A DNA stretch of 64,000 nt from Posidoniimonas corsicana (GTDB lineage Bacteria; Planctomycetota; Planctomycetia; Pirellulales; Lacipirellulaceae). Of the stretch, positions 1-64,000 are shown one piece after another. A model generated the notes under the pieces. That model ran no database searches. It saw only the letters and a program-made list of their open reading frames with translations, and was not told the DNA's origin. The DNA is taken from positions 2,605,311-2,669,310 of the forward strand of contig NZ_SIHJ01000001.1 in the NCBI RefSeq assembly GCF_007859765.1. Reading direction: 5' to 3'. A program made the translations under genes and the position numbers. Every line of letters begins with the position of its first letter. Position 1 is the first letter of the stretch.

Positions 1-165
1 GAGCAGCAGAACCAGATGGCCGGCGAGGTGTCCGCCGCCACGGAGAGCGTCGCCCAGGCGTCCGAGGAGTCGTCCGAGGGGAGCCGCCTGATCTCCGCGC
101 GGTGCGAGAGCCTGCAGCAGACCTCCGAGCGGCTGGAGAGCAAGGTCAGCCGGTTCACGCTGTAG
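1..165 (+). CDS. Methyl-accepting chemotaxis protein, C-terminal end (partial)
   Basis: Frame 1 is open from the window edge and stops with TAG at 163-165, giving 54 residues beginning EQQNQMAGEVSAATESVAQA and ending SKVSRFTL. The Ser/Thr/Glu/Gln-rich helical pattern, with the E-x-I/V-S-x-A-x-E spacing, resembles the last coiled-coil helix of a chemoreceptor signalling domain plus a short tail. Family knowledge suggests a receptor acting on CheA/CheW. The ligand domain and membrane segments lie outside the window, so the sensed signal is unknown. A non-chemotaxis coiled-coil protein cannot be excluded from so short a fragment. Confidence 0.6.
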   Translation, partial: EQQNQMAGEVSAATESVAQASEESSEGSRLISARCESLQQTSERLESKVSRFTL

Positions 166-177
166 CGGCGGGGCCGC

Positions 178-2235
178 TCAGTTCGGCTGCTGCTTCAACT
201 CGTTGATCCGCGATTGCTGCTCGCGGGAGGTGGTTTGCAGCCGCTCGATCTCGGTCTCCTGGGCGCCCAGCTTCTCCTCGTACCGGCGGTAGAGCTGGCT
301 GGTCTTGTCGAGCGTCTGCATGTTCTTGCGGATGCGGTTGTGCTCCAAAGCGATGTTGGTCAGACGGCCGGTGGTGGCCGCCAACGCGGCCTGGGCCGCG
401 GCGAGCTCGCGCCGACGCTGGGCAAACTCGCGTAGCGTTTGCTTGACTTCGTGACCTACCGCGTCGTCGGCCAACAGGGTTGCAAGCAGCCGATCGTTGA
501 TCGACGACAACGCCACCGAGTGCTCGCTGACGCTCCGTTCACCGACCCGCAGGGTGTCGGTCTCGCCCGCGGGGACCGACAGCTCGAAGCGTCGCCAGTC
601 GCGGGTGGTCTCCGCCGCCTTGGCCGGCATGGTCACCTCCCACAGCGGGTCGACGGGGTGCTCGATCAGCACGGTCCGCGGCTTGTCGGCGGCGTTCTTC
701 ACCGCGTAGACGTGGTCGCGGGCCGTGCGGTGCTTCAGCACGATCGCCCCGCCCACGATGCGGGCGTCGACCAACGTTTGGACCGCGTCGAGCTGGCGGG
801 TGGTCACCTCGCACTCCTGGTCAACCGCGTAGCTTAGCAGCCGCTGCTCGCCGGCAGGCACGTCGCCCAGCCGCGCGTCGCCCGCGTACTCGCCGCCGTC
901 GAACACCGTGATCGGACCGGCCGCCAGGTGCAGGTCGGTCGAGTTGGTCAGCCGCAGCCCGCGGAGCGGGTGCACGCTGTGCACGGCGGCGTTGTAGATC
1001 GATAGCCGCTCCCCCTGGACCTGGCTGTTGACGATCGGCAGCATCGTCGAGTGCTCCGGATCGAGGGTGACCGGCGTCGCGATCTGGTAGCGGAACAACT
1101 CTCCAACCTCGCCGCCGACAGCGGCGGTCTGCTGGGAGGACTGCATGCCGCGTGACAGGTCCCGTTCCTCGGGCAGGTTGACCCCGGCGCTGCCCCCGAA
1201 GGCGCCGCCCCCGCCACCAAACCCGCCGCCACCGAATCCTCCGCCGCCCCGCTGTCTCGCCGGCATGTCGAGCTGACGGGCGTCAAAGGGGTCGGCGTCG
1301 GCGTCGGCGAACGGGTCGGAGTCGAACGCGCCCTGGTGCACGCGCGGGACGAGCCCGGCGAACTGCTCGGCCTTGACCATAGGGCGACGGACGTAGAGCG
1401 GCTCGTACAAGTCCATCTGGAAAGAGATCGGCCGCCCGCTGACCAGCGCCAGGTCGACGCCTTCCCACTTGGCGTTGCTGGTGTTCTCCACCATCGCCCA
1501 GCCCTGCAGCAGCGGCTTGTCGTCGTCGTCCAGCACCAGGCGGTAGCTGGTTTTCCAGACGGGGAACTCCTGGATCAAACCAACCCGCACGCGACGCTCG
1601 CCCTCGCCGCGGAAGTCGATGGTCACCTGCTTGGTCTCCGAGCTGCTGCGCATCGCGAGCAGCTCGAGCGCGCGCTGGAAGTCGGCGTTGAGCTGCTCGT
1701 CCGCCAGCCGCAGCCCCGGCAGACCCTCGACGGCATAGGTCCGCAAAACGCCCTTGACGCTCAGCAGCAGGACGTCCTGCTCAAGCGGCTCGTCGCCGCC
1801 GGGCACGCGGCGACGCTCGACGCTGACGATGCGTCCGCGGGTCTGCTTCTCGTCGGCGAGCTGGATGATGTGGCCACGCAGCTGACGCAGCAGGTCCGCC
1901 AGCCCCGCGTTTGCGCGGAGGTCGACGCTCAGCGCCTCGAGCGAGCGGGCGATCGGCTCGCGGTTGTCGTACGTGACGGCCGACGCGTGGCCGCCGTCCA
2001 GGTCCAGCAGCACCAGGCTCTTGAGCACGTCGTTGATGTCGCGGGCGTCGAACGACAGCGTCATGGTCTGGTCGCCGGTGACGGTCCCTGCGTACTCGAA
2101 GAACGCCACGCCCGAGTTGAACGCCACAACCCGCTTCATCGGCAGCTCCACGGACGGGGCCGGCGCGGCCGCCAGCCAGGCGGCGGCTGCGCAGAGCAGC
2201 GGGAGACACACAGTACGAGGGCGGGTGCGGGTCAA
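178..2235 (-). CDS. DUF4139-type exported protein with glycine-rich linker and C-terminal coiled coil
   Basis: 685 residues from a TTG start at 2235-2233, chosen because a GGAG lies 8 nt upstream and the product then opens with a clean signal peptide (MTRTRPRTVCLPLLCAAAAW). The reading frame stays open further upstream, but that extension has no signal-peptide logic. The N-terminal part contains MKRVVAFNSGVAFFEY and INDVLKSLVLLDLDGG. The central region contains WKTSYRLVLDDDDKPLLQGW and VENTSNAKWEGVDLALVSGRP, typical of DUF4139/MuiA-like proteins. A Gly/Phe-rich linker (GGGGFGGGG-type) interrupts the beta-rich region, and the last ~90 residues form a charged coiled coil. Probably periplasmic or surface-associated. 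Its molecular role is unknown. It is divergent from the exported gene at 2421. Confidence 0.75.
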   Translation of the reverse strand: MTRTRPRTVCLPLLCAAAAWLAAAPAPSVELPMKRVVAFNSGVAFFEYAGTVTGDQTMTLSFDARDINDVLKSLVLLDLDGGHASAVTYDNREPIARSLEALSVDLRANAGLADLLRQLRGHIIQLADEKQTRGRIVSVERRRVPGGDEPLEQDVLLLSVKGVLRTYAVEGLPGLRLADEQLNADFQRALELLAMRSSSETKQVTIDFRGEGERRVRVGLIQEFPVWKTSYRLVLDDDDKPLLQGWAMVENTSNAKWEGVDLALVSGRPISFQMDLYEPLYVRRPMVKAEQFAGLVPRVHQGAFDSDPFADADADPFDARQLDMPARQRGGGGFGGGGFGGGGGAFGGSAGVNLPEERDLSRGMQSSQQTAAVGGEVGELFRYQIATPVTLDPEHSTMLPIVNSQVQGERLSIYNAAVHSVHPLRGLRLTNSTDLHLAAGPITVFDGGEYAGDARLGDVPAGEQRLLSYAVDQECEVTTRQLDAVQTLVDARIVGGAIVLKHRTARDHVYAVKNAADKPRTVLIEHPVDPLWEVTMPAKAAETTRDWRRFELSVPAGETDTLRVGERSVSEHSVALSSINDRLLATLLADDAVGHEVKQTLREFAQRRRELAAAQAALAATTGRLTNIALEHNRIRKNMQTLDKTSQLYRRYEEKLGAQETEIERLQTTSREQQSRINELKQQPN

Positions 2236-2420
2236 GGCGGTCGCTCCGGAGCGGGAGGTCGGTGGGAAAAGCGTCGACGCGTGGGGTATTCTACCGGAAC
2301 CGGTCGGACTATTGCGTCGCGGCAATAGTTTGTTCGCCACGCGGCGAACCGACCACACGCCCTAGCCGCCTCACTGCAGCACTGCCCACCCTCTTTCTCC
2401 TACCTTGTAGCCGGCGCAAC

Positions 2421-3197
2421 ATGAAACCTTACGCTAACCTGCTGACCGCAATGGCGCTAGCACTGATGGGAACGCCGCCGACCTCGCTCTGGGCAGAGGC
2501 GCCGACCCCCGCGGCCTCCGATGTCGACTGGAGCGGGCTGCACCAGTTGCTGGCCGAACGGGTCACGGTGGAAGTCAACGACACGCCGCTCGAGCATGTG
2601 GCGGCGTCGCTGTCGCGCCAGCTCGGCGTACGTGTGATGATCGACGAGACGGCCCTCGACGACCTCGGCATCGGGGCCGACGAGCCGCTCACCACGTCGA
2701 TGCGTGAGGTGACCCTGCGGGCGTTCCTGGAGGAGGGGCTCGCCCAGCTTGAGCTCTCGTGGTGCTTCCGCAACGAGCTGCTCGTAATCACCACCGAGGA
2801 AGAGGCCGAGACCAAACTCGTGACACGGGTCTATCCGATCGGCGACTTCCTGGCGGTGGAGCGTTCGCTGCGAGCTGGTCGGTACGGAGGTCCCGTCGAC
2901 GGTTTGCTCGACACGATCGTATCGACGATCGCTGCGGAGACCTGGGCCGAGAACGGCGGCGGCGAGGCGGAGGTGCGTCCGTTGCTGGCCGCCCAAGCGT
3001 TGGTCATTAGCCAGACGCAGCAGGTGCACCTGGAGATCGAGCAGCTGCTGCACGACCTGCGTGCCGTGGGACGCCGGCAGGGCCTGAGCCTGTACGCCCC
3101 GAGCGGCGACTCGGCCGAGGCGCCCCGGCAGGTCGCACGCCGCACCTACCTGGCGCCGTCCGCCCCGGCGGCCATGGCGCGGGTGTACGAAGAGTGA
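2421..3197 (+). CDS. Exported protein with STN/secretin-N-like domain
   Basis: 258 residues. The ATG at 2421 is preferred over an upstream in-frame extension because it begins a signal peptide (MKPYANLLTAMALALMG...). The mature part contains VTVEVNDTPLEHVAASLSRQ, LGVRVMIDETALDDLGI and a following LRAFLEEGLAQLELSWCFRN stretch. This matches the beta-alpha-beta layout of short STN-like domains (secretin/TonB N-terminus) that planctomycetes often carry as stand-alone exported proteins. The second half (TRVYPIGDFL and an IEQLLHDLR helix) is as expected for this type. No secretin beta-barrel domain is present, so it is not itself an outer-membrane channel. Binding partner unknown. Confidence 0.6.
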   Translation: MKPYANLLTAMALALMGTPPTSLWAEAPTPAASDVDWSGLHQLLAERVTVEVNDTPLEHVAASLSRQLGVRVMIDETALDDLGIGADEPLTTSMREVTLRAFLEEGLAQLELSWCFRNELLVITTEEEAETKLVTRVYPIGDFLAVERSLRAGRYGGPVDGLLDTIVSTIAAETWAENGGGEAEVRPLLAAQALVISQTQQVHLEIEQLLHDLRAVGRRQGLSLYAPSGDSAEAPRQVARRTYLAPSAPAAMARVYEE

Positions 3198-3304
3198 TGC
3201 AGGGGCTGCCACCGGTGGGGCGCCAGCTCCGGCTGCCTAGCGGATTAGGCACGCTCACGTTCCAGTGATTTCGTTGCTGAAACCGGCCACCCGGTGTGGT
3301 CGAA

Positions 3305-3332
3305 TGGTGGTTGGTGGTTGGTGGTTGGTGGG
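3305..3332. repeat. Heptamer tandem repeat TGGTGGT, about four copies
   Basis: Three perfect copies of TGGTGGT followed by one imperfect copy, directly upstream of the first TTTTGTCC palindrome. It is non-coding, and the G-runs make it a possible slippage site. Confidence 0.8.
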
Positions 3333-3334
3333 GC

Positions 3335-3380
3335 TCCGACTTTTGTCCTTATTGACGCGCAAGGGTGGACAAAAGTCGGA
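3335..3380. repeat. TTTTGTCC-type inverted repeat, copy A
   Basis: A perfect 14-base inverted repeat: TCCGACTTTTGTCC at 3335-3348 and its complement GGACAAAAGTCGGA at 3367-3380, separated by 18 bases. It belongs to the family also seen near 3.46, 34.2, 42.2 and 42.3 kb. Confidence 0.85.
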
Positions 3381-3399
3381 TCTGCTGGGAGCAGCAGAT
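3380..3399. repeat. Small perfect hairpin between palindromes A and B
   Basis: Arms ATCTGCTG (3380-3387) and CAGCAGAT (3392-3399) with a GGAG loop. It is adjacent to copy A and has no following T-run, so it is not an obvious terminator. Confidence 0.6.
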
Positions 3400-3459
3400 G
3401 ACAGGAAATACTGCTATGCAAGGGCGAAACGCATGTCGGCGCCTGTCGTGGGGCCCGAC

Positions 3460-3498
3460 TTTTGTCCCTAAGGATCGATAGCGCCAAAAGGGACAAAA
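3460..3498. repeat. TTTTGTCC-type inverted repeat, copy B
   Basis: TTTTGTCCC at 3460-3468 and GGGACAAAA at 3490-3498, a perfect 9-base pair of arms 21 bases apart. It lies about 80 bases after copy A and just before the stop of the SGNH gene on the opposite strand. Confidence 0.8.
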
Positions 3499-3514
3499 TT
3501 CTTCTAGTGGGCGC

Positions 3515-4648
3515 TCAGATTAGGCGCCGCACGGTGGCCAGCAGGGCGCACGCTGCCGCGAGTGCGGCGGCGGTGGGCTCGGGCGCGGCGGCGGTCGCCG
3601 GCGCGGCGCCCAGGGCGTCGCGCCACAGGGTGTAGTCGGCGGCGTCGACCCGGCCGTTGAAGTCGCCGTCGGCGTACAGGTCGGTGGTCGACCCGTACGA
3701 CGCGCGCCACACCTCGTAGTCCGCGGCGGTGACCTGTCCATCTCGGTTGTAGTCGCCGGTCGGCAGCACCGCGCTCACCGCGGCGTACCCCAGCAGGCGG
3801 TGCACGGCGGCGGTCGGGTGCAGGCCGTCCCAGAAAAGGTACGTGTCCGGGTCGTCGACGACCCGCGAAAGGTCGTAGCCGCTGTCGCCCGGCGACAGGC
3901 CGGGCGCCGCCTGATCGGTGACGTTCACCAACCCGCGTGTCGCGGCGTTGGCGATGAGATCGTTGAGCAGCCCGGCCAGGTCGAGCCGGAAGAGCGCAGC
4001 GCCGGAGTGGGACGCCTCGAACGCGTCGTAGGTGGCGGCCAGCTCGGCGTTGTAGTCGATCGACCGCTGGTTCCACTCGGCGGCCTCGTCCTGGTGGGCG
4101 GGGGTCAGGCCGAGCCACGGCAGGTTGAGCACCAGAAAGTTCTGCACGCCCGCCGCCGCCAGGTCGGCCAACGCGGCGCCCACGTGGGCCGCGGGCACAC
4201 TGACATTGGTCTGCTCGCCGAGGTGGAAGTTGTTGGCGCCGATCAGCACCGTGGCCAGCGAGGTCGCGGTCGGGGTGCGGGCGCCGAGGAAGGTCTCGAT
4301 CTGGTCGTCGAGGTCGTCGACAAAGAGGTTCTGCCCCAGCGGCGACCCCGAGGTGTACGCGCCGCCGTACGCAAAGTTGTTGCCGCCGAACGTGTCGGAG
4401 GTCAGGGGGCCTAGGCCCAGCCCCTCGGCGAGCCACTCGGTGAACACCGGCCCGTTGGAGAAACGCCCCTGCCAGTAGGCGTCGCCCGGCGTGTCTGGCG
4501 CCAGCCACGCCCAGGGCCCGTCGGTGGTGTAGTAGCTGGTGTTGCCGGTGTCGGAGAGACTGTCGCCGAACACGAACAGCTCGCTGTACGGCCCGGCGGC
4601 CGCGGATGTGGCGAGGAGCAGCAGCGTGGCGAGCGATCGGCAGAGCAT
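3515..4648 (-). CDS. Secreted SGNH/GDSL esterase with dockerin-like repeats and PEP-CTERM-like tail
   Basis: 377 residues from the ATG at 4648, which opens a signal peptide (MLCRSLATLLLLATSAAAG). An upstream in-frame start at 4933 would add 95 residues lacking signal character and overlap the divergent lyase gene. Block I is FVFGDSLSDTGN with the catalytic Ser. The GxND block is degenerate (LIGANNFHLG). Block V is DGLHPT with the Asp/His pair. The C-terminal part has two EF-hand-like dockerin motifs (GDYNRDGQVTAADYEVWRAS and DFNGRVDAADYTLWRDALG) and ends PEPTAAALAAACALLATVRRL, a PEP-CTERM-like anchor. Predicted exported carbohydrate or lipid esterase. Facing the PL11 lyase suggests deacetylation of pectic substrates, but the blocks look more like GDSL lipases than CE12, so the substrate is inference. 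Confidence 0.85.
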   Translation of the reverse strand: MLCRSLATLLLLATSAAAGPYSELFVFGDSLSDTGNTSYYTTDGPWAWLAPDTPGDAYWQGRFSNGPVFTEWLAEGLGLGPLTSDTFGGNNFAYGGAYTSGSPLGQNLFVDDLDDQIETFLGARTPTATSLATVLIGANNFHLGEQTNVSVPAAHVGAALADLAAAGVQNFLVLNLPWLGLTPAHQDEAAEWNQRSIDYNAELAATYDAFEASHSGAALFRLDLAGLLNDLIANAATRGLVNVTDQAAPGLSPGDSGYDLSRVVDDPDTYLFWDGLHPTAAVHRLLGYAAVSAVLPTGDYNRDGQVTAADYEVWRASYGSTTDLYADGDFNGRVDAADYTLWRDALGAAPATAAAPEPTAAALAAACALLATVRRLI

Positions 4649-4921
4649 CGGCGGGGCGGCGGGGTGCGGGGCTCCGCCTCGAGCGATGAATGGGGCGGCG
4701 CCGCAATCTAACGATTGAGGTGGCTGCGGGCTACTTTGATTGCACGGGCGTGTGGCGTGGATAGGGTGCGGTTTATTCAGGGCGTGATTGCGGGTGTTCG
4801 ACAACCACTTGCAGCCAACGAAGTTACCGGCAGAAGGGCGGCAGCTATCATGAAGGGCTAGCAGTTGTTTGTTGCAGCGGACCGCACGCTCCCGCCGCTC
4901 GTCTGTGAGTAGAGAACCGTC

Positions 4922-7900
4922 TTGATTAATCATCGCGCCCGGCGTCTGCGGATCGAACGGCTCGAAGAGCGCCGGGTCCTCAGCGTCACGACGCTCACGT
5001 CAAACGCCGACACCTACACGCGGGCGGGCGCCAATGCCGGGGCCGCGGAAGTGCTGGACGTGTTGGCCAACAGCTCCACTGGCGACTACGCGGCGTACGT
5101 CCGGTTCGACCTGTCGGGTCTCTCGCTCGACTCCCTGACCGCCGCGACGCTCAGGCTGTACAAGACCGGCGCCAGCCGCAACGACACCATCGTCACCGAC
5201 CGGTTCGACGTGTACGGCCTCACCGCGCGGGCCGGCAACACGCCGCAGGATTGGAGCGAGGCGACGCTCGCCGAGGGGAACCCGGGCGGCGAGTACGCGG
5301 GCGGCGCACTGGACCTGACGCGGCTGTTCAACCTGGACCAGGAGAGCGGCGCGGGGGTGTTCGAGAGCGTCGTGAACGCCGACGGCGCCGCGCAGGAGGT
5401 CACCGGCCCGGACCTCGTGGCGTTCCTGCAGTCGCGCGCGGCGGATGGCGGTCTGGCGACCTTCGTCACCCACGTCGACACCGACGCGGTGCGCGGCTGG
5501 GGCTACACGTCACGCGAGGCGACGGACGAGGCGCTCCGACCCCAGCTGGTGCTCGAGTTTGAAGACGACCCCATCGACGACCCCTACCCGGAGGATCCGG
5601 TTGTCCTGCCGCGGCAGGCGGAGAAGCTGGACCGGGGGCTGGTGGCGTTGCGGCGTTCGTCCGGCGAGGTGTACCTCGGGTGGCGGCTGTTGGGGGACGA
5701 CCCGGCCGACGTCGCGTTCAACGTGTACCGCGCCACGCGGGCCGGCGGCGTAAAGCTCAACGCGTTCCCGCTGACCCAAACGACCGACTTCGTAGACGCC
5801 TCGGCCAATCTTGCGACCTCCAACGCGTATTACGTCCGGCCGGTGGTGGATGGGGTCGAACTGCCCGCCAGCAAGACGTACCTCGTGCCCGCGAACGCCG
5901 AGATCGAGCAGCACTTGACGATCCCGCTGCAGATCCCCGACCCGGTCACCACTTCCGACGGGGTCACCCATTACTACACGGCGAACGACGCCAGCGTCGG
6001 CGACCTCGACGGTGACGGCGACTACGAGGTGATCGTCAAGTGGAACGGCGAGCCCGCCGACCTGTTTGAGCTGTCGGCCAACATGTACGTCGACGCGTAC
6101 GACCTGGACGGCGCGCTCCTGTGGCGGATCGACGTGGGGCCCAACCTCAAGACCATCGCCAGCTCGCTGCAGTTTATCGTCTACGACTTCGACGGCGACG
6201 GCCGCGCCGAGGTCGCGATGAACACGTCCGACGGCACGGTCTCCGGGACGGGCGAGGTGCTCGGCGACCCCGACGCCGACTGGCGGAACCCGGACGGCTG
6301 GGTCACCACGGGCCCGGAGTTCCTCACGGTCTTCGACGGGCTCACGGGCGGCGTGCTCGCCACCACGCCGCTCCAGCCCGCCCGCGGCGACGTCACCGAT
6401 TGGGGCGACAGCTACGGGCACCGGTCCACCACACACAAGTACACAGTCGCGTACCTCGACGGCCAGCGGCCCAGCCTGGTCACCGGCCGCGGCATCTACC
6501 ACGGGCAGGCCGGACGGTCGAAGACCGAGTTGGTCGCGTGGGACTGGCGCAACAGTCAGCTCACCGACCGGTGGACCTTCACCGCGACCGAGGGGACCGG
6601 ACGCGACACGAACCCGGAGTACGTCGGCCAGGGTAACCAGGCGGTCAGCGTAGCCGATGTGGACGGCGATGGTTTCGACGAGGTGGTGTGGGGCGCGATG
6701 GTCGTCGACCACGACGGGGCCGGGCTGTACAGCACCGGCCGCGGCCACGGCGACGCGCTGCACGTCGCGGACATGGACCCGGACAACCCCGGACTGGAGA
6801 TCTTCGAGCCCCACGAGAACCCCGGCGAGTACGGCGACGCCGGCGGCGACTACCGCGACGCGATGACCGGCCAGCTGCTCTACGGCATCCCCGCCACGGG
6901 CGACGTTGGCCGCGGGGTGGCGTTCGACATCGACCCCAACTACCCCGGTTTCGAGTTCTGGGCTTCGATCAACGACTCGGTCAACGGCACGCCGACCATC
7001 TACAACGTGCAGCAGGGCGCCATCTACCCCGCGCCCGCCAACATCCAGTACAACTTTGCCGTCTGGTGGGACGCCGACCCGCTCCGCGAACTGCTCGACG
7101 GCACGACGATCTCCAAGTGGCGGTACGACTGGGCCAGCCCGGGCCGGCAAAACCTTGTCTCGTTCGCCAACTCGGGCATCAACAGCACCGCCGGGCTGTC
7201 GAGCAACAACGGCACCAAGGCGACCCCAGCCTTGTCCGCCGACATACTGGGCGACTGGCGCGAGGAGGTCATCTGGCGCCGCAGCGACAACTCGGCACTG
7301 GAGATCTGGTCCACCACGATCGCAGCGAGCATGCGGGTCCCGACGCTCATGCACGACTCGCAGTACCGGCAGCAGGTCGCGACCCAGAACATCTACTACA
7401 ATCAGCCGCCGCACCCCAGCTACTTCTTGGGCGCGGGGATGGACACGCCGCCCACGCCGCCGTTGTTCTTCGGAGGAGAGCTCGAGGGCGACTACAACCA
7501 CGACGGCGCGGTCGATGCGGCGGACTACACGGTGTGGAGGGACACGCTCGGCTCGACCGACGACCTCTCGGCGGACGGCGACCATAGCGGAGTAGTTGAT
7601 CAGCCCGACCTGGCCCTCTGGCGGAGAAATTACGGCGCGACCGCGACGCAGGCCCCCGTGGCGGCGCCGGCCTTCCAACCGGCTGAAAGGAATCCGCGTG
7701 AGGCACCGCTGTCAGAGACTGCCGACGCCGCGTTCGCCCTGTTTTCCAGAGCCAACCAACCCGACGCCAGCGCCACACTCGACGGGCGGTCGGACCAACC
7801 TGCGGAGCGACCGCCCGCTCCGATACTTTCGGAGCCCCAGCAACTGCTGCTGCACAACCAACGCGAACTAATGAGTAGTAAAGACGAACCTCAAGTCGAC

Positions 7901-7996
7901 GCGTCGGTCGTATTGCCCGGAGGCGACGACCCGTCGATGCAGAACCAGCAACGACCACTGCGTCGGCTCACGGTTGTCTGGCCACGCGTCTTGTGA
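4922..7996 (+). CDS. PL11 rhamnogalacturonan lyase with DNRLRE and dockerin-like domains
   Basis: 1024 residues from a TTG start. No usual signal peptide is present. Instead the N-terminus has RRLRIERLEERRVLS (about residues 6-20), resembling the planctomycete LEPR-XLL motif of surface proteins. Residues ~25-215 resemble a DNRLRE jelly-roll (YVRFDLSGLSLDSLTAATLR). Residues ~225-850 match family PL11 rhamnogalacturonan lyases, with an N-terminal fibronectin-like part (AEKLDRGLVALRRSSGEVYL) and a propeller with Asp-rich calcium loops (SVGDLDGDGDYEVIVKWN, VADVDGDGFDEVVWG). A dockerin-like pair starts at residue 856 (GDYNHDGAVDAADYTVWRDT). A ~110-residue low-complexity tail follows. Likely cleaves rhamnogalacturonan-I outside the cytoplasm or at the cell surface by beta-elimination. 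Confidence 0.88.
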   Translation: MINHRARRLRIERLEERRVLSVTTLTSNADTYTRAGANAGAAEVLDVLANSSTGDYAAYVRFDLSGLSLDSLTAATLRLYKTGASRNDTIVTDRFDVYGLTARAGNTPQDWSEATLAEGNPGGEYAGGALDLTRLFNLDQESGAGVFESVVNADGAAQEVTGPDLVAFLQSRAADGGLATFVTHVDTDAVRGWGYTSREATDEALRPQLVLEFEDDPIDDPYPEDPVVLPRQAEKLDRGLVALRRSSGEVYLGWRLLGDDPADVAFNVYRATRAGGVKLNAFPLTQTTDFVDASANLATSNAYYVRPVVDGVELPASKTYLVPANAEIEQHLTIPLQIPDPVTTSDGVTHYYTANDASVGDLDGDGDYEVIVKWNGEPADLFELSANMYVDAYDLDGALLWRIDVGPNLKTIASSLQFIVYDFDGDGRAEVAMNTSDGTVSGTGEVLGDPDADWRNPDGWVTTGPEFLTVFDGLTGGVLATTPLQPARGDVTDWGDSYGHRSTTHKYTVAYLDGQRPSLVTGRGIYHGQAGRSKTELVAWDWRNSQLTDRWTFTATEGTGRDTNPEYVGQGNQAVSVADVDGDGFDEVVWGAMVVDHDGAGLYSTGRGHGDALHVADMDPDNPGLEIFEPHENPGEYGDAGGDYRDAMTGQLLYGIPATGDVGRGVAFDIDPNYPGFEFWASINDSVNGTPTIYNVQQGAIYPAPANIQYNFAVWWDADPLRELLDGTTISKWRYDWASPGRQNLVSFANSGINSTAGLSSNNGTKATPALSADILGDWREEVIWRRSDNSALEIWSTTIAASMRVPTLMHDSQYRQQVATQNIYYNQPPHPSYFLGAGMDTPPTPPLFFGGELEGDYNHDGAVDAADYTVWRDTLGSTDDLSADGDHSGVVDQPDLALWRRNYGATATQAPVAAPAFQPAERNPREAPLSETADAAFALFSRANQPDASATLDGRSDQPAERPPAPILSEPQQLLLHNQRELMSSKDEPQVDASVVLPGGDDPSMQNQQRPLRRLTVVWPRVL

Positions 7997-8371
7997 TGCT
8001 CAATAGTTCGACCTGCTTTGAGTCGTCTTGGGCGAGCCGGTTCTCAACTGCGGAGGGTCGCGTTTAGCCGCATGTGTGCGGTTAAAAGAGTGGGCCAATT
8101 TGCGGCGGAGCGCTCCTACGGCGAAGCTTCCGCTGATTGCGGTCAACCACCTTGGCCGAGCCCGCTTGCCGTCCGGAACGCTGCGGAGTTCCGCGCAACA
8201 GCCGTCCGCTGCGCGGTTGAGCGAAAACGGTACGCAAATGCGTTCAAGAGATTCTGGCGGAGCTGTTAACTTGAACCAACGTATGGGCAATCTGCGAATT
8301 ATCTACCGCCATTGCCGCAGTTTGCGTAACGCCTCATGACAGCACCTTCGACCAACCTGGAAAAGTATCAC
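7997..8371. other. Non-coding spacer
   Basis: 375 bases between the PL11 gene and the next secreted-protein gene. ORFs here are short and lack coding character. One weak hairpin near 8070 has no T-run. No clear promoter or terminator was identified. Confidence 0.5.
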
Positions 8372-10276
8372 ATGGTTTGTGCGCGACTCTTAACAGCCAA
8401 CGCGGCGCTGGTCCTGCTGCTTTCTTCTACCGCGGTGCTCGCGGTCCCCTACGCTTCCCAAGTACGCAATACGTCGGGCAACAGCTGGGAGTTCGTCCTG
8501 AACGAGTCGGCGGACTCGATCACGATTCTCCGCGACGGCGCCAACCCGGTCTCGCTCAGCAGCCCCGCGGCCGGTCGCCACACGTTCGACATGACCGGTT
8601 TCAATGACTTCGAGATTCAGGTCGCTAAGGACGCCCCGAAGGCGTGGACCGAGCTATCGGACGCCAGCAACCTGCACACCTACTACTTCCGCCCCAACGG
8701 CGTCGTAGTGAACCAGGACCCATCGAGTCCTTACTTCGGCACTGTTTACATCTCGCACCCCCTGCCGGTCGCCGAGATCCCCAACGTCACCCAACGGGCG
8801 ATGGGCGAGGGCATCTACTCGTTGTCGGCAGACCTGATTAGTGTGGATCTGGCCAACAACTTCGCCGCCCAGACCAACGCGAACGACGCGTCGCTCGCCA
8901 AGCTCCCGACGGGCTGGTCGACCGCCAACAATGGGGGCTCGTCTCCCTGGCAGATCGCGCTGGACGACTCTGGCAACCTGATCGCGTCGGACTTTTCCGA
9001 TCAGCACGGCGGATTCAAGTACGCCGACCCTAACTTGGTGAACGGCGGGTTGGTGCTGCGGTTCGAGGACGGCGACCGGGCGGCCGGCCTGTTCCTCAAT
9101 GGCAACAACGAGGAGGTTCACGGCTCGATTCAGTCGAAGCCGATGGTCACAGGCACGGTTGGCGTCGACCTGACAATCTGGGGCGTTGACGAGGACCTTG
9201 ATATCGACGGCGATTCGTTCACCTCTTCGGACGACGCCTACAGCGTGTGGCGGTGGGACGCCGGATCGCAGACCAACTACGACGGCGCGCCGGCCCTAGA
9301 GATCGCATCCACAGCGATCGACGTCGACGAGGCGCTCTGGTTCAGCATCAGCGTCGACGGCATCTACCACGACGCCCACTACGAGCCGCAGTTCAACAAG
9401 TTCTACCTCACGCAGTCCCGCACCCACGGCAACGAGTCGTCGCTGATCATCGTCACACCGGACGGCGTCGACGGCATGAGCCCGACCATCGAGTTCGCGT
9501 CGAAGCAGTGGTCCATCGACAATGACCTGGACGGCAACAACTCGAACGTGGAGGAGCTGGGCGGCGGAATCCAGGACATCTTCCGTTCGTTCGGGTCGCT
9601 GACCATCGCGCCGGACGGCTCGAAGATGTACGTGCACCTGGCCGAGCAGTTTACCGACGACGATATCGATGGCGGCGACGGCAATAACCCGTTCCTGGGT
9701 GCCGGCAGCGTCGTTGGCGGCGGCGGCATCCTGGTGATCCCGCTCGACGAGAACGGCCTGCCCGTCATCGATGTCGACGACAACGGCACCCCCGGCGACA
9801 CCAGCGACGACTTCATCACCAACATCGAGTCGATCGACATCGAAGGGCAGCTGTCGCGGCATGTCCGGGCGCCTATCTCGTTGGACGCCGCCGGCAACGT
9901 CTACGTGACGAACAACATCTCGGAGCTGCTGCAGGTGTTCAGCCCGGGAGGCAACACGCTGGCGATCACCGGCTCTGACGGCTCGTTCATCGTGACCGAG
10001 CCCGGGGTAGGCCTAGCGGGCGACTACAACAACGACGGCGTCGTGGACGCCGCCGACTACACCAACTGGCGCGACACGCTGGGCGACAGCGTCGCCACCG
10101 GCGACGGCGCCGACGGCAACGGCAATGGGGTCATCGACTCGGGCGACTACGACGTCTGGCGCGACAACTACGGCGCTTCGTCGTCCGCGGCCGCCGGGAC
10201 CGGCGTCGCCCCCGAGCCGGCGGCCGCCGTGCTGCTGCTGGTGTCGTCGCTGATGGGGATCAAACGACGGAGATAA
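8372..10276 (+). CDS. Secreted beta-propeller-like protein with dockerin repeats and PEP-CTERM tail
   Basis: 634 residues. The ATG at 8372 has GGA 10 nt upstream and starts the signal peptide MVCARLLTANAALVLLLSST; an ATG at 8336 would add 12 residues and has no visible ribosome site. The mature part is rich in Asp/Gly turns (WQIALDDSGNLIASDFSDQH, LTIAPDGSKMYVHLAEQFTD, LDAAGNVYVTNNISELLQVF), suggesting an NHL- or SMP-30-like propeller. Near the C-terminus are GDYNNDGVVDAADYTNWRDT and GNGVIDSGDYDVWRDNYG, followed by APEPAAAVLLLVSSLMGIKRRR, a good PEP-CTERM sorting tail. Exported and probably retained in the envelope or processed by an exosortase system. Ligand or enzyme activity cannot be assigned. 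Confidence 0.75.
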   Translation: MVCARLLTANAALVLLLSSTAVLAVPYASQVRNTSGNSWEFVLNESADSITILRDGANPVSLSSPAAGRHTFDMTGFNDFEIQVAKDAPKAWTELSDASNLHTYYFRPNGVVVNQDPSSPYFGTVYISHPLPVAEIPNVTQRAMGEGIYSLSADLISVDLANNFAAQTNANDASLAKLPTGWSTANNGGSSPWQIALDDSGNLIASDFSDQHGGFKYADPNLVNGGLVLRFEDGDRAAGLFLNGNNEEVHGSIQSKPMVTGTVGVDLTIWGVDEDLDIDGDSFTSSDDAYSVWRWDAGSQTNYDGAPALEIASTAIDVDEALWFSISVDGIYHDAHYEPQFNKFYLTQSRTHGNESSLIIVTPDGVDGMSPTIEFASKQWSIDNDLDGNNSNVEELGGGIQDIFRSFGSLTIAPDGSKMYVHLAEQFTDDDIDGGDGNNPFLGAGSVVGGGGILVIPLDENGLPVIDVDDNGTPGDTSDDFITNIESIDIEGQLSRHVRAPISLDAAGNVYVTNNISELLQVFSPGGNTLAITGSDGSFIVTEPGVGLAGDYNNDGVVDAADYTNWRDTLGDSVATGDGADGNGNGVIDSGDYDVWRDNYGASSSAAAGTGVAPEPAAAVLLLVSSLMGIKRRR

Positions 10277-10331
10277 GGCTTCACCTTTGCAGGCGTACTT
10301 CCTTGTTAAGTCTTTTTTGGGAGAGTTTCTA

Positions 10332-11282
10332 ATGATGAGCACATCGCTGAGGTTTGCGACTCTGGCGTCGCTGACCTTTTTTTTGGCGGCCCCGGCGGAC
10401 GCGGCCGAGTTGTTCCGAGACGAGCTAGCGAGCGGGGCCGGCTGGGGCATCAACTCGTTCGGTGATGGCGACCACGCCGCCACCTTCGGCTACGACTACA
10501 GCGCCGACGGAATCCCTGAGGCGCCGAACAGCCAGGGAGGCGACACCGCCACTTCGGGAGTGAAGGCGGTCGCCAACACCGACAGCGGCTCGGCTGCCGC
10601 GGCGGGTTTCACCCTCTACCCGACGGGCCAGAGCTTCTCGGGCTCGTACCAGCTGCGTTTTGACACTTGGACCAACTACGACGTTGACGAGCGGATCAAT
10701 GGCGGCTCCGCCGGCACCACCGAGTTCATCGGCGGCGGCGTGGGCTACGACGACACCTCCGCCGATATCGGCGTTGGCGCGCAGATCATCGCCACCAACG
10801 ATGGCGGCTCCGGCAGCGACTGGCGCGCGTTCGCGGACGGCTCGTTCCTCGCCAACGAGGACATGACCGGCGGCAGCCGCAATGGGTTTGTGGGCCACTA
10901 CGCCAATTTCCTGCCCGGGGTCGCTCCTCCGGGGAGCCAGCTCCAACTTTCGTTCCCGCCCGGAACCGCAGGCAGCCCCGGCTTCCAATGGGTGACCTTC
11001 GAGATCAACACGAATGTCGACGCGGGCAGGGCCATCGTGACGCTGGAGAAGCCCGACGGTACGCGTCGTGAGATCGTCCGAATCGACCAGCCCTACACGT
11101 CCGATGGCAATATCGGCCTGTACTACGCGGACCTATTCTCGTCGGTGACTTCGCGTCCCGACCTGACTTTCGGCATCTTCGACAACGTCGTGGTGTCGTC
11201 GATCGACGTGCCGGAGCCGGCGACCGGCCTGCTGGTCGCAATCGGCGGTTGCCTGGCGGCGGTGCGTCGTCGCGTCCGCTAA
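10332..11282 (+). CDS. PEP-CTERM exported protein, jelly-roll-like, unknown function
   Basis: 316 residues. Two ATGs at 10332 and 10335 follow a GGGAGAG ribosome-site-like stretch; either gives the signal peptide MSTSLRFATLASLTFFLAAPADA. An ORF extension from 10287 is unnecessary. The mature region is beta-rich with Gly/Asp and aromatic positions (SGSYQLRFDTWTNYDVDERI, LTFGIFDNVVVSSIDVPEP), as in lectin-like jelly-rolls. The protein ends VPEPATGLLVAIGGCLAAVRRR, a textbook PEP-CTERM tail with hydrophobic segment and arginines. It lies 55 bases downstream of another PEP-CTERM gene and is closed by a strong terminator, so the two may be co-transcribed. Function unknown. Confidence 0.75.
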   Translation: MMSTSLRFATLASLTFFLAAPADAAELFRDELASGAGWGINSFGDGDHAATFGYDYSADGIPEAPNSQGGDTATSGVKAVANTDSGSAAAAGFTLYPTGQSFSGSYQLRFDTWTNYDVDERINGGSAGTTEFIGGGVGYDDTSADIGVGAQIIATNDGGSGSDWRAFADGSFLANEDMTGGSRNGFVGHYANFLPGVAPPGSQLQLSFPPGTAGSPGFQWVTFEINTNVDAGRAIVTLEKPDGTRREIVRIDQPYTSDGNIGLYYADLFSSVTSRPDLTFGIFDNVVVSSIDVPEPATGLLVAIGGCLAAVRRRVR

Positions 11283-11312
11283 CCGTTCGGCTGCCTTAGT
11301 TTTTGCACTCGC

Positions 11313-11352
11313 CCGCACGGGCGCTCAGGCGAGCGCCCGTGCGGTTTGTTTT
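11313..11352 (+). terminator. Strong intrinsic terminator
   Basis: A perfect 14-bp stem, CCGCACGGGCGCTC (11313-11326) with GAGCGCCCGTGCGG (11331-11344), loop AGGC, followed by TTTGTTTT. It closes the PEP-CTERM gene pair. Confidence 0.9.
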
Positions 11353-11566
11353 CGGTTCCCTGCAGGCTCGATTCGGGACGCCGAACGACGAATCAACAGG
11401 GGCTAGACGGCTTTTGGTGTGTGCGCGAAAGTGAGAAATGCTTACGAACTATTGTCTTGCTGATTCTCTCCCCGGCGGGTTAGTTTGACACTACAGAGTT
11501 CGGGCGGAGGTTCGTTCACGTGTCCCGCGGGTCACGCATTTATCCGGAGCAAGAAAGCTGTCTGCT

Positions 11567-12697
11567 ATGCCTCGCCAATCTATCAACTCATCAGTCAACC
11601 AGCGGTTCAGGCCGGCATTCACCCTCGTCGAACTGCTGGTGGTGATCGCGATCATCGGCGTGTTGATCGCTCTGCTGCTGCCTGCCGTGCAGGCGGCCCG
11701 CGAGGCGGCCCGTCGGACGCAGTGTAAGAACCAGCTAAAGCAGATCGGCCTCGCGTCGATTCTTCACGTTGACACGCACAAGTACTTCCCGTCCGGGGGC
11801 TGGGGCGGAAAGTTCTACGCCGATCCAACGCGGGGCTATGGAAAAGATCAGCCGGGCAGCTGGTACTACAGCGTGTTCAGCTACCTAGAAGAGAACTCGC
11901 TCCGCGATCTGGGCAAGAACACAACCGTTGGTTCTCAGCAGTGGCGTGACGCCATCACTCAGCTGATCGCAACCCCGATCGACGTCTTCAACTGCCCAAG
12001 TCGTCGCACGGTCGCGATCGGCGTTCAGTCCGGTTCGCTGGCGCCCGAATTTACATTCATCAGCGGCAAGACCGTCGCGCTTGGCGATTACGCGGGCAAC
12101 AGCGGGGACTCGCAGAAGCATGCGGTGGACGGTTTCTCGGGCAACAATATCCCCGCCCCGACCTCATTGGCAGCGGCGTCGGGCTTCGACTGGCCGAACA
12201 CAACAAGCCCAGAGATCGCAGCTCGCCGCGGGGGAACCTCGCCTAACGACAACTTCCAGTCGGGCGTGATCGGGTACCACAGCGAGACCAAGCTGCGGCA
12301 GGTGTCTGATGGCACCTCGCACACCTACTTGGTGGGCGAAAAGTACGTCCCCAGCGACGCTTACGACGGCAACGATATCGTGTCGAACAACGGTCGCTAT
12401 GGCGACAATCAGTCAATGTACGCGGGCTACGAGTGGGACAATCAACGCACTGCCTGGAGGCCGGGAATCACCAGTTTCTACTCCGGTTCGGTTGATGCCG
12501 ACTGGCAACCGGCCCAGGATTCGCCGAGTGGCGACAGCGCCGTTAGGCCGCTCGTCGCCTTCGGCAGCCCCCACGCCGGCGGCCTGAACATGGTGTTCTG
12601 CGACGGCTCGGTGCAGACGGTCTCGTACAACATCGACCCCGACGCCCACCGGTTCCAGGCCAACCGCCAGGACGGCGAGGTCATCCCCGAGAGCTAG
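11567..12697 (+). CDS. DUF1559 prepilin-like protein
   Basis: 376 residues from an ATG preceded by a purine-rich GGAGCAAGAAAG stretch. The N-terminus FTLVELLVVIAIIGVLIALL, followed by LPAVQAAREAARRTQCKNQL, is the type IV prepilin/pseudopilin signature with the DUF1559 family continuation (LKQIGLASILHVDTHKYFPS). The C-terminal block with GLNMVFCDGSVQTVSYNIDP matches the H-X9-DG-type end of DUF1559 proteins. Such proteins are highly expanded in planctomycetes. They are thought to be processed by a prepilin peptidase after the Gly/Ala-Phe junction and exported, but their structural role is unknown. The gene is flanked by terminators on both sides, so it is probably monocistronic. Confidence 0.93.
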   Translation: MPRQSINSSVNQRFRPAFTLVELLVVIAIIGVLIALLLPAVQAAREAARRTQCKNQLKQIGLASILHVDTHKYFPSGGWGGKFYADPTRGYGKDQPGSWYYSVFSYLEENSLRDLGKNTTVGSQQWRDAITQLIATPIDVFNCPSRRTVAIGVQSGSLAPEFTFISGKTVALGDYAGNSGDSQKHAVDGFSGNNIPAPTSLAAASGFDWPNTTSPEIAARRGGTSPNDNFQSGVIGYHSETKLRQVSDGTSHTYLVGEKYVPSDAYDGNDIVSNNGRYGDNQSMYAGYEWDNQRTAWRPGITSFYSGSVDADWQPAQDSPSGDSAVRPLVAFGSPHAGGLNMVFCDGSVQTVSYNIDPDAHRFQANRQDGEVIPES

Positions 12698-12736
12698 CAC
12701 CGCTGGCCTCGCGGCCGAGCTCCCTGAGATCCAACC

Positions 12737-12769
12737 CAGCGGCCCGCCTTAGGCGGGCCGCTGTTTTTG
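12737..12769 (+). terminator. Intrinsic terminator of the DUF1559 gene
   Basis: Arms CAGCGGCCCGCCT (12737-12749) and AGGCGGGCCGCTG (12751-12763) run into TTTTTGTT. The inner base pairs must open to form the loop, but the stem plus T-run is clear. Confidence 0.9.
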
Positions 12770-12932
12770 TTGGCAGGGCGGTAAGACCGATAGGTGGGGC
12801 GTCTTGGCGGGCGCTCGTTGCGGACGCTTGCAGATTGCCGCCAGGCGGCGTTGACGCCAGCGGCGAGTTCTGGAACATTCCCGGCCGTCCCACCGCTCTC
12901 CTACCGCGATCCGGCTCTCCCGCTGCTGCCCG

Positions 12933-14876
12933 ATGAAGTACTTCCTGCAGGCTTTGAAAGAAGGCGGGCGGCTGTGGCCGTACCTAGTGGGGGCATTCGC
13001 CTGCTCGCTGCTGGTGGCCGCGCTGTGGGGCGCCAACATCGCGGCGCTCTTCCCCCTGATCGAGACCACCCTAAGCGGCAAGTCCGCCCAGCAGTGGAAC
13101 CTGGAGGCTCTAGCCGAGGCCGAGCGGGCGTTGGCGGAGAACTCGGAGCAGCTCGCCGCTGTGGAAGTGCAGCTGCAGCAGGCGCCCGCCGCAGAACGCC
13201 CAGCGCTGCGCCTGCAGGCGGACAAGCTGGGGGTCGAGGTCGAGGTTAACCGCGCGTCGGTCGCGTCGGCCGAGTGGGTCCGCGACAACGTCGCGGCCTG
13301 GCTGCCAAACAAGCCCTTCGAAACCATTGCCTGGGTGGTCGCGTTGGTTTTCCTGGGCACGCTGCTCCGGGTGGCGCTGGTGCTGGCCAACGCGATCCTG
13401 GTGGGGTGGGTGTCCGAGAGCATCGTGCGGGACATCCGCAGCCGCGTGTTCAACAAGGCGCTGGAACTCGACCCGGCGAGCTTTCAGGCCTACGGGATCA
13501 GCGGCGTGCAGGCGCACATCACCCACACCGCCGACATGCTTGCGCACGGGATCACCAGCGTGTTCAGCGGCGCCGTGAACGAGCCATTGAGGATCGTGTC
13601 GTGCCTAGTGGGCGCGATGATGATCTCGTGGCGGCTGACGCTGGCGTCGCTGCTGCTGGCGCCGCTCGCCGCCTGCCTGATCTACTGGCTCAACCGTCAG
13701 GTGCGCGGCCTGTCGACGAAGATGCTCGACCGCTCGCTCGGTTTCTACCACATCGCGCTCGACGTGCTGGGGTCGCACCAAGCGGTCCAGTCGAACACGA
13801 TGGAGCCCTTCGAGCGCGACCGGTTCCACGCTTCCACCGGCGAGATGCAGAAGATCGCGTTGGTCGCAAGGTTCTACGCGGCGCTCGCCAGCCCGCTGAC
13901 CGAGCTGCTCGGGATCGGCATGCTGTGCACCGGCCTACTGACTTCTTCGTACCTGGTGCTCAACCAGGAGACCTCGATCTTCGGGATCCCGATGACCTCG
14001 GCGCCGCTTAGCGTCCCGGCGGTCACGGTCTTCCTGGGGTTCCTGATCGGCGCCGCGGACCCGCTTCGGAAGCTGTCCCGCGTTATCGCCGGCATCAACA
14101 GCGGCATGGCCGCCGCCAACATCATCTACCCGCTGCTAGAGCGGGACCACTGGATCCGCGACCCCGAGGGCGAGCCCCGGCAGGTGGGGCGGATCAAGAC
14201 CATCGAGTTCCGCGACGCCGTGTTCAGCTACGACGGAAGCACCGAGGTGCTGCGGGGCGTGAACCTGACCATCCACGACCGCGACCGGATCGCCATCGTC
14301 GGGGTGAACGGGTCGGGCAAGAGCACGCTGGTGAACCTGATCTGCCGCTTCTACGACGTGACCGGCGGCGACGTGCTGATCAACGGCTGCACGACTAGGC
14401 TGTTCGCGCTGGCCGACCTGCGGTCACGGTTCGCGGTGGTCGGCCAGAAGGCGGAGCTGTTCAACGAGAGCGTGATGCACAACATCCGCTACGGGCGGTG
14501 GGACGCCACCGACGAGGAGGTCGTCGCCGCGGCCAGGATGGCGCGCGCCCACGAGTTCATCAGCGAGATGCCCGAGGGCTACCAGACCGTGATCGGCACC
14601 GACGGGCGCCGCCTGAGCGGCGGCCAGCGGCAGCGTCTGGCGCTCGCCCGCGCGTTCCTGCGGGACGCGGAGGTGCTGATCCTGGACGAGGCGACCAGCC
14701 AGATCGACGTGGACAGCGAGCGCCAGATCCACGAGGCGCTCGCCGAGTACGGGCATGACCGAACAATTGTTTTTATCACCCACCGTGAGAGCACGCTGTC
14801 GCTTGCCACGCGGGTGGTCCGGATGGAATCGGGCCGAGCGGTGGAGGTTGACATGGGCACGCTGCACGCGGCCTGA
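12933..14876 (+). CDS. ABC exporter half-transporter, MsbA-like, with coiled-coil insertion
   Basis: 647 residues. The N-terminal membrane domain is followed by a nucleotide-binding domain with GVNGSGKST (457-465, Walker A), LSGGQ (561-565), LILDEATSQ (Walker B with Asp585 and Glu586) and the H-loop ITHRES. Between the first membrane segment (LVGAFACSLLVAALWGANIA) and the second (about residue 130) there is a ~75-residue charged Glu/Ala/Leu-rich helical insertion that standard MsbA lacks. The fused TMD-NBD layout suggests a homodimer exporting lipids, lipid-linked glycans or peptides. The following methyltransferase and glycosyltransferase genes are spaced 25-38 bases apart, so a role in surface glycan export is inferred. 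Confidence 0.9.
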   Translation: MKYFLQALKEGGRLWPYLVGAFACSLLVAALWGANIAALFPLIETTLSGKSAQQWNLEALAEAERALAENSEQLAAVEVQLQQAPAAERPALRLQADKLGVEVEVNRASVASAEWVRDNVAAWLPNKPFETIAWVVALVFLGTLLRVALVLANAILVGWVSESIVRDIRSRVFNKALELDPASFQAYGISGVQAHITHTADMLAHGITSVFSGAVNEPLRIVSCLVGAMMISWRLTLASLLLAPLAACLIYWLNRQVRGLSTKMLDRSLGFYHIALDVLGSHQAVQSNTMEPFERDRFHASTGEMQKIALVARFYAALASPLTELLGIGMLCTGLLTSSYLVLNQETSIFGIPMTSAPLSVPAVTVFLGFLIGAADPLRKLSRVIAGINSGMAAANIIYPLLERDHWIRDPEGEPRQVGRIKTIEFRDAVFSYDGSTEVLRGVNLTIHDRDRIAIVGVNGSGKSTLVNLICRFYDVTGGDVLINGCTTRLFALADLRSRFAVVGQKAELFNESVMHNIRYGRWDATDEEVVAAARMARAHEFISEMPEGYQTVIGTDGRRLSGGQRQRLALARAFLRDAEVLILDEATSQIDVDSERQIHEALAEYGHDRTIVFITHRESTLSLATRVVRMESGRAVEVDMGTLHAA

Positions 14877-14909
14877 CACGCGGCGATACGCCAAGGAAAG
14901 GAACTCCGA

Positions 14910-15572
14910 ATGAGCGTCTCAACAAGCGCTACCCTCACCCCGCCACAGAAGATTGTGCGGGAGTGTGTCCGACCGTTCCGGCAGCTGCGCCGGCGGATCA
15001 GCGCCACGGCGCCCGCCGTAGCGCCGCCTCCCGCGCCGCAGGTTATGGCCGGCATCCAGGGCTTCCACCCGCTGGACTGCACGGTCGAGCCGGAGGGCGT
15101 CGAGCTGATCAAGACGCTGACCCGCGAGTCGCGCCAGCACCCCGGCCCAATCATCGAGATCGGCACCCTCCTGGGCGTCACCGCGACGCACATGGCGTTG
15201 GCCAAGGCGCCGGAGCAGAAGATCATCACGGTCGACAACTACTGCTGGAACCCCTGGGGGCTGCTGCCCGATGTCCAGCACGACCTGGCCCGGCAGGTGC
15301 TCTACTACCTGATCGAGTCCGGCGACGTTCAGCAGCTCCGCGAGGACAAGAACAAGTACTTCGAGGAGTACGACGGCCCCGCGCCGGCCATGGTGTTCCT
15401 CGACGCCATGCACGACTACGTCGAGACCAAGAAGGACATTGAGTGGGCGCAGCGCGTCGGGGCCAAGATCATCGCGGGCCACGACTACTGCGACAAGTTC
15501 CCGGGTGTGATCCAGATTGTCGACGAGTGCGGCGGCCCCAGCCGCCTAGGCGGCACCGTCTGGGTCCTCTAG
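14910..15572 (+). CDS. Class I SAM-dependent methyltransferase
   Basis: 220 residues. An AAGGAAAGGAA ribosome site lies just before the ATG. The SAM-binding motif I is IIEIGTLLGVTATHMA (EIGTLLGV at 83-90), motif II is KIITVDNYC, and VFLDAMHDYVETKKDI follows the pattern of the Methyltransf_24 family acting on glycans or small molecules. The N-terminal ~50 residues are basic and proline/alanine-rich and may be a flexible or targeting segment. In an operon with an exporter and two glycosyltransferases it plausibly methylates a sugar residue of a surface polysaccharide. The exact acceptor is not deducible. Confidence 0.8.
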   Translation: MSVSTSATLTPPQKIVRECVRPFRQLRRRISATAPAVAPPPAPQVMAGIQGFHPLDCTVEPEGVELIKTLTRESRQHPGPIIEIGTLLGVTATHMALAKAPEQKIITVDNYCWNPWGLLPDVQHDLARQVLYYLIESGDVQQLREDKNKYFEEYDGPAPAMVFLDAMHDYVETKKDIEWAQRVGAKIIAGHDYCDKFPGVIQIVDECGGPSRLGGTVWVL

Positions 15573-15597
15573 CCGCAAGACGCAAACGGGAGATACC

Positions 15598-16626
15598 GTG
15601 GACACGCTACACTTTGAGTCCCCGTCGGTTGAGGGGTTGGTGTCGGTTGTTATTCCGACCCGCAACGGCGACGCGTACATCGGTGCGGCGCTCGATTCGA
15701 TCGCCGCGCAGCAGTACGACCGCTGGGAGGTGCTGGTGATCGAGGACGGCTCGCATGGCGAGACCGAGTCGATCGTGCGTGGGTTCGCCGACGCCCACCC
15801 GGGCCACCGCGTTCACTTCCAGCGAAACTCCGAGTCCCGCGGCGCCGCATACACCCGGAACCGGTGCTTCGAGCTCGCCGCCGGCCAGTTCGTGGCGTTC
15901 CTCGACTGCGACGACCGGTGGCTGCCCAGCCACCTGCACGCCTGCGTGTCGGCGCTCAACGACTCGGGCGACGACGTCGCGTACTCGGCCGCCGCGATGT
16001 TCGAGGACGGCACCGACCACATGCTGGGCTTCTGGGGCCCCAATCACGACGAGGTCAACCGGTTCCCGCACTCGCTGCTGGGACGCAGCTTCGTGACCCC
16101 CTCGGCTACCGTGGTGCGGAGGAGCGTGATCGAGGACGTGGGGGCGTGGCGCACCGACTTCCGCTTCTGCGAGGACGCGGACTTCATGCTCCGCGCGGCC
16201 AAGCTCGCCAAGCGTTTCCGCTGCGTGGGCGGCGTGCACTGCCTGTACCGCAAGAGCCACCAGGGCGCCACAACCCAAAAGATCGCCGGCACCATCGAGG
16301 AGTACGCGACACTCTCCAGCTGGCACCTCGACATGCCCGGCGGCAGCGACCGGCAGGCCCGCCGCGCCGTGGCCGCGTCGTACGCGGTGTCCGCGATGAT
16401 GCACGCCAAGAACCACACTCAGGCGGACCCCTCGGCCACCCGCTCGCGGGCGGCGCCGCTGTACCTGCAGGCCTGGCGTCTGCGGCCCGGGCGTATCGGT
16501 TACCTGCTGAAGGCTGCGCGCTACGCCGCGACCAAGGGGTGGTCCGGCAACGACAACCTGCCCGCCCCACCGCGGGGCGTCGCGCCAGCCGCCTCATCTG
16601 TTCCGCCCGCCAGGGCCGCCGCGTGA
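15598..16626 (+). CDS. Family 2 glycosyltransferase
   Basis: 342 residues from a GTG start with GGGAG 6 nt upstream. The GT-A fold is visible: VSVVIPTRNGDAYIGAALDS (from about residue 16), then VLVIEDGS, the RGAAYTRNRCFELAAG helix and the metal-binding FLDCDDRW (103-106). The acceptor side has the ED-type motif in FRFCEDADFML. The last ~90 residues are helical and Ala/Pro-rich without a membrane anchor, so the enzyme is probably cytoplasmic or peripheral. It transfers a sugar from a nucleotide-sugar donor to a glycan acceptor. Donor and linkage cannot be read from sequence. It sits between the methyltransferase and a GT8 gene. Confidence 0.88.
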   Translation: MDTLHFESPSVEGLVSVVIPTRNGDAYIGAALDSIAAQQYDRWEVLVIEDGSHGETESIVRGFADAHPGHRVHFQRNSESRGAAYTRNRCFELAAGQFVAFLDCDDRWLPSHLHACVSALNDSGDDVAYSAAAMFEDGTDHMLGFWGPNHDEVNRFPHSLLGRSFVTPSATVVRRSVIEDVGAWRTDFRFCEDADFMLRAAKLAKRFRCVGGVHCLYRKSHQGATTQKIAGTIEEYATLSSWHLDMPGGSDRQARRAVAASYAVSAMMHAKNHTQADPSATRSRAAPLYLQAWRLRPGRIGYLLKAARYAATKGWSGNDNLPAPPRGVAPAASSVPPARAAA

Positions 16627-16664
16627 CGCGACCATCAAGCCGAACCGCACCGAGGACAACCACC

Positions 16665-17690
16665 ATGCTCAGCGCTACCAACAACGAAGTGGTCGCCGCC
16701 ACCGGCGCCGACGAGGGCTACGCCCTGCCGCTGGCCGTCACGGTGCGGTCGGCGATCGACTCGCTCAGCGCCGACGCGCGGCTGCGTCTGTTTATTATCG
16801 ACGGCGGCCTTTCCCCGGAAACCCGCGACCGCCTGGAGGCGTCATGGCAAGACCCACGCGTCTGCATTGAGTGGGTCGACCCGGACATCGGCGCAGTAGA
16901 GCACCTCCCGGTCAGCGATCATGTGAGCACGACCTGCTACCTCCGCCTCATGCTCCCCGAGTGCCTGCCTGGGGACATTGGCAAGCTGATCTACTTCGAC
17001 GCGGACATGCTTATCCGCCGCGACCTGACAGAGCTGTACGCGGAGCCACTGGGGGACGACCTGGCGCTCGCCGTGCAGGAGATGACGGCCCCCTGGATCG
17101 ACAGCGAGCTCGCTACCGCCGACTATCCCCGCCGCCACCCCTACCTGTCGGCGGCGCGGCCGGTCGCCAATTACCGCGAGCTAGGCCTGCGGCCCGAGGC
17201 GATGTATTTTAATTCGGGCCTGCTGGTGATCGACGCCGCCCGCTGGCGGCGCGAGGACGTTGGCGGCCGGGTGTTCGACTGCCTGGAGGCGAACCGCGAC
17301 CATGTGCTGTGGTGGGACCAGTACGGATTGAACGTGGTGCTGTCCGACCAGTGGCGGGCGCTCGACCCCCGCTGGAACCAGACCGCCGGTGCCTTCGCCT
17401 ACCCCTCCTGGCGGGAGAGCCCGCTGGGTGAGGAAGCGTTCCGCAACCTGCGTCGCGACCCGTGGATCGTGCACTACTGCTCGCCCACGAAGCCGTGGCA
17501 CTACTTCTGCGACCACCCTTTCCGCAAGGACTTCTACCGCGCGGTCCGACGCACCGAGTGGCGCGACTGGCGCCCCGAGCGGCCCGAGGGCGTGCTGCCG
17601 CTCGGGTACGAGTTCTACCGCCAGAAGCTCCAACGCGAGTTCAAACGGGTGCGGGCGTCGACGATCGGCCGGCTGCGCCGCGCCGCGTGA
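16665..17690 (+). CDS. Family 8 glycosyltransferase
   Basis: 341 residues. The ATG at 16665 has GAGG 9 nt upstream; the frame is open further upstream but only as a shadow of the GT2 gene. GT8 features are the N-terminal VVAATGADEGYALPLAVTVR, STTCYLRLMLPECLPGDIGK, the DxD metal motif IYFDADMLI (DAD at 112-114), FNSGLLVIDAARWR, and the C-terminal WIVHYCSPTKPWHYF with HY...KPW. These are retaining transferases of LPS or capsule glucosyl/galactosyltransferase type. It is the last intact gene of the 12.9-17.7 kb operon and is probably involved in surface glycan assembly. Confidence 0.9.
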   Translation: MLSATNNEVVAATGADEGYALPLAVTVRSAIDSLSADARLRLFIIDGGLSPETRDRLEASWQDPRVCIEWVDPDIGAVEHLPVSDHVSTTCYLRLMLPECLPGDIGKLIYFDADMLIRRDLTELYAEPLGDDLALAVQEMTAPWIDSELATADYPRRHPYLSAARPVANYRELGLRPEAMYFNSGLLVIDAARWRREDVGGRVFDCLEANRDHVLWWDQYGLNVVLSDQWRALDPRWNQTAGAFAYPSWRESPLGEEAFRNLRRDPWIVHYCSPTKPWHYFCDHPFRKDFYRAVRRTEWRDWRPERPEGVLPLGYEFYRQKLQREFKRVRASTIGRLRRAA

Positions 17691-17794
17691 CAAGGGGCCG
17701 GACGCAACGTGTTTGGGGGCGAATCGCCTGTCGGCGGGTGCGTTGCAACTGTCGTCGCAGTGACTGTCGCTGAACAAGTGCAGCCCGCGCACCG

Positions 17795-18018
17795 GGGATC
17801 CGGCTGTCAGGAGTTCCCCCGTGGATGGATGCCGATAGCTGCCGATCTACTGGCTGTCGTTTGCGATCCCGGTGACCTTCTCTATCGAGGTCCTCCGCGG
17901 TGTGATCCTCCGCGGCGCAGGGCTGCTGGACCTGCTGCCATCGGTTGTCGGGCTGACGGTGTGCTGCCTGGTGGCGCTGTCGATCAGCGTCGGACGGTTC
18001 TGCAAGCAGTTGGACTGA
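17795..18018 (+). pseudogene. Decayed C-terminal end of an ABC-2 type permease
   Basis: After an in-frame TAG at 17836-17838, codons to the TGA at 18016-18018 read LPIYWLSFAIPVTFSIEVLR and continue GVILRGAGLLDLLPSVVGL, then a hydrophobic helix ending SVGRFCKQLD. This is the typical end of ABC2_membrane permeases (LPxTYxLExLRGxxLRGAGL...RFRKxLD). Just upstream, other frames read LSGVPPWM and WMPIAADLLA, matching the preceding conserved region but frame-shifted. No start codon or upstream domain is present. I read it as a truncated, frameshifted gene remnant. Confidence 0.7.
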
Positions 18019-18055
18019 CGTCCCCCCCGTTCGAGAGGGGCGTCGGGGCTTTTTC
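18017..18055 (+). terminator. Possible terminator after the permease remnant
   Basis: GACG...CCCC pairs with GGGG...CGTC around a GTTCGAGA loop (one bulged T), then CGGGGCTTTTTC. The stem is imperfect and the T-run is displaced by a few bases. It may be the inherited terminator of the decayed permease gene. Confidence 0.4.
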
Positions 18056-18468
18056 GTTGTTTCTTTCGGCCGGCTGAGAACCGTCGGCTGCTGGGGTGCG
18101 TCTGAACCCTATCCGCGCTGCGGCCGAGGGGGAGGCTTCTCGATCCACGGTGCGTATGCCCAGTACTTTCTCCGTGACACTTGCTTGCAAAAACTCCCGA
18201 GAACCGCGATCCGGCGGACCAGATTTTGGGTCGGCTGGCGAATAAGAGGAGCCTGGCAAACGAAGCAAGGTAGCGGCCGGTCTTCTCTTAATTATTAGAG
18301 TGAAAGTCGGCTTCGAATCGTCTATACAGGGGGCATGCCCGGCCGGCGCCAGCCATCCGGCGCAAGGAGCTGCGTGGCGCGCAACGCTGACGACTGCCCG
18401 GTCGCAGGCCAGGGCCCGCCTCTACCCCCGCGGACACACCTCACCCTCCTTCCTCCCGGTCCTGCCCT
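18056..18468. other. Non-coding leader of the MoxR operon
   Basis: About 410 bases without a credible ORF. An AT-rich patch near 18285-18300 (CTTAATTATTAGAG) could hold a promoter for the downstream operon, but no convincing -35/-10 pair was found. Confidence 0.4.
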
Positions 18469-19515
18469 ATGACTCAGATGTACGATCCGGCCTCGGTGAG
18501 CAACTCCGCTCCGCACACGCTGAGCGAGGACGACGTCCAGGGCGTCGACCACCTGCGCGAAGCCTACAGCCGCCTGCGCGAGGAGCTGGGCAGGGTGATC
18601 GTTGGCCAGCGTGACGTGATCGAGCTCTTGGCGGTCTGCCTGTTCGCCCGCGGGCACTCACTGTTGATGGGCGTGCCGGGCTTGGCCAAGACGCTCCTGG
18701 TCAGCAAGCTCGCGGAGACCATGTCGCTCCGCTTCAGCCGCATCCAGTTCACGCCCGACCTGATGCCGATGGACATCACCGGCACGGACATCCTGCAGGA
18801 CACGGGCGACGGCCGCCGCACCTTCGAATTCGTGCACGGTCCGGTGTTCGCCAATGTTGTGTTGGCCGACGAGATCAACCGCGCCCCGCCGAAGACGCAG
18901 GCCGCCATGCTCGAGGCGATGCAGGAGGGACGCGTCACCGCGGTCGGCAAGACCTTCACCCTCGACGCCCCGTTCTTGGTGCTGGCCACTCAGAACCCGG
19001 TCGAGCAGGAGGGCACCTACCCGTTGCCCGAGGCGCAGCTCGACCGGTTCATGTTCCTGATCGAGCTCGACTACCCGTCCAGCGAGCAGGAAGAGATCGA
19101 TATCGCGCGCAGCACCACCGGCGACGCGCTCCCGACGCTGGACCACCTGATGGACGCCGCTGAGATCATCCGTCACCAAGATCTGGTGCGGCGGATCCCA
19201 GTGCCCGACCACATCTACACCTATGCCGCGCGGCTAGTGCGGCGGACGCGTCCCAACCACCCCGACGCGCCCGAGTGGTTGAAGCCGCTGGTCGCCTGGG
19301 GCGCCGGCCCCCGCGCGGTGCAGAACCTGATCCTCGGCGCCAAGGCACGGGCCGCCCTGAACGGCAGCTACATGGTGCGGCTGGAGGACGTGGAGGAGGT
19401 GGCCGCGCCCGTGCTGACGCACCGCGTCATCACCACGTTTGCGGCCCAGGCCGAGGGGCTCGACGCCAAGAGCGTCGTCCGCCGGCTCGTTGAGGAAGCC
19501 GACACCGACCGATAG
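18469..19515 (+). CDS. moxR: MoxR-family AAA+ ATPase
   Basis: 348 residues. Walker A GVPGLAKT at 68-75, Walker B VLADEINRAPPKTQ from residue 131, and sensor ATQNPVEQEGTYPLPEAQLDR are diagnostic of the MoxR AAA+ group. The C-terminal lid helix region ends with KSVVRRLVEEADTDR. MoxR ATPases act as chaperones that activate or assemble partner proteins containing VWA domains. The next gene (DUF58) and the two VWA membrane proteins after it are the expected partners. It is the first gene of a roughly 15-kb same-strand operon; the gap to DUF58 is 29 bases. Confidence 0.95.
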   Translation: MTQMYDPASVSNSAPHTLSEDDVQGVDHLREAYSRLREELGRVIVGQRDVIELLAVCLFARGHSLLMGVPGLAKTLLVSKLAETMSLRFSRIQFTPDLMPMDITGTDILQDTGDGRRTFEFVHGPVFANVVLADEINRAPPKTQAAMLEAMQEGRVTAVGKTFTLDAPFLVLATQNPVEQEGTYPLPEAQLDRFMFLIELDYPSSEQEEIDIARSTTGDALPTLDHLMDAAEIIRHQDLVRRIPVPDHIYTYAARLVRRTRPNHPDAPEWLKPLVAWGAGPRAVQNLILGAKARAALNGSYMVRLEDVEEVAAPVLTHRVITTFAAQAEGLDAKSVVRRLVEEADTDR

Positions 19516-19544
19516 CCCCCGCGTCCCAGGACCTCCACGGTTCT

Positions 19545-20465
19545 ATGCCCGCCGACGACCAATCGCGATCGTTCCTGGAGCCCGCCGTGCTGGCGCGGCT
19601 GGCGGGCGTGCCGCTCATGGCCCGCCGCGCGATGCAGGGGAATGTCTCCGGCAAGCACCGCAGCCCCCACCGCGGTGCGAGCGTCGAGTTCGCCGAGTAC
19701 CGCAAGTACGTCCCCGGCGACGACCTCCGCCGGCTGCACTGGCGCGCGCTGGGGCGGACCGGCAGGGAGTACGTCAAGGAGTTTGAGGCCGACACCAACC
19801 TCCGCTGCTGCCTGGTGGTCGACACCAGCGGGTCGATGCGGTTCGGGTCGCACCAGAACGGCGGGCTCAGCAAGATTGACTACGCCCGCCGGCTGGCCGG
19901 GACGCTCGGCTACCTGGCAGTTCAGCAGGGCGACGCGGTCGGCCTGAGCTGCGTGTCGGACAAGGTGGTGACCGACGTGCCCGCCCGCCGCAACCCGGCG
20001 CACCTGCGGCACGTGTTCGACACGCTGGAGCAGATCCGCCCCGCCGGCGGAACCAGGCTCGTGCCCGTGCTGCACGAGCTGGCCGAGACCATCCGCCAGC
20101 GGGCGCTGGTGGTGGTGATCTCCGACCTGTTTGTCGAGCCGGGCGAGCTGCGCGAGTGCTTCGAGCACCTGCGGTTCCGCAACCACGACCTCGCCGTGTT
20201 CCACCTGCTGGACCAGCAGGAGCTGGACTTCGACTTCAATCGGCCGATGCGGTTTGTCGACATGGAGGGCGGGACCAGCATCCTGGCGGAGCCGACCGAG
20301 ATCGCCGACCGCTACCACAAGGCGCTCACCGCCTACCTGACCGGGCTCAAGACCACCGTGCTCGAAACGGGCGTCGACTACCACGCCGTGCGCGTCGACC
20401 AGCCGTACGAGCAGGCGTTGATGCGGTTCCTGGTGCAACGCACGCAGAGGGCCGGCGCCAGATGA
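19545..20465 (+). CDS. DUF58 protein with VWA-like fold
   Basis: 306 residues. The conserved DUF58 core FAEYRKYVPGDDLRRLHWRA is followed by KEFEADTNLRCCLVVDTSGS (MIDAS-like DxSGS) and VVVISDLF. The ~40 N-terminal residues (ARRAMQGNVSGKHRSPHRG) match the family. No membrane segment is seen, so it is probably cytoplasmic and works with MoxR. The stop overlaps the next start by four bases (ATGA at 20462), implying translational coupling. A regulatory or assembly role in envelope biogenesis is known only for relatives and is inferred here. Confidence 0.93.
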   Translation: MPADDQSRSFLEPAVLARLAGVPLMARRAMQGNVSGKHRSPHRGASVEFAEYRKYVPGDDLRRLHWRALGRTGREYVKEFEADTNLRCCLVVDTSGSMRFGSHQNGGLSKIDYARRLAGTLGYLAVQQGDAVGLSCVSDKVVTDVPARRNPAHLRHVFDTLEQIRPAGGTRLVPVLHELAETIRQRALVVVISDLFVEPGELRECFEHLRFRNHDLAVFHLLDQQELDFDFNRPMRFVDMEGGTSILAEPTEIADRYHKALTAYLTGLKTTVLETGVDYHAVRVDQPYEQALMRFLVQRTQRAGAR

Positions 20466-22528
20466 GCTTCCTCCAGCCATGGCTGCTGTGGGCCCTGCCG
20501 ATCGCCGGCCTGCCGATCCTGATCCACCTGGTGAACCAGCGTCGGTACCGCACGGTGGAGTGGGGCGCGATGCAGTTCCTGCTGTCGGCCAACCAGATGT
20601 CGCGCGGCTTCGCCCGCATCCGGCAGTGGCTGATCATGGCGATGCGGGTGCTGGCGATCGTGGGTCTGATCGTGGCCATCAGCCGCCCGCTGGCCAGCGG
20701 CTGGCTGGCGCTGACCGCCGGCGGCAAGGCGGACACCACGGTGGTGCTGCTGGACCGGTCGCCCAGCATGCAGGCGCAGACCAACGGGGTCTCGAAGCTC
20801 GACTCGGCCCGCCGCCAGCTGGCCGACGCGCTCGGCACGCTGGGCTCCAACCGCTGGGTGCTGATCGACAGCGCGACCGCGGCTCCACAAGAGCTCGAGT
20901 CACCGGTGGCGTTGCTCGAGTCGCCCGACGCGACCGGCGTCAGTTCATCGGCCGACCTGCCGGCCATGATGCAGACGCTCTACGATTACATCAAAACCAA
21001 CAACCCGGGCCGCACCGAAGTGTGGATCGCGTCGGACCTCAGTGAGAACGACTGGCAACGGGACAACGGGCGGTGGGCATCCTTGCGAGACGCGTTGGTC
21101 GAGTTCCCTCAGGAGGTGCGGTTCCACCTGCTGAACTACGCCGACGACTCGACCGCCAACGCCGCCGCGGCGAACCTAGCGGTCCGCGTCACCGACGCCC
21201 GACGCGTCGAGGCCGCCGGCGGCGCCGAGCTGCTGCTGTCGGCGGTCGTCACCCGTGACGCGTCGGGGACCGGCGAGCTGCCGCCGGTCAGCCTGCCGCT
21301 GCAGTTCGAGATCGACGGCGCCCGCACCCAGATGCAGATCGAGCTGGTCGGCGCCAACTTCGAGCTCAAGGACCACCGCATCCCGCTGGCCGGCGACACG
21401 CAGCGCGGTTGGGGACGCGTGAGCCTGCCGGCCGACGCCAACCCGGCCGACGACAGCGCGTACTTCGTGTTCGACGAGCCGCCCGTCCGCCGCACGGTAG
21501 TGGTGGCCGACAACGCCGACGAGGTGCGTCCGCTGACGCTGGCGGCATCGATCTCCCCCAACGCGGCCCTGGCCGAGGCCGAGGTCTTCCCGCCGGACTC
21601 CCTGCAGACGCTCGCCTGGGAGGAGCTGGCGCTGGTGGTCTGGGCGGCGGAGATCCCAACCGGCAAGACCGCCGCCCAGCTCACCCGCTTCGTCCAGCGC
21701 GGCGGCCAGCTCGTGCTGCTGCCGCCAACCGACCCAGCGGGCGAGCAGCTATTCGGCGTGCGGTGGCAGGCCTGGCGCCAGCCGCCCCAGCCGCTGACGC
21801 CCGACAACTGGCGGGGCGATCACGACCTGCTCGCCAACACCCAGAGCGGCGCCGCCCTGCCGGTCGGACGCTGGAAGGTGGCGCGGTACTGCTCGCTCGA
21901 GGGCGAGTGCAGCACACTGGCGAGCCTTCCGGGCGGCGCGCCACTGCTGGCGCGGGCGCCCACGGATGCGGGCGGCGTCTATTTCCTGGCGACCTCCACC
22001 GCGCCGACGGACTCCACGCTCGCCGCCGATGGCGTGGTGCTGTACGTGGCGATGCAGCGGGCCATCGCCGAGGGGCTCCGCGTGCTCGGCGACACCCGCA
22101 GCCAGCCGGCCGGCCCCGCCCTGCCCGCCGCGGGCGAGGACTGGCGCCGCGTGGCGGGCGACGCATCGCCTGCCGGCGAGGAGGTCCTCTCAACCGCCTA
22201 CCGCCACCACCAGGGCGTCTACGCCGCGGGCGACAAGCTGACCGCCATCAACCGGCCGCTCGCGGAGGACCACCCGGTCCCGCTCGCCGAGGGCGATGTT
22301 GAGCGGCTGTTTGCCGGGCTAGACTTCGACCAGGTCGACACGCAACCGGGCGGCGACAACCAGCTGGTGCACGAGATCTGGCGGCTGTTCCTGGGCGCGA
22401 TGATGTTGGCCCTGACCATCGAGGCCGGGCTCTGCCTGCCGCGGGTCACGAAGCCGAGCTCGCAGTTCGTGTCCGCGGTCAAGGCGCCGCCAACCGCCGC
22501 CAAGCCGGCGCTGGAGGAGGTCGCATGA
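20462..22528 (+). CDS. BatA-type membrane protein with VWA domain
   Basis: 688 residues from the ATG overlapping the DUF58 stop. The N-terminal FLQPWLLWALPIAGLPILIH, then RRYRTVEWGAMQFLL, is the BatA/TIGR02226 signature. A second membrane helix lies near residues 55-80, then a VWA domain with VVLLDRSPSMQ (DxSxS) and VWIASDLSENDW. A beta-rich middle part and a C-terminal helix (LFLGAMMLALTIEAGLCLP) follow. Topology suggests membrane anchoring at both ends with a large loop outside the cytoplasm. A likely MoxR client and partner of the following VWA protein. Confidence 0.9.
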   Translation: MSFLQPWLLWALPIAGLPILIHLVNQRRYRTVEWGAMQFLLSANQMSRGFARIRQWLIMAMRVLAIVGLIVAISRPLASGWLALTAGGKADTTVVLLDRSPSMQAQTNGVSKLDSARRQLADALGTLGSNRWVLIDSATAAPQELESPVALLESPDATGVSSSADLPAMMQTLYDYIKTNNPGRTEVWIASDLSENDWQRDNGRWASLRDALVEFPQEVRFHLLNYADDSTANAAAANLAVRVTDARRVEAAGGAELLLSAVVTRDASGTGELPPVSLPLQFEIDGARTQMQIELVGANFELKDHRIPLAGDTQRGWGRVSLPADANPADDSAYFVFDEPPVRRTVVVADNADEVRPLTLAASISPNAALAEAEVFPPDSLQTLAWEELALVVWAAEIPTGKTAAQLTRFVQRGGQLVLLPPTDPAGEQLFGVRWQAWRQPPQPLTPDNWRGDHDLLANTQSGAALPVGRWKVARYCSLEGECSTLASLPGGAPLLARAPTDAGGVYFLATSTAPTDSTLAADGVVLYVAMQRAIAEGLRVLGDTRSQPAGPALPAAGEDWRRVAGDASPAGEEVLSTAYRHHQGVYAAGDKLTAINRPLAEDHPVPLAEGDVERLFAGLDFDQVDTQPGGDNQLVHEIWRLFLGAMMLALTIEAGLCLPRVTKPSSQFVSAVKAPPTAAKPALEEVA

Positions 22529-24720
22529 GCTCTACCAGCTCCCTGCTGTTCCAGACCGGGCCGGTGACCATCGCGCTGGCCGTGCTGTCGGTCGCGGCGA
22601 CCGCTGCGTTCGGCTTCCTCGCCTGGCGCCGCAGCGGCGGCCGCCGATCGATCGCGCTGCTGGAGCTGCTCCGCCTAGGCCTGGTGATCGCCGCGGCCAT
22701 CCTGTTCAACCAGCCGGAGTGGATCGAGGAGTTCCGGCCCGACAGCAAGCCGACCGTGGCCGTGCTGTGGGACGACTCGGTCAGCATGCAGACCCGCGAC
22801 GTGGTCGCCGCCGACCGCCCCGGCCAGCCGGCGACCCGCGCCGAGAGCATCGAGTCGCTCACCGACGCCCAGTTCTGGTCCGACCTGACCTCGCAGTACA
22901 ATGTGGTGCTGACGCCGTTCTCGTCCGCCACGGGCCAGACTTCCAGCGACCTGCACGCGCCGCTGGCCGACGCCGTCACGCAGCACGACCAGCTGCGGGC
23001 GGTGGTGCTGGTGTCCGACGGCGACTGGAACGCCGGCGCCCCGCCGGTCGACGCCGCCACGCGGCTGCGGCTGCGCGAAACGCCCGTGTTCACGATCCCG
23101 ATCGGCAGCCCCACGCGGCTGCCCGATGTGGAGCTGGTGAGCCTCGACGCGCCCACCTTCGGCATCGCTGGGAAGCAGGTGCGGATCCCGATCACCATCG
23201 ACAGCTCGCTGCCGCAGGACTACCTGGCCAGCGTGCAGCTCAAGACCTCCTCCGGTCAGACAATCGACAAGCAGGTGCGGATCGGCGCCATGAGCCGCTC
23301 GACCGACACCATCGTCTGGAAGCCCGAGCAGACCGGCGACTACACGCTGACGGTCACGATCCCCGACCACGGCGACGAGCAGATCCTCACCAACAACCAG
23401 GCGTCGGCCCCGATCGCGATCCGCGAGGAGAAGCTCCGCGTGCTGGTGGTCGAGTCCTACCCGCGGTGGGAGTACCGCTACCTTCGCAACGCCCTGTCCC
23501 GCGACCCGGGCGTCGAGGTGTCGTGCCTGCTGTTCCACCCCGGCCTAACGAAACAAGGTGGCGGCAATGCCGACTACATCAAGGAGTTCCCCTCCGGGCT
23601 CGACGAGCTCGCGCAGTTTGACGTGGTGTTCCTGGGCGACGTCGGCTGCTCGGCCGATCAGCTCACCACCGAGCAGTGCCGGCTGATCAAGGGCCTCGTG
23701 GAGCACCAGGCGAGCGGCCTGGTCGTGATGCCCGGCTGGCAGGGCCGGCAGATCAGCCTGCTGGACACCGAGCTTGCCGACCTGTACCCGGTGCAGCTCG
23801 ATCCCACGCAGCCCGACGGCTGGGGGTCGCGCACGCCCAACCACTTCCAGCTTACCGAGACCGGCCGCCGCAGCCTGCTGACCAAGCTGGCCGATACCCG
23901 CGACGAGAACGCCGAGATCTGGGCCGGCCTGCCCGGCTTCCAGTGGTACGCACCGGTGCTCCGCGCCCGGCCGGGCAGCGAGGTGCTGTGCGTGCACGAG
24001 TCGGCCTCCAACCAGTACGGCCGGCTGCCGCTGCTCGCCACCCGCACCTTCGGCGCCGGCAAGGTGCTGTTCATGGGCACCGACGGCGCCTGGCGGTGGC
24101 GCAAGGGCGTGGAGGACAAGTACCACTACCGGTTCTGGGGCCAGGTGGTGCGGTGGATGGCGTACCAGCGGAACATGGCCCGCGGCGAGACCATGCGGCT
24201 GTACTACTCGCCGGACCAGCCGCAGCTGCGGCAGACGTTAACCATTAACGCCAATGTGATGGACAACTCGGGCGAGCCGCTGGCCGAAGGCGAAGTGGTC
24301 GCGCGGATCACGGCCCCCTCCGGCAAGGCCAAGACCGTGCGGTTTCAGTCCACCGGCGGCGAGTGGGGCGCGTTCAGCGGGCGCTTCACCAGCGCCGAAC
24401 CCGGCAAGCACCAGGTCACGCTCAGCGCCAAGCAGACCGGCGCCGTGCTCGAGGCCTCGTTCTACGTGCAGGGGGACCTGGCGGAGAAGATCGGCCAGCC
24501 CGCCCGCATCGAGGTGCTCGAAGAGATCGCCCGCGTCAGCCGCGGCAAGACCATTGCGATCGACAAGGCCGAGGACGCGATCCGGCGGCTCACGGCCCTG
24601 CCCGAGCCGCCCCCCACGATCCGCCGGCTGCAGCTCTGGAGCAACCCGTTGGTCGCCGCGGCGATCGTGACCCTGCTCGGCGTGTTCTGGGTCTTGCGGA
24701 AAGCGGTGGGGCTGATCTGA
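22525..24720 (+). CDS. Membrane VWA protein with glutamine-amidotransferase-like domain
   Basis: 731 residues; the ATG overlaps the previous stop by four bases. Two N-terminal helices (ALAVLSVAATAAFGFLAW and LLRLGLVIAAAILF) precede a VWA-like domain with VAVLWDDSVSM and AVVLVSDGDWN. Then come Ig-like beta repeats and a class I glutamine-amidotransferase-like fold (LRVLVVESYPRWEYRYLRNA, VVFLGDVGCS, LVVMPGWQG) without an obvious nucleophilic Cys. A C-terminal helix (PLVAAAIVTLLGVFWVLRKA) anchors it again. This composition is typical of planctomycete MoxR operons. A non-catalytic structural or assembly role is inferred. Confidence 0.85.
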   Translation: MSSTSSLLFQTGPVTIALAVLSVAATAAFGFLAWRRSGGRRSIALLELLRLGLVIAAAILFNQPEWIEEFRPDSKPTVAVLWDDSVSMQTRDVVAADRPGQPATRAESIESLTDAQFWSDLTSQYNVVLTPFSSATGQTSSDLHAPLADAVTQHDQLRAVVLVSDGDWNAGAPPVDAATRLRLRETPVFTIPIGSPTRLPDVELVSLDAPTFGIAGKQVRIPITIDSSLPQDYLASVQLKTSSGQTIDKQVRIGAMSRSTDTIVWKPEQTGDYTLTVTIPDHGDEQILTNNQASAPIAIREEKLRVLVVESYPRWEYRYLRNALSRDPGVEVSCLLFHPGLTKQGGGNADYIKEFPSGLDELAQFDVVFLGDVGCSADQLTTEQCRLIKGLVEHQASGLVVMPGWQGRQISLLDTELADLYPVQLDPTQPDGWGSRTPNHFQLTETGRRSLLTKLADTRDENAEIWAGLPGFQWYAPVLRARPGSEVLCVHESASNQYGRLPLLATRTFGAGKVLFMGTDGAWRWRKGVEDKYHYRFWGQVVRWMAYQRNMARGETMRLYYSPDQPQLRQTLTINANVMDNSGEPLAEGEVVARITAPSGKAKTVRFQSTGGEWGAFSGRFTSAEPGKHQVTLSAKQTGAVLEASFYVQGDLAEKIGQPARIEVLEEIARVSRGKTIAIDKAEDAIRRLTALPEPPPTIRRLQLWSNPLVAAAIVTLLGVFWVLRKAVGLI

Positions 24721-24767
24721 TGACGATTACGGATTTTCCCAAGGCAACCTAACAAGCGGCGACAATC

Positions 24768-27700
24768 ATGAACACGGATGATGACAAACTGGTCGTCCCT
24801 GATTCGCTCGCGACGCAGCTGCGAGACTACCGCCGGCGGGTCTGGGCGCTGAAGCTCACCGAGGCGGCCGCCATCGCGCTGTTCGCCGTGGGCTGCGCCT
24901 ACGCCGCGGTGTTTGTCCTCGACCGCCTGTTCGACACCCCGGCCGCGGTGCGGGCGGCGGTGTTCGCCGCTGCGCTGGCCGGTTGCGCGGTGCTGCCGTG
25001 GTTCCTGCACCGCTGGGTGTGGCGGCGGCGGACGCCGGCTCAGCTCTCGCGGCTGCTCAGCCGCCGGCTCCCACGCCTGGGCGATCAGCTGCTGGGGGTG
25101 ATCGAGCTGGCCGAGAACCGCGCGGAGCAGCACCGCTCGCACCGGCTGGTCGGCGCCGCCATCCAGCAGACCGCCGAGGACGCTGCGCGGAGCGACTTTG
25201 CCCAGGCCACGCCGCCGTCGCGGCGGGTGTTGTGGGGCGGGCTGGCGGCGTTGTTCGCGGCGGTCGCGATCGGCCTGCTGGCGTCCTACCCGGCCGCCGC
25301 CCGCAACGCCTGGGCGCGGTTCCTGCAGCCCTGGGGCGGCACGGCCCGCTACACGTTCACCGCGGTGAAGCCGCTGCCGGCCGAGCTGGTCGTTGCGCAC
25401 GGCGAGCCGTTCCAGCTCGATGTCGCGCTCACGAAGGCCACGGAGTGGCGCCCCGAGTCGGCCGAGGCCCGCATCGGCAAGCAGCGGCCGGTCAGCGCGT
25501 CGCTGGCGGACGACCGGTACGAGCTGGCGCTGCCGCCGCAGATCGGCGAGGACCAGATGCGCGTCCGCGTGGGCGACGCCACCCACCGCGTATGGGTCAA
25601 GCCGACCGTACGGCCGGAGCTGACGGGGCTCACCGCCCACGTCAAACTGCCCGACTACCTGGGCCGCGACGAGCCGATCGAGAAGGAGATCCGCGGCGGC
25701 GCGATATCGCTCGTCAGGGGCAGCCGCCTGAGCGTGGACGCGGTCGCCAGCCGCGCGCTCAAGTCGGCCACCGTCGACGGCGCAGCCCGCGAGCCGCGCG
25801 ACGCGTCGTTCAGCGTCCCGGAGATGCTGGTCGACGAGTCGCGTCAGACGGAGCTGGCGTGGGTGGATGAGCTCGGCCTGTCGGGCGCCGACCCGCTGCA
25901 GCTCACGGTCTCGGCGTTGGCCGACGAGCCTCCGGCGCTGATCGTCGACAACCTGCCAACCCAGGAGGTGGTGCTGGAGTCGGAGCTCCTAAACTTTACC
26001 GTCCGTGCGCGGGACGACTTCGGCGTGCAGCGGGTCGGCTTCCAGTGGACCAGCCTGCCGATGTCCCGCGGCGAACCGGTCCACGGTGAGCGCCTGCTCG
26101 CCGCCGGCGACCACCACGCCGAGACGCTCGACGCCCAGGGCGTGTTCTCGGCTAAGTCGCTCGGCATCACGCCGCAGCCGCTGGAGGTTCGGGCGTTCAC
26201 GGAGGACTACTTCCCCGAGCGGGGCCGCGTGTACTCGCCGCCGCACGTGCTGTACGTGCTGACGGCCGATCAGCACGCGATCTGGATCACCGAGCAGCTC
26301 AGCAAGTGGCACCGCCAGGCGCTGGAGGTCCGCGACCGCGAGATGCAGCTGTACGAGGAGAACCGCGCCCTCCGAGCACTGGCCGCCGACCAGCTCGACC
26401 AGGACGACGCCCGGCAGAGGATCAACAAGCAGGCCGCGGCCGAGCAGGCCAACGGCCGCCGGCTGCGCCGGCTCACCGCCGCCGGCGCCGAGCTGGTCCG
26501 CGAGGCCTCGCGCAACCAAGAGATCGGCGTCGGCCACATCGACCGCTGGGCGGAGATGCTCAAGCTGCTGGACGACATCTCGGCCAACCGGATGCCGTCG
26601 GTCGCCGACCTGCTGAAAGAGTCGTCGCAGGCGCCCAAGGTCGCCAGCAGCGGGCAGCCCTCGGCGCCGCACGCCGGCAAGTCGCGCGACTCTTCCGGCG
26701 GCAAGCCCGCGGAGATGGACCCGGACTCGAAGCCCAAGCCGGCGGCGCCGACGATCGCGGACCGGGAGTCGAGCCAGCGCGGCCCCAGCGACAGCCAGGA
26801 CGACGCCGCGGGCGGGAACAAAAAGAAGAACTCCGGCGCCAAGCTGACCTTGCCGGTCACCACCGTCGCCGGTTCGCCGAAGAAAGGCGACCCGCCGCCC
26901 GCGCAGAACCCGGCCGGCCAAAAGATGGAGGAGGCCGTCACCGAGCAGCGCGACCTGCTGGCCGAGTTCAGCAAGATTGCCGACGAGCTCAACGAGATCC
27001 TCGCCAATCTTGAGGGCAGCACGCTGGTCAAGCGGCTCAAGGCCGCCTCGCGCGAGCAGTACCAGATCGCCGGCGACCTGGGGCTCAATCTGCCCAACAC
27101 GTTCGGCATGATCAAGCAGCGGTTCGGCGAGAAATCGACCAAGGCCCTGAAGAACGCCGGTGAGCGGCAGGCCGACAGCGAGCTGCAGGTCTCGTACATC
27201 ATGGACGACATGCACGCCTACTACGAGCGCCGCCGCATGGCCCGCTTCAAGCTTGTTCTCGACGAGATGCGCGAGGCCGAGGTGCTGCAGGGGCTCCGCC
27301 GCGTGGCGGACGACATCCCCAAGAAGCAGGGGCTGGCGATCGCCCAGGGCGAGTTCTGGTCCGACACGCTCGACCGCTGGGCCGATGACCTGGTTGACCC
27401 CGCCTGTTCCGGCGAGTGCCCGGGCGGCGCCTCGCCGGAGAGCCTGCCGCCGTCGATCGTGCTCGAGGCAATGCGGATCCTCGAGGCCGAGATCGGCCTG
27501 CGGGAAGAGACCCGCGTCGCCGAGCAGTCCCGCGCGGCCGTCCAAGAAGCCGCCTACGGCGAGGAGGCCAGCCGCCTGAGCATCACGCAGATGGAGCTCG
27601 AGCAGCGGGTGGTGGCCCTCGGCGAGCGGATCCTCGAGCTGGAGGACGCGCAGCAGCACTTCTCCAAGGAGCTGAAGCTGCTGCTGAACGTCTCGATGGT

Positions 27701-28034
27701 GATGGCCGACGCGACCGACATCCTCGCCGAGCCCGACACCGGCAGCCTGGCCATCGCCGCCGAGACCGAGGCGATCGAGCTGCTCCTGCGGTCCAAGAAG
27801 CTCAACCCGAGCGGTGGGGGTGGCGGAGGCTCCTCTCCCGGCGGCGGGGGCGGCGGCGATACCGACACGCCGGCCCTGGCGCTGGTCGGACAGGGCGTGA
27901 ACGAGCAGGAGGTCCGCGAGGACCGCGGCGTCACGCAGGTCAGTGGCGACTCCGGCCCGCAGCTGCCCGCGGAGTTCCGCGCCGGCCTTGACGAGTACTT
28001 CAGCCGGCTCGACAACCCCGGGGGCGTGCAATGA
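24768..28034 (+). CDS. Very large DUF4175-like membrane and coiled-coil protein
   Basis: 1088 residues. Two N-terminal helices near residues 25-45 and 60-80 and a third near 155-175 resemble the start of DUF4175-type proteins (DQLLGVIELAENR between helices). A beta-rich segment (~180-480) with FTVRARDDFGVQRVGFQW follows. From ~500 onward there are long charged helices, a Lys/Ser/Pro-rich linker (~620-720), more coiled coil, and a Gly-rich tail (GGGGGGSSPGGGGGGD). No catalytic motif was recognised. It lies 47 bases after the VWA gene and its stop overlaps the next start (ATGA). It may bridge inner membrane and periplasmic partners in the MoxR system. Confidence 0.7.
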   Translation: MNTDDDKLVVPDSLATQLRDYRRRVWALKLTEAAAIALFAVGCAYAAVFVLDRLFDTPAAVRAAVFAAALAGCAVLPWFLHRWVWRRRTPAQLSRLLSRRLPRLGDQLLGVIELAENRAEQHRSHRLVGAAIQQTAEDAARSDFAQATPPSRRVLWGGLAALFAAVAIGLLASYPAAARNAWARFLQPWGGTARYTFTAVKPLPAELVVAHGEPFQLDVALTKATEWRPESAEARIGKQRPVSASLADDRYELALPPQIGEDQMRVRVGDATHRVWVKPTVRPELTGLTAHVKLPDYLGRDEPIEKEIRGGAISLVRGSRLSVDAVASRALKSATVDGAAREPRDASFSVPEMLVDESRQTELAWVDELGLSGADPLQLTVSALADEPPALIVDNLPTQEVVLESELLNFTVRARDDFGVQRVGFQWTSLPMSRGEPVHGERLLAAGDHHAETLDAQGVFSAKSLGITPQPLEVRAFTEDYFPERGRVYSPPHVLYVLTADQHAIWITEQLSKWHRQALEVRDREMQLYEENRALRALAADQLDQDDARQRINKQAAAEQANGRRLRRLTAAGAELVREASRNQEIGVGHIDRWAEMLKLLDDISANRMPSVADLLKESSQAPKVASSGQPSAPHAGKSRDSSGGKPAEMDPDSKPKPAAPTIADRESSQRGPSDSQDDAAGGNKKKNSGAKLTLPVTTVAGSPKKGDPPPAQNPAGQKMEEAVTEQRDLLAEFSKIADELNEILANLEGSTLVKRLKAASREQYQIAGDLGLNLPNTFGMIKQRFGEKSTKALKNAGERQADSELQVSYIMDDMHAYYERRRMARFKLVLDEMREAEVLQGLRRVADDIPKKQGLAIAQGEFWSDTLDRWADDLVDPACSGECPGGASPESLPPSIVLEAMRILEAEIGLREETRVAEQSRAAVQEAAYGEEASRLSITQMELEQRVVALGERILELEDAQQHFSKELKLLLNVSMVMADATDILAEPDTGSLAIAAETEAIELLLRSKKLNPSGGGGGGSSPGGGGGGDTDTPALALVGQGVNEQEVREDRGVTQVSGDSGPQLPAEFRAGLDEYFSRLDNPGGVQ

Positions 28035-28972
28035 TCCAAGCCCTCTCAACCGCAACCGACCGGCGCCTCGGGGTGCTGGCGGTGCTGCTCGCGATCGCCT
28101 GCTGCCGGGGAGCCGACGCAGAAGACGTTCTCTTCCTGGAAGGGGCCGTGGATTTCGATGTCTATGCGGCGCCCGCCCTGGCGGCGCCCGCAGAAGAGCA
28201 ACCCGTCGAGGGCAAAGACGACGATGGACTCAACGCGCAGGCCAAGGCGCTGCTGCAGCAGTACCGGCCGATCTACATGTCGAAGCTGAGCGGCCACCTC
28301 TACGCCCTCCGCGAAGTCTGCAACCCGACACGCGAGCAGCAGGAGCAGCTGCTGGAGAGCTCGCAGGCGGCGCTGGAGAAGGCGGTCCGCGAGTATGCCA
28401 AGCAGATGGCGGCCGGCAAGATCAACCGGGGCATTGTTGTCATCAACGGCATGGCGCAGATGCAGGGCCAGTCCGAGCCGTGGGACGCCGTCCGCAACGA
28501 GCTGGACAAGTCGATAGCCGAGCACCTCACGGAGGACCAGCTCGCCCTCTACAAACAGGACGCCCGCGACCGCCGCGAGTTCCGCCGCCAGGCCGCGGCC
28601 ACCAACCTGGTTAGCGCGATCGATAAGCAGTTGAGCCTGACCGAGGAGCAGCGGGACGCGGTTCACGCGTCACTCTTGAAGAGCTGGCAAGAGTCGTGGG
28701 AGGTGGCGGTCCGCGGCCTGCTGCAGAGCCCGCAGTACCTGCCCCAGCTCCCCGACAAAGTGATCGTGCCGCACCTCAACGCCAACCAGAAGAGCGTCTG
28801 GAAAGCCGCGCAGCGGCACGGACCGGTGTTCTTCGGCGACAACGGGTTCATGGGGCACGGCGGCCTGCAGGTACAGCCGTTCGAGCCGCAGGACCCGCGG
28901 CCTGAGCAGGACCAGCCGCGGGGGGGCAACGCCGCCCGCCCGCAGTCAACCGATGGGGGGGCCGAGGCATGA
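28031..28972 (+). CDS. Exported helical protein with LTXXQ-like motif, member 1
   Basis: 313 residues, translationally coupled to both neighbours by ATGA overlaps. The start has a signal peptide (LGVLAVLLAIACCRGADAED). The mature part is mostly helical with LSLTEEQRDAVHASLLKSW and LTEDQLALYKQD, which resemble the LTXXQ motif of periplasmic CpxP/Spy-type chaperones and metal-resistance proteins. The tail is Pro/Gln-rich and disordered. The next gene has a similar layout. A periplasmic chaperone-like or scaffold role in the MoxR system is speculative; no enzyme motif is visible. Confidence 0.65.
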   Translation: MIQALSTATDRRLGVLAVLLAIACCRGADAEDVLFLEGAVDFDVYAAPALAAPAEEQPVEGKDDDGLNAQAKALLQQYRPIYMSKLSGHLYALREVCNPTREQQEQLLESSQAALEKAVREYAKQMAAGKINRGIVVINGMAQMQGQSEPWDAVRNELDKSIAEHLTEDQLALYKQDARDRREFRRQAAATNLVSAIDKQLSLTEEQRDAVHASLLKSWQESWEVAVRGLLQSPQYLPQLPDKVIVPHLNANQKSVWKAAQRHGPVFFGDNGFMGHGGLQVQPFEPQDPRPEQDQPRGGNAARPQSTDGGAEA

Positions 28973-29796
28973 TCAGCAGCCTCCGATGGTCGATCGCGCT
29001 GGCGCTGACCGCCGTGGTCCTTGCCCCGACAGCACGGGGTGAGGACGACGGCTGGGTCGACATCGTGGAGGAGCCGAAGCAGCAGAACGACTGGATCGTC
29101 CAGCCAGAGCAGTTCGACAACTGGGTGTTCCAGACCGCGCAGTCCGTTGAGGGGCAGCGCGACGTATTCGGCAACAAGCTCGACCTCGCGTTGGAGCAGC
29201 TCGGCCAGTCGTGCACGCTGACGGAGGCGCAGGAGCTCAAGCTCCGCCTGGCTGGCCAGATGGAGATCGAGCGCTATTTCCAGCGGTACAACCAGGTCAA
29301 GGATCACTACATCAAGACCAAGCCGGGGCAGGACGAGTTCAACGAGGTCTGGCAGATGATCCAGCCGCTGCAGCAGGCCGCACAGGCCGGGTTGTTCGGC
29401 GCCGACTCGCTGGTCAGTCGGGTGGCCCGCGGCACGCTCGACCCGGAGCAGCTCGCCGCGCACCGCCGGCTGCAGAACCAGCGGCGGGCCTACCGCTACC
29501 GGGCGCTGATCCAGGCCTACGTCATGATGCTTGAGGAGCACCTGCCGCTCACCACGCGTCAGCGGGAAGGTCTGATCGGGCTGATCGAGGGCTCCACGCT
29601 GCCGCCCAACCGGTTCGGCGAGACCGACCAGTACTACATCATGCACCAGGCGAGCACCGTGCGGCGGCATGAGATTGTAGAGTTGCTCGAGGGCCCGGTC
29701 GGTGAGGGGGTCGCCAACGCGCTGCAGACGGGCCGGGGCTACGAGAGCCACCTGGAGAGCCAGGGGGTCCGCCCCTACAGGGAGGACGACGAATGA
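28969..29796 (+). CDS. Exported helical protein with LTXXQ-like motif, member 2
   Basis: 275 residues, ATGA-overlapping with both neighbours. A signal peptide (LRWSIALALTAVVLAPTARG) is followed by a Trp/Gln-rich segment and helices with CTLTEAQELKLRLAGQ and LPLTTRQREGLIGL, giving two LT-x-x-Q motifs like the gene before it. Overall layout and composition match member 1, but identity is low by eye, so they are probably distant duplicates. Periplasmic, function unknown. Confidence 0.6.
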   Translation: MISSLRWSIALALTAVVLAPTARGEDDGWVDIVEEPKQQNDWIVQPEQFDNWVFQTAQSVEGQRDVFGNKLDLALEQLGQSCTLTEAQELKLRLAGQMEIERYFQRYNQVKDHYIKTKPGQDEFNEVWQMIQPLQQAAQAGLFGADSLVSRVARGTLDPEQLAAHRRLQNQRRAYRYRALIQAYVMMLEEHLPLTTRQREGLIGLIEGSTLPPNRFGETDQYYIMHQASTVRRHEIVELLEGPVGEGVANALQTGRGYESHLESQGVRPYREDDE

Positions 29797-30854
29797 ACGT
29801 TCCGCGAATCAACCCACGCCTCGCGTGGCAGTGGTGCGTCGCGGCGGCGCTCGCCGTGTGCACTGCGCCGGCATTCTCGCAGCCGCCGCTGGCCATGCAC
29901 GGCGAGGCCGTGCCGCGCGACGTCCGCGAGATGTACGACCGGGGCCTGCAGTACCTGGCCGGCGTGCAGACCGAGCAGGGGGGCTGGGGAGGCAGCTACC
30001 AGGGCGCCGGCACGACCGGCATGGCAGTGATGGCGATGCTGGCCTCGGGCGAGGACCCGAACTTCGGCGTGTACAGCGGGCACCTCCGCCGCGCGCTGCG
30101 CAGCATGATCCAGCAGCAGGACGCCAACACCGGCTACTTCGGCGGCAGCATGTACCACCACGGCTTCGCCATGCTCGGCCTGGCCGAGGCCTACGGCGCC
30201 GTCGACGACCGCGACCTCTGGCCCGCCGGCGGCGGCGAGAAGCGATCGATCGGCGCCGCGCTGGAGCTGGCGGTGCGCGGCGCGCTGACCTCGCAGCAGG
30301 GCAACCCAACCTCCGCCTGGCGGTACTCTCCCCAGGCCAACGACGCCGACACCTCCGTCAGCGGCGCCGTGCTGATGGGGCTGCTGGCCGCGCGGAACGC
30401 CGGCATCGAGGTGCCCGACAAGGCCGTCAACAGCGCCATCGAGTACTTCTCGAACATGACCAGCGAGAACGGCATGGTGGGCTACTCGGGAGGGTTCGGC
30501 TCCGGGTTCGACGAGTCGCTCGCCCGGATCTCAATCGCCACGCTGGTGTACTCGGTCGCGCGGCGCAAGGACCTGCCGGAGTACGACGCCACGCTCAAGC
30601 ACCTCAAGCAGAACCTCGAGAAGACCGGCGCCGGCCACTACCAGCAGTACACCGACTACTACGAGGCCCAGGCGCTCTTCCAGGGCGACATCGAGGCCTG
30701 GGAGAAGTGGAACAAGCTGCTGGTGCGGCGGCTCAAGGACTCGCAGCGGGACGACGGCGCCTTCCCCGGGCAGCTCGGCCCGGAGACCAGCACCCAGCTG
30801 TCGCTCTTGGCTTTGGCGCTCAACTACCGGTTCCTCCCCATCTACGAGCGGTGA
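29793..30854 (+). CDS. Exported terpene-cyclase-fold repeat protein (prenyltransferase/squalene oxidase repeats)
   Basis: 353 residues with a signal peptide (WQWCVAAALAVCTAPAFS). Repeats of the alpha/alpha-toroid type are visible: GLQYLAGVQTEQGGWGGSYQ, then TTGMAVMAML, QQDANTGYFGG and GALTSQQGNPTSAWRYSPQ. These match the prenyltransferase/squalene-oxidase repeat superfamily. The DxDD and DxD motifs of real cyclases are absent, and export argues against isoprenoid cyclisation, so a binding or scaffolding role is more likely. Planctomycetes encode many such exported proteins. Coupled to the preceding gene by an ATGA overlap; six bases separate it from the next gene. Confidence 0.8.
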   Translation: MNVPRINPRLAWQWCVAAALAVCTAPAFSQPPLAMHGEAVPRDVREMYDRGLQYLAGVQTEQGGWGGSYQGAGTTGMAVMAMLASGEDPNFGVYSGHLRRALRSMIQQQDANTGYFGGSMYHHGFAMLGLAEAYGAVDDRDLWPAGGGEKRSIGAALELAVRGALTSQQGNPTSAWRYSPQANDADTSVSGAVLMGLLAARNAGIEVPDKAVNSAIEYFSNMTSENGMVGYSGGFGSGFDESLARISIATLVYSVARRKDLPEYDATLKHLKQNLEKTGAGHYQQYTDYYEAQALFQGDIEAWEKWNKLLVRRLKDSQRDDGAFPGQLGPETSTQLSLLALALNYRFLPIYER

Positions 30855-30860
30855 CCCGAC

Positions 30861-33800
30861 GTGCCACGAATCCTGCGCTGCCTCCTGCTGACCACCCTGT
30901 CCTCCGCGCCGGTCGCCCTTGCGGCTGCGGGACCCACCGGGGTCCTGACCCTCTCGGGCGGCGACTACTACCAGGGCGAGTGGCTCGACGGCGGCGACCC
31001 GGGCGTCATCCGGTGGCGGCCCGGGTTCGTGGGCGAGCCGTTCGAGTTCGGCTGGGAGTCGGTCGCGTACGCCACGCTGCCCCCGCCCCGCGACGCGGTC
31101 CTGCCGCGAGGGGCTTTCCGGTTTGAGCTGTCCGGCGGCGATGTCGTGGTGGGCGACCTGGTGGACCTCTCGCCGGAGTGGTTCACGGTGTCGGCGACGC
31201 TCAACGGCGCCGACCCGCCGCAGCAGCTACGTATCCCCCGCGGCCGTGTCCGCGGGCTGGTCCGCGCCGCTCAGGGCGATGGCGGGCAGAACGCCAACGA
31301 GTTCTACATCGGGCCAGACCAGCTCTCCGCCTGGGACCCCAGCGATGAGGGCGACTGGCAGTACGCCGTGGGCGGCCTGTCTACCTCGGCTAGTCACGCG
31401 TCCGCCAGCCGAGACGTAAAGCTGCCGGTCCGCGCGTTGATCGAGGTGGAGCTGTCGTGGAAACGCGGCGCCGACTTCTCGCTCGAGCTGGGCGTCACCA
31501 AGCAAGCCGCGAGCACCGCCCTGGGCATATTCGAGGTCTGGATCCAGGGCGGCGATGGGAAACCGAAGAAGGTGCAGGAGGCCCAACCGCTCAACGCTCC
31601 CGGCGCGCCGGCTGAGAGCAAGCAGGATCAGACCGAGGCCTTCCGCATCGAGACCGTCGGCGGGCACTTGGTTGCCGTGCAGGAGAGCGCCCCCGCGGCC
31701 GACCTGGCGCCGCTGCGCGAGTTGGCGCCGGGGGCGGGCCGGGTCCAGCTCCGGCTGTACCTCGACCAGACCGCCAACCGGCTGACCGTCACCACGCCCG
31801 CGGGCGAGCAGCTCGCCGAGCTTGGCGTGGGGGGACGCACGGTGCGGTTCGGCAGCGGGATCAAGCTGACCAACCGAGAGGGCGACATCCGCCTCGACCG
31901 GCTGGCGGTGAGCCCGTGGAACGGCGCCCCGCCGGCAAGCGTCCGCGGCGACCAGCCCCGCGTGACGCTCAAGTCGGGCGAATCCGTGCACGGTGAGCTG
32001 ACCGGCTACCGACCCGAGCAGGGTCGCCTGCTTGTTACCCCGGCGGCCGACGAGCCCGCCAGCGATGAGTCGGACAACGACGCCGAAGCCAGTGAGGACG
32101 AGGTCGACCCGACCGAGCCGCAGGCGACCGAAGTCGCCCTGGACGAGGTGGTGAGCATCGTGTTCCCAGGCGGAGATTCCGAAGAAGCGGCGCCGGGGGG
32201 CGCCGTGCTGAGCGTCAACCTGCACAACGGGCTGAGGATCACCGGCGCCGCGCGGGGCGTCGAGCAGGAGCGGCTGCGGATAGCCAGCCCCAATCTAGAC
32301 GAGGAGTTGGTGGTGTCGTTGGCGGACGTGCGCGCCGTTCGTTCGGCCAGCATTCTCCCCGAGGACGGCGCGCCGGCGGCCAAGAGGAAGTCGCTGCCCA
32401 GGCTCGAAACGGACGACTCGCGTTCCGTCGGCGTGCTGTCGGCGGGGACCGAAGATCACGCCGATCGGGGCGACGCGTCGTGCCTGATGTGGCGTCCCGA
32501 GGGGAGTCGCAACGCGGCGCCGCTCCTAGACAACGTTTCCGGCCGGCTGCTGTTCCGCGAGCCCCCGCCCAAGCCGACGACGCAGGCGATGGGCGCCGCC
32601 GCGCCCGCGCCGCAGCAGCGGCAACGCGGCGTGCTGGGCGCCATCGCGTCGGTGTTCTCGTTCCAGCCGGCGGAGCCCTCAGCGGCGCCCGAGCGACAGG
32701 ACGCCGTGATGTACCTCCGCGTAGGGGACAAGCTGCCCTGCACGGTCAACCGGATCGACGACGAGGGGGTCCACTTCAGCTCGCCGTACTCCAACTCCGA
32801 CTTCGCCCCGCACAACCGGGTCAAGGCGATCGAGCTGGTCACCGACGGCGTCGACGGGCGGATGACCAGCGCGCAGCGGGACAAGCTGCTCACGCTGCCC
32901 CGCGTTCGCGAGAACGACCCGCCCACCCACCTGCTGGTGTCGACCAAGGGCGACTACCTCCGCTGCCGACTACGGTCGCTGACCGACGAGCACGCGGTGG
33001 TCGAGGTCCGCCTCGAGGAGGCGACGCTCGAACGGTCGCGGATCGCCCGCATCATCTGGCTCGACCCGCCCGACAATCCGTCCGACGGGGCGGACGCCCA
33101 GGACGCCCCGCCGCAGCGCGACCGCCCCCGCGTGCAGGCGGTGCAACGCGACGGCGTACGCCTGACGTTCTACCTCGATCGGCTCGAGGAGCAGCCGGCC
33201 GCCGACAACCAGCGGGGCAAGGGCGGGCAGACGCTGTTGATCGGCGAGAGCGACGTGCTGGCCGCCTGCAGCGTCGCGGTCGACAGCATCGACATGCTGC
33301 TGCTGGGCGACCGCATCGAGCAGGCCCGGGCGGAGCTTTCTTACCAGCGTTGGAAGATGCAGAACGCGCCCGCGCCGCGTGACGCCGCCGACTCCGAGGC
33401 GGGCGACGCGTCCACCAACTTCCCGCTGGTGGGCCAGCCGGCGCCGCCGCTCAAGCTGCCGTTCTACAGCGTCGGCGCGGACCAGGGCGGCAAGGAGTTC
33501 CAGATCGAAGACTACCGGGGCGAGGTGCTGGTGCTCGACTTCTGGGCCAGCTGGTGCGGGCCATGCATGCAGGTGATGCCGGTCGTGGACCAGGTGGGAG
33601 AGGACTTCGCCGACCGCGGCGTTAAGGTGGTGGCGGTGAACCTGCAGGAGGGCGCCGAGGAGATTACCGCCGCGCTCGACCGCCTGCAGCTTAAGCCCCA
33701 CATCGCCTTAGACCGTGACGGCGTGGCCGCGCAGCGTTACCAGGTTTCGGGCATCCCGCAGACGGTGGTCATCGGCCGCGACGGCCGCGTCGCTAACGTG

Positions 33801-33881
33801 TTTGTGGGGGGCGGCGCCCAGTACGAGGCCCGCCTGCGCGCGGCCATCGAGGCGGCGGTCGCCGCGGAAGATGTTGAGTAA
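30861..33881 (+). CDS. Large exported protein with C-terminal TlpA-like thioredoxin domain
   Basis: 1006 residues from a GTG start that gives a signal peptide (LRCLLLTTLSSAPVALAAAG). The first ~850 residues are beta-rich and contain repeated short SH3-like or Sm-like units of the form 'L-S-x-G-D-x-x-x-G-x-(L/V)' (VLTLSGGDYYQGEWL, FELSGGDVVVGDLVDL, VTLKSGESVHGELTGY, LRVGDKLPCTVNRIDDEGV). The C-terminal ~150 residues are a TlpA/AhpC-like thioredoxin domain with DFWASWCGPCM (Trp898-Cys902) and GIPQTVVIGRDGRV. Both cysteines of the CxxC are present, so it can do thiol-disulfide chemistry. Last gene of the MoxR operon. It may tie envelope assembly to redox maintenance; this fusion is uncommon. Confidence 0.8.
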   Translation: MPRILRCLLLTTLSSAPVALAAAGPTGVLTLSGGDYYQGEWLDGGDPGVIRWRPGFVGEPFEFGWESVAYATLPPPRDAVLPRGAFRFELSGGDVVVGDLVDLSPEWFTVSATLNGADPPQQLRIPRGRVRGLVRAAQGDGGQNANEFYIGPDQLSAWDPSDEGDWQYAVGGLSTSASHASASRDVKLPVRALIEVELSWKRGADFSLELGVTKQAASTALGIFEVWIQGGDGKPKKVQEAQPLNAPGAPAESKQDQTEAFRIETVGGHLVAVQESAPAADLAPLRELAPGAGRVQLRLYLDQTANRLTVTTPAGEQLAELGVGGRTVRFGSGIKLTNREGDIRLDRLAVSPWNGAPPASVRGDQPRVTLKSGESVHGELTGYRPEQGRLLVTPAADEPASDESDNDAEASEDEVDPTEPQATEVALDEVVSIVFPGGDSEEAAPGGAVLSVNLHNGLRITGAARGVEQERLRIASPNLDEELVVSLADVRAVRSASILPEDGAPAAKRKSLPRLETDDSRSVGVLSAGTEDHADRGDASCLMWRPEGSRNAAPLLDNVSGRLLFREPPPKPTTQAMGAAAPAPQQRQRGVLGAIASVFSFQPAEPSAAPERQDAVMYLRVGDKLPCTVNRIDDEGVHFSSPYSNSDFAPHNRVKAIELVTDGVDGRMTSAQRDKLLTLPRVRENDPPTHLLVSTKGDYLRCRLRSLTDEHAVVEVRLEEATLERSRIARIIWLDPPDNPSDGADAQDAPPQRDRPRVQAVQRDGVRLTFYLDRLEEQPAADNQRGKGGQTLLIGESDVLAACSVAVDSIDMLLLGDRIEQARAELSYQRWKMQNAPAPRDAADSEAGDASTNFPLVGQPAPPLKLPFYSVGADQGGKEFQIEDYRGEVLVLDFWASWCGPCMQVMPVVDQVGEDFADRGVKVVAVNLQEGAEEITAALDRLQLKPHIALDRDGVAAQRYQVSGIPQTVVIGRDGRVANVFVGGGAQYEARLRAAIEAAVAAEDVE

Positions 33882-34133
33882 CGCGTTTCTGTGAGGCTTC
33901 GTCGAGTTTGGCGGCGCTCCATCTCTGCTCTGACTCAAGCCGCCGCTGCGCCAAGGGGTTGTTCAGGCCGGTCCAGTAAGGGGCCACTACTCGGTGGTTG
34001 TCCCTGGTTCTTGGTGGAAAACGGCCGGGTCGTGCGATCTAATGGAATTGCCCACAGTCAGGCAGTAGGCGCCGGTGCGCTAGGAACCGGGCCGACCCGA
34101 GGAGGCGGTTCTGACCGATCCGCTCCCCAAAAA

Positions 34134-34145
34134 GGGACAAAACCC
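34134..34145. repeat. Solo half-site GGGACAAAACCC
   Basis: Contains the same GGACAAAA core as the other palindrome arms, but no complementary TTTTGTCCC lies within 60 bases upstream. It is 81 bases from the next complete copy. It may be half of a decayed element. Confidence 0.55.
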
Positions 34146-34225
34146 AGCAGCCCCTTCCGGGTGAGATCGTCCTAACCGGTTTCGAAAAAAGCACTTGCGG
34201 CAAGGCTAGGAGAAGTAGGTCCCGA

Positions 34226-34260
34226 GTTTTGTCCGCTTCGCGCGTGTTTTCGGACAAAAC
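34226..34260. repeat. TTTTGTCC-type inverted repeat, copy C
   Basis: GTTTTGTCCG (34226-34235) and CGGACAAAAC (34251-34260), a perfect 10-base pair with a 15-base spacer. Confidence 0.8.
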
Positions 34261-34386
34261 AAACCGGTCAAAACTCCCCGCCTTCCTGGTGAGAAGTGCG
34301 CCGGTCGACTCGTTCGGACCGCGCCCGCGACGCCAAACGCCGATTCGGCTGTTCCCGCCTTCCCCTGCCCCGCCCCAGGAGTATTG

Positions 34387-36513
34387 ATGAAGCCTCTTCC
34401 CGTTCTTATTGTGCTATTTGCTGGGCCGTGCCTGGCCGCATCGCCGGAACGGCTGGTCGATTATGTGAACCCGCTGCTGGGCACGACTACGCTGTGGGAC
34501 AAGGAGGACATCGGCTACGAGCCGACCCACCGGGTGTGGGGCGGCGAGGTGTTCCCCGGCTCGTCGGTCCCCAACGCGATGGTCCAGCTGACCCCGGTCA
34601 CGCAGTTCCGCAGCGGGTCGGGGTACCAGTACGAGGATGGGACCATCTACGGATTCGCCCACACCAGCAAGGGGCACTGGAACCTGTGTCACGTGCCGCT
34701 GCTGCCGGCGACCACCGGCTACACCGCGCGTGACTACGCCTCGCCGTTCAGCCACGACAACGAGTCGGCGCACCCGGGCTACTACCAGGTGTACCTGGAG
34801 CGGTACGGCGTTGACGCCGAGCTCACCTCCACGCGGCGATGCGCGGTGCACCGTTACACCTTCAAAGAGGACGCGGGCAAGCGGCTGCTGGCCAACCTGT
34901 CGCGTTCGAACGAGCGCGTGCGGGAGTGGGACCTCGAGCAGGATGGGCCCAACGCCTTTAGCGGCTTCCAACGGACCGGCGACAGCGTCTACTTCTACGC
35001 CGTGGCGAACCACCCGATCGACCGTATCGAAACGCTGCAGGAACGCCGCCGCCGTCTGCCGGTCGTGCACTTCCAGGACGCCACGGGCCCGCTGGAGCTT
35101 AGGATCGGCTTCTCGTTCGTTAGCGTCGAGAACGCCCGGCAGAACCTCGAGCACGAGGTGGCCGACAAGTCGTTCCAAGCGGTCCGCGATGAGGCTTCCG
35201 CCGAGTGGGAGAAGCTGCTCGGCAAGGTCCGTGTGGAGGGCGGCACGGAGCGGCAGCGGAGGCTGTTCTACTCGTGCCTGTACCGCTCGTTCCTCTGGCC
35301 CGCCCTGCGGAGCGACGTCAACCAGGACTTCGCCGGGCACGGCGGGGAGCGCGAGAACCTGGACTTCGATTACTACACGATGCCCTCTCTGTGGGACGAC
35401 TACCGCAACAAGCTGGTGCTGCTGGAGATGCTCTCGCCCGGCGTAACGAGCGACGTGATCCGGTCGATGATCTACCGCGCCGAGCCCTCCGGCTTCATGC
35501 CGACCTTCTTCCATGGCGACCACGCGGCGCCGTTCATCGCCGGCGCGTACCTCCGCGGGCTCCGCGGGTTCGACGCGCAGCGGGCGTACGAGCTGCTGCT
35601 GCGGAACGCCACGCTGGAGAACCGCACGCGACCGCACGTGCTGGCCTACATCGACAAAGGCTACGTGCCGGAGCAGGACGTGGCCGACCCGGTGCTGGAG
35701 ACCGTCGCCAACGCCGGAGTCACCAAGACGCTGGAGTACGCCTACGACGACTACGCCGTGGCGCGGCTCGCCGAGGCGCTCGGCGACGCCGACAACCAGC
35801 GGTTGCTGATGCAGCGGACCGGCGCCTACAAGAACGTGTTTGACGAGTCGACCGGTTTCATGCGGGGACGGCTGGCCAGCGGCGAATGGATCAAGGAGTT
35901 CGACCCGGAGCGGGTGTTCTACGAGTACATGTACCGCGAGGCGAACGCCTGGCAGTCCACGTTCTTCGCCCCGCACGACGTGCCCGGGCTGGTTGCGCTG
36001 TACGGCGGGCCCGCGGCGTTCGAGGAGAAGCTGGACAAGCTGTTCTCGACGCCGTTCACCGGCCGCGAGGCGTACAACATGTCGGTCTTCCTCGGCCAGT
36101 ACTGCCACGGCAACCAGCCGGACCACAACTACCCGTACCTATACACACTGATCGGCAAGCCGGAGAAGTCTCAGCGGGTGCTGGACCACATCATGCAGAA
36201 ATTCTACGGCATGGGCCCGGAGGGCCTGGCGTACGCCGGCATGGACGACGCCGGTGAGATGTCTGCCTGGTACGTGTTCGCCGCGATGGGCTTCTACCCG
36301 TTCTCGCCGGCCGACCCCGAGTTTGTCGTGTCGGCGCCGCTGTTCGACAAGGTAGAGATCCAGCTAGGCGACAGCGCCGCCACGATCCGCAAGGCGGGCG
36401 GAGGCCGCCGGGTGGTCCGTGTCGAGAGCGGCGGCCGCGAGCTGGACGGTTTCGTCCTGCCCCACCCCGCGCTGACGCGGGGAGATACGATCACGATCTC
36501 GACCGAGGAGTGA
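34387..36513 (+). CDS. GH92 family alpha-mannosidase, exported
   Basis: 708 residues from the ATG at 34387 (AGGAG 5 nt upstream); a TTG immediately before it would only add one residue. A signal peptide (MKPLPVLIVLFAGPCLAAS) is followed by VDYVNPLLGTTTLWD. The N-terminal beta domain has FPGSSVPNAMVQLTPVTQFR and SGYQYEDGTIYGFAHTSKGH. The (alpha/alpha)6 domain includes TMPSLWDDYRN, HGNQPDHNYPYLY (His574 on) and GMDDAGEMSAWYVFAAMGFYPF (618 on; the family usually has GNDDCGQMS). Family knowledge: calcium-dependent exo-alpha-mannosidases with inverting mechanism acting on N-glycans or mannans. It ends one base from the convergent kinase gene. Confidence 0.93.
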   Translation: MKPLPVLIVLFAGPCLAASPERLVDYVNPLLGTTTLWDKEDIGYEPTHRVWGGEVFPGSSVPNAMVQLTPVTQFRSGSGYQYEDGTIYGFAHTSKGHWNLCHVPLLPATTGYTARDYASPFSHDNESAHPGYYQVYLERYGVDAELTSTRRCAVHRYTFKEDAGKRLLANLSRSNERVREWDLEQDGPNAFSGFQRTGDSVYFYAVANHPIDRIETLQERRRRLPVVHFQDATGPLELRIGFSFVSVENARQNLEHEVADKSFQAVRDEASAEWEKLLGKVRVEGGTERQRRLFYSCLYRSFLWPALRSDVNQDFAGHGGERENLDFDYYTMPSLWDDYRNKLVLLEMLSPGVTSDVIRSMIYRAEPSGFMPTFFHGDHAAPFIAGAYLRGLRGFDAQRAYELLLRNATLENRTRPHVLAYIDKGYVPEQDVADPVLETVANAGVTKTLEYAYDDYAVARLAEALGDADNQRLLMQRTGAYKNVFDESTGFMRGRLASGEWIKEFDPERVFYEYMYREANAWQSTFFAPHDVPGLVALYGGPAAFEEKLDKLFSTPFTGREAYNMSVFLGQYCHGNQPDHNYPYLYTLIGKPEKSQRVLDHIMQKFYGMGPEGLAYAGMDDAGEMSAWYVFAAMGFYPFSPADPEFVVSAPLFDKVEIQLGDSAATIRKAGGGRRVVRVESGGRELDGFVLPHPALTRGDTITISTEE

Positions 36514-36514
36514 C

Positions 36515-39196
36515 CTAGCGGAGGCCGGGCCACTCGATGTCGTCGCGGGCGTGCAGGCGGCTGGCGGCGTCCTCGATGTCGGCAAAGCTCTCGGCCAGCC
36601 GTGCGCCGAGCTGCAGCGGAGTGATCCCCGAGCCCAGCAGCAGCAACTGGTCGCCGGCGCCCGGCGCGGGCAGCGGGCCTGCGAGCGGCGCCGCCTGGGC
36701 CAACGCGTCCGTAGACGGGGAGTCGCCCACGAGCAACGCGACGCGGTGGTGCCCGCAGTTGAGCGGCGGCTTCATCGCCAAGAACTCCCGGACGACCGAC
36801 AGCACGCGCTCGCCGGCGCCGCCTCCCGATCGCTCCGCGAGCCGCTCGGGGAGTCGCGAGCGGAGGAACTCGCCGCAGAAGTGCTCGGCGTCCTCATGTC
36901 GGGCGACGCCCTCGGCCAGCTCTTCCAGCAGCTCGCCGTAGGCGGGCGCGAACTCGCCGGTGAGCTGCCCGGAGGCCTCGTCGGCGCCGTTGTCGCGGAG
37001 GCAGGCCTCGAGCACGCGAGTGGAGGCGGCGGCCAACTCCAGCCGCTCGGCCCGCAGTCGCGCCGCCTCGGACATCTTGGCCGCGTCGAGTCCCTCGGGC
37101 GGCGGTTCGATCAACTGCAGCAGCCGCCCCGCCAACCGTGAGTTCGCGTACCGGCCGAACGGCTCGGCGGCCGGGTCGGTCAGGCCGCTGTCGGCCTTAA
37201 GGCAGTAGCGGGAGAACTCGCGGACCCGCTGCAGGTTGTGCTGCAGCACGAGCGCCTCGCGGACTCCGTCCAGGTCCAGGCAGCGGTGGTGCGCGAACGC
37301 AACGCCCTTGCCGGATTGGGAAGAGGCCGTATTCGGCACGGCGTTGTGCGTCGACTCCAGACGGACCAGCGACGCGACGCTGGCGATCGCCCGCTGGCGG
37401 GCAGCGGCGTCGTTGCGGGTGGGGAGGTCGACCAGCCGCAGCTCGTCGAAGGGCGGAGTGTCTCGCTCGTAGAACGAGGCCGGGCCGTTGGGCGTCGCTT
37501 CGCCGCGGTTGCCGCTCCGCTGCGCGTGGTGCAGTTCTTCCAGCAAGGCGTACATGTTGGACGCCGCGAGCGAGTCCTGCGACTCGGGCCGGAAAGTGCT
37601 GGCGAACACGCCACGCACCCGCACGCCGACGCCCAGCTCGGCGGCGACCGAGCGCACGGCCTGTGCGATGTCGATCGCCGTGCCGGAGCCGGTGGCGCCG
37701 CTCGCGCCGGCCAGCAGCACCACTTGGACTTCCACCGGATCGACGTCGGCTCCTTGCGCTAGCCGCTGCAGGCGAACATACAACGCCTCGAGCACCTGCT
37801 CGGCGTGGTCGACCATCGCCAGCCTGCCCAGCGGTCGGAAGCCGCGCGTGGTGAGCGATCGCGGGATGTTGTACAGCCAGCGGCGGCTGAGCCACTTCAG
37901 CAGGTCTTGCGAGTCGTCGCGGTAGTCGCGCGGCCTGCGGAGCGGGGTGTGCAGCAGGTCATCGCGGCCGAGGGCCTCTTCCGACGCGGCGCGGCAGGTC
38001 GCTTTGAGGGCGTCCATGTCGGTGTCAATCGCCAGGCAGGCGACGCCCGGCGGCGCCGCACGCTCGGCGAACGCGGCCAGCAGCGCTCCCCCGACTCCTC
38101 CCAGGCCAACGACCAGCGTGGGCGTCGAGATGGCCTCGGCCGGGCCGACGCCTTGCGGCGGCGCTTGGTCGATCACGTCGGGCGAGACCGCCGGGAAACT
38201 GGTCCTGGGTCGGGCGCTGCTCTTGGCCGCGGCCGGCAGGGCGGCTGGCGGCGGCGCGGCGGGCAGCGGCTTGCGGTCGCCGATCGGCGCCGTGTTGAGC
38301 GACGCGGCGGACTTCGTCTCTTCGGTGGACGAGGAACCCGGCGTCGGTTGGACAGGGGCCGGCGCGGCGGGCGGCGCCGCCCCCGCCGGAACCTCACCCC
38401 GCAGCGCGGCGATGAACTGCCGGCAGCTGACGAACCTGTGCGCCGGGTCTTTGGACAGCGCCCTGCCAACCACCTGGCGGTCGTGCTCGTCGAGCGGCGT
38501 CAGGATGGGTGCCGCTTGCATGTGCTGCTTGGCGAGCTGGGCGGGCGTGCGGCCGGAGAAGGGCGCCTCGCCGGTCAGCATGTGCTGGTACACAATCGCC
38601 AGGCTGTACTGGTCGCTGAAGGGGGAGGGCTCGTCGTCGTAGAGTTCGGGTGGCGAGTAGAGCGGCGTCATGCCGCCAATCAGCGAGTTGAGCGTCTGCG
38701 ACGCGATGTCCTTCACCAAGCCGAAGTCGGCCACCTTCACGTGATCGCCAACCAGCAGCAGGTTCTCCGGCTTGATGTCCAGGTGCTGCAGCGAGTAGCG
38801 TTCGGACAGGCAGTCCAGCGCCTCGGCCGCGTCGGCCAGGTAGTTGATCAGCTCGTCACGCGGCACGCCCTGCTCGCCGGCGGCGCGGCACTCCTTGAAG
38901 CGCGCGTCCAGGCTGCGGTCGGCGAGCTCGGTCACGATCACCAGCCGGTGATTGACCACCTCGTAGCGTTCGATCGACAGCAGGAACGGGTGCCGCACGC
39001 TGCGGATCCGGTCGAGCGCCTTGCACTCGCGTTCGGCCAGCTCCTCGTCGCAGTGGCCGAACACGACCTTGATCGCCTTCTCGACGCCGCCTGGGGCGGT
39101 GGCCTTCCAGACCTCGCCGTAGCCGCCGGCGCCCAGCCGGTCCGCCAGCGCGTAGCCCTCCGGCACCTCGATGTTCGGCGCGCACTGTGTCGCCAT
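36515..39196 (-). CDS. Ser/Thr protein kinase fused to tubulin/FtsZ-like domain
   Basis: 893 residues, no membrane segment. Residues 15-265 are a complete Hanks-type kinase: GAGGYG (22-27), Lys43 in AIK, HLDIKPEN with Asp140, DFG with Asp157, and the SPPE activation-segment end, so it should be active. A Pro/Ala-rich linker (268-355) leads to a second domain starting TLVVGLGGVGGALLAAFAER (GLGGVGG at 364-370) with VVLLAGASGATGSGTAIDIA (tubulin-signature-like loop at 497-505). This matches the Tubulin_2 family of FtsZ/tubulin-like GTPases, followed by ~350 residues typical of its C-terminal part. The kinase probably phosphorylates partners, perhaps the FHA protein encoded 37 bases upstream on the same strand, while the second domain may bind GTP and polymerise or switch. 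The fusion is seen directly; the mechanism is inferred. Confidence 0.88.
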   Translation of the reverse strand: MATQCAPNIEVPEGYALADRLGAGGYGEVWKATAPGGVEKAIKVVFGHCDEELAERECKALDRIRSVRHPFLLSIERYEVVNHRLVIVTELADRSLDARFKECRAAGEQGVPRDELINYLADAAEALDCLSERYSLQHLDIKPENLLLVGDHVKVADFGLVKDIASQTLNSLIGGMTPLYSPPELYDDEPSPFSDQYSLAIVYQHMLTGEAPFSGRTPAQLAKQHMQAAPILTPLDEHDRQVVGRALSKDPAHRFVSCRQFIAALRGEVPAGAAPPAAPAPVQPTPGSSSTEETKSAASLNTAPIGDRKPLPAAPPPAALPAAAKSSARPRTSFPAVSPDVIDQAPPQGVGPAEAISTPTLVVGLGGVGGALLAAFAERAAPPGVACLAIDTDMDALKATCRAASEEALGRDDLLHTPLRRPRDYRDDSQDLLKWLSRRWLYNIPRSLTTRGFRPLGRLAMVDHAEQVLEALYVRLQRLAQGADVDPVEVQVVLLAGASGATGSGTAIDIAQAVRSVAAELGVGVRVRGVFASTFRPESQDSLAASNMYALLEELHHAQRSGNRGEATPNGPASFYERDTPPFDELRLVDLPTRNDAAARQRAIASVASLVRLESTHNAVPNTASSQSGKGVAFAHHRCLDLDGVREALVLQHNLQRVREFSRYCLKADSGLTDPAAEPFGRYANSRLAGRLLQLIEPPPEGLDAAKMSEAARLRAERLELAAASTRVLEACLRDNGADEASGQLTGEFAPAYGELLEELAEGVARHEDAEHFCGEFLRSRLPERLAERSGGGAGERVLSVVREFLAMKPPLNCGHHRVALLVGDSPSTDALAQAAPLAGPLPAPGAGDQLLLLGSGITPLQLGARLAESFADIEDAASRLHARDDIEWPGLR

Positions 39197-39233
39197 GCAG
39201 ATGCTCCCCTCGATAAGTTACCGCCCGCCACGA

Positions 39234-40361
39234 TCAGAGCAACGCCTGCTCGCTGGCGAAGGCCGACTCACGCGCCTCCAGCGATCCCGCCACGCCGCAC
39301 GTGACGCCCAGCTCCTGAGCCGCCTGGCTGTCCTCGGCGGACGCCTCGCCCGGCAGCACCAGCCGCACGCCCGCCTCCTCGCAGGCGGCCTGCACGATCT
39401 CTAGCCGCTGCGCCCGCCGCTGGTTGGTGGCGATGTCCCGCACCACCTCGGGGGCGAGCGTCAGGAAGTCGGGCGTGGCCGGGGCCAGCGACTCGACGCA
39501 CCGCGCGCCGCCAGAAAAGTTCTCGAGCGACAGCCTCGCCCCCACCGACCGGAGCGACTCGCACGTCCGCAGCGCCTGGGGCGAGTCGTTGACCCACTCC
39601 CACGGCACGCTGACGCCCAGCGCGCCGGGTCCGGGCAGCGACAGCTGCGCCTGCTGGAAGGCGGCCACGCACTGGCCGTTCAGCCGCCCGCGCCGCTCCA
39701 GCTTGAGCAGCGTGCAGGCGCCGGGCGCCCGGCCGGCGGACTGCTGCGCGGCCAGCAGCCACGCGACGTCCTGGAAGCGGGCCGCAACCGAACCAGGGTC
39801 CGGCGAGTCGACCGACTCCAGCAGCCCGGCGTGCGGCTGGTCAACGCCGACCTTCACCGCGACGAGGTCGCGGAACGGCAGCTCGTGAACCTCTTCCCGC
39901 CGCAGCGGCAGCGACACCCGCAGCAGCGACTCGCTTAGCGTGCGGGCCGCGGCGACCCGCGCGGGGGTCGAGGCGGTGTCTGCCGGCGCCGGCCCGGCGG
40001 CCAGCGGCTGGGTGACCATGCTCTGCAGCCGACCCAGCGACGAGCAGACAAACGTCAGGCAGATGTCCGCTATCCGCACGGCGTCGCCGTCGTGCAGGGT
40101 TTGTTCGGTGATGCGTGCGCCGTTGATCCAGGTGCCGTTGGTGCTGCCGAGGTCGCGGAGCAGGTAGCCGCCCGCGGTCCGCTCGAGCTGCGCGTGCTCG
40201 CGCGACACGCTGGTGGAGTTGATCTCCAGCCCCGAGTTCTCGCCCCGCCCAATGATGAACGGCGTCTGCTCGACCATCACGGTGCGGAGCTTCGAGCTGC
40301 CCGGCGGGTAGTACTCGAACCGGGGGCGGTTCTCGCTATCGGAATTCAGCTTCGGTAGCAC
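39234..40361 (-). CDS. FHA domain protein with degenerate EAL domain
   Basis: 375 residues from a GTG at 40361 with GAGG 10 nt upstream; an ORF extension to 40481 lacks domain content. The FHA domain (about 34-105) has all phosphopeptide contacts: FIIGRGENS, SVSREHAQL and GSTNGTWINGARI. The C-terminal ~240 residues follow the EAL fold (LGVSVPWEWVNDSPQALRTC; GARLSLENFSGGARCVESLA; PDFLTLAPEVVRDIATNQRR) but lack the EAL motif and the metal-binding acidic residues, so it probably cannot hydrolyse c-di-GMP. It could bind a phosphothreonine of the downstream kinase-tubulin protein, with which it shares strand and likely transcript. Cytoplasmic. Confidence 0.85.
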   Translation of the reverse strand: MLPKLNSDSENRPRFEYYPPGSSKLRTVMVEQTPFIIGRGENSGLEINSTSVSREHAQLERTAGGYLLRDLGSTNGTWINGARITEQTLHDGDAVRIADICLTFVCSSLGRLQSMVTQPLAAGPAPADTASTPARVAAARTLSESLLRVSLPLRREEVHELPFRDLVAVKVGVDQPHAGLLESVDSPDPGSVAARFQDVAWLLAAQQSAGRAPGACTLLKLERRGRLNGQCVAAFQQAQLSLPGPGALGVSVPWEWVNDSPQALRTCESLRSVGARLSLENFSGGARCVESLAPATPDFLTLAPEVVRDIATNQRRAQRLEIVQAACEEAGVRLVLPGEASAEDSQAAQELGVTCGVAGSLEARESAFASEQALL

Positions 40362-40539
40362 GGGGTGTCTGCCTCGGGGCTGATCGGCGCCGTTCCTGTG
40401 AATCGCGTCGGAAGCAGCGCCCCAGCGCACGACGACAACGCGTCGCGACCGGCTGTGCCTACTGTTTGCCCTACTTCCCATCGAAACCCTAGCTCACACG
40501 GCGGCGGTCGGCGGAGCGGTCGGGCCGAAGGGAAAAAGA

Positions 40540-42036
40540 ATGCTAGGTTTTCGTTGGCGACCGTACACGCACATTCTCATCTGCGAGGCAGCAGTGGCTT
40601 CCGAACCAAACGCTATCGACGTCACGATCGTTTCCACCGACCCCGCATTCCTAAAGGAGACGGCCTGGACCCTCTCGGTTTTCGGGTACCGCGCGACCGC
40701 TTCGACCGATTGGAGCGAAGAGGCGGCTTGGCAGCAGTCCACCCGTCCCGGCGTCACGCTGCTCGACCTGCGGGAGACCGATGCCGACGACCTCGCCACG
40801 CTCGGCCCCCGCGGCGCGGGCTACTCGTGCCGCATCGCGATCGCCGACCAGCACGCCCAGGTAGATGACGCGTTGCTCGGCCTGGTCGACGACGTCATCG
40901 CCTACCCGGTCAACTCGGGCGAGCTGCTCTCCCGGGTCCGCACCGCGGCCCGCCGGCTGGAGTTCGAGCGGCGATTCCAGCAGGCGGCCGTGGCTGAGCC
41001 CGGAGGCGGGATGCTCACCCGCCGCGGACTGACCGCCGCGCTGGGCCGCGGCGACTCGTCGGACGCTGTCCTGGCGCTGCTGGCGGTCGACTTCTTTGAC
41101 GTGATTGTGCACGAGCACGGCCAGCACGCGGCCCACCGGCTGCTCAACACGCTGGGCCGCCGCGTCCACCAGCAGCTCGGCGCCGAGGCGGAAGTAGCCA
41201 CGGCGGCGCCCGGCGTGTTTGGCGTGCTGTTCCGTGGGGGCAGCCTCGAGGACGCGCAGGCCGCGGTGCAGCGGGTGGTCAGCGCCTTCTCTTCCAGCGA
41301 GACCATCGCCCGCGAGACGCGATCCCGGCCTTCGCTGTCGGCGGTGGTCGCCCGCTGCGACGCCGACCTGCCGCCCGACGAGCTGCTGCAGCGGGCGGAG
41401 TCGGCGTTGGAGTACGCCTCGTGCTACGGCGGTGGGCGGGTGCTGGAGGTCGCGACCGTCGAGGCCGAGCTGGACGCCTGGCGGGACCGCGTCGAGAACG
41501 GCGCCCTGCTGCAGAGCGTCGCGGCGCGGCACGTGATGGCGCCGCTGCCGCTGGCGATCGGTCAGGACCGCCTGCCGACCCGCCTGGACGAACTGCGCCG
41601 CGCGGCCGACCAGAAGCAGACCCTGCCCGACTGCGTGCCGGTTGTCGGGGCCGACGGCGCCGTGACGGGCGTCGTGAACCTGCCGCTCCTCCAGCGGTCG
41701 GCCCTGACGCGGACCGCCGTGGACGACGCCGACCTCGTGACCGATCAGTTCTGGACCTGCCCCGCTGGCGCCGCGCTGAGCGACGTGCTCAATGCCTTCT
41801 CCGAACACCAGACCGAAACCCTCGTTGTAGTAGAAGACGCCCTGCCGGTTGGCTACATCACCTGCAACGCGGTGACCGAGCTGTACACCTCCGCCGTGGA
41901 CGCCGGCGCCTACCGCCGGCAGGCGCCAGTCGGCCGCGTCGAGGACCTCGCCGTGCCGCTGGCCCGCCCCGAGTCCCGCCCCCCGGCCGTCGACCCGTGC
42001 GAGGACGTGCCCACCGTGTGCGAGACCGCCGTCTAG
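40540..42036 (+). CDS. Receiver-like, degenerate GGDEF and CBS domain regulator
   Basis: 498 residues. The ATG at 40540 has AGGG 7 nt upstream; a GTG at 40594 with GAGG 5 nt upstream would give 480 residues and is a good alternative. Residues ~27-145 look like a pseudo-receiver domain (VTIVSTDPAFLKETAWTLSV, TLLDLRETDADDLATL). Residues ~155-305 look like a GGDEF domain whose active-site loop reads AAPGVFGVLFRGG instead of GG(D/E)EF, so diguanylate cyclase activity is unlikely. Residues ~330-470 contain CBS-pair-like motifs (PVVGADGAVTGVVNL, LVVVEDALPVGYITC). Divergently transcribed from the FHA/kinase pair with only 178 bases between. Probably a ligand-responsive scaffold. Confidence 0.78.
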   Translation: MLGFRWRPYTHILICEAAVASEPNAIDVTIVSTDPAFLKETAWTLSVFGYRATASTDWSEEAAWQQSTRPGVTLLDLRETDADDLATLGPRGAGYSCRIAIADQHAQVDDALLGLVDDVIAYPVNSGELLSRVRTAARRLEFERRFQQAAVAEPGGGMLTRRGLTAALGRGDSSDAVLALLAVDFFDVIVHEHGQHAAHRLLNTLGRRVHQQLGAEAEVATAAPGVFGVLFRGGSLEDAQAAVQRVVSAFSSSETIARETRSRPSLSAVVARCDADLPPDELLQRAESALEYASCYGGGRVLEVATVEAELDAWRDRVENGALLQSVAARHVMAPLPLAIGQDRLPTRLDELRRAADQKQTLPDCVPVVGADGAVTGVVNLPLLQRSALTRTAVDDADLVTDQFWTCPAGAALSDVLNAFSEHQTETLVVVEDALPVGYITCNAVTELYTSAVDAGAYRRQAPVGRVEDLAVPLARPESRPPAVDPCEDVPTVCETAV

Positions 42037-42197
42037 CTGCGGCGTTGGCCAGCGCACGGCCGAGGGACCGCTGCGCTCCTTCTATCATCCATTGCGTGGC
42101 CCACGACCCGCGGTGCACAGGCGCCCGGTTCTTCGGGCAAGGGTCAGCAGTCCCTGTCGGACCCTCGTCCGCTACGGCCCGGCGTTTCGTCCGATTC

Positions 42198-42232
42198 GTT
42201 TTGTCCAAAAACACGAGCGGAGTGGACAAAAC
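42198..42232. repeat. TTTTGTCC-type inverted repeat, copy D
   Basis: GTTTTGTCC (42198-42206) and GGACAAAAC (42224-42232), 9-base arms with a 17-base spacer. A degenerate TTTCGTCC lies about 15 bases upstream. Confidence 0.8.
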
Positions 42233-42313
42233 TCAGGGCGTAATCCTCCCCTCGATTGGCCTAAGTGCTCTTAAATTAACCGGTTGCGTGAGTCGCAGCA
42301 GCGCAGGCCGACG

Positions 42314-42362
42314 GGGTTTTGTCCGATCGCGGCCGGCGCAGCGGACCAATCGGACAAAACCC
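42314..42362. repeat. TTTTGTCC-type inverted repeat, copy E
   Basis: A perfect 14-base inverted repeat: GGGTTTTGTCCGAT (42314-42327) and ATCGGACAAAACCC (42349-42362), spacer 21 bases. It lies 82 bases after copy D, repeating the paired arrangement seen at 3.3-3.5 kb. Confidence 0.85.
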
Positions 42363-42741
42363 TGCGGCCCCTGGACAGAATAATCAACCGCGCAGCAGCG
42401 ACCCCAGACGCTGCCCGATGTGAGCACGCCCCGCCGAGAAAGAACGCCAAAGGCCACCCCTCATTGGACCACGTAAGGTGGCCGGTTTCTACGAGAATCG
42501 GGGCGAGGAACTGACCAACGCCCTGCCTCGGCGTGCACGCCGTGAGCCGGGGTGCAAGCTGATCGCTTAGCAGTCGCTTTCGGCGAGGATCTGCACAGGA
42601 CGATGATTCCTGCGCACTTTCGGTGATCCTGAATCTGACCGAGGTTGTGGCAACCTCAGTAGTTTACCGTGTGCCTCCAAGTACGCGTCGGCGTGTCACG
42701 CTTGTGCCTTTTTGGATTGTTCGCCGATTGAATGCCTGAGC

Positions 42742-42747
42742 TAGAAT
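42742..42747 (+). promoter_or_regulatory. Possible -10 element for the small foreign-looking gene
   Basis: TAGAAT 47 bases upstream of the ATG in an AT-richer stretch, with a weak TTGTTC 19 bases before it. Spacing is poor, so this is only a candidate. Confidence 0.25.
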
Positions 42748-42794
42748 ACATCCCTGCCGCAAACAAACATTCGTATGTCTAATTGATCTAACGG

Positions 42795-43193
42795 ATGTCA
42801 CTTACACGACTTCTGGTATTCGGACTTCCCATGGACAGTAATTCAGTTGGCAGTAGGCTCGAATCGGAATTTGGCACTATTTCAGATGCTGCCGTCTTGA
42901 ATTCACTGAAACCATTACTAGTAGAACCGAGATGCGAGTATAGAGACTGGGATTATGGCGAAAAGAGAACAAAGCACCCCTGTTGGATTGTGGCTGACCA
43001 TCTTCCATCAAACACTTGCATTGCCTACTGCGAAGAAGGATTTGGGCCGTCATGCCCATGGGGATTGCTATCTATCGCGGGTGAGCACCTGAGCATGGGA
43101 GTGGACGCAGGATGGTACTCTAAACTCGAAGACGCGTTTCGCAACTCTATGGCGTGGGACGGACACAACCCTATTAACTACACGGTCGAATAG
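42795..43193 (+). CDS. Small hypothetical protein, atypical base composition
   Basis: 132 residues. Not assigned to a named family, though the end (CPWGLLSIAGEHLSMGVDAG, then LEDAFRNSMAWDG) has the feel of a conserved bacterial domain of unknown function. No signal peptide or membrane helix. Codon choice (AGA, TTA, CTA, GTA, ACA, TCA) differs sharply from all neighbours, which almost always use G/C in the third position. This and the repeats on both sides suggest horizontal acquisition. No good ribosome site precedes the ATG; the internal Met at residue 13 is an alternative start. Confidence 0.7.
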   Translation: MSLTRLLVFGLPMDSNSVGSRLESEFGTISDAAVLNSLKPLLVEPRCEYRDWDYGEKRTKHPCWIVADHLPSNTCIAYCEEGFGPSCPWGLLSIAGEHLSMGVDAGWYSKLEDAFRNSMAWDGHNPINYTVE

Positions 43194-43432
43194 CCCCTAG
43201 AGCCGGGCCGATTCAATGACACATCTAAAGCTTGCAAACCTGCCTCAGCCACATCGTCCTGCGCTGGTTACGCCTAGCCACGAAACTTGCCGAGGTGTGC
43301 CCAACCTCAGCGAATTTGAGCCCAGATGTAACCTGCACCGGCGTGAAACACCGAGGCAATCTCCAGCGCTCCTTCGGTCATTGGACTCGGCATAGCGTCG
43401 GAGCACCCGCTTGCTCGCGGTTCGACTCGTAG

Positions 43433-43451
43433 CCCCCGGCTCTGCCGGGGG
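43433..43451 (+). repeat. REP-like hairpin 1
   Basis: CCCCCGGC TCT GCCGGGGG followed by ATTG, an 8-bp stem with a 3-base loop. The form resembles REP palindromes that accompany REP-associated tyrosine transposases. Confidence 0.65.
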
Positions 43452-43508
43452 ATTGTCGTCGCCCAAGGCGTAGCGGCCAATCAACGTGGCCGCCGTGACC
43501 AAGAGGAT

Positions 43509-43525
43509 CCCCCGCGGAGCGGGGG
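43509..43525 (-). repeat. REP-like hairpin 2, inverted relative to hairpin 1
   Basis: On the minus strand it reads CCCCCGC TCC GCGGGGG followed by ATCC, the same layout as hairpin 1 (CCCCCG-x-TCY-x-CGGGGGAT). The pair faces each other across 57 bases containing a CGGCC...GGCCG stem, a BIME-like arrangement. Confidence 0.65.
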
Positions 43526-43575
43526 GGCGGCGAGCGAAACGGGCGGTCGACTCTGCGGCCGCAGCGCCGGGCGCG

Positions 43576-45741
43576 CTACTCGTCGGCCATCACGGTGAAG
43601 TAGTTGTTCACCGCGTGGTCCAGGATCTCCGGAACCGCCGTGGGCTCCAGCTCGTTGTACTCGCAGTAGTGCGCCACCTGGTCCAGCAGGTCGCGCGCCT
43701 GGCAGCGGCGGAACGGGCGGTCGCAGGAGTCGTAGTGCGTGGCGAGCAGGTAGTCGAGCGACTCCTGCGGGCAGTCCACCTTGAGCTTCTTGGCGAAGAT
43801 GCCGAACAGCTTGATGAACTCGTCGCGGCTGGGCGCGCCGACCTCGATCTTGAACGGGATCCGGCGGAGGAACGCGTCGTCGGCCAGGTCGGTCGGGTCG
43901 AGGTTGGTCGAGAAGATGATCAGCTGCTCGAACGGCACCTCGATCTTCTTGCCGTTGGCCAGGCCGAGGTAGTCGATCCGGTTCTCGAGCGGGATGATCC
44001 AGCGGTTGAGCAGCTCGGTCGGGTTGACGCGCTGGCGGCCGAAGTCGTCGATCAGCAGGCTGCCGCAGTTGCTCTTGAGCTGCAGCGAGGCCTCGCTGAC
44101 GTGGCTCAGGTGGTCGTGCTTCAGCTCCAGGCTGTCCATCGTCAGCTCGCCGCCGACCACCACCGTCGGCCGGCGGATGCGGACCCAGCGGCGGTCGTGC
44201 TCGCTCGCCTTGAGCAGGCTGCCGGCCTTGGACTGCACCGGCTCGTGGCAGGAGGGGTCGAAGAACTTGATGATCTGGCCGTCTTCGACGATGGCGTGCG
44301 GCACCAGGATGTTCTGGCCGAAGCACTTGGTGATCCGCTGCGCGACGGTGGTCTTGCCGTTGCCGGGCGGGCCGTAGATGAACATGCCCTTGCCGGCGCT
44401 GATGGCCGGGCCGAGCTGGGCCAGCATCTCCGGCTCGACGTTGATGTCGGAGAACGCCTTCTCCAGCTGCGGGCGCTTGGGCTTCTCGGTGCGGATGGTC
44501 TGCGCCTGCACGGAGTCGACGTAGTCGTCCAGCGGCACGGGCGCGACGCCGGCGTAGGCGCACTCGCGCATCGCGGCAGCGGCCCGCTGCCGGCCCTCGT
44601 CGGTGAGCTGGTAAACGTGGTCGCCCAGCATGGCCGAGGCGGTCGGCGTGATGGTCCGCCGCTTGCGCATCTCGGCGAACCGGTCCTCCAGCACGGCCAG
44701 CGGCAGGCAGACGTGCTCGGCGATCTCGCGTCCCGAGATCGAGCCGGCGTTCTGCACCACCTTCAGCACCAGGTCGTCGATGAAGGCGATGCTGAGGCCG
44801 GTTTCTTCCAGGGTGCGCGGCTCTTCGGGGCGGAAGCCCTCGTTCAGGCCCAGCGACGACAGCAGGTCGGCGTCTTTGCTCTTGGATGTCCGCCAGGTGG
44901 GCGCGGAGTCGGCGCCCACCGCTGGGGCGGCCGGTTTGGGCGGCGGCGCCACGGTCATGTTGGGGCTGGCGTCGGCCTCGGCCGTGGCGGCGTCGACCTT
45001 CTGCTGCAGTTGGTCGAACACGTCGTCTTCGCTGGACAGGTTGAGCGTCGCGCCGTCCCGCGGCGGCAGTTCCGCGTCCGACTCGCGCAGCAGGTCGCGG
45101 GCAGACTCTCCGGGGCGGAAGCTGAGCGACGCGTTGTCGCTTGAGGGCGCCTCGGAGGACAGGTTCAGCGTCGCCCCCCCCTGCGGCGGCTGGTCGCCGC
45201 CAGACTCGCCGAGGATCTCCCGCGCCAGCTCACCGGGGCGGATGCTCAGCGATTGGTTGCCTGGCGTCGGCTGGGCGTCGGCGGTCTCCTCCGCGACGCG
45301 TTCCTCGAGCTGGTCAAGCAGCGACTCGCCCGGCGCCAGGTTCAGCGTTGCATTCGGCCGCTCCTCTTGCTGAGGCGTGTTGGCGGACGTGATGGGCTGC
45401 GTGACGTCGATCGACATAGAGCTCCCTGCCAGGCTCGCCGCCCGGGACTGTTGGCTGAGTTTACGGCTGAGCTGCCAGCCGAAGTTGGTGAGTTCGTAGC
45501 CGTTCTTGCCGGACGCGTGGCGCACGAGCTGCAGCTCGATAAGCCGCGGGATCGCGTCGCAGCACCGCCTCGCGTAGGCGAGGTCGTCCGGCTTGAAGAG
45601 CTTCTTCTTGCCCCCCCGGATGGCGGGGCCTTTGGTGTCCGAGCGCGAACTGACCTCGAACGCGCCCCGGTTGGCCGCCGCCAGCTCGACGACCGCGCGT
45701 TCTACCGGATTTAAGGATTCTGTGTCCGCGATGGTGTGCAT
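43576..45741 (-). CDS. AAA+ ATPase with winged-helix-like segments and repeated linker motif
   Basis: 721 residues from the ATG at 45741 (AGGGG 7 nt upstream). Residues ~1-95 resemble a winged-helix module (YARRCCDAIPRLIELQLVRH, YELTNFGWQLSRKL). Residues ~130-250 are an acidic disordered linker with repeated phrases such as GATLNLSSE and RPGE(S/L)AR(D/E). A second winged-helix-like part follows (VVQNAGSISGREIAEHVCLP). The AAA+ core has GPPGNGKT (457-464), LLIDDFG (562-568) and the sensor IFSTNLDP. It has the feel of a ring-forming remodelling ATPase; the substrate is unknown. Encoded upstream on the same strand is a TPR membrane protein, separated by 166 bases. Confidence 0.8.
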   Translation of the reverse strand: MHTIADTESLNPVERAVVELAAANRGAFEVSSRSDTKGPAIRGGKKKLFKPDDLAYARRCCDAIPRLIELQLVRHASGKNGYELTNFGWQLSRKLSQQSRAASLAGSSMSIDVTQPITSANTPQQEERPNATLNLAPGESLLDQLEERVAEETADAQPTPGNQSLSIRPGELAREILGESGGDQPPQGGATLNLSSEAPSSDNASLSFRPGESARDLLRESDAELPPRDGATLNLSSEDDVFDQLQQKVDAATAEADASPNMTVAPPPKPAAPAVGADSAPTWRTSKSKDADLLSSLGLNEGFRPEEPRTLEETGLSIAFIDDLVLKVVQNAGSISGREIAEHVCLPLAVLEDRFAEMRKRRTITPTASAMLGDHVYQLTDEGRQRAAAAMRECAYAGVAPVPLDDYVDSVQAQTIRTEKPKRPQLEKAFSDINVEPEMLAQLGPAISAGKGMFIYGPPGNGKTTVAQRITKCFGQNILVPHAIVEDGQIIKFFDPSCHEPVQSKAGSLLKASEHDRRWVRIRRPTVVVGGELTMDSLELKHDHLSHVSEASLQLKSNCGSLLIDDFGRQRVNPTELLNRWIIPLENRIDYLGLANGKKIEVPFEQLIIFSTNLDPTDLADDAFLRRIPFKIEVGAPSRDEFIKLFGIFAKKLKVDCPQESLDYLLATHYDSCDRPFRRCQARDLLDQVAHYCEYNELEPTAVPEILDHAVNNYFTVMADE

Positions 45742-45907
45742 AGATCGCCCCTGCCGCAGTGCCCGAACTGCCATCGAAAGACTAGCACACGACCGGGCCG
45801 GAGGCGGCGGCCGGCGGGAGACGGGCGTGAGACCCCCGCGGCGCGAGCATCAGGCAGCTTCGCCAATGGTCGAGGCGGGCAGCCTGCCGCTGTCGCGAAG
45901 CGGGGGG

Positions 45908-47761
45908 TTACTGCTCTCGCAGCAGGTTCGGGGGACGCCGGCCCCCGCTACGCTCCCAGTGATCGGCGGCCAGCTGGCGTTGACCAAGCGCTTCGTAGGA
46001 GCGCGCCAGCCCGAGGTGGATCAGCTGGTTGTCGGGGAACTCCTCGAGCGCGTACTTGAGGTCTGCGACCGCGGGCCGCCACCGCTTCAGCATGACCTCG
46101 GCCTGGCCGCGGGTCTCGCGGTAGACCGGGCTGTCGGGCTCCTGCTCGATCGCCTTGGCGATGGCTTCTAGCGCAGCGCTGGGGATCGGGCGGGGCTCCT
46201 GCAGCAGCGTCCAGGCCAGGTTGTTCCACACAATGGCGGGCGCGTCGCCGTCCGCCGCCAGACGCTGGAACGCCTTGCGGGCCTGGAGGATCTCTCCGCG
46301 GAGCGCGGCGGTGGTGCCGGCGAGCTCGATCAGGGGCTCGCTGGCGTCCGGCGACCCCAGCAGACCGGCCCACGCCTCGCGGCACGAGGCGGAGGTCTCA
46401 CGGTTCTCGATCAGGTCCCGCAGCTGCAGCGCCACCCAAGCGCGGGGGCTGCCGAGCCGCTCCGCGCGGCAGAGCCGCTCGACGAGCGCCTCGGGGTCGA
46501 ACGACTGCTGGTCGAGCGTGGACTGCACACGCTCGCGGGTCAGCTGCGCGAGCAGCTGGTTCGGCTGCGGGTCGTCCGGGAACGTCTGCTGCCAGTCGAT
46601 GAGCGTCAGCTCTTTCTGCGGCTCATCTTTCAGCAGCGTGGCGGCCAGGACGCGGCTGCGGTGCTCGTCCGCCGATAGCTTGCTCGCCGGCAGGCCGAGT
46701 GAAGCGAACAGCCGCGGCACGGCCTGCGCCTGAGTGGTGGCCGCCTCGTCGTCGCCCAGCCGCACCAGCATCCGCAGCCGCATGGCGGCGGCGGCGAAGA
46801 TCTGGTCGGCGTAGGGCTCGAGCACGTCGCTCGCCTGCTGCGGTCGATCGGTGCGGGCGTAGACAATCGCCCTCAGCATGCTGACCTGCGGCGCGTTGCC
46901 GCCCAGCTCGACAATCCGGTCAAGGTGCCGCTCGGCCAGAGTGAGCCTGCCCTCTTCAGTAGGGGGCGTCTCCTCGACCTCTCCCAGGTCCTCGCCGGTG
47001 AGCAGGCGGAGCGCCATCCAGTAGTGGGCGGCGGCGTAGCCCGGGATGTCGGGCGGCGCCAGGCGTTGCATCACCTCGTAGCCGGAGGCGACGTCGCCCT
47101 CTTCGACCAGCTTGATCGCCTCGATGTACTCTGCGCGGCTGTTGTCGACGCCCAGCTGCACCAGTTTCTCGCGGTAGAGCTCCGCAACCTGGTGGTCGCC
47201 CTCCTGCCGGGCCTCGCGCATCGCCTTCTGGTACCGCGCGGCGACCGGCCCGGGTCCGCGGAGCGACGCCGAGAAGCCAACGTACACAAACGGCGCGAGC
47301 ATCAGCACGGCTGGGATCGCCAGCAGCATGTCTTTTCGGTTGCGCGTGACGGCCCACGCGTAGGCGAAACCGGCCAGGGCGGTAAACGGCGTGAGCAGCA
47401 GCCCGAAGAAGCGGCCGAACGATTCCAGCACGCCCCCCAAGCCTACCCGACGCGCCGCTGAGCGCCCGACCGACCGCACGCGTCCAAGCACGCGGCCGGG
47501 CAGTTCGAACAGGAAGGCGAACAGGTCGCCCAACCCGGTCGCCTGCGCCATCCGGCCGATCGGCCGCAGCACCCGCATCACGCCACGACGCACGCCGTTT
47601 TCCAGGCCCTCGAAGCTGCCCAGCACGTCGATCAAGCCGTAGCTGAGGTCCCTGGCTCGCCTGCCGATACGACTACCGGCGCGGTCGCGCAAGTCCAGCA
47701 GCCACGCCCACAGGTCGGCGAACCAACCGAAAACGCCAGACTGGCGACGACGTCGGGGCAT
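45908..47761 (-). CDS. Membrane protein with TPR-like repeats
   Basis: 617 residues. The ATG at 47761 is chosen over a TTG three codons upstream; neither has a strong ribosome site. The first ~130 residues contain amphipathic and basic helices (FGWFADLWAWLLDLRDRAGS), followed by two membrane helices around 120-165 (GLLLTPFTALAGFAYAW, LLAIPAVLMLAPFVYVGF). The remaining ~450 residues are helical hairpins of TPR type (AHYWMALRLLTGEDLGEVEE, NNLAWTLLQEPRPIPSAALE, PVYRETRGQAEVMLKRWRPA). Probably a scaffold with the repeats on one side of the membrane. Same strand as the AAA+ ATPase gene, so co-function is plausible but unproven. Confidence 0.75.
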   Translation of the reverse strand: MPRRRRQSGVFGWFADLWAWLLDLRDRAGSRIGRRARDLSYGLIDVLGSFEGLENGVRRGVMRVLRPIGRMAQATGLGDLFAFLFELPGRVLGRVRSVGRSAARRVGLGGVLESFGRFFGLLLTPFTALAGFAYAWAVTRNRKDMLLAIPAVLMLAPFVYVGFSASLRGPGPVAARYQKAMREARQEGDHQVAELYREKLVQLGVDNSRAEYIEAIKLVEEGDVASGYEVMQRLAPPDIPGYAAAHYWMALRLLTGEDLGEVEETPPTEEGRLTLAERHLDRIVELGGNAPQVSMLRAIVYARTDRPQQASDVLEPYADQIFAAAAMRLRMLVRLGDDEAATTQAQAVPRLFASLGLPASKLSADEHRSRVLAATLLKDEPQKELTLIDWQQTFPDDPQPNQLLAQLTRERVQSTLDQQSFDPEALVERLCRAERLGSPRAWVALQLRDLIENRETSASCREAWAGLLGSPDASEPLIELAGTTAALRGEILQARKAFQRLAADGDAPAIVWNNLAWTLLQEPRPIPSAALEAIAKAIEQEPDSPVYRETRGQAEVMLKRWRPAVADLKYALEEFPDNQLIHLGLARSYEALGQRQLAADHWERSGGRRPPNLLREQ

Positions 47762-48016
47762 GGGGATCAAGAACTGGGGGGCGGGGCGCGGGGGCTCTGG
47801 CCGGCGGCCGAGCGGATGGGGGAGCGTCAGACTCTATCGTACACAGCCCGCAATCCGGCCCAAGTGTTTGGTCGGCCGCGACGCCAGACTCTTGGGGCAG
47901 CGGGTGGGGTTGCGTCGGATTTGACGCGGTTGACCCGCGGGCCCCCCCGGCTTGGGCACCGGACGCCGGACCGGGTCGGAGGGCGACCGGGAAGAACTTT
48001 CTGCCCGTACATACGA
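47762..48016. other. Non-coding spacer
   Basis: Region between the TPR gene start and the terminator of the next minus-strand gene. No ORF with coding character and no recognisable promoter was identified. Confidence 0.4.
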
Positions 48017-48048
48017 CGAACGCGGCAGGAGTGCTCCTGCCGCGTTCG
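48017..48048 (-). terminator. Long hairpin after the first VPEAG paralog
   Basis: A perfect 15-bp stem CGAACGCGGCAGGAG / CTCCTGCCGCGTTCG with a TG loop, 29 bases beyond the stop codon. On the minus strand no long T-run follows, so it may be a weaker terminator or a transcript-end stabiliser. Confidence 0.65.
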
Positions 48049-48076
48049 GTGATCGTAGACTCTGAGGGCTCGCCGG

Positions 48077-48769
48077 CTAGGCCAGACGCTTGCCGCGGTA
48101 GCGAACCACCGCCACGCCGCCAAGCACGCTCCAGACCAGGAAGGCGCCGGCCTCGGGGACGGCGGCGATCGTGAAGCCGTTGATGACGTGCGCCGTCAGG
48201 TTGCCGTTGCTGATCAGGCTGCCCACCACGCGGAAGCTGAGGGGGCCGCCGGCGGTCGTAAAGGTGAACGACTCGGAGCTCATCGGCTCGTTGCCATCCG
48301 ACCGGGCGAGGTCGCTGATCATCTCCGTGCCGTTCAGGTAGACGTCGGTCTCGACGTTGTTGACGAGCGCGGCTGGCGGGTTGGTGTCGTGGAAGTAGCC
48401 GGTGAACGTGTACGTGCCCGGATTCACATTCGAGACCAGCACCTCCAGGTAGTCCGTGCCGCCCATGCCGAAGATAAAGTCACGAGACAGCGCTGTGGGG
48501 GCCGGGCTGTTGGCGGCGCCGCGGTCGCGGTCATCGGCGCCGACGCCTGCGATCCCCTGATCGGTGTTCAGGATGACCTGGATGTTCGACCCGACCGATC
48601 CGGCGTTGATGCCGGTTGCCCCCGGGAGGGTGACGCCGGTCCAGTCCGAGTAGGTAGGCGAAGGCCCGGACGCGTCGTTGAAATCCACCTTGAGCATCGC
48701 GAGCGAGCTTGTGGTGGCCGTCAGTACGATCGCAAGGCCACACACGCACGCCCTGGATAATGAATTCAT
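48077..48769 (-). CDS. Exported PEP-CTERM-variant protein, tandem paralog 1
   Basis: 230 residues from the ATG at 48769 (GGGAAAT upstream). A signal peptide (ACVCGLAIVLTATTSSLAML) is followed by VDFNDASGPSPTYSDWTGV and a beta-rich body containing NVNPGTYTFTGYFHDTNPPA, then HVINGFTIAAVPEAGAFLVW and a hydrophobic segment ending in VVRYRGKRLA. The C-terminus is a PEP-CTERM-like sorting tail with PEA instead of PEP. Two similar genes follow. Probably secreted and anchored or processed; ligand unknown. Confidence 0.75.
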   Translation of the reverse strand: MNSLSRACVCGLAIVLTATTSSLAMLKVDFNDASGPSPTYSDWTGVTLPGATGINAGSVGSNIQVILNTDQGIAGVGADDRDRGAANSPAPTALSRDFIFGMGGTDYLEVLVSNVNPGTYTFTGYFHDTNPPAALVNNVETDVYLNGTEMISDLARSDGNEPMSSESFTFTTAGGPLSFRVVGSLISNGNLTAHVINGFTIAAVPEAGAFLVWSVLGGVAVVRYRGKRLA

Positions 48770-48987
48770 GCTGATTTCCCGTAGAGCCAATACTTACAAT
48801 GGATGTCGAATCTGTGGTTGGCCAGGCTGTGCAATTCGCCTGTTTTTACAAGTCAAACCCTACTATAGATACGCGCTTTCCCGCGGTCAAACAAATGTCC
48901 TGGATCGGCTAGGACGATTCGTTCGGGAGCTGGTTGCGGCGTAGTTCGGGGCAAATTCTAGTCGTACGTGCCGCAAGCCAGAGCGCA

Positions 48988-49024
48988 AGAAAAAACGCGG
49001 CCGGCGCCAAGGCCGGCCGCGTTT
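48988..49024 (-). terminator. Intrinsic terminator of VPEAG paralog 2
   Basis: A 13-bp stem (AAACGCGGCCGGC at 48993-49005 with GCCGGCCGCGTTT at 49012-49024) followed on the minus strand by a U-rich run (plus-strand AAGAAAAAA). Confidence 0.88.
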
Positions 49025-49045
49025 GTTGGTAGTCAGCTGGGGTCT

Positions 49046-49711
49046 CTAAGCACGCCGCTTGCCACGGTAGCGAACCACGGCGACGCCGCTCAGCATGCTC
49101 CAGACCAGGAACGCGCCGGCCTCGGGCACGGCGGCGAGGGTGAAGCCGTTGATCAGGACCGGCCGCTTGTTCGCGTCGGCGAGGGTGACGCTGAACGTCA
49201 GGTCGCCGGAGCCGTCGGTGCTGAAGTTAAACGACCCGGATGCCGGGGTCTCAGTGCCTTCGGACCGGACGACGCTCAGCTTGGGGGCGCCGTCGAGTGC
49301 TACCAGCGTTTCGGCATTCGCGTACTGGCCGGTGCTGGGGTCCGTCAGGTGGAAGAACCCGGTGAACGTGTAGCTGCCGGCGGGAACGCCCGACAGCACG
49401 AGGTCGATGAAGTCACCGGCGCTGTTGCTGCTGGTGGTGGACTTGATCCAGTCACGGTTGAGCGCGTCCGGGCCACCTTTGTCGCCAGTGCCAAACGTAC
49501 CAGGCGTGGTGCCGGTCGTGATGCTGAGGCTCACCGGGCTGCCGCCGATGCTTCCGATGCCAGAGGGGCCGACCGAGCTAACGCCCGTGAAGCCTGATTC
49601 GACCGGGGAGGTCGAGGTGCCAAAGTCGACCGCCAGCATCGCGAACGAGCTCGAGGCCCCAATCAGCGTGCATGCAGCGGCGAAGACGCTTGCCTTGAAC
49701 AGACTCTTCAT
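49046..49711 (-). CDS. Exported PEP-CTERM-variant protein, tandem paralog 2
   Basis: 221 residues from the ATG at 49711. A signal peptide (MKSLFKASVFAAACTLIGAS) leads to AMLAVDFGTSTSPVESGFTG. The body has LSGVPAGSYTFTGFFHLTDP, aligned with the same position in its two neighbours. The end reads LINGFTLAAVPEAGAFLVWS followed by MLSGVAVVRYRGKRRA. The last ~100 coding bases are almost identical to those of paralogs 1 and 3, while the body has diverged. Secreted; function unknown. Confidence 0.75.
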   Translation of the reverse strand: MKSLFKASVFAAACTLIGASSSFAMLAVDFGTSTSPVESGFTGVSSVGPSGIGSIGGSPVSLSITTGTTPGTFGTGDKGGPDALNRDWIKSTTSSNSAGDFIDLVLSGVPAGSYTFTGFFHLTDPSTGQYANAETLVALDGAPKLSVVRSEGTETPASGSFNFSTDGSGDLTFSVTLADANKRPVLINGFTLAAVPEAGAFLVWSMLSGVAVVRYRGKRRA

Positions 49712-49909
49712 GTTGGATTCCAAATGGTGCAACAGCTTAGTCGACGGGGAGCGTGCGGCTCTCCCGGCATATTTCTAGCAGTTTATCTAGATGTAGGGTC
49801 CACTTTAGTTACAGGAATAACCGCAGTCAATTGGAAGGATGGGGTGTTTGGCAAGATTCTGTGCCACGCCATCGAGAACTCCCCACACGGCTGTGAAACC
49901 AGCACCTGC

Positions 49910-49938
49910 AAAAAAAGCAGCCGGGGAGTCCCGGCTGC
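49910..49938 (-). terminator. Intrinsic terminator of VPEAG paralog 3
   Basis: Stem GCAGCCGGG (49917-49925) / CCCGGCTGC (49930-49938), loop GAGT, with seven consecutive A on the plus strand giving a minus-strand U-run. Confidence 0.88.
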
Positions 49939-49971
49939 GTTCTTGTTGGTTCGCTCGTCGTCGAAAGGCGA

Positions 49972-50664
49972 CTAGGCCGACCGCTTGCGACGGTGCCGGA
50001 CAACCGCAACGCCGCTCAGCACGCTCCAGACCAGGAAAGCGCCGGCCTCGGGCACCGCGGCGAGGGTGAATCCGTTGATCAGGTGACCATTCTTGTCGGA
50101 CGCGATCCGGAAGGTGAGGTCGCCGCCGGTTGAGGTAAAGGTGAACGACCCTTCGCCGATCGGCGACATACTGTCGTCGGTGCGGGCGGTGGTGAACGCA
50201 TCGGTGAACGAGTTGATCCCTTCACGGAAATCGACGTCCATCGTCGCGTCGCGGACGCTGTCGTTGGCCGGGAACGAATCGTGGAAATACCCGGTAAACG
50301 TGTAGGTTCCCGCGTCGACGCCCGAGAGGATCACGTCCAGGTAGTTTGAGCCCTGTCCACGAACGCCGAACACGAAGTCCTTGGAGAGATTTGTCGGCGA
50401 GGGCGAGGTGGTGCCGTTGTCGGCGTCGCGGTCGCGGTCGTCGATGGCCCCACCGGGGTTGGTGGCAAGGCTGACGTTCACGCTGGATCCAACACTAGAA
50501 CCCGTGACGGTCGCCCCGCCAACGCCGACACCGACGAATCCCGCTTGGGTGTTGGCGGCGGTGTTGGTCTTGTTGAAGTCGACCGCGAGCATCGCGAACG
50601 AGCTCGGCGTCGCCAGCATCACGATGGCCAGGCCGCAGAGGGATTTAGTCCAGAAAGCATTCAT
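49972..50664 (-). CDS. Exported PEP-CTERM-variant protein, tandem paralog 3
   Basis: 230 residues from the ATG at 50664; an in-frame extension to 50709 would hide the signal peptide (MNAFWTKSLCGLAIVMLATP). It shares AMLAVDFNKTNTAANTQAGF, ILSGVDAGTYTFTGYFHDSF and LINGFTLAAVPEAGAFLVWS with paralogs 1 and 2, ending VVRHRRKRSA. DRDRDADNG in this copy matches DDRDRG in paralog 1, so 1 and 3 are closer in the body. Exported. Each paralog has its own promoter-sized gap and terminator, suggesting independent transcription. Confidence 0.75.
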   Translation of the reverse strand: MNAFWTKSLCGLAIVMLATPSSFAMLAVDFNKTNTAANTQAGFVGVGVGGATVTGSSVGSSVNVSLATNPGGAIDDRDRDADNGTTSPSPTNLSKDFVFGVRGQGSNYLDVILSGVDAGTYTFTGYFHDSFPANDSVRDATMDVDFREGINSFTDAFTTARTDDSMSPIGEGSFTFTSTGGDLTFRIASDKNGHLINGFTLAAVPEAGAFLVWSVLSGVAVVRHRRKRSA

Positions 50665-50848
50665 TGATGTATGTCGCTGTTTCGCAGGCGCCGAAGGGGA
50701 GTGATCCACTGCCTAAGCAGCGCGACGCGGCCGGTTCGCCGCACCAAATGACCACTCTAACTGGACCAAACCCTATCGTCAATGTGGAGGATTGATGTTG
50801 AGAAGTGCGCCGTAGCGGGAGAGCGGCGTCCGGGATGCGGTAGGGCGC

Positions 50849-50884
50849 AAAAAAGCAGCGGCGGAGGAATCCCCCCGCCGCTGC
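50849..50884 (-). terminator. Intrinsic terminator of the HtrA gene
   Basis: Stem GCAGCGGCGG (50855-50864) / CCGCCGCTGC (50875-50884) with a 10-base loop, preceded on the plus strand by six A, i.e. a U-run on the minus-strand transcript. Confidence 0.88.
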
Positions 50885-50927
50885 GGTCTCTCAGGAACAT
50901 CATCGTTGGCCGCGGGTATCCCCGAAG

Positions 50928-52466
50928 CTACCGCTCGATCACTACGAACCGGGACCCGGCGCCGGTCTGCACGAGCAGCAGCACACTTTCGTCGGGGTCG
51001 GCGTCGGAGAGCAGCTGCCGGGCGTCGTCGGCGTTCTGCACTTCCTGGCGGTTGATCTGGCGGATGACCATGCCGGGCTGGATGCCCGCTTCGGCGGCCC
51101 GCGAGCCGTTGTCGACCTCGGTCACCACCACGCCCTCGGTGGCGGTCAGCCCCAGCTGCTTGCCGACCTCAGGGGTGAGGTTGTCCAGACCCATGCCGAG
51201 GGCGGACGGCTTGGCCTGCGGCGACTCTAGCTGGCTCGACCGCTGGCCGACCCGGGCGCCGAAGCTCTCGGGCTGGGCCTCGGGCGAGAAGGCGAGCTTG
51301 AGCGACTTGCCGTCCCGGACGACCTTCATCGGGTGCGTCTTGCCGAGCTCGGTCTGCTCGACCAGCAGCTGCAGCTCGCCGGCGGAGCCGACCTCTTCGC
51401 CGTCGAGGTGCGTGATGACGTCACCCTCGCGGAGGCCCATCTTGGCGGCCGGCGTGTCGGGGTAGACTTGCGTCACGACCACGCCCTCGCGGGGGCGGAC
51501 GCCGAACTGGCCGGCGATCTCCTGAGTGACCGGCTGGATGCCGACGCCCAGGTACGCCCGGTGCACGACGCCGTCGGTCTCGAGCTGCTTGACCACCCAG
51601 CTCGCCAGGTTGGCGGGCACGGCGAAGCCGATGCCGTTGTTGCCGCCCGAGCGGGACGAGATTGCCGTGTTGATGCCGACGATGCGGCCGTCCAGGTCGA
51701 CCAGCGGCCCGCCGCTGTTGCCGGGGTTGATGGCGGCGTCGGTCTGGATGAAGCTCTCGCGGTCGGTGATGCCGATGCCGCGGTGGGTGGCGCTGACGAT
51801 GCCGGCGGTCACCGTGCTCTCCAGGCCGAACGGCTGACCGAGCGCGAGCACCCAGTCGCCAACTTCCACCTGGTCGCTGTCGGCCAGCTCGGCCGCGACC
51901 AAGTTCTTAGCGCCCTCGATGCGGACGATAGCCAGGTCGGTCTTGGGGTCGGTGGCGACCGACGCGGCCTTGAACTCGCGTCCGTCGTTGAGCCGCACGG
52001 TGACCTCGCCGCCGCCCTCAACCACGTGGTTGTTGGTCAGGATCACGCCGGACGGGTCGATGATCACGCCCGAGCCGATCCCCATCGGACCCGCGTTGGG
52101 CAGGTGCCGGAACTGAGGGTTCACCTGCCCTTCGGGCATGCCCTTGAAGAAGTCTTCGAACGGCGTGCCTTGGAACGGGTTGCGGCCGCCGAAGCGGTCG
52201 GACATGTCGGGGACCTGACGCATGCCCGACTGTGCGAGCTTGGGTCGGTTCTCGATCGCAACGACCGCTGGCAGCACCTTGTCGGACGCGGCGCGGAACG
52301 CGTTGGAAAGGCTCTTGGCGGACGCGACGTCCGCGCTGTTGATGGGCGTCGTCGACTTGTCCTGCGTGGCGTGGCGGCCGGCGGCGCCGAGCGAAACGCC
52401 GACTGCTAGTAAGAGTGTTAATCCGGCCGCGGCGGCGCGGCGTCGAAGGGTAGCTGTATTTGTCAT
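50928..52466 (-). CDS. htrA: HtrA/DegQ-type serine protease with two PDZ domains
   Basis: 512 residues from the ATG at 52466 (AGGAA about 9 nt upstream); a longer frame to 53114 is an overlap artefact. A signal anchor (AAAAGLTLLLAVGVSLGAAG) precedes the trypsin-like domain with the full catalytic triad: His147 in LTNNHVVEGG, Asp177 in KTDLAIVRI and Ser251 in NPGNSGGPLV. Two PDZ domains follow (about 295-390 and 420-510), e.g. VYPDTPAAKMGLREGDVITH and VDNGSRAAEAGIQPGMVIRQ. Periplasmic protein quality-control protease and chaperone. Divergent from the GH28 gene and closed by an intrinsic terminator. Confidence 0.95.
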   Translation of the reverse strand: MTNTATLRRRAAAAGLTLLLAVGVSLGAAGRHATQDKSTTPINSADVASAKSLSNAFRAASDKVLPAVVAIENRPKLAQSGMRQVPDMSDRFGGRNPFQGTPFEDFFKGMPEGQVNPQFRHLPNAGPMGIGSGVIIDPSGVILTNNHVVEGGGEVTVRLNDGREFKAASVATDPKTDLAIVRIEGAKNLVAAELADSDQVEVGDWVLALGQPFGLESTVTAGIVSATHRGIGITDRESFIQTDAAINPGNSGGPLVDLDGRIVGINTAISSRSGGNNGIGFAVPANLASWVVKQLETDGVVHRAYLGVGIQPVTQEIAGQFGVRPREGVVVTQVYPDTPAAKMGLREGDVITHLDGEEVGSAGELQLLVEQTELGKTHPMKVVRDGKSLKLAFSPEAQPESFGARVGQRSSQLESPQAKPSALGMGLDNLTPEVGKQLGLTATEGVVVTEVDNGSRAAEAGIQPGMVIRQINRQEVQNADDARQLLSDADPDESVLLLVQTGAGSRFVVIER

Positions 52467-52833
52467 GTCTACTGTTCCTGCAGTGGGCCGCGTGGCCGTG
52501 TATCCACCGGCGCGTGCCGGTAGCGGAGGGGCCGCGGCGGGGGTGCGAGACCGGCCGCGCTGCCTCACACCGCCTCCCTGGCGGTGAGCGCGACCTTTCT
52601 TGGTTATCAACGCAGCACGCCGGCGGATGGTTCGCAAACCGGGGGTGGAAATCGGTCCTGTTTGCGCGATCCCGATCGGCCGATCAGGCCCTTCGCAAAG
52701 TCGCCGCCGCTGATTGCAGCCGCGCGGACTTCTCCACCGGACTTGTGCATAATTAGTCCCCGACGCCCGGGCGGGCGCGCGTCGTCCTGGCCGGTTCTCC
52801 TCCACCGCCTCATCCACCAAAGGACCCTCCGGC
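52467..52833. other. Divergent intergenic region between HtrA and GH28 genes
   Basis: 367 bases with no credible ORF. It must hold promoters for both directions. A CATAAT at about 52748 could be a -10 for the GH28 gene, but no matching -35 is visible. Confidence 0.4.
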
Positions 52834-54363
52834 ATGAAGGCCCCTCTGCTTGCTGCGTTGCTCGTGACCACCCTGCCCGCCACCCTTGGTTGGGCTGCGG
52901 GCGCGGCCGACTTCACGCTTCCGGAGGTGCGGGCCGTCAGTATCCCCAGCGGCCGGGTGAGCATCGCCGACTTCGGCGCGAAGCCCGACGGCCGAACGCT
53001 CAACACCCAGGCGTTCGCCAAGGCCATCAAGTCGGTCGCATCGCAGGGCGGCGGCCGGGTGGTTGTGCCGCGCGGGGTCTGGAAGACGGGTCCGATCGAG
53101 CTGGAGAGCAACATCGACCTGCACGTGGAGCAGGGCGCCGTGGTGCTGTTCTCGGGCGACCTCGACCACTACCGGACGCCCAACGGTAAGGTGGCGCACC
53201 TGATTTCGGGCGCCGACCTCGAGAACGTCGCCATTACGGGGTCCGGCGTCTTCGAAGGGGCGGGCGACTACTGGCGCCCGGTCAAAGAATTCAAGATGAC
53301 CGACAAGCAGTGGAAGAAGCTGCTGAGCAAAGGCGGCGTGCTGACCGACGACGAAGAGATCTGGTGGCCGTCCGAGGAGCACACCAAAGTCAAACGCCCG
53401 CGGTTGGTGCGGCTGGACGACTGCCGGCGGGTGCTGATCGAGAACGCGACGTTCCGCAACTCGCCGTCGTTCAGCCTGGACGTTTCGGACTGTGAGGATG
53501 TCACGATCCGCGGCGTCACGGTGCTGAACTTCTGGTACGCCCAGAACGGCGACGGCATCGACCTGCACTCGTGCAAGAACGTCCAGATCATCGGCGCGCG
53601 GGTTGACGTCGGCGACGACGCTTTGTGTATGAAGTCGAACCCCGGCAAGCCGCTGGAGAACGTGCTGGTGAAGGACTGCACCGTGTTTCACGGCCACGGC
53701 GGTTTCGTGATCGGGAGCGAGGAGCTGGGCGGAATGAACAACCTCCGGGTGCGCGACTGCACGTTCATCGGCACCGACGTGGGGCTGCGATTCAAGAGCG
53801 CGCGTGACCGGGGCGGCCTGGTCACGAATGTCGACATCCAGAACGTGAACATGATCGACATCGCCGAGCAGGCGATCCTGTTCGACATGCACTACGAGGC
53901 GGGCATTCCGCTCGACAAGCAGGGGCTCGTGACGCGCAACGCGGGCTCGGCGCCGCCTGCTGTCACCGACACCACGCCGCGGTTCCGCCAGATCTCGATC
54001 CGCGACGTCACCTGCCGGGGCGCCGAGCGCGCGGTGCTGCTCGCCGGGCTGCCAGAGATGCCGGTGCAGGACGTCCTGCTGGAGAATGTTTCGATCACCG
54101 CCAAACGCGGCATGGTCTGCATGGACGCTGTCGGCGTCGAACTGCGGGGCGTTGAAGTGCTGTGCGACGAAGGCCCGGCGCTGCACGTCTACAACACGCG
54201 GCGGCTGGCAGTCGACGACTTCCGCTGGCGCGCCGGAACCGCCACGCCCGTGCGGGTGCAGGGTCCGCAGAACGCGGAGCTGACGTTCTCCGGGATCGCC
54301 GGTGGCGGCGAAGCGATCAGCCTGATCGAGGGCGCAGAGGCGTCGGCAGTGCAGAGTCGGTAG
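52834..54363 (+). CDS. GH28 polygalacturonase, exported
   Basis: 509 residues; AAAGGA precedes the ATG. A signal peptide (MKAPLLAALLVTTLPATLGW) is followed by the GH28 entry motif VSIADFGAKPDGRTLNTQAF and a right-handed beta helix. Catalytic region: NGDGID (238-243), DD (261-262), GHGGFVIGSE (His288) and RFK (319-321), corresponding to the NxD, DD, HGG and RxK motifs of the family, so activity is expected. Hydrolyses alpha-1,4-galacturonan or related pectin. The final ~120 residues contain extra beta-helix rungs. Complements the PL11 lyase and SGNH esterase as a pectin-degrading set. The triple-PDZ gene follows after 79 bases. Confidence 0.93.
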   Translation: MKAPLLAALLVTTLPATLGWAAGAADFTLPEVRAVSIPSGRVSIADFGAKPDGRTLNTQAFAKAIKSVASQGGGRVVVPRGVWKTGPIELESNIDLHVEQGAVVLFSGDLDHYRTPNGKVAHLISGADLENVAITGSGVFEGAGDYWRPVKEFKMTDKQWKKLLSKGGVLTDDEEIWWPSEEHTKVKRPRLVRLDDCRRVLIENATFRNSPSFSLDVSDCEDVTIRGVTVLNFWYAQNGDGIDLHSCKNVQIIGARVDVGDDALCMKSNPGKPLENVLVKDCTVFHGHGGFVIGSEELGGMNNLRVRDCTFIGTDVGLRFKSARDRGGLVTNVDIQNVNMIDIAEQAILFDMHYEAGIPLDKQGLVTRNAGSAPPAVTDTTPRFRQISIRDVTCRGAERAVLLAGLPEMPVQDVLLENVSITAKRGMVCMDAVGVELRGVEVLCDEGPALHVYNTRRLAVDDFRWRAGTATPVRVQGPQNAELTFSGIAGGGEAISLIEGAEASAVQSR

Positions 54364-54442
54364 GGGCGTCGCGTGCTTGCGTGGCGAGTCCCGCGGCCCC
54401 AATAATGGACGCGTCACCCCGTCCGGAGAGAGGCCGCCCGCC

Positions 54443-55786
54443 ATGCCGCTACGCCACCGTTTCGCGCCGCCGCTGTACGTCTGGTTGGGCCTGCTGCTGA
54501 TCGCCGGACCACGGCTGTCGACCGTCCACGCCCAAGAGCTGGCGGTGGAGGGATCGGTCACTCGGTACTTCGAGAGCGGCGACGGCATCCGGCTGGCGGA
54601 GATCAAGGTCCGCAGCGTGGCGTTGGAAGGCCCGGCCGCGGCGGGCGGCGCGCGGCCGCCCGCGCCCGGCGACATCATCTACGTGCAGATTGACCGCCTC
54701 GGCTTGGCCGACCTGCCGGCCGCCGGCAGCGCGGCCCGGGCGAAGATAAGCTCGGCCGGGCCGGGCGCGTGGACCACCGCGGGCGGTGGGCTCGAATCGG
54801 CCACCCGCGATGACCGAGGGAGCGGCCCCCGGTCGGGACCCAGCCTCGGCAGGGCGCCCGCCAGCGTGGACGCGCTTGGGATGAACTGCCGCGCGAAGCT
54901 CGTCGGGGGGCGGCTGGGCCTGGAGGTCGTGCGGGTCAGCCCGGGCGGCGTCGGCCAGCAGGCCGGCTTCCAGCCGGGCGACGTCATCGTCGGCATCAAC
55001 GGCCGGCCGCTCACCTCGGCCGCCGACGTGCGGAATCTCGACGCCGGCCCGGGCAAGGTTGAGCTGAACGTAATCGACGTCAATACCGGCCGCACCGCGA
55101 CCGTCGAGTTGTCGCGTTCTGCCGTCGCCGCCAACACAACGGGCCCCGGAGACGACGCCAAAGCCCCTCGATCGGCATCTCCCGCCGACCGCGTGCGGAC
55201 AGCGCTGGGCCTAGAAGTAAAGGATTCTAGAGCGGGTCTTCGCCGCGCGGTCGAGGTGACATCGGTCACCAAGGGTGGGCCGGCTTCGCAGGCCGGGTTT
55301 GAGCCCGTTGATGTGATTGTCGCGGTGGGGAAGTCGCGGGTCGGTGGCGTGGATGACTTCGCCGACGCGCTTCCCGGTCGCCCTCAGCGGCTCACGCTGA
55401 TGGTCCGCGACATCCGCACCGGGCGTGAGGTGCCGGTTGAGGTAGAGAGCGCGGGCTTGTCGGCGCGTGACGAGCCGCGGACGCCGGAGCCCAGCACGAC
55501 GACAACGCCAACCTCGCCGGCGACCAAGCCCGGCAAGATCGGCATTGCCGGCCAGTTGACCTTCTACGACGCCGAGGCGGCCGTCAAAGTGGCAAGCGTT
55601 GAGCCGGGCAGCCCGGCCGACCGCGCGGGGGTGCGGGCGGGCATGATCCTGCTCAGCGCCGACGGCGCGCCCCTGCTCCACCCCAACGACCTCGCCGCGG
55701 CGGTCGGGAAGGCCCGCGGCGTCGTCTCGCTCCGCGTTGTCGACCCGGACGCGCGGCGGGAACAGACCATCCGAGTCCAACTCTAA
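54443..55786 (+). CDS. Exported protein with three PDZ domains
   Basis: 447 residues from the ATG at 54443 (GAGAGG 10 nt upstream); an ORF extension to 54377 adds no signal peptide. A signal peptide (APPLYVWLGLLLIAGPRLST) is followed by a ~100-residue beta region and three PDZ-like domains: GQQAGFQPGDVIVGINGRPL, PASQAGFEPVDVIVAVGKSR and PADRAGVRAGMILLSADGAP. Linkers are Pro/Ala/Thr-rich. No protease motif is present, so it likely binds C-termini or tethers partners in the periplasm. Adjacent to a metallopeptidase gene on the same strand and close to an HtrA gene, suggesting involvement in envelope proteolysis. Confidence 0.85.
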   Translation: MPLRHRFAPPLYVWLGLLLIAGPRLSTVHAQELAVEGSVTRYFESGDGIRLAEIKVRSVALEGPAAAGGARPPAPGDIIYVQIDRLGLADLPAAGSAARAKISSAGPGAWTTAGGGLESATRDDRGSGPRSGPSLGRAPASVDALGMNCRAKLVGGRLGLEVVRVSPGGVGQQAGFQPGDVIVGINGRPLTSAADVRNLDAGPGKVELNVIDVNTGRTATVELSRSAVAANTTGPGDDAKAPRSASPADRVRTALGLEVKDSRAGLRRAVEVTSVTKGGPASQAGFEPVDVIVAVGKSRVGGVDDFADALPGRPQRLTLMVRDIRTGREVPVEVESAGLSARDEPRTPEPSTTTTPTSPATKPGKIGIAGQLTFYDAEAAVKVASVEPGSPADRAGVRAGMILLSADGAPLLHPNDLAAAVGKARGVVSLRVVDPDARREQTIRVQL

Positions 55787-55806
55787 CGCTACGAAGGCGC
55801 TGATAC

Positions 55807-56667
55807 ATGAGAACCGAAGGACGTCGCGAGAGCACCAACGTCGAGGACCGGCGGAGGATGTCCCCCAAGGCGGTAGGCATCGGCGGCGGCCTGATCGGCC
55901 TGCTGATTGTCCTCGCCATCACGCTGCTTGGCGGCAACCCTCAGCAGGCGGCCAAGGTGATGGAGCAGTTGGACGTCGGGCAGCCCCAGCAGCAGGCGGC
56001 CGATGTGCAGCTCAGCCCTGAGGAAGAGGAGGCCGCCCGCTTCGTCCGCGTGGTGCTGGCCGACACCGAGGACGTGTGGACCGCGCTGTTCCGGGAGCAG
56101 GGCGCCGAGTACACCAAGCCGACGCTGGTGCTGTTCACCGGCCAGGTGCAGTCGGCGTGCGGGTTCGCCAGCGCGGCCACCGGCCCGTTCTACTGCCCGC
56201 TCGACCGGAACGTCTACCTCGACCTCTCATTCTTCGAAGAGATGAAGCGTAAGTTCAACGCCCCGGGCGACTTCGCCCAGGCGTACGTGGTGGCGCACGA
56301 GATCGGCCACCACGTCCAGAACTTGCTGGGCATCTCCGAGCAGGTGCAGGCGCAGCGGCGGCGGTTGTCGGAGGTCGAGTACAACCGCCTGTCGGTGCGG
56401 CTCGAACTGCAGGCGGACTACCTGGCCGGCGTGTGGGCGCACCACGCCCAGGAAAAATGGCAGGTGCTCGAGCCGGGCGACATCCGCGAGGCGATCGACG
56501 CGGCCACCGCGATCGGGGACGACCGCCTGCAGCGGCAGGCGCAGGGGTATGTCGTCCCCGAGTCGTTCACGCACGGCACCTCCGAGCAGCGCGTCCGCTG
56601 GTTCTACAAGGGCCTGCAGAGCGGCGACATGCTCGGCGGGAACACGTTTGAGGCAGAGCAGCTGTAG
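55807..56667 (+). CDS. ypfJ: YpfJ-type zinc metallopeptidase
   Basis: 286 residues. One N-terminal membrane helix (GGLIGLLIVLAITLLGG, about 26-43) places the catalytic part outside the cytoplasm. Conserved neutral-zinc-peptidase features: TLVLFTGQVQSACGFASAAT, GPFYCPLDRNVYLDLSFFEE, and the zinc motif HEIGHHVQNLLG (His164, Glu165, His168) with RLELQADYLAGVWAHHAQ downstream supplying the third ligand. Length matches the family. It is 20 bases from the triple-PDZ gene, so co-transcription is likely. Substrate unknown. Confidence 0.93.
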   Translation: MRTEGRRESTNVEDRRRMSPKAVGIGGGLIGLLIVLAITLLGGNPQQAAKVMEQLDVGQPQQQAADVQLSPEEEEAARFVRVVLADTEDVWTALFREQGAEYTKPTLVLFTGQVQSACGFASAATGPFYCPLDRNVYLDLSFFEEMKRKFNAPGDFAQAYVVAHEIGHHVQNLLGISEQVQAQRRRLSEVEYNRLSVRLELQADYLAGVWAHHAQEKWQVLEPGDIREAIDAATAIGDDRLQRQAQGYVVPESFTHGTSEQRVRWFYKGLQSGDMLGGNTFEAEQL

Positions 56668-56688
56668 CCCGCGGGCGCCGACGTTCCG

Positions 56689-56883
56689 CTACCAGGGCTT
56701 CAGCTTCCAGCCCAGCACGAAGCCAACGCCCAGGCACCACGCCGCGGCGACCTCGGGCTTCTGCCGCGCGTACTCGCGGAGGTAGTCGACCAGGTCGGGG
56801 ACCGGCTGCAGGTCACAGGTCGAGGCTGGGCACGCGGCCGGCTGCTTGGGGGTGGCGTCGTTGGCGGTGTGGTTGCCGGGCAT
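56689..56883 (-). CDS. Small membrane protein, last gene of the stress-type cluster
   Basis: 64 residues with a Cys/Pro-rich N-terminal part, an amphipathic helix (LVDYLREYARQKPEVAAAWC) and a short membrane segment GVGFVLGWKLKPW at the end. The arrangement is like the membrane end of DUF883/DUF3618-type proteins encoded just upstream on the same strand. No motif indicates enzymatic activity. Confidence 0.55.
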   Translation of the reverse strand: MPGNHTANDATPKQPAACPASTCDLQPVPDLVDYLREYARQKPEVAAAWCLGVGFVLGWKLKPW

Positions 56884-56910
56884 GGCGGACCCTGTGGCAG
56901 ATGGACGGGG

Positions 56911-57348
56911 TTAACGGGGGGAGTTCGGGGGCGGCGCGTCGTCACGTGCGTCGGCCAGCCCACGCTTCACACTCTCAAGGTTCTGGGCCAGCTCGTCCAG
57001 GGTGCGTGACAGCATGGACAAACCTCGCCCCGCGGCGCGGCGGGCGGCGAGCAGCAGCAACGTGGCGGCGACCGCGGCCGCGCCGCCGGCGGCGGCCAGG
57101 CTGACTGGCCGGGACAGGCCGAAGCCTTCTTCGATCCAGGCCGCGGCTGCCAGCAGCAGCACGGGCGCGGCGGCGATCAGCAGGCACACGGCGACCGCGA
57201 CCATCACGATCGCGGCGTAGCTCGCCTTGGTCGCCGCCGCCGCGTCGGCGCGCAGCAGCATCAGCTGCAGCTCGCCCATCTCGAGCAGCGTCTGCGCCAG
57301 CCGCGGCTTCGAGCCGCCGGTGTCGTCGTTGCTGTCTTGGTGATTCAC
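56911..57348 (-). CDS. Phage-holin-superfamily (DUF1469-like) membrane protein
   Basis: 145 residues from a GTG at 57348 that overlaps the previous gene's stop (GTGA). Two adjacent membrane helices (AIVMVAVAVCLLIAAAPVLLL and SLAAAGGAAAVAATLLLLA) are flanked by a charged N-terminal helix (LLEMGELQLMLLRADAAAA) and an amphipathic C-terminal helix. This matches the holin-superfamily III/DUF1469 group, which occurs next to CsbD and DUF883/DUF3618 genes in many bacteria. Despite the name there is no sign of a prophage. Confidence 0.75.
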   Translation of the reverse strand: MNHQDSNDDTGGSKPRLAQTLLEMGELQLMLLRADAAAATKASYAAIVMVAVAVCLLIAAAPVLLLAAAAWIEEGFGLSRPVSLAAAGGAAAVAATLLLLAARRAAGRGLSMLSRTLDELAQNLESVKRGLADARDDAPPPNSPR

Positions 57349-57545
57349 TTCTTCTGCTTCACCAGCCAACCGATAGCGGCGCCAATCACAACCCCGGCGC
57401 CGATCGCCACCAGCGGTTGGCGGCCAATCCATTGCCCAACAGCGCCCTGCAGCTGGCTGAGGCGCTGCTGCGCCGGCTTGGGGGCGGCGTCCGTGGCGGT
57501 CGGATTCTGGGTTGGGGGCGGGGTCATGCCAGCGGTTGGGGACAC
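57345..57545 (-). CDS. Small glycine-zipper membrane protein
   Basis: 66 residues from a GTG at 57545 (60 residues if the internal ATG at 57527 is used; no ribosome site favours either). The N-terminal half is Pro/Thr/Ala-rich. The C-terminal half, VGQWIGRQPLVAIGAGVVIG then AAIGWLVKQKK, is a glycine-zipper membrane segment as at the end of DUF883 proteins. It overlaps the holin-like gene by four bases. Confidence 0.65.
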   Translation of the reverse strand: MSPTAGMTPPPTQNPTATDAAPKPAQQRLSQLQGAVGQWIGRQPLVAIGAGVVIGAAIGWLVKQKK

Positions 57546-57552
57546 GGGGTGG

Positions 57553-57996
57553 TTAGTCGTTGATGCGCGTCTGTGCGGAGATCACCTTGCCCAGGTACGC
57601 CACGCCTTCGCGTGCGAGCATTGTTCCGAGGGCGAGCGCCGCCTTCTGGGACAGCCCGACCTCTTTCTGTGGCGGGGCGTCGGAGATGACGTGCAGCTTA
57701 CCCTGCTCGGCGAGGCTCTTGATCTGGTCGTCGGTCGCCACCACGGCCGCCGGGCGGCGTGATGGAACCAGCGCAAACCCCGCCAGCACCGCCGCGCCGA
57801 CGCATACGAAGGGGAACTTCTTGACGTAGAACTGCCAGTGCGCAGCGTCCTGCACGCCGCGCGACACGCCGGCCACTTCACGCTGCAGGTCGTCCCGCAG
57901 GTGGAGCATCCGCTGCCGGATCTGGTCGGCGTCGGGCCGCGGGGCGCCGTTGGGCGGAACGGCGTCGGCGTGGCTGGAATGGTTGGGGCTGCTCAC
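57553..57996 (-). CDS. DUF3618-like membrane protein
   Basis: 147 residues from a GTG start. The N-terminal helix (ADQIRQRMLHLRDDLQREVA) is typical of DUF3618-like proteins. One membrane segment (FVCVGAAVLAGFALVPSRRP) is near residue 70. The C-terminal part (ALALGTMLAREGVAYLGKVI) is a predicted amphipathic helix. Part of a five-gene same-strand cluster with short gaps. A role in envelope stress is inferred from family context only. Confidence 0.65.
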   Translation of the reverse strand: MSSPNHSSHADAVPPNGAPRPDADQIRQRMLHLRDDLQREVAGVSRGVQDAAHWQFYVKKFPFVCVGAAVLAGFALVPSRRPAAVVATDDQIKSLAEQGKLHVISDAPPQKEVGLSQKAALALGTMLAREGVAYLGKVISAQTRIND

Positions 57997-58011
57997 AGAC
58001 CTGATCCCCGG

Positions 58012-58431
58012 TTACTTCGATCGCAGGACGAGCGCCACCAAGGCGCCGGCGACCACGCCGGCGCCAAATGCCACCGCCACCGACTCCATCGGGTGCTTGC
58101 GGACCGCCAACTCCGCCCGGGCCCGCCGGACTTCTACCCCTTCGCGCAGCCGGTCGACCGTTTCGGCCGAGGCGGTCGAAGCGTGGTCGTAGCACTCCCG
58201 TGCCGCGCTCGCGAACTGCTTCAGCACGGGACGGAACCGCTCGTCCAGGCCGGCCAGGCAGTTGGCGATCTCCTCGCCCGACTGACCGGTCCGCTGCTGG
58301 ATCCAGCCGACCAGCTGCTGCAGGTCGCCCTGAAAGGCGCTGAGGTCTTCTTCGCCGAGCTGTGACCACGCGTCGCGGACCTTGCTCTTGAGGTCGTCCC
58401 AGCCAATTCGTAGTTGGTCCTGCTCCGGCAT
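58012..58431 (-). CDS. CsbD-like/DUF883 fusion protein, first gene of the stress-type cluster
   Basis: 139 residues. The first ~50 (LRIGWDDLKSKVRDAWSQLG, LSAFQGDLQQLVGWIQQRTG) follow the CsbD-like fold of general-stress proteins. The rest (ETVDRLREGVEVRRARAELA, then RKHPMESVAVAFGAGVVAGAL) matches DUF883, a membrane-tethered ribosome-associated family. ATG start; only a weak ribosome site. The gene faces the AI-2E transporter gene across a 203-base region with a symmetric TATAAT palindrome. Confidence 0.78.
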   Translation of the reverse strand: MPEQDQLRIGWDDLKSKVRDAWSQLGEEDLSAFQGDLQQLVGWIQQRTGQSGEEIANCLAGLDERFRPVLKQFASAARECYDHASTASAETVDRLREGVEVRRARAELAVRKHPMESVAVAFGAGVVAGALVALVLRSK

Positions 58432-58543
58432 CGGTAGGCTCCGGCTATGGCAAACGGGCCGCGTGGTTCGGTAGAATCGCGGCCGCCGCGGTGGGTTCCG
58501 TCGCCCCGCCCGACACGGCCCGGCGGCGGGGCTACTAGCTTGC

Positions 58544-58553
58544 GATTATAATC
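58544..58553. promoter_or_regulatory. Symmetric -10-like palindrome GATTATAATC
   Basis: A 10-bp perfect palindrome giving TATAAT on both strands, in the divergent region between the CsbD-like and AI-2E genes. It is the only AT-rich patch there. No -35 match at 16-18 bases on the plus strand, so it is a candidate only. Confidence 0.35.
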
Positions 58554-58634
58554 ACGCGGATGGGGCTTGGGACGGATTTCGCGGACCTGTAGGGCCGCCC
58601 CGCAACCGTGGTTCCTGGTCGATGAGGTCTCGAC

Positions 58635-59816
58635 ATGCACGAAGACCCCGAGGTCGCTGGCGGTCGGGAAACTTCGGCGCCCGTACCGATCAGACGGCGA
58701 GACACGGCCCCGCAGCAGCCGCCGCCGCCCGAGCTGGGGGAGGCCCAGGTCCGGCTGGTTCAAAACCTGCGCGGGATCAGGATCTGCCTGGTGCTGCTCC
58801 TGATGCTGGCGGTGGTGCACATGCTGTACTTCGCCCGCGCCATCCTGCTGCCGATGGCGATGGCCGTGCTGATGAGCCTGGTGCTGAAACCAGTCAGGAA
58901 GCGGCTCACCAACGCCGGCCTGCCCTCCTTCGCCTCGGCGGTGATCGTGTTCTCCGCCTTCACCGTGGTGCTGCTGGTCGGCGCCCGCCTGCTCTGGGAG
59001 CCCGCCAACCACTGGCTGGAACAGGCGCCCGAGAGCCTGCGCAATGTGCGCGAGCAGCTAAGCGGCGTCGAGGGTCCGCTCGGTGTGATCCAGGAAGCCG
59101 GGCAGGAGCTCGCCGAACTGACCGCCATGTCGGAGAAGGACGGCGCGGTCAAACCGCCCGTGTCGGTCCGCGTCGAGCAGCCGGCGCTCACCAGCCAGCT
59201 GCTCAACACCACCGGCGGGTTCGTGACCTCGCTAGGCATCACCCTGTCGCTGCTGTTCTTCCTGCTGGCGTCGGGCGACCGGTTCCTAGAGAAGCTCGTG
59301 CAGGTCAAGAAGTCTTGGCGCGAGAAGTGGGACACCGTCCTGCTGGTCAAGGAGATCGAGCACAAGATCTCCACCTACCTCGGCACGATTACCCTGATCA
59401 ATTTCGGGCTGGGGGTGGTCATCGCGTTGGGGCTGTGGCTGGTGGGCATGCCGCACCCGCTGTTGTGGGGCGGCCTGGCGGCGCTGCTCAACTACATCCC
59501 ATTCGCCGGGCTGATCATCGGATCGTGCGTGGTGTTCGTCGTGGCCGCGTCGGAGTTCAGCACGCTCGGCCACGCGCTGCTCGCGCCGGCGGTCTACCTG
59601 ATCGCCAACGGCGTCGAGGCCAACCTGGTAACGCCCGTGATGCTCCACAAGTCGGTCAGCCTCAACCCGGTGGTCATCCTGGTGGCAATCTTCCTGGGCG
59701 GTTGGTGCTGGGGCGTGGGCGGCATCTTCCTGGCGGTCCCCTGCCTGCTGGTCGCGAAACTCATCTGCGAGAGCCACGAGCCGCTCGAACCAATCGCCGT
59801 GTTCCTGGGCCGCTGA
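58635..59816 (+). CDS. AI-2E family transporter (PerM/YdiK-like)
   Basis: 393 residues; GAGG 10 nt before the ATG. After a Pro-rich cytoplasmic start come two helices (CLVLLLMLAVVHMLYFARAI, ILLPMAMAVLMSLVLKPV), a third (SAVIVFSAFTVVLLVGARLL), a ~130-residue soluble loop, then the conserved C-terminal half with TLINFGLGVVIALGLWLVGM, LLNYIPFAGLIIGS, NGVEANLVTPVML and VILVAIFLGGWCWGVGG. This order is diagnostic of the AI-2E/PerM family. The transported substrate is not known for most members, so the AI-2E label describes the family, not the function. Confidence 0.92.
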   Translation: MHEDPEVAGGRETSAPVPIRRRDTAPQQPPPPELGEAQVRLVQNLRGIRICLVLLLMLAVVHMLYFARAILLPMAMAVLMSLVLKPVRKRLTNAGLPSFASAVIVFSAFTVVLLVGARLLWEPANHWLEQAPESLRNVREQLSGVEGPLGVIQEAGQELAELTAMSEKDGAVKPPVSVRVEQPALTSQLLNTTGGFVTSLGITLSLLFFLLASGDRFLEKLVQVKKSWREKWDTVLLVKEIEHKISTYLGTITLINFGLGVVIALGLWLVGMPHPLLWGGLAALLNYIPFAGLIIGSCVVFVVAASEFSTLGHALLAPAVYLIANGVEANLVTPVMLHKSVSLNPVVILVAIFLGGWCWGVGGIFLAVPCLLVAKLICESHEPLEPIAVFLGR

Positions 59817-59920
59817 GTTCGCGCCCCGACGGAGGAGGCGTCCCGTACACTCGCCCGCGCAAGTCGAGTCAGCCTCCGCCGTGCTATCATAGGGGCCTCC
59901 GCAGCCACCGTGACGCAGCC

Positions 59921-60673
59921 ATGCCCGACGACTTGCCCCTTATCTGCCTACGCGATATCTCACGAACCTACGACCTGGGCGAGGTGAAGGTCGACGCCCT
60001 GCGTCCGACGTCGCTCGACATTGAGCAGGGCGAGTTTGTCGCGTTGATCGGCCCGTCGGGGTCTGGGAAGTCGACGCTGATGAACACGTTGGGCTGCCTC
60101 GACCGGCCCACAGGTGGGAGCTACCTGCTCGACGGCCAGGAGATCGTTCGCATGTCCCGCGACCAGCGGGCCCGCATCCGCAACCAGCAGATCGGCTTCG
60201 TGTTCCAGAACTTCAATCTGCTCAACCGCACCTCAGCGCTGGAGAACGTCGAGGTGCCGCTGCTCTACTCGCGCTCGATCCCGGCGGCCGAGCGACACCG
60301 GCGGGCGCAGGAGGAGCTCGTTCGCGTGGGACTCGGCGAGCGCACCGGCCACACCACAAGTCAGCTTTCCGGCGGTCAGCAGCAGCGGGTCGCGATCGCG
60401 AGGGCGCTGGTGAACCACCCGTCGATCTTGCTGGCGGACGAGCCGACCGGCAACCTCGACTCGCGGACCAGCCGCGAGGTGATCGAGCTGTTCTCGTCGC
60501 TCAACGCCGAGAAAAACCTCACGGTTATCCTCGTGACTCACGACCCCGAGGTGGCGCGCAACGCCCGCCGAAAGATTGTGCTCCGCGACGGTGAGGTCAC
60601 AACCGACACGTCAGACTTCGCCGAGGCCATGCATTCCCTGCAATCGCGCCATTTTGACGAGTCGGAAAGTTAA
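59921..60673 (+). CDS. MacB/LolD-type ABC transporter ATP-binding subunit
   Basis: 250 residues from the ATG at 59921; the longer open frame upstream is a shadow of the AI-2E gene. Walker A GPSGSGKST (44-52), Q-loop IGFVFQNFNLL, LSGGQ (149-153) and Walker B LLADEPTGNLD (Asp173) are intact. TYDLGEVKVDAL and TGNLDSRTSREV are typical of MacB/LolD (type VII) ATPases. Expected partner is a MacB-like permease, but the permease gene lies at 62707 on the opposite strand. Followed by a TolC-like gene after 61 bases. Confidence 0.92.
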   Translation: MPDDLPLICLRDISRTYDLGEVKVDALRPTSLDIEQGEFVALIGPSGSGKSTLMNTLGCLDRPTGGSYLLDGQEIVRMSRDQRARIRNQQIGFVFQNFNLLNRTSALENVEVPLLYSRSIPAAERHRRAQEELVRVGLGERTGHTTSQLSGGQQQRVAIARALVNHPSILLADEPTGNLDSRTSREVIELFSSLNAEKNLTVILVTHDPEVARNARRKIVLRDGEVTTDTSDFAEAMHSLQSRHFDESES

Positions 60674-60734
60674 GCTGCGCCGCTACCACGGTCAGAATTG
60701 ATACAGCCGGCGCCCCGGGGCCGAAACCAACGGC

Positions 60735-62696
60735 ATGGTCCCGCTCCGCCCCATTCTCGGCCTGCTCGTCGCCGCGGGCTGCTTGCTAGCGGGTGGGACG
60801 CGCTGCTCGGGCGATGGGCTGCTGCCCTGGATCAAGCCGGAGCAGCGGACGGTGCGGGTCCGCCACCCCACTCAGCTGCCGCGGGCGGCGCTGCCGGACA
60901 CGCCCCCGCCGCCAACGGTCTCCGCCCCGCGGTGGGACGCGCCCGTCTGGAACCTCTCGCTCGACGAAGCGATCCGCACCTCGCTGAGCAACTCGGAGAT
61001 CGTCCGCGTTTTGGCCGGCGTGGCCGCCGTGTCCAGCGGCCGCTCGATCTACGACGCCGCGATCTCCAACGCGGAGATCGACGTCGCGCAGGGGCGCTTC
61101 GACCCGACGGTCGCGGTCGACAACTTCTGGAACCGCACGGAGAACCCTTTCGCGCTGATCGACCCCGGTGATCCCCAACGCACGCTCATCGCGGGCTCGC
61201 AGTCGGACGCGTACGACCTAGACTTCGCGCTCTCCAAGTCGAATCTCACCGGCGGGGTGTGGACCTTCGGCGTGGCCGACAACACGACCCGCGTCCCCGG
61301 GCCGGCGCCGCTCAACCCGTCTAACAGCACGGCGCTGGACCTGAGCTACACGCAGCCGCTGCTGCAGGGCGGCGGGATCGCGGTGAACCAGGCGCCGATC
61401 GTTCTCGCCCGGATCAACGTGGAGCGCTCCTACTTCCAGTACAAGAGCAGCGTGCAGGGCATGGTGTTTGATGTGATCCAGGCCTACTGGTCGCTGGTCA
61501 GCGCACGCACGGTGCTGTGGGCGCGTCAGCAGCAGGTGACGCAGCTGGAGTTCGCGCTCCAGCTCGCCGAGGCCCAGGAAGCCGCCGATCTGCTCAGCGC
61601 CGGCGAGGTGGCGCAGTCGAAGGTATCGCTGGCGAGCTTCCGGTCGGCGCTGATTGCGGCGAAGGCCGAGGTCGTGCGACGCGAGACAGCGCTCCGCAGC
61701 ATCCTCCGGTTGCCCGTGACGCTCCAGCGTCGCGTGACGCCCAGCACGCCGCCCTCGACGGAGCAGGTTCAGTTCGGGTGGGAGGACCTGCTCGGCATGG
61801 CCGAGCAGTACCGGCCCGACCTGATTGAGCTGAAGCTCATCCTGGAAGCCGATCAGCAACGCCTGCTGCAGGCCCGCAACGGCGCGCTGCCTCAGCTGAA
61901 CGCGGTGGCGAACTACCGGTGGAACGGGCTGGAAGGCGTGATGCCGGTGGGGGATCGGGTCTACTCATCGCTGGGGGAGAACACGGGCTGGACGCTCGGC
62001 ATCAACTTCTCGGTCCCCATCGGCCTGAGGGCCGCGCGGGCGCAGCTGCGCCAGCAAGAGCTGATTATCGCGCGTGACCGCGCGAACCTTGACCAGGGGC
62101 TGCAGTCGGCGAGCTTCTTCCTGGCGGAGTCTCTCCAGAACCTCGACCAGTTCTACGAGCAGTACCGGGCCACCCTCGAGACCCGCGCCGCCGCGCGCAA
62201 GAACCTCGAGTTCCAGATCGCACGCTACCAGGGCGGGCTGACGCAGTACATCGTTGTGCTGCAGGCGATCGTGTCGTGGGGCGACGCCGTCAGCGCCGAA
62301 GCGGACCTGCTGGCGCTGTACAACATCGAGCTGGCGAATCTGCAGGTGCAGACGGGCACCATCCTCGAAACCCACGCCGTGTTCTTCTACGAAGAGCGGT
62401 ATCGGTCGATCGGCCCGCTTGGCTGCCTGGGCAGCGGAAGGTGCTACCCGCGGGCGAACCCGCCGAGCGACAACCAGAACGTCTACCCAGAAGGCGACAG
62501 GCCCTCGGAGGAGTACTTCGACCTCGCCGACCCGCTGGAGCCGCTACGCGACTTGAGGCGCCGGGAACGCGACGTGCTGCCGCCGCTCGACCCGCCCGCG
62601 CCGACCGAGCCGTTCCCGGACGATTGGCCAGAAGAACTGCCGCGGTCGCCCGCACCGCGGATGCTCCAGCCCGCCGGGGTGCTGCCCGAACCGTGA
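60735..62696 (+). CDS. TolC-family outer-membrane efflux protein
   Basis: 653 residues, longer than the usual ~450-500 because of a ~75-residue N-terminal Pro-rich region and a ~130-residue C-terminal extension. The start has a signal peptide (LGLLVAAGCLLAGGTRCSGD); a Cys in AAGC may be a lipidation site, which is uncertain. TolC core: WNLSLDEAIRTSLSNSEIVR, ALDLSYTQPLLQGGGIAVNQ, VFDVIQAYWSLVSARTVL, LDQFYEQYRATLETRAAARK and GLTQYIVVLQAIVSWGDA (the AxxxYxxALxxY-like helix repeats). Forms the exit duct for the ABC system encoded by its neighbours. It ends ten bases from the convergent permease gene. Confidence 0.88.
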   Translation: MVPLRPILGLLVAAGCLLAGGTRCSGDGLLPWIKPEQRTVRVRHPTQLPRAALPDTPPPPTVSAPRWDAPVWNLSLDEAIRTSLSNSEIVRVLAGVAAVSSGRSIYDAAISNAEIDVAQGRFDPTVAVDNFWNRTENPFALIDPGDPQRTLIAGSQSDAYDLDFALSKSNLTGGVWTFGVADNTTRVPGPAPLNPSNSTALDLSYTQPLLQGGGIAVNQAPIVLARINVERSYFQYKSSVQGMVFDVIQAYWSLVSARTVLWARQQQVTQLEFALQLAEAQEAADLLSAGEVAQSKVSLASFRSALIAAKAEVVRRETALRSILRLPVTLQRRVTPSTPPSTEQVQFGWEDLLGMAEQYRPDLIELKLILEADQQRLLQARNGALPQLNAVANYRWNGLEGVMPVGDRVYSSLGENTGWTLGINFSVPIGLRAARAQLRQQELIIARDRANLDQGLQSASFFLAESLQNLDQFYEQYRATLETRAAARKNLEFQIARYQGGLTQYIVVLQAIVSWGDAVSAEADLLALYNIELANLQVQTGTILETHAVFFYEERYRSIGPLGCLGSGRCYPRANPPSDNQNVYPEGDRPSEEYFDLADPLEPLRDLRRRERDVLPPLDPPAPTEPFPDDWPEELPRSPAPRMLQPAGVLPEP

Positions 62697-62706
62697 GGGT
62701 GTCGGG

Positions 62707-63948
62707 CTACTCGTAACGCAGTGCTTCGATCGGGTCGAGTCGGCTCGCGCGCCGCGCCGGGTAGTACCCGAAGAAGACTCCTACCGCGGCGGCGAACAGC
62801 AGGGCGACCCCCGCCGCCGTGAGCGAGATCACGACCGGCCAGTCTTCGCCGCTCAGGATGGCGTTGATCAATTTTGTTACGCCGACCGACGCCCCGATGC
62901 CTAGCGCCACGCCGACAATCCCGCCGAGCAGTGACAGAATGACTGACTCGACCAGGAACTGCCGTAGTATGTCGCGTCCCCTGGCGCCAACTGCCATGCG
63001 GATGCCAATCTCACGGGTCCGCTCGGTGACCGACACGAGCATGATGTTCATGATGCCGATCCCGCCCACGAGCAGCGAGATCGCCGCGATCGCCGCCAGC
63101 AGAAGCGTCATCGAGCCGGTCAGAGTATTGAGGAAGTCGGAGGCTTCCTGCGAGGAGTGGATCTCAAAGTCGGCGGGGTCGCCCGGGGGGATACGGTGGC
63201 GTTCGTACAGCAGCTGACCGATCTCGAACGCTGCCTGGTCCATCAGGTCGGGCCGCCGCGCTGACACCATCACAGCCCCCACCGTGTTGAACGACGAGCC
63301 CTGCAGCCGGCGGCGGACCGTGGTGTGCGGCATGAGCAGGACGTTGTCTTGGTCCTGCCCCACCATGTTCGACCCCTTCGCAGCCAGCACGCCTACGACG
63401 CGGAACGGAATGTTCTTGACGCGGATTTCCTCGCCGATCGGGTTGGCCGTCTGAAAGAGCTTGGCGACCAGCGTGTGCCCGATCACGCACGACTTGGCGG
63501 CGGAGCGTATCTCCTGTTCTGAGAAGAAGTCGCCGCGGCTCAACTCCCAATTGCGCACCGTGAGGTACTGGCTGCCCACGCCGAGCATCTCATTGGGATT
63601 CCAGTTCACGTTCCCCACGATCACCTGCCCGCCGGTCCACACCAGCGGCGATGTGGCCAGCACCGCAGGGCACTCTTCGCTGATCGCCTGCGCGTCTTCA
63701 GCGGTCAGCGTCGGCACGCCCTGCGTTCGTACGCCGTCGACGCTGCGGCTGCCCTGAGTAACCCACATCACGTTGGTCCCCAGCGACTGCACCAACCCCT
63801 GAAACAGCTGGCCGGCGCTCTGGCCGATCGACACCATGGTCGTCACCGCCGCGATGCCGATAACGATGCCTAGCACGGTCAGCGCCGCCCGCATCTTGTT
63901 CTTGGCGAGCGCCCGCAGCGCGATCCGGATGGTGACCAGCAGGTTCAT
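62707..63948 (-). CDS. MacB-like ABC transporter permease
   Basis: 413 residues. Four helices in the MacB/FtsX order: the first at about 25-45 (AALTVLGIVIGIAAVTTMVS), then a ~230-residue periplasmic MacB_PCD domain (NIPFRVVGVLAAKGSNMVG), then three helices at the end. The latter include LLLAAIAAISLLVGGIGIMN, the conserved SVTERTREIGIRMAVGAR loop and GVFFGYYPARRASRLDPIEA. It has no ATPase domain, so it depends on a separate ATPase such as the one at 59921. Opposite orientation to ATPase and TolC genes. Confidence 0.93.
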   Translation of the reverse strand: MNLLVTIRIALRALAKNKMRAALTVLGIVIGIAAVTTMVSIGQSAGQLFQGLVQSLGTNVMWVTQGSRSVDGVRTQGVPTLTAEDAQAISEECPAVLATSPLVWTGGQVIVGNVNWNPNEMLGVGSQYLTVRNWELSRGDFFSEQEIRSAAKSCVIGHTLVAKLFQTANPIGEEIRVKNIPFRVVGVLAAKGSNMVGQDQDNVLLMPHTTVRRRLQGSSFNTVGAVMVSARRPDLMDQAAFEIGQLLYERHRIPPGDPADFEIHSSQEASDFLNTLTGSMTLLLAAIAAISLLVGGIGIMNIMLVSVTERTREIGIRMAVGARGRDILRQFLVESVILSLLGGIVGVALGIGASVGVTKLINAILSGEDWPVVISLTAAGVALLFAAAVGVFFGYYPARRASRLDPIEALRYE

Positions 63949-63974
63949 AGACTCTCATTGATCGCCGAACGTGA

Positions 63975-64000
63975 TCAGTCGCTCCCGTCAAGCGGCGGAG
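63975..64000 (-). CDS. Possible C-terminal tip of a gene upstream of the permease (partial)
   Basis: One frame reads PPLDGSD then TGA at 63977-63975. It is only seven codons, so no family can be assigned. In related loci this position is held by the periplasmic adaptor (HlyD/MacA). It could also be non-coding. Confidence 0.25.

Follow-up and report, generated by a model that had tools for sequence, protein, structure and literature searches.

A single planctomycete gene that joins a Ser/Thr kinase to a tubulin/FtsZ-like domain raises the question of what the two parts do together, and with which partners. We examined this question for a window of 64,000 nucleotides from Posidoniimonas corsicana, in which the kinase-Tubulin_2 fusion, here KT (36515..39196, minus strand), starts with ATG and encodes 893 amino acids. 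A Shine-Dalgarno-like GAGGGGAG (39204..39211, minus strand) precedes the start codon by 7 nt. KT consists of a Ser/Thr kinase domain (residues 16 to 254; 38435..39151), a Pro/Thr-rich linker (residues ~268 to 358; 38123..38395), a Tubulin_2 nucleotide-binding domain (residues 361 to 608; 37373..38116), and a mostly helical C-terminal region that ends in a conserved R..R.D..W (36518..37372, as judged from the structure model and conservation), all on the minus strand. Of 40 Tubulin_2 places, 37 served as homologous loci from relatives, after exclusion of the KT of the window and of the fragments G031 and G054. The sets A1, A2, A3, and A4 comprise 17 of the 37 loci, 17 of the 30 AAA genes, 62 of the 74 non-redundant relatives, and 30 of 41, respectively. 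One open reading frame holds both the kinase and Tubulin_2 in 36 of the 37 loci. The same is true of all of the best 80 GTDB loci from 411 relatives, which were chosen by a ranking that favors full-length matches. The two sets overlap (L040 and L069, for example, are the same contig) and are therefore not independent. The fusion is confirmed as real and not due to chance. Relative L054 has Tubulin_2 and AAA genes, with no kinase in the open reading frame and no FHA match in the locus.

The kinase part matches the Pfam Pkinase profile (PF00069) over residues 16 to 254 with 93.3 bits against a cutoff of 31.7 (E = 2.1e-26). Active Ser/Thr kinases carry a P-loop, the VAIK Lys, the HxD Asp, and the DFG Asp. 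The motif positions given in the original prediction were all correct (GAGGYG at 22 to 27, K43, D140, and D157 in the kinase; GLGGVGG at 364 to 370 and GASGATGSG at 497 to 505 in the second domain), and K43, E57, D140, N145, and D157 are invariant in all 18 aligned sequences (the window and 17 of the 37 loci). KT is therefore predicted from its residues to be an active Ser/Thr kinase. NCBIfam kinase matches all fell far below their cutoffs and the PADLOC matches lie in the kinase part, with a few extending into the linker, so no defense family is given to KT. The linker may serve as a phosphothreonine docking tail. Threonine makes up 8.4% of 81 family linkers versus 5.0% of the whole proteins, and a T-x-hydrophobic-hydrophobic motif, picked post hoc, is present in 26 of 74 linkers compared to 6.7 in shuffled sequences. 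T-x-x-D/E is another FHA preference; a TxxD-type ligand was rejected as a candidate because it is depleted in the linkers (20 observed versus 35.8 in shuffles).

The second domain belongs to the Tubulin_2 family. The PF13809 match at residues 361 to 608 scored 85 bits against a cutoff of 27 (E = 8.1e-24), the profile matches all 63 aligned rows at E ≤ 0.001, and an RRWLY block occurs in every one of 38 aligned rows. The FtsZ profile PF00091 gave KT only 16.6 bits, below its cutoff of 33, and KT does not qualify as FtsZ by that profile. Searched by sequence against PDB chains, the Tubulin_2 part returned a chance match alone (E = 1.3), and a comparison of folds was therefore needed. The AlphaFold2 model of residues 347 to 893 (pLDDT 86.7, pTM 0.85) resembled CetZ, FtsZ, TubZ, and tubulin in a Foldseek search of the PDB. 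The 50 matches listed were all tubulin/FtsZ superfamily entries or tubulin-containing complexes, the best among them being CetZ 3zid (E = 3.9e-5, probability 1.00), although TM-scores against known tubulins were modest (TMq 0.24 to 0.35). The model thus points to an FtsZ/tubulin Rossmann-type core in the Tubulin_2 part of KT. The two computational checks proposed with the original prediction, a Tubulin_2 profile search and a structural comparison with FtsZ and TubZ, gave a significant match and the core fold, and its claim of a Ser/Thr kinase with catalytic residues and a genuine Tubulin_2 domain in one chain was borne out by Pfam, alignment, model, and Foldseek.

The fusion had been considered unusual, but it was already reported in 2010, 2023, and 2024; with the kinase-Tubulin_2 architecture in print, the fusion alone is no surprise. 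Makarova and Koonin (2010; PMC2875224) reported an N-terminal kinase on four FtsZ-like proteins of planctomycetes. KT shares with this kinase-fused FtsZl1 the N-terminal kinase, Tubulin_2, and the Pfam family. However, the partners differ: for the family, the main-text sections consulted name VWA, GTPase, and OmpA and contain no occurrence of FHA, whereas the partners of KT are AAA, FHA(-EAL), and GGDEF-CBS proteins. The classical FtsZl1-VWA operon has a VWA gene, and the original prediction noted that Tubulin_2 proteins are often encoded near one. None of the VWA matches listed for 12 genomes falls inside 10 kb of their 15 KT genes. The architecture is also identical to that of the tubulin-like cytoplasmic Ser/Thr kinases of Planctomycetota (PMC11032199, 2024), for which the sections consulted of that paper give neither gene context nor mechanism. 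In the literature surveyed, we found no tested function for the kinase-Tubulin_2 branch of the tubulin superfamily.

The surroundings of KT hold a conserved cassette that had been missed, composed of AAA, FHA(-EAL), and often GGDEF-CBS genes and found mainly in Pirellulales. FHA was found in 35, AAA in 30, and GGDEF-CBS in 17 of the 37 loci, and among 80 named GTDB loci, several of which end at contig ends, the counts were 71 for FHA, 53 for AAA, 31 for EAL, and 29 for GGDEF-CBS. Since the loci were found with KT-derived queries, these counts describe KT loci and not genomes. No other window gene was matched in at least 5 of the 37 loci (flanks of ~7 to 8 kb, antisense shadow open reading frames aside). 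A promoter scan of the cassette gave no promoter-like site, and a terminator scan gave 8 terminator-like sites compared to 4.6 in shuffles, which was of no use.

Directly upstream of KT, a 415-amino-acid protein (39234..40481, minus strand) fuses FHA (PF00498, 64.4 bits) to a degenerate EAL (PF00563, 44.3 bits), the latter match spanning only profile positions 110 to 227 of 236. The loops with which FHA domains bind phosphothreonine have a conserved G-R, S, H, and N. G78, R79, S93, H96, and N115 are retained in 108 of 108 rows from two overlapping locus sets, and the protein next to KT is thus a putative phosphothreonine reader. The P. corsicana genome has only 12 FHA matches, two of which adjoin its two KT genes. 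In mycobacterial PknB-FHA signaling, too, a Ser/Thr kinase is encoded alongside an FHA reader; in contrast to the KT cassette, it is not known to include a tubulin domain or an AAA ATPase. The 498-amino-acid GGDEF-CBS protein (40540..42036, plus strand) is in divergent orientation. The catalytic signatures of cyclic di-GMP cyclases and phosphodiesterases are GG(D/E)EF and EAL. An intact GGDEF/GGEEF signature is missing from the window protein and was present among the rows shown in one protein only, which had been entered twice. By their sequences, the GGDEF-CBS and EAL modules of the window have neither the cyclase nor the phosphodiesterase signature. In the tree, with L054 left out, two changes are needed for the loci with versus those without GGDEF-CBS, and a single origin is possible.

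The AAA ATPase (732 amino acids; 43576..45774, minus strand), with Walker A GPPGNGKT and Walker B LLIDDFG, belongs to a KT-linked subtype in the alignment. This subtype was found in 35 of the 37 genomes that have Tubulin_2 and in none of the 22 that do not, when scored with a profile from the alignment of KT-linked copies and a line of 700 bits that we placed where the scores drop from 720 to 653. The gene shares the KT locus in 30 of the 37 loci, and in 6 genomes it is present but distant from KT, in 5 of them on a different contig. The predicted structure was of low confidence within the ATPase core (mean pLDDT 66.9), too low for a fold search or for naming an AAA class. Beside lower-scoring AAA paralogues, where eight neighboring proteins were scanned, HDOD was found next to two and CBS next to one. 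The other neighbors were CinA-like and aminotransferase genes and two without a Pfam match, and no function follows from them.

These parts suggest a phospho-regulated tubulin-fold scaffold that is read by FHA and remodeled by AAA, and we hold the chances of this mechanism to be about even. The Tubulin_2 part would bind guanine nucleotide and act as a nucleotide-switched oligomerizing scaffold rather than as a treadmilling GTPase. Upon assembly of the scaffold, the kinase may phosphorylate itself, in the linker, as well as bound partners; the FHA protein would dock on the phosphothreonines, and the AAA ATPase would disassemble the scaffold or remodel a client. The GGDEF-CBS and EAL modules, both degenerate, may be sensors or binding surfaces instead of cyclic di-GMP enzymes. 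Somewhat short of even odds, we would place KT at the center of an undescribed Pirellulales signaling machine that combines the kinase and the scaffold with an FHA reader and with a dedicated AAA ATPase gained and lost with KT. The tubulin-fold domain of this machine would have changed from a cytomotive GTPase to a platform whose assembly is under the control of phosphorylation.

In the original prediction, the fusion could couple phosphorylation to GTP-driven polymerization; on this reading, the kinase would control a dynamic Tubulin_2 filament in cis. The FtsZ/tubulin fold and the T1 GxGG and T4 GGTGSG-like loops, retained in most relatives, are consistent with such a filament, but the T4 loop of the window KT is SGATGSG, and the large C-terminal region differs from that of FtsZ. 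The T7 loop of FtsZ carries NxDxxD-type catalytic acids. Even a loose form of this pattern was recognizable in only 1 of 63 rows and absent from the other 62; the T7 stretch nevertheless contains an acidic residue of some kind in all 63, and the catalytic acid may have shifted. With these loops, GTP-driven polymerization is not supported, and we regard it as unlikely. By analogy, KT, AAA, and FHA could instead form a thresholded switch of a conflict or stress-response system, as in NTP-dependent systems with MoxR-like ATPases, GTPases, and tubulin homologues. Kaur et al. (2020; PMC7159879) described GTPase-centered systems that include tubulin homologues, as well as MoxR-vWA systems. Several of these occur in planctomycetes, and they resemble the cassette in using AAA ATPases, tubulin homologues, and in some cases FHA. 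The patchy presence of KT (37 of 59 relatives), two paralogous cassettes in one genome, and weak matches of the window AAA to the anti-phage ATPase IetA (PADLOC, ≤30.6 bits, a short stretch around Walker A) and to IteA (NCBIfam, 27.7 bits against a cutoff of 510) would fit as well. However, in contrast to the systems in that report, no vWA, GTPase, or effector domain was found by Pfam in the four cassette proteins, and kinase and tubulin form one chain. No VWA was seen near KT among the matches listed, as noted above, the PADLOC matches of KT are confined largely to the kinase, those for the FHA and GGDEF-CBS proteins number zero, and the KT tree has well-supported old clades. We consider a conflict role slightly less probable still than the filament.

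A third reading is that KT stands in for FtsZ when planctomycete cells divide. Planctomycetota are reported to be without FtsZ (PMC11032199), and a Gemmata genome report groups FtsZl1 with cell division/cytoskeleton proteins by similarity (PMC4672568). The P. corsicana genome gave no PF00091 match, while the same search was positive in 13 of 14 controls. However, the link to FtsZ loss drawn in the original prediction is not supported: Tubulin_2 is missing in 22 of 59 near relatives, so KT cannot be a general replacement. It is likewise missing in 18 of the 48 relatives that are at least 90% complete and at most 5% contaminated, and in a phylum-wide sample scored for three candidates per genome, 286 of 294 genomes went unmatched by the family alignment at E ≤ 1e-10. 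This role is very improbable. With this distribution, the question moves from FtsZ replacement to the phospho-regulated, AAA-remodeled tubulin-fold scaffold, and the cassette supplies concrete candidate partners for the KT branch of the superfamily.

Compared to FtsZ, CetZ, TubZ, and tubulin, KT has the same nucleotide-binding core fold and glycine-rich T1 and T4 loops but differs in its lack of a recognizable T7 catalytic loop, in its C-terminal half, and in its kinase in cis. Haloarchaeal ESCRT-associated loci (PMC10936438) combine FHA with Ser/Thr kinases, one type adding a CetZ relative. The themes of kinase and FHA, and a tubulin-family member, thus also surround an AAA ATPase there, namely Vps4. 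In contrast to the KT cassette, these are separate genes in an archaeal ESCRT-III context.

The kinase-Tubulin_2 fusion protein (KT) is encoded at 36515-39196 on the minus strand as an ORF of 893 aa with an ATG start, and GAGGGGAG is located 7 nt upstream of the start codon. In Pfam, residues 16-254 match Pkinase (93.3 bits; cut-off, 31.7) and residues 361-608 match Tubulin_2 (PF13809; 85 bits; cut-off, 27), and PF00091, the FtsZ/tubulin family, remained below its cut-off (16.6 versus 33 bits). Each motif named in the original prediction lies at the residue assigned to it, and K43, E57, D140, N145, and D157 of the kinase are invariant in 18/18 aligned sequences. We aligned the post-linker region of the window protein and 62 related loci (63 rows); all 63 rows matched Tubulin_2, and 10 additionally matched PF00091 (E <= 0.001). 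An AlphaFold2 model from this alignment (mean pLDDT, 86.7; pTM, 0.85) gave 104 Foldseek matches in the PDB at E <= 0.001, and the best 50 of these were throughout tubulin/FtsZ superfamily entries or tubulin-holding complexes. The top match was CetZ (3zid; E, 3.9e-5; probability, 1.00; TMq, 0.32; TMt, 0.47). The significant Tubulin_2 match and the predicted tubulin/FtsZ superfamily fold thus bear out the proposed tubulin-like second domain.

The fusion is a known architecture rather than a new one, as Makarova and Koonin (2010; PMC2875224) already describe it. Kinase and Tubulin_2 share one ORF in 36 of the 37 KT loci of near relatives and in all 80 named loci, the best 80 of 411 relatives in GTDB genomes, a ranking that favours full-length matches and a set overlapping with the 37. 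By record title, these 80 belong to planctomycete groups in all but one case, a MAG titled only "bacterium"; cultured hosts include Bythopirellula polymerisocia (Lacipirellulaceae, Pirellulales), Lacipirellula limnantheis, Aeoliella straminimaris, Adhaeretor mobilis, and two Botrimarina species. One relative's locus (L054:4646-7165) has a Tubulin_2 ORF without a kinase immediately after the AAA gene, possibly through loss of the kinase or possibly as an older state.

In the window, KT lies with genes for an FHA-EAL protein (39234-40481, minus), a GGDEF-CBS protein (40540-42036, plus), and an AAA ATPase (43576-45774, minus). Of the 37 loci, 35 hold an FHA homologue, 30 an AAA homologue, and 17 a GGDEF-CBS homologue; among the best 80 of 411, many of which end at contig ends, the counts were 71 for FHA, 53 for AAA, 31 for EAL, and 29 for GGDEF-CBS. 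No other window gene was matched in at least 5 of the 37 loci, save antisense shadow ORFs of the four cassette genes. Three layouts recur: AAA> GGDEF-CBS< FHA-EAL> KT>, which is that of the window; AAA> KT> FHA>; and FHA< AAA> KT>, which by our count occurs in 25/80 named loci. The FtsZl1 operons described in 2010 (PMC2875224) typically have a VWA partner, whereas for the 15 KT genes compared, from 12 genomes, the nearest VWA match among those listed was ~10.5 kb away in one relative (G017), and none lay closer than 10 kb. The VWA vicinity that the original prediction gives as frequent for Tubulin_2 proteins was thus not seen among these matches, and the cassette is, as far as seen, not of the FtsZl1-VWA operon type. 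We found no description of the cassette in literature covered mostly without subscription papers and preprints, nor in passages of PMC6952346, PMC9871819, PMC7159879, PMC4672568, and PMC10936438; planctomycete neighbourhoods may be drawn in PMC2875224, in its Figure 2C or its additional files.

The same genome carries a second KT gene (L032; contig C1, 919000-936000) in the order AAA, KT, FHA, and in this cassette (L165) the AAA-KT and KT-FHA gene ends each overlap by a few bases. Only 12 FHA matches occur in this genome, and two of them adjoin the two KT genes. In a tree of 37 rows (L054 excluded), the window KT falls in an 11-row clade (100/100) far from L032, and the two cassettes therefore look, from their sequences, like old paralogues; both KT types also occur together in two other genomes (G001 and G011). 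The KT-linked AAA forms a distinct subtype, set off by a score gap from 720 to 653 bits in a search of the 59 near-relative genomes. Above this gap, it is present in 35/37 genomes with Tubulin_2 and in 0/22 without; of the two exceptions, G008 is an incomplete genome (66%) whose AAA match is a 209-bit fragment, and in G054 the Tubulin_2 match is only a fragment. The Fisher value of 3e-14 is not to be taken at face value, because the genomes are related and the search alignment was built from KT-linked copies. In four genera (g3, g6, g7, and g12), Tubulin_2 is present in some genomes and absent in others, and the AAA subtype tracks it every time. The AAA gene is distant from KT yet present in six genomes, on another contig in five and on the same contig in G010.

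PF00091 was absent from the window's own genome at E <= 0.001, a search positive in 13/14 control genomes. KT cannot be a general FtsZ replacement, because Tubulin_2 occurs in 37/59 near relatives and in none of the other 22. The KT family alignment matched 8/294 genomes sampled across the phylum (E <= 1e-10), with the full fusion in this genome, in two others of its order, and in one other of its class. The remaining four were weak or partial matches, and no kinase was found within short stretches around them. The original prediction also suggested a coupling of phosphorylation to GTP-driven polymerisation. Most KT relatives retain the T1 (GxGG) and T4 (GGTGSG) loops, the window T4 reading SGATGSG. 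The catalytic acids of FtsZ come from the T7 loop, which is unrecognisable in the KT family: a loose N/D-x-D/E-x-x-D/E pattern occurs in 1/63 rows, some acidic residue in 63/63, and model confidence is lower in this stretch (pLDDT, 69 to 77). Dynamic polymerisation driven by GTP hydrolysis therefore lacks sequence support but may still occur.

The best reading, to which we give about an even chance, is a tubulin-fold scaffold switched by nucleotide. From the parts identified, we infer all of its functional steps: scaffold assembly would bring kinases together for trans-phosphorylation of the KT linker and clients, the FHA protein would read the mark, and the AAA ATPase would do the remodelling. 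The KT linker is Thr-rich (8.4% versus 5.0%), and a T-x-hydrophobic-hydrophobic motif, chosen post hoc, occurs in 26/74 non-redundant family linkers compared to 6.7 in shuffles; T-x-x-D is depleted (20 versus 35.8 in shuffles). FHA residues G78, R79, S93, H96, and N115, the phosphopeptide contacts, are conserved in 108/108 rows from overlapping locus sets. The window GGDEF-CBS protein has lost the GGDEF signature, GGEEF being kept by one such protein only (listed twice) among the matches listed, and only the second half of the EAL profile was matched by Pfam. The Walker A and Walker B residues of the AAA ATPase are invariant in 18/18 aligned sequences; the structure predicted for this protein is poor in its core. 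In the N-terminal third of the window AAA, a low-complexity-looking stretch that is largely missing in the 17 aligned relatives holds short motifs in several copies (TLNL.., SLSFRPGES..), which are possible FHA ligands.

Lower-scoring AAA paralogues are divergent to an adjoining HDOD gene in L149 (7974-9485) and L151 (8868 onwards), and a CBS-domain gene adjoins another in L156. A 120-aa ORF at L033:11892-12254, presumably STAS-like by resemblance, has similar ORFs in 8 of the loci compared. In the window, MoxR-type AAA, DUF58/VWA_2, and BatA proteins are encoded in tandem at 18469-22528, ~14 kb from KT, a row not conserved beside KT. A glycosyl hydrolase family 92 gene (34384-36513) is convergent with KT, with 1 base separating the ORF ends, and a 1006-aa protein encoded at 30861-33881 has a C-terminal thioredoxin-like (Redoxin/AhpC-TSA) domain.
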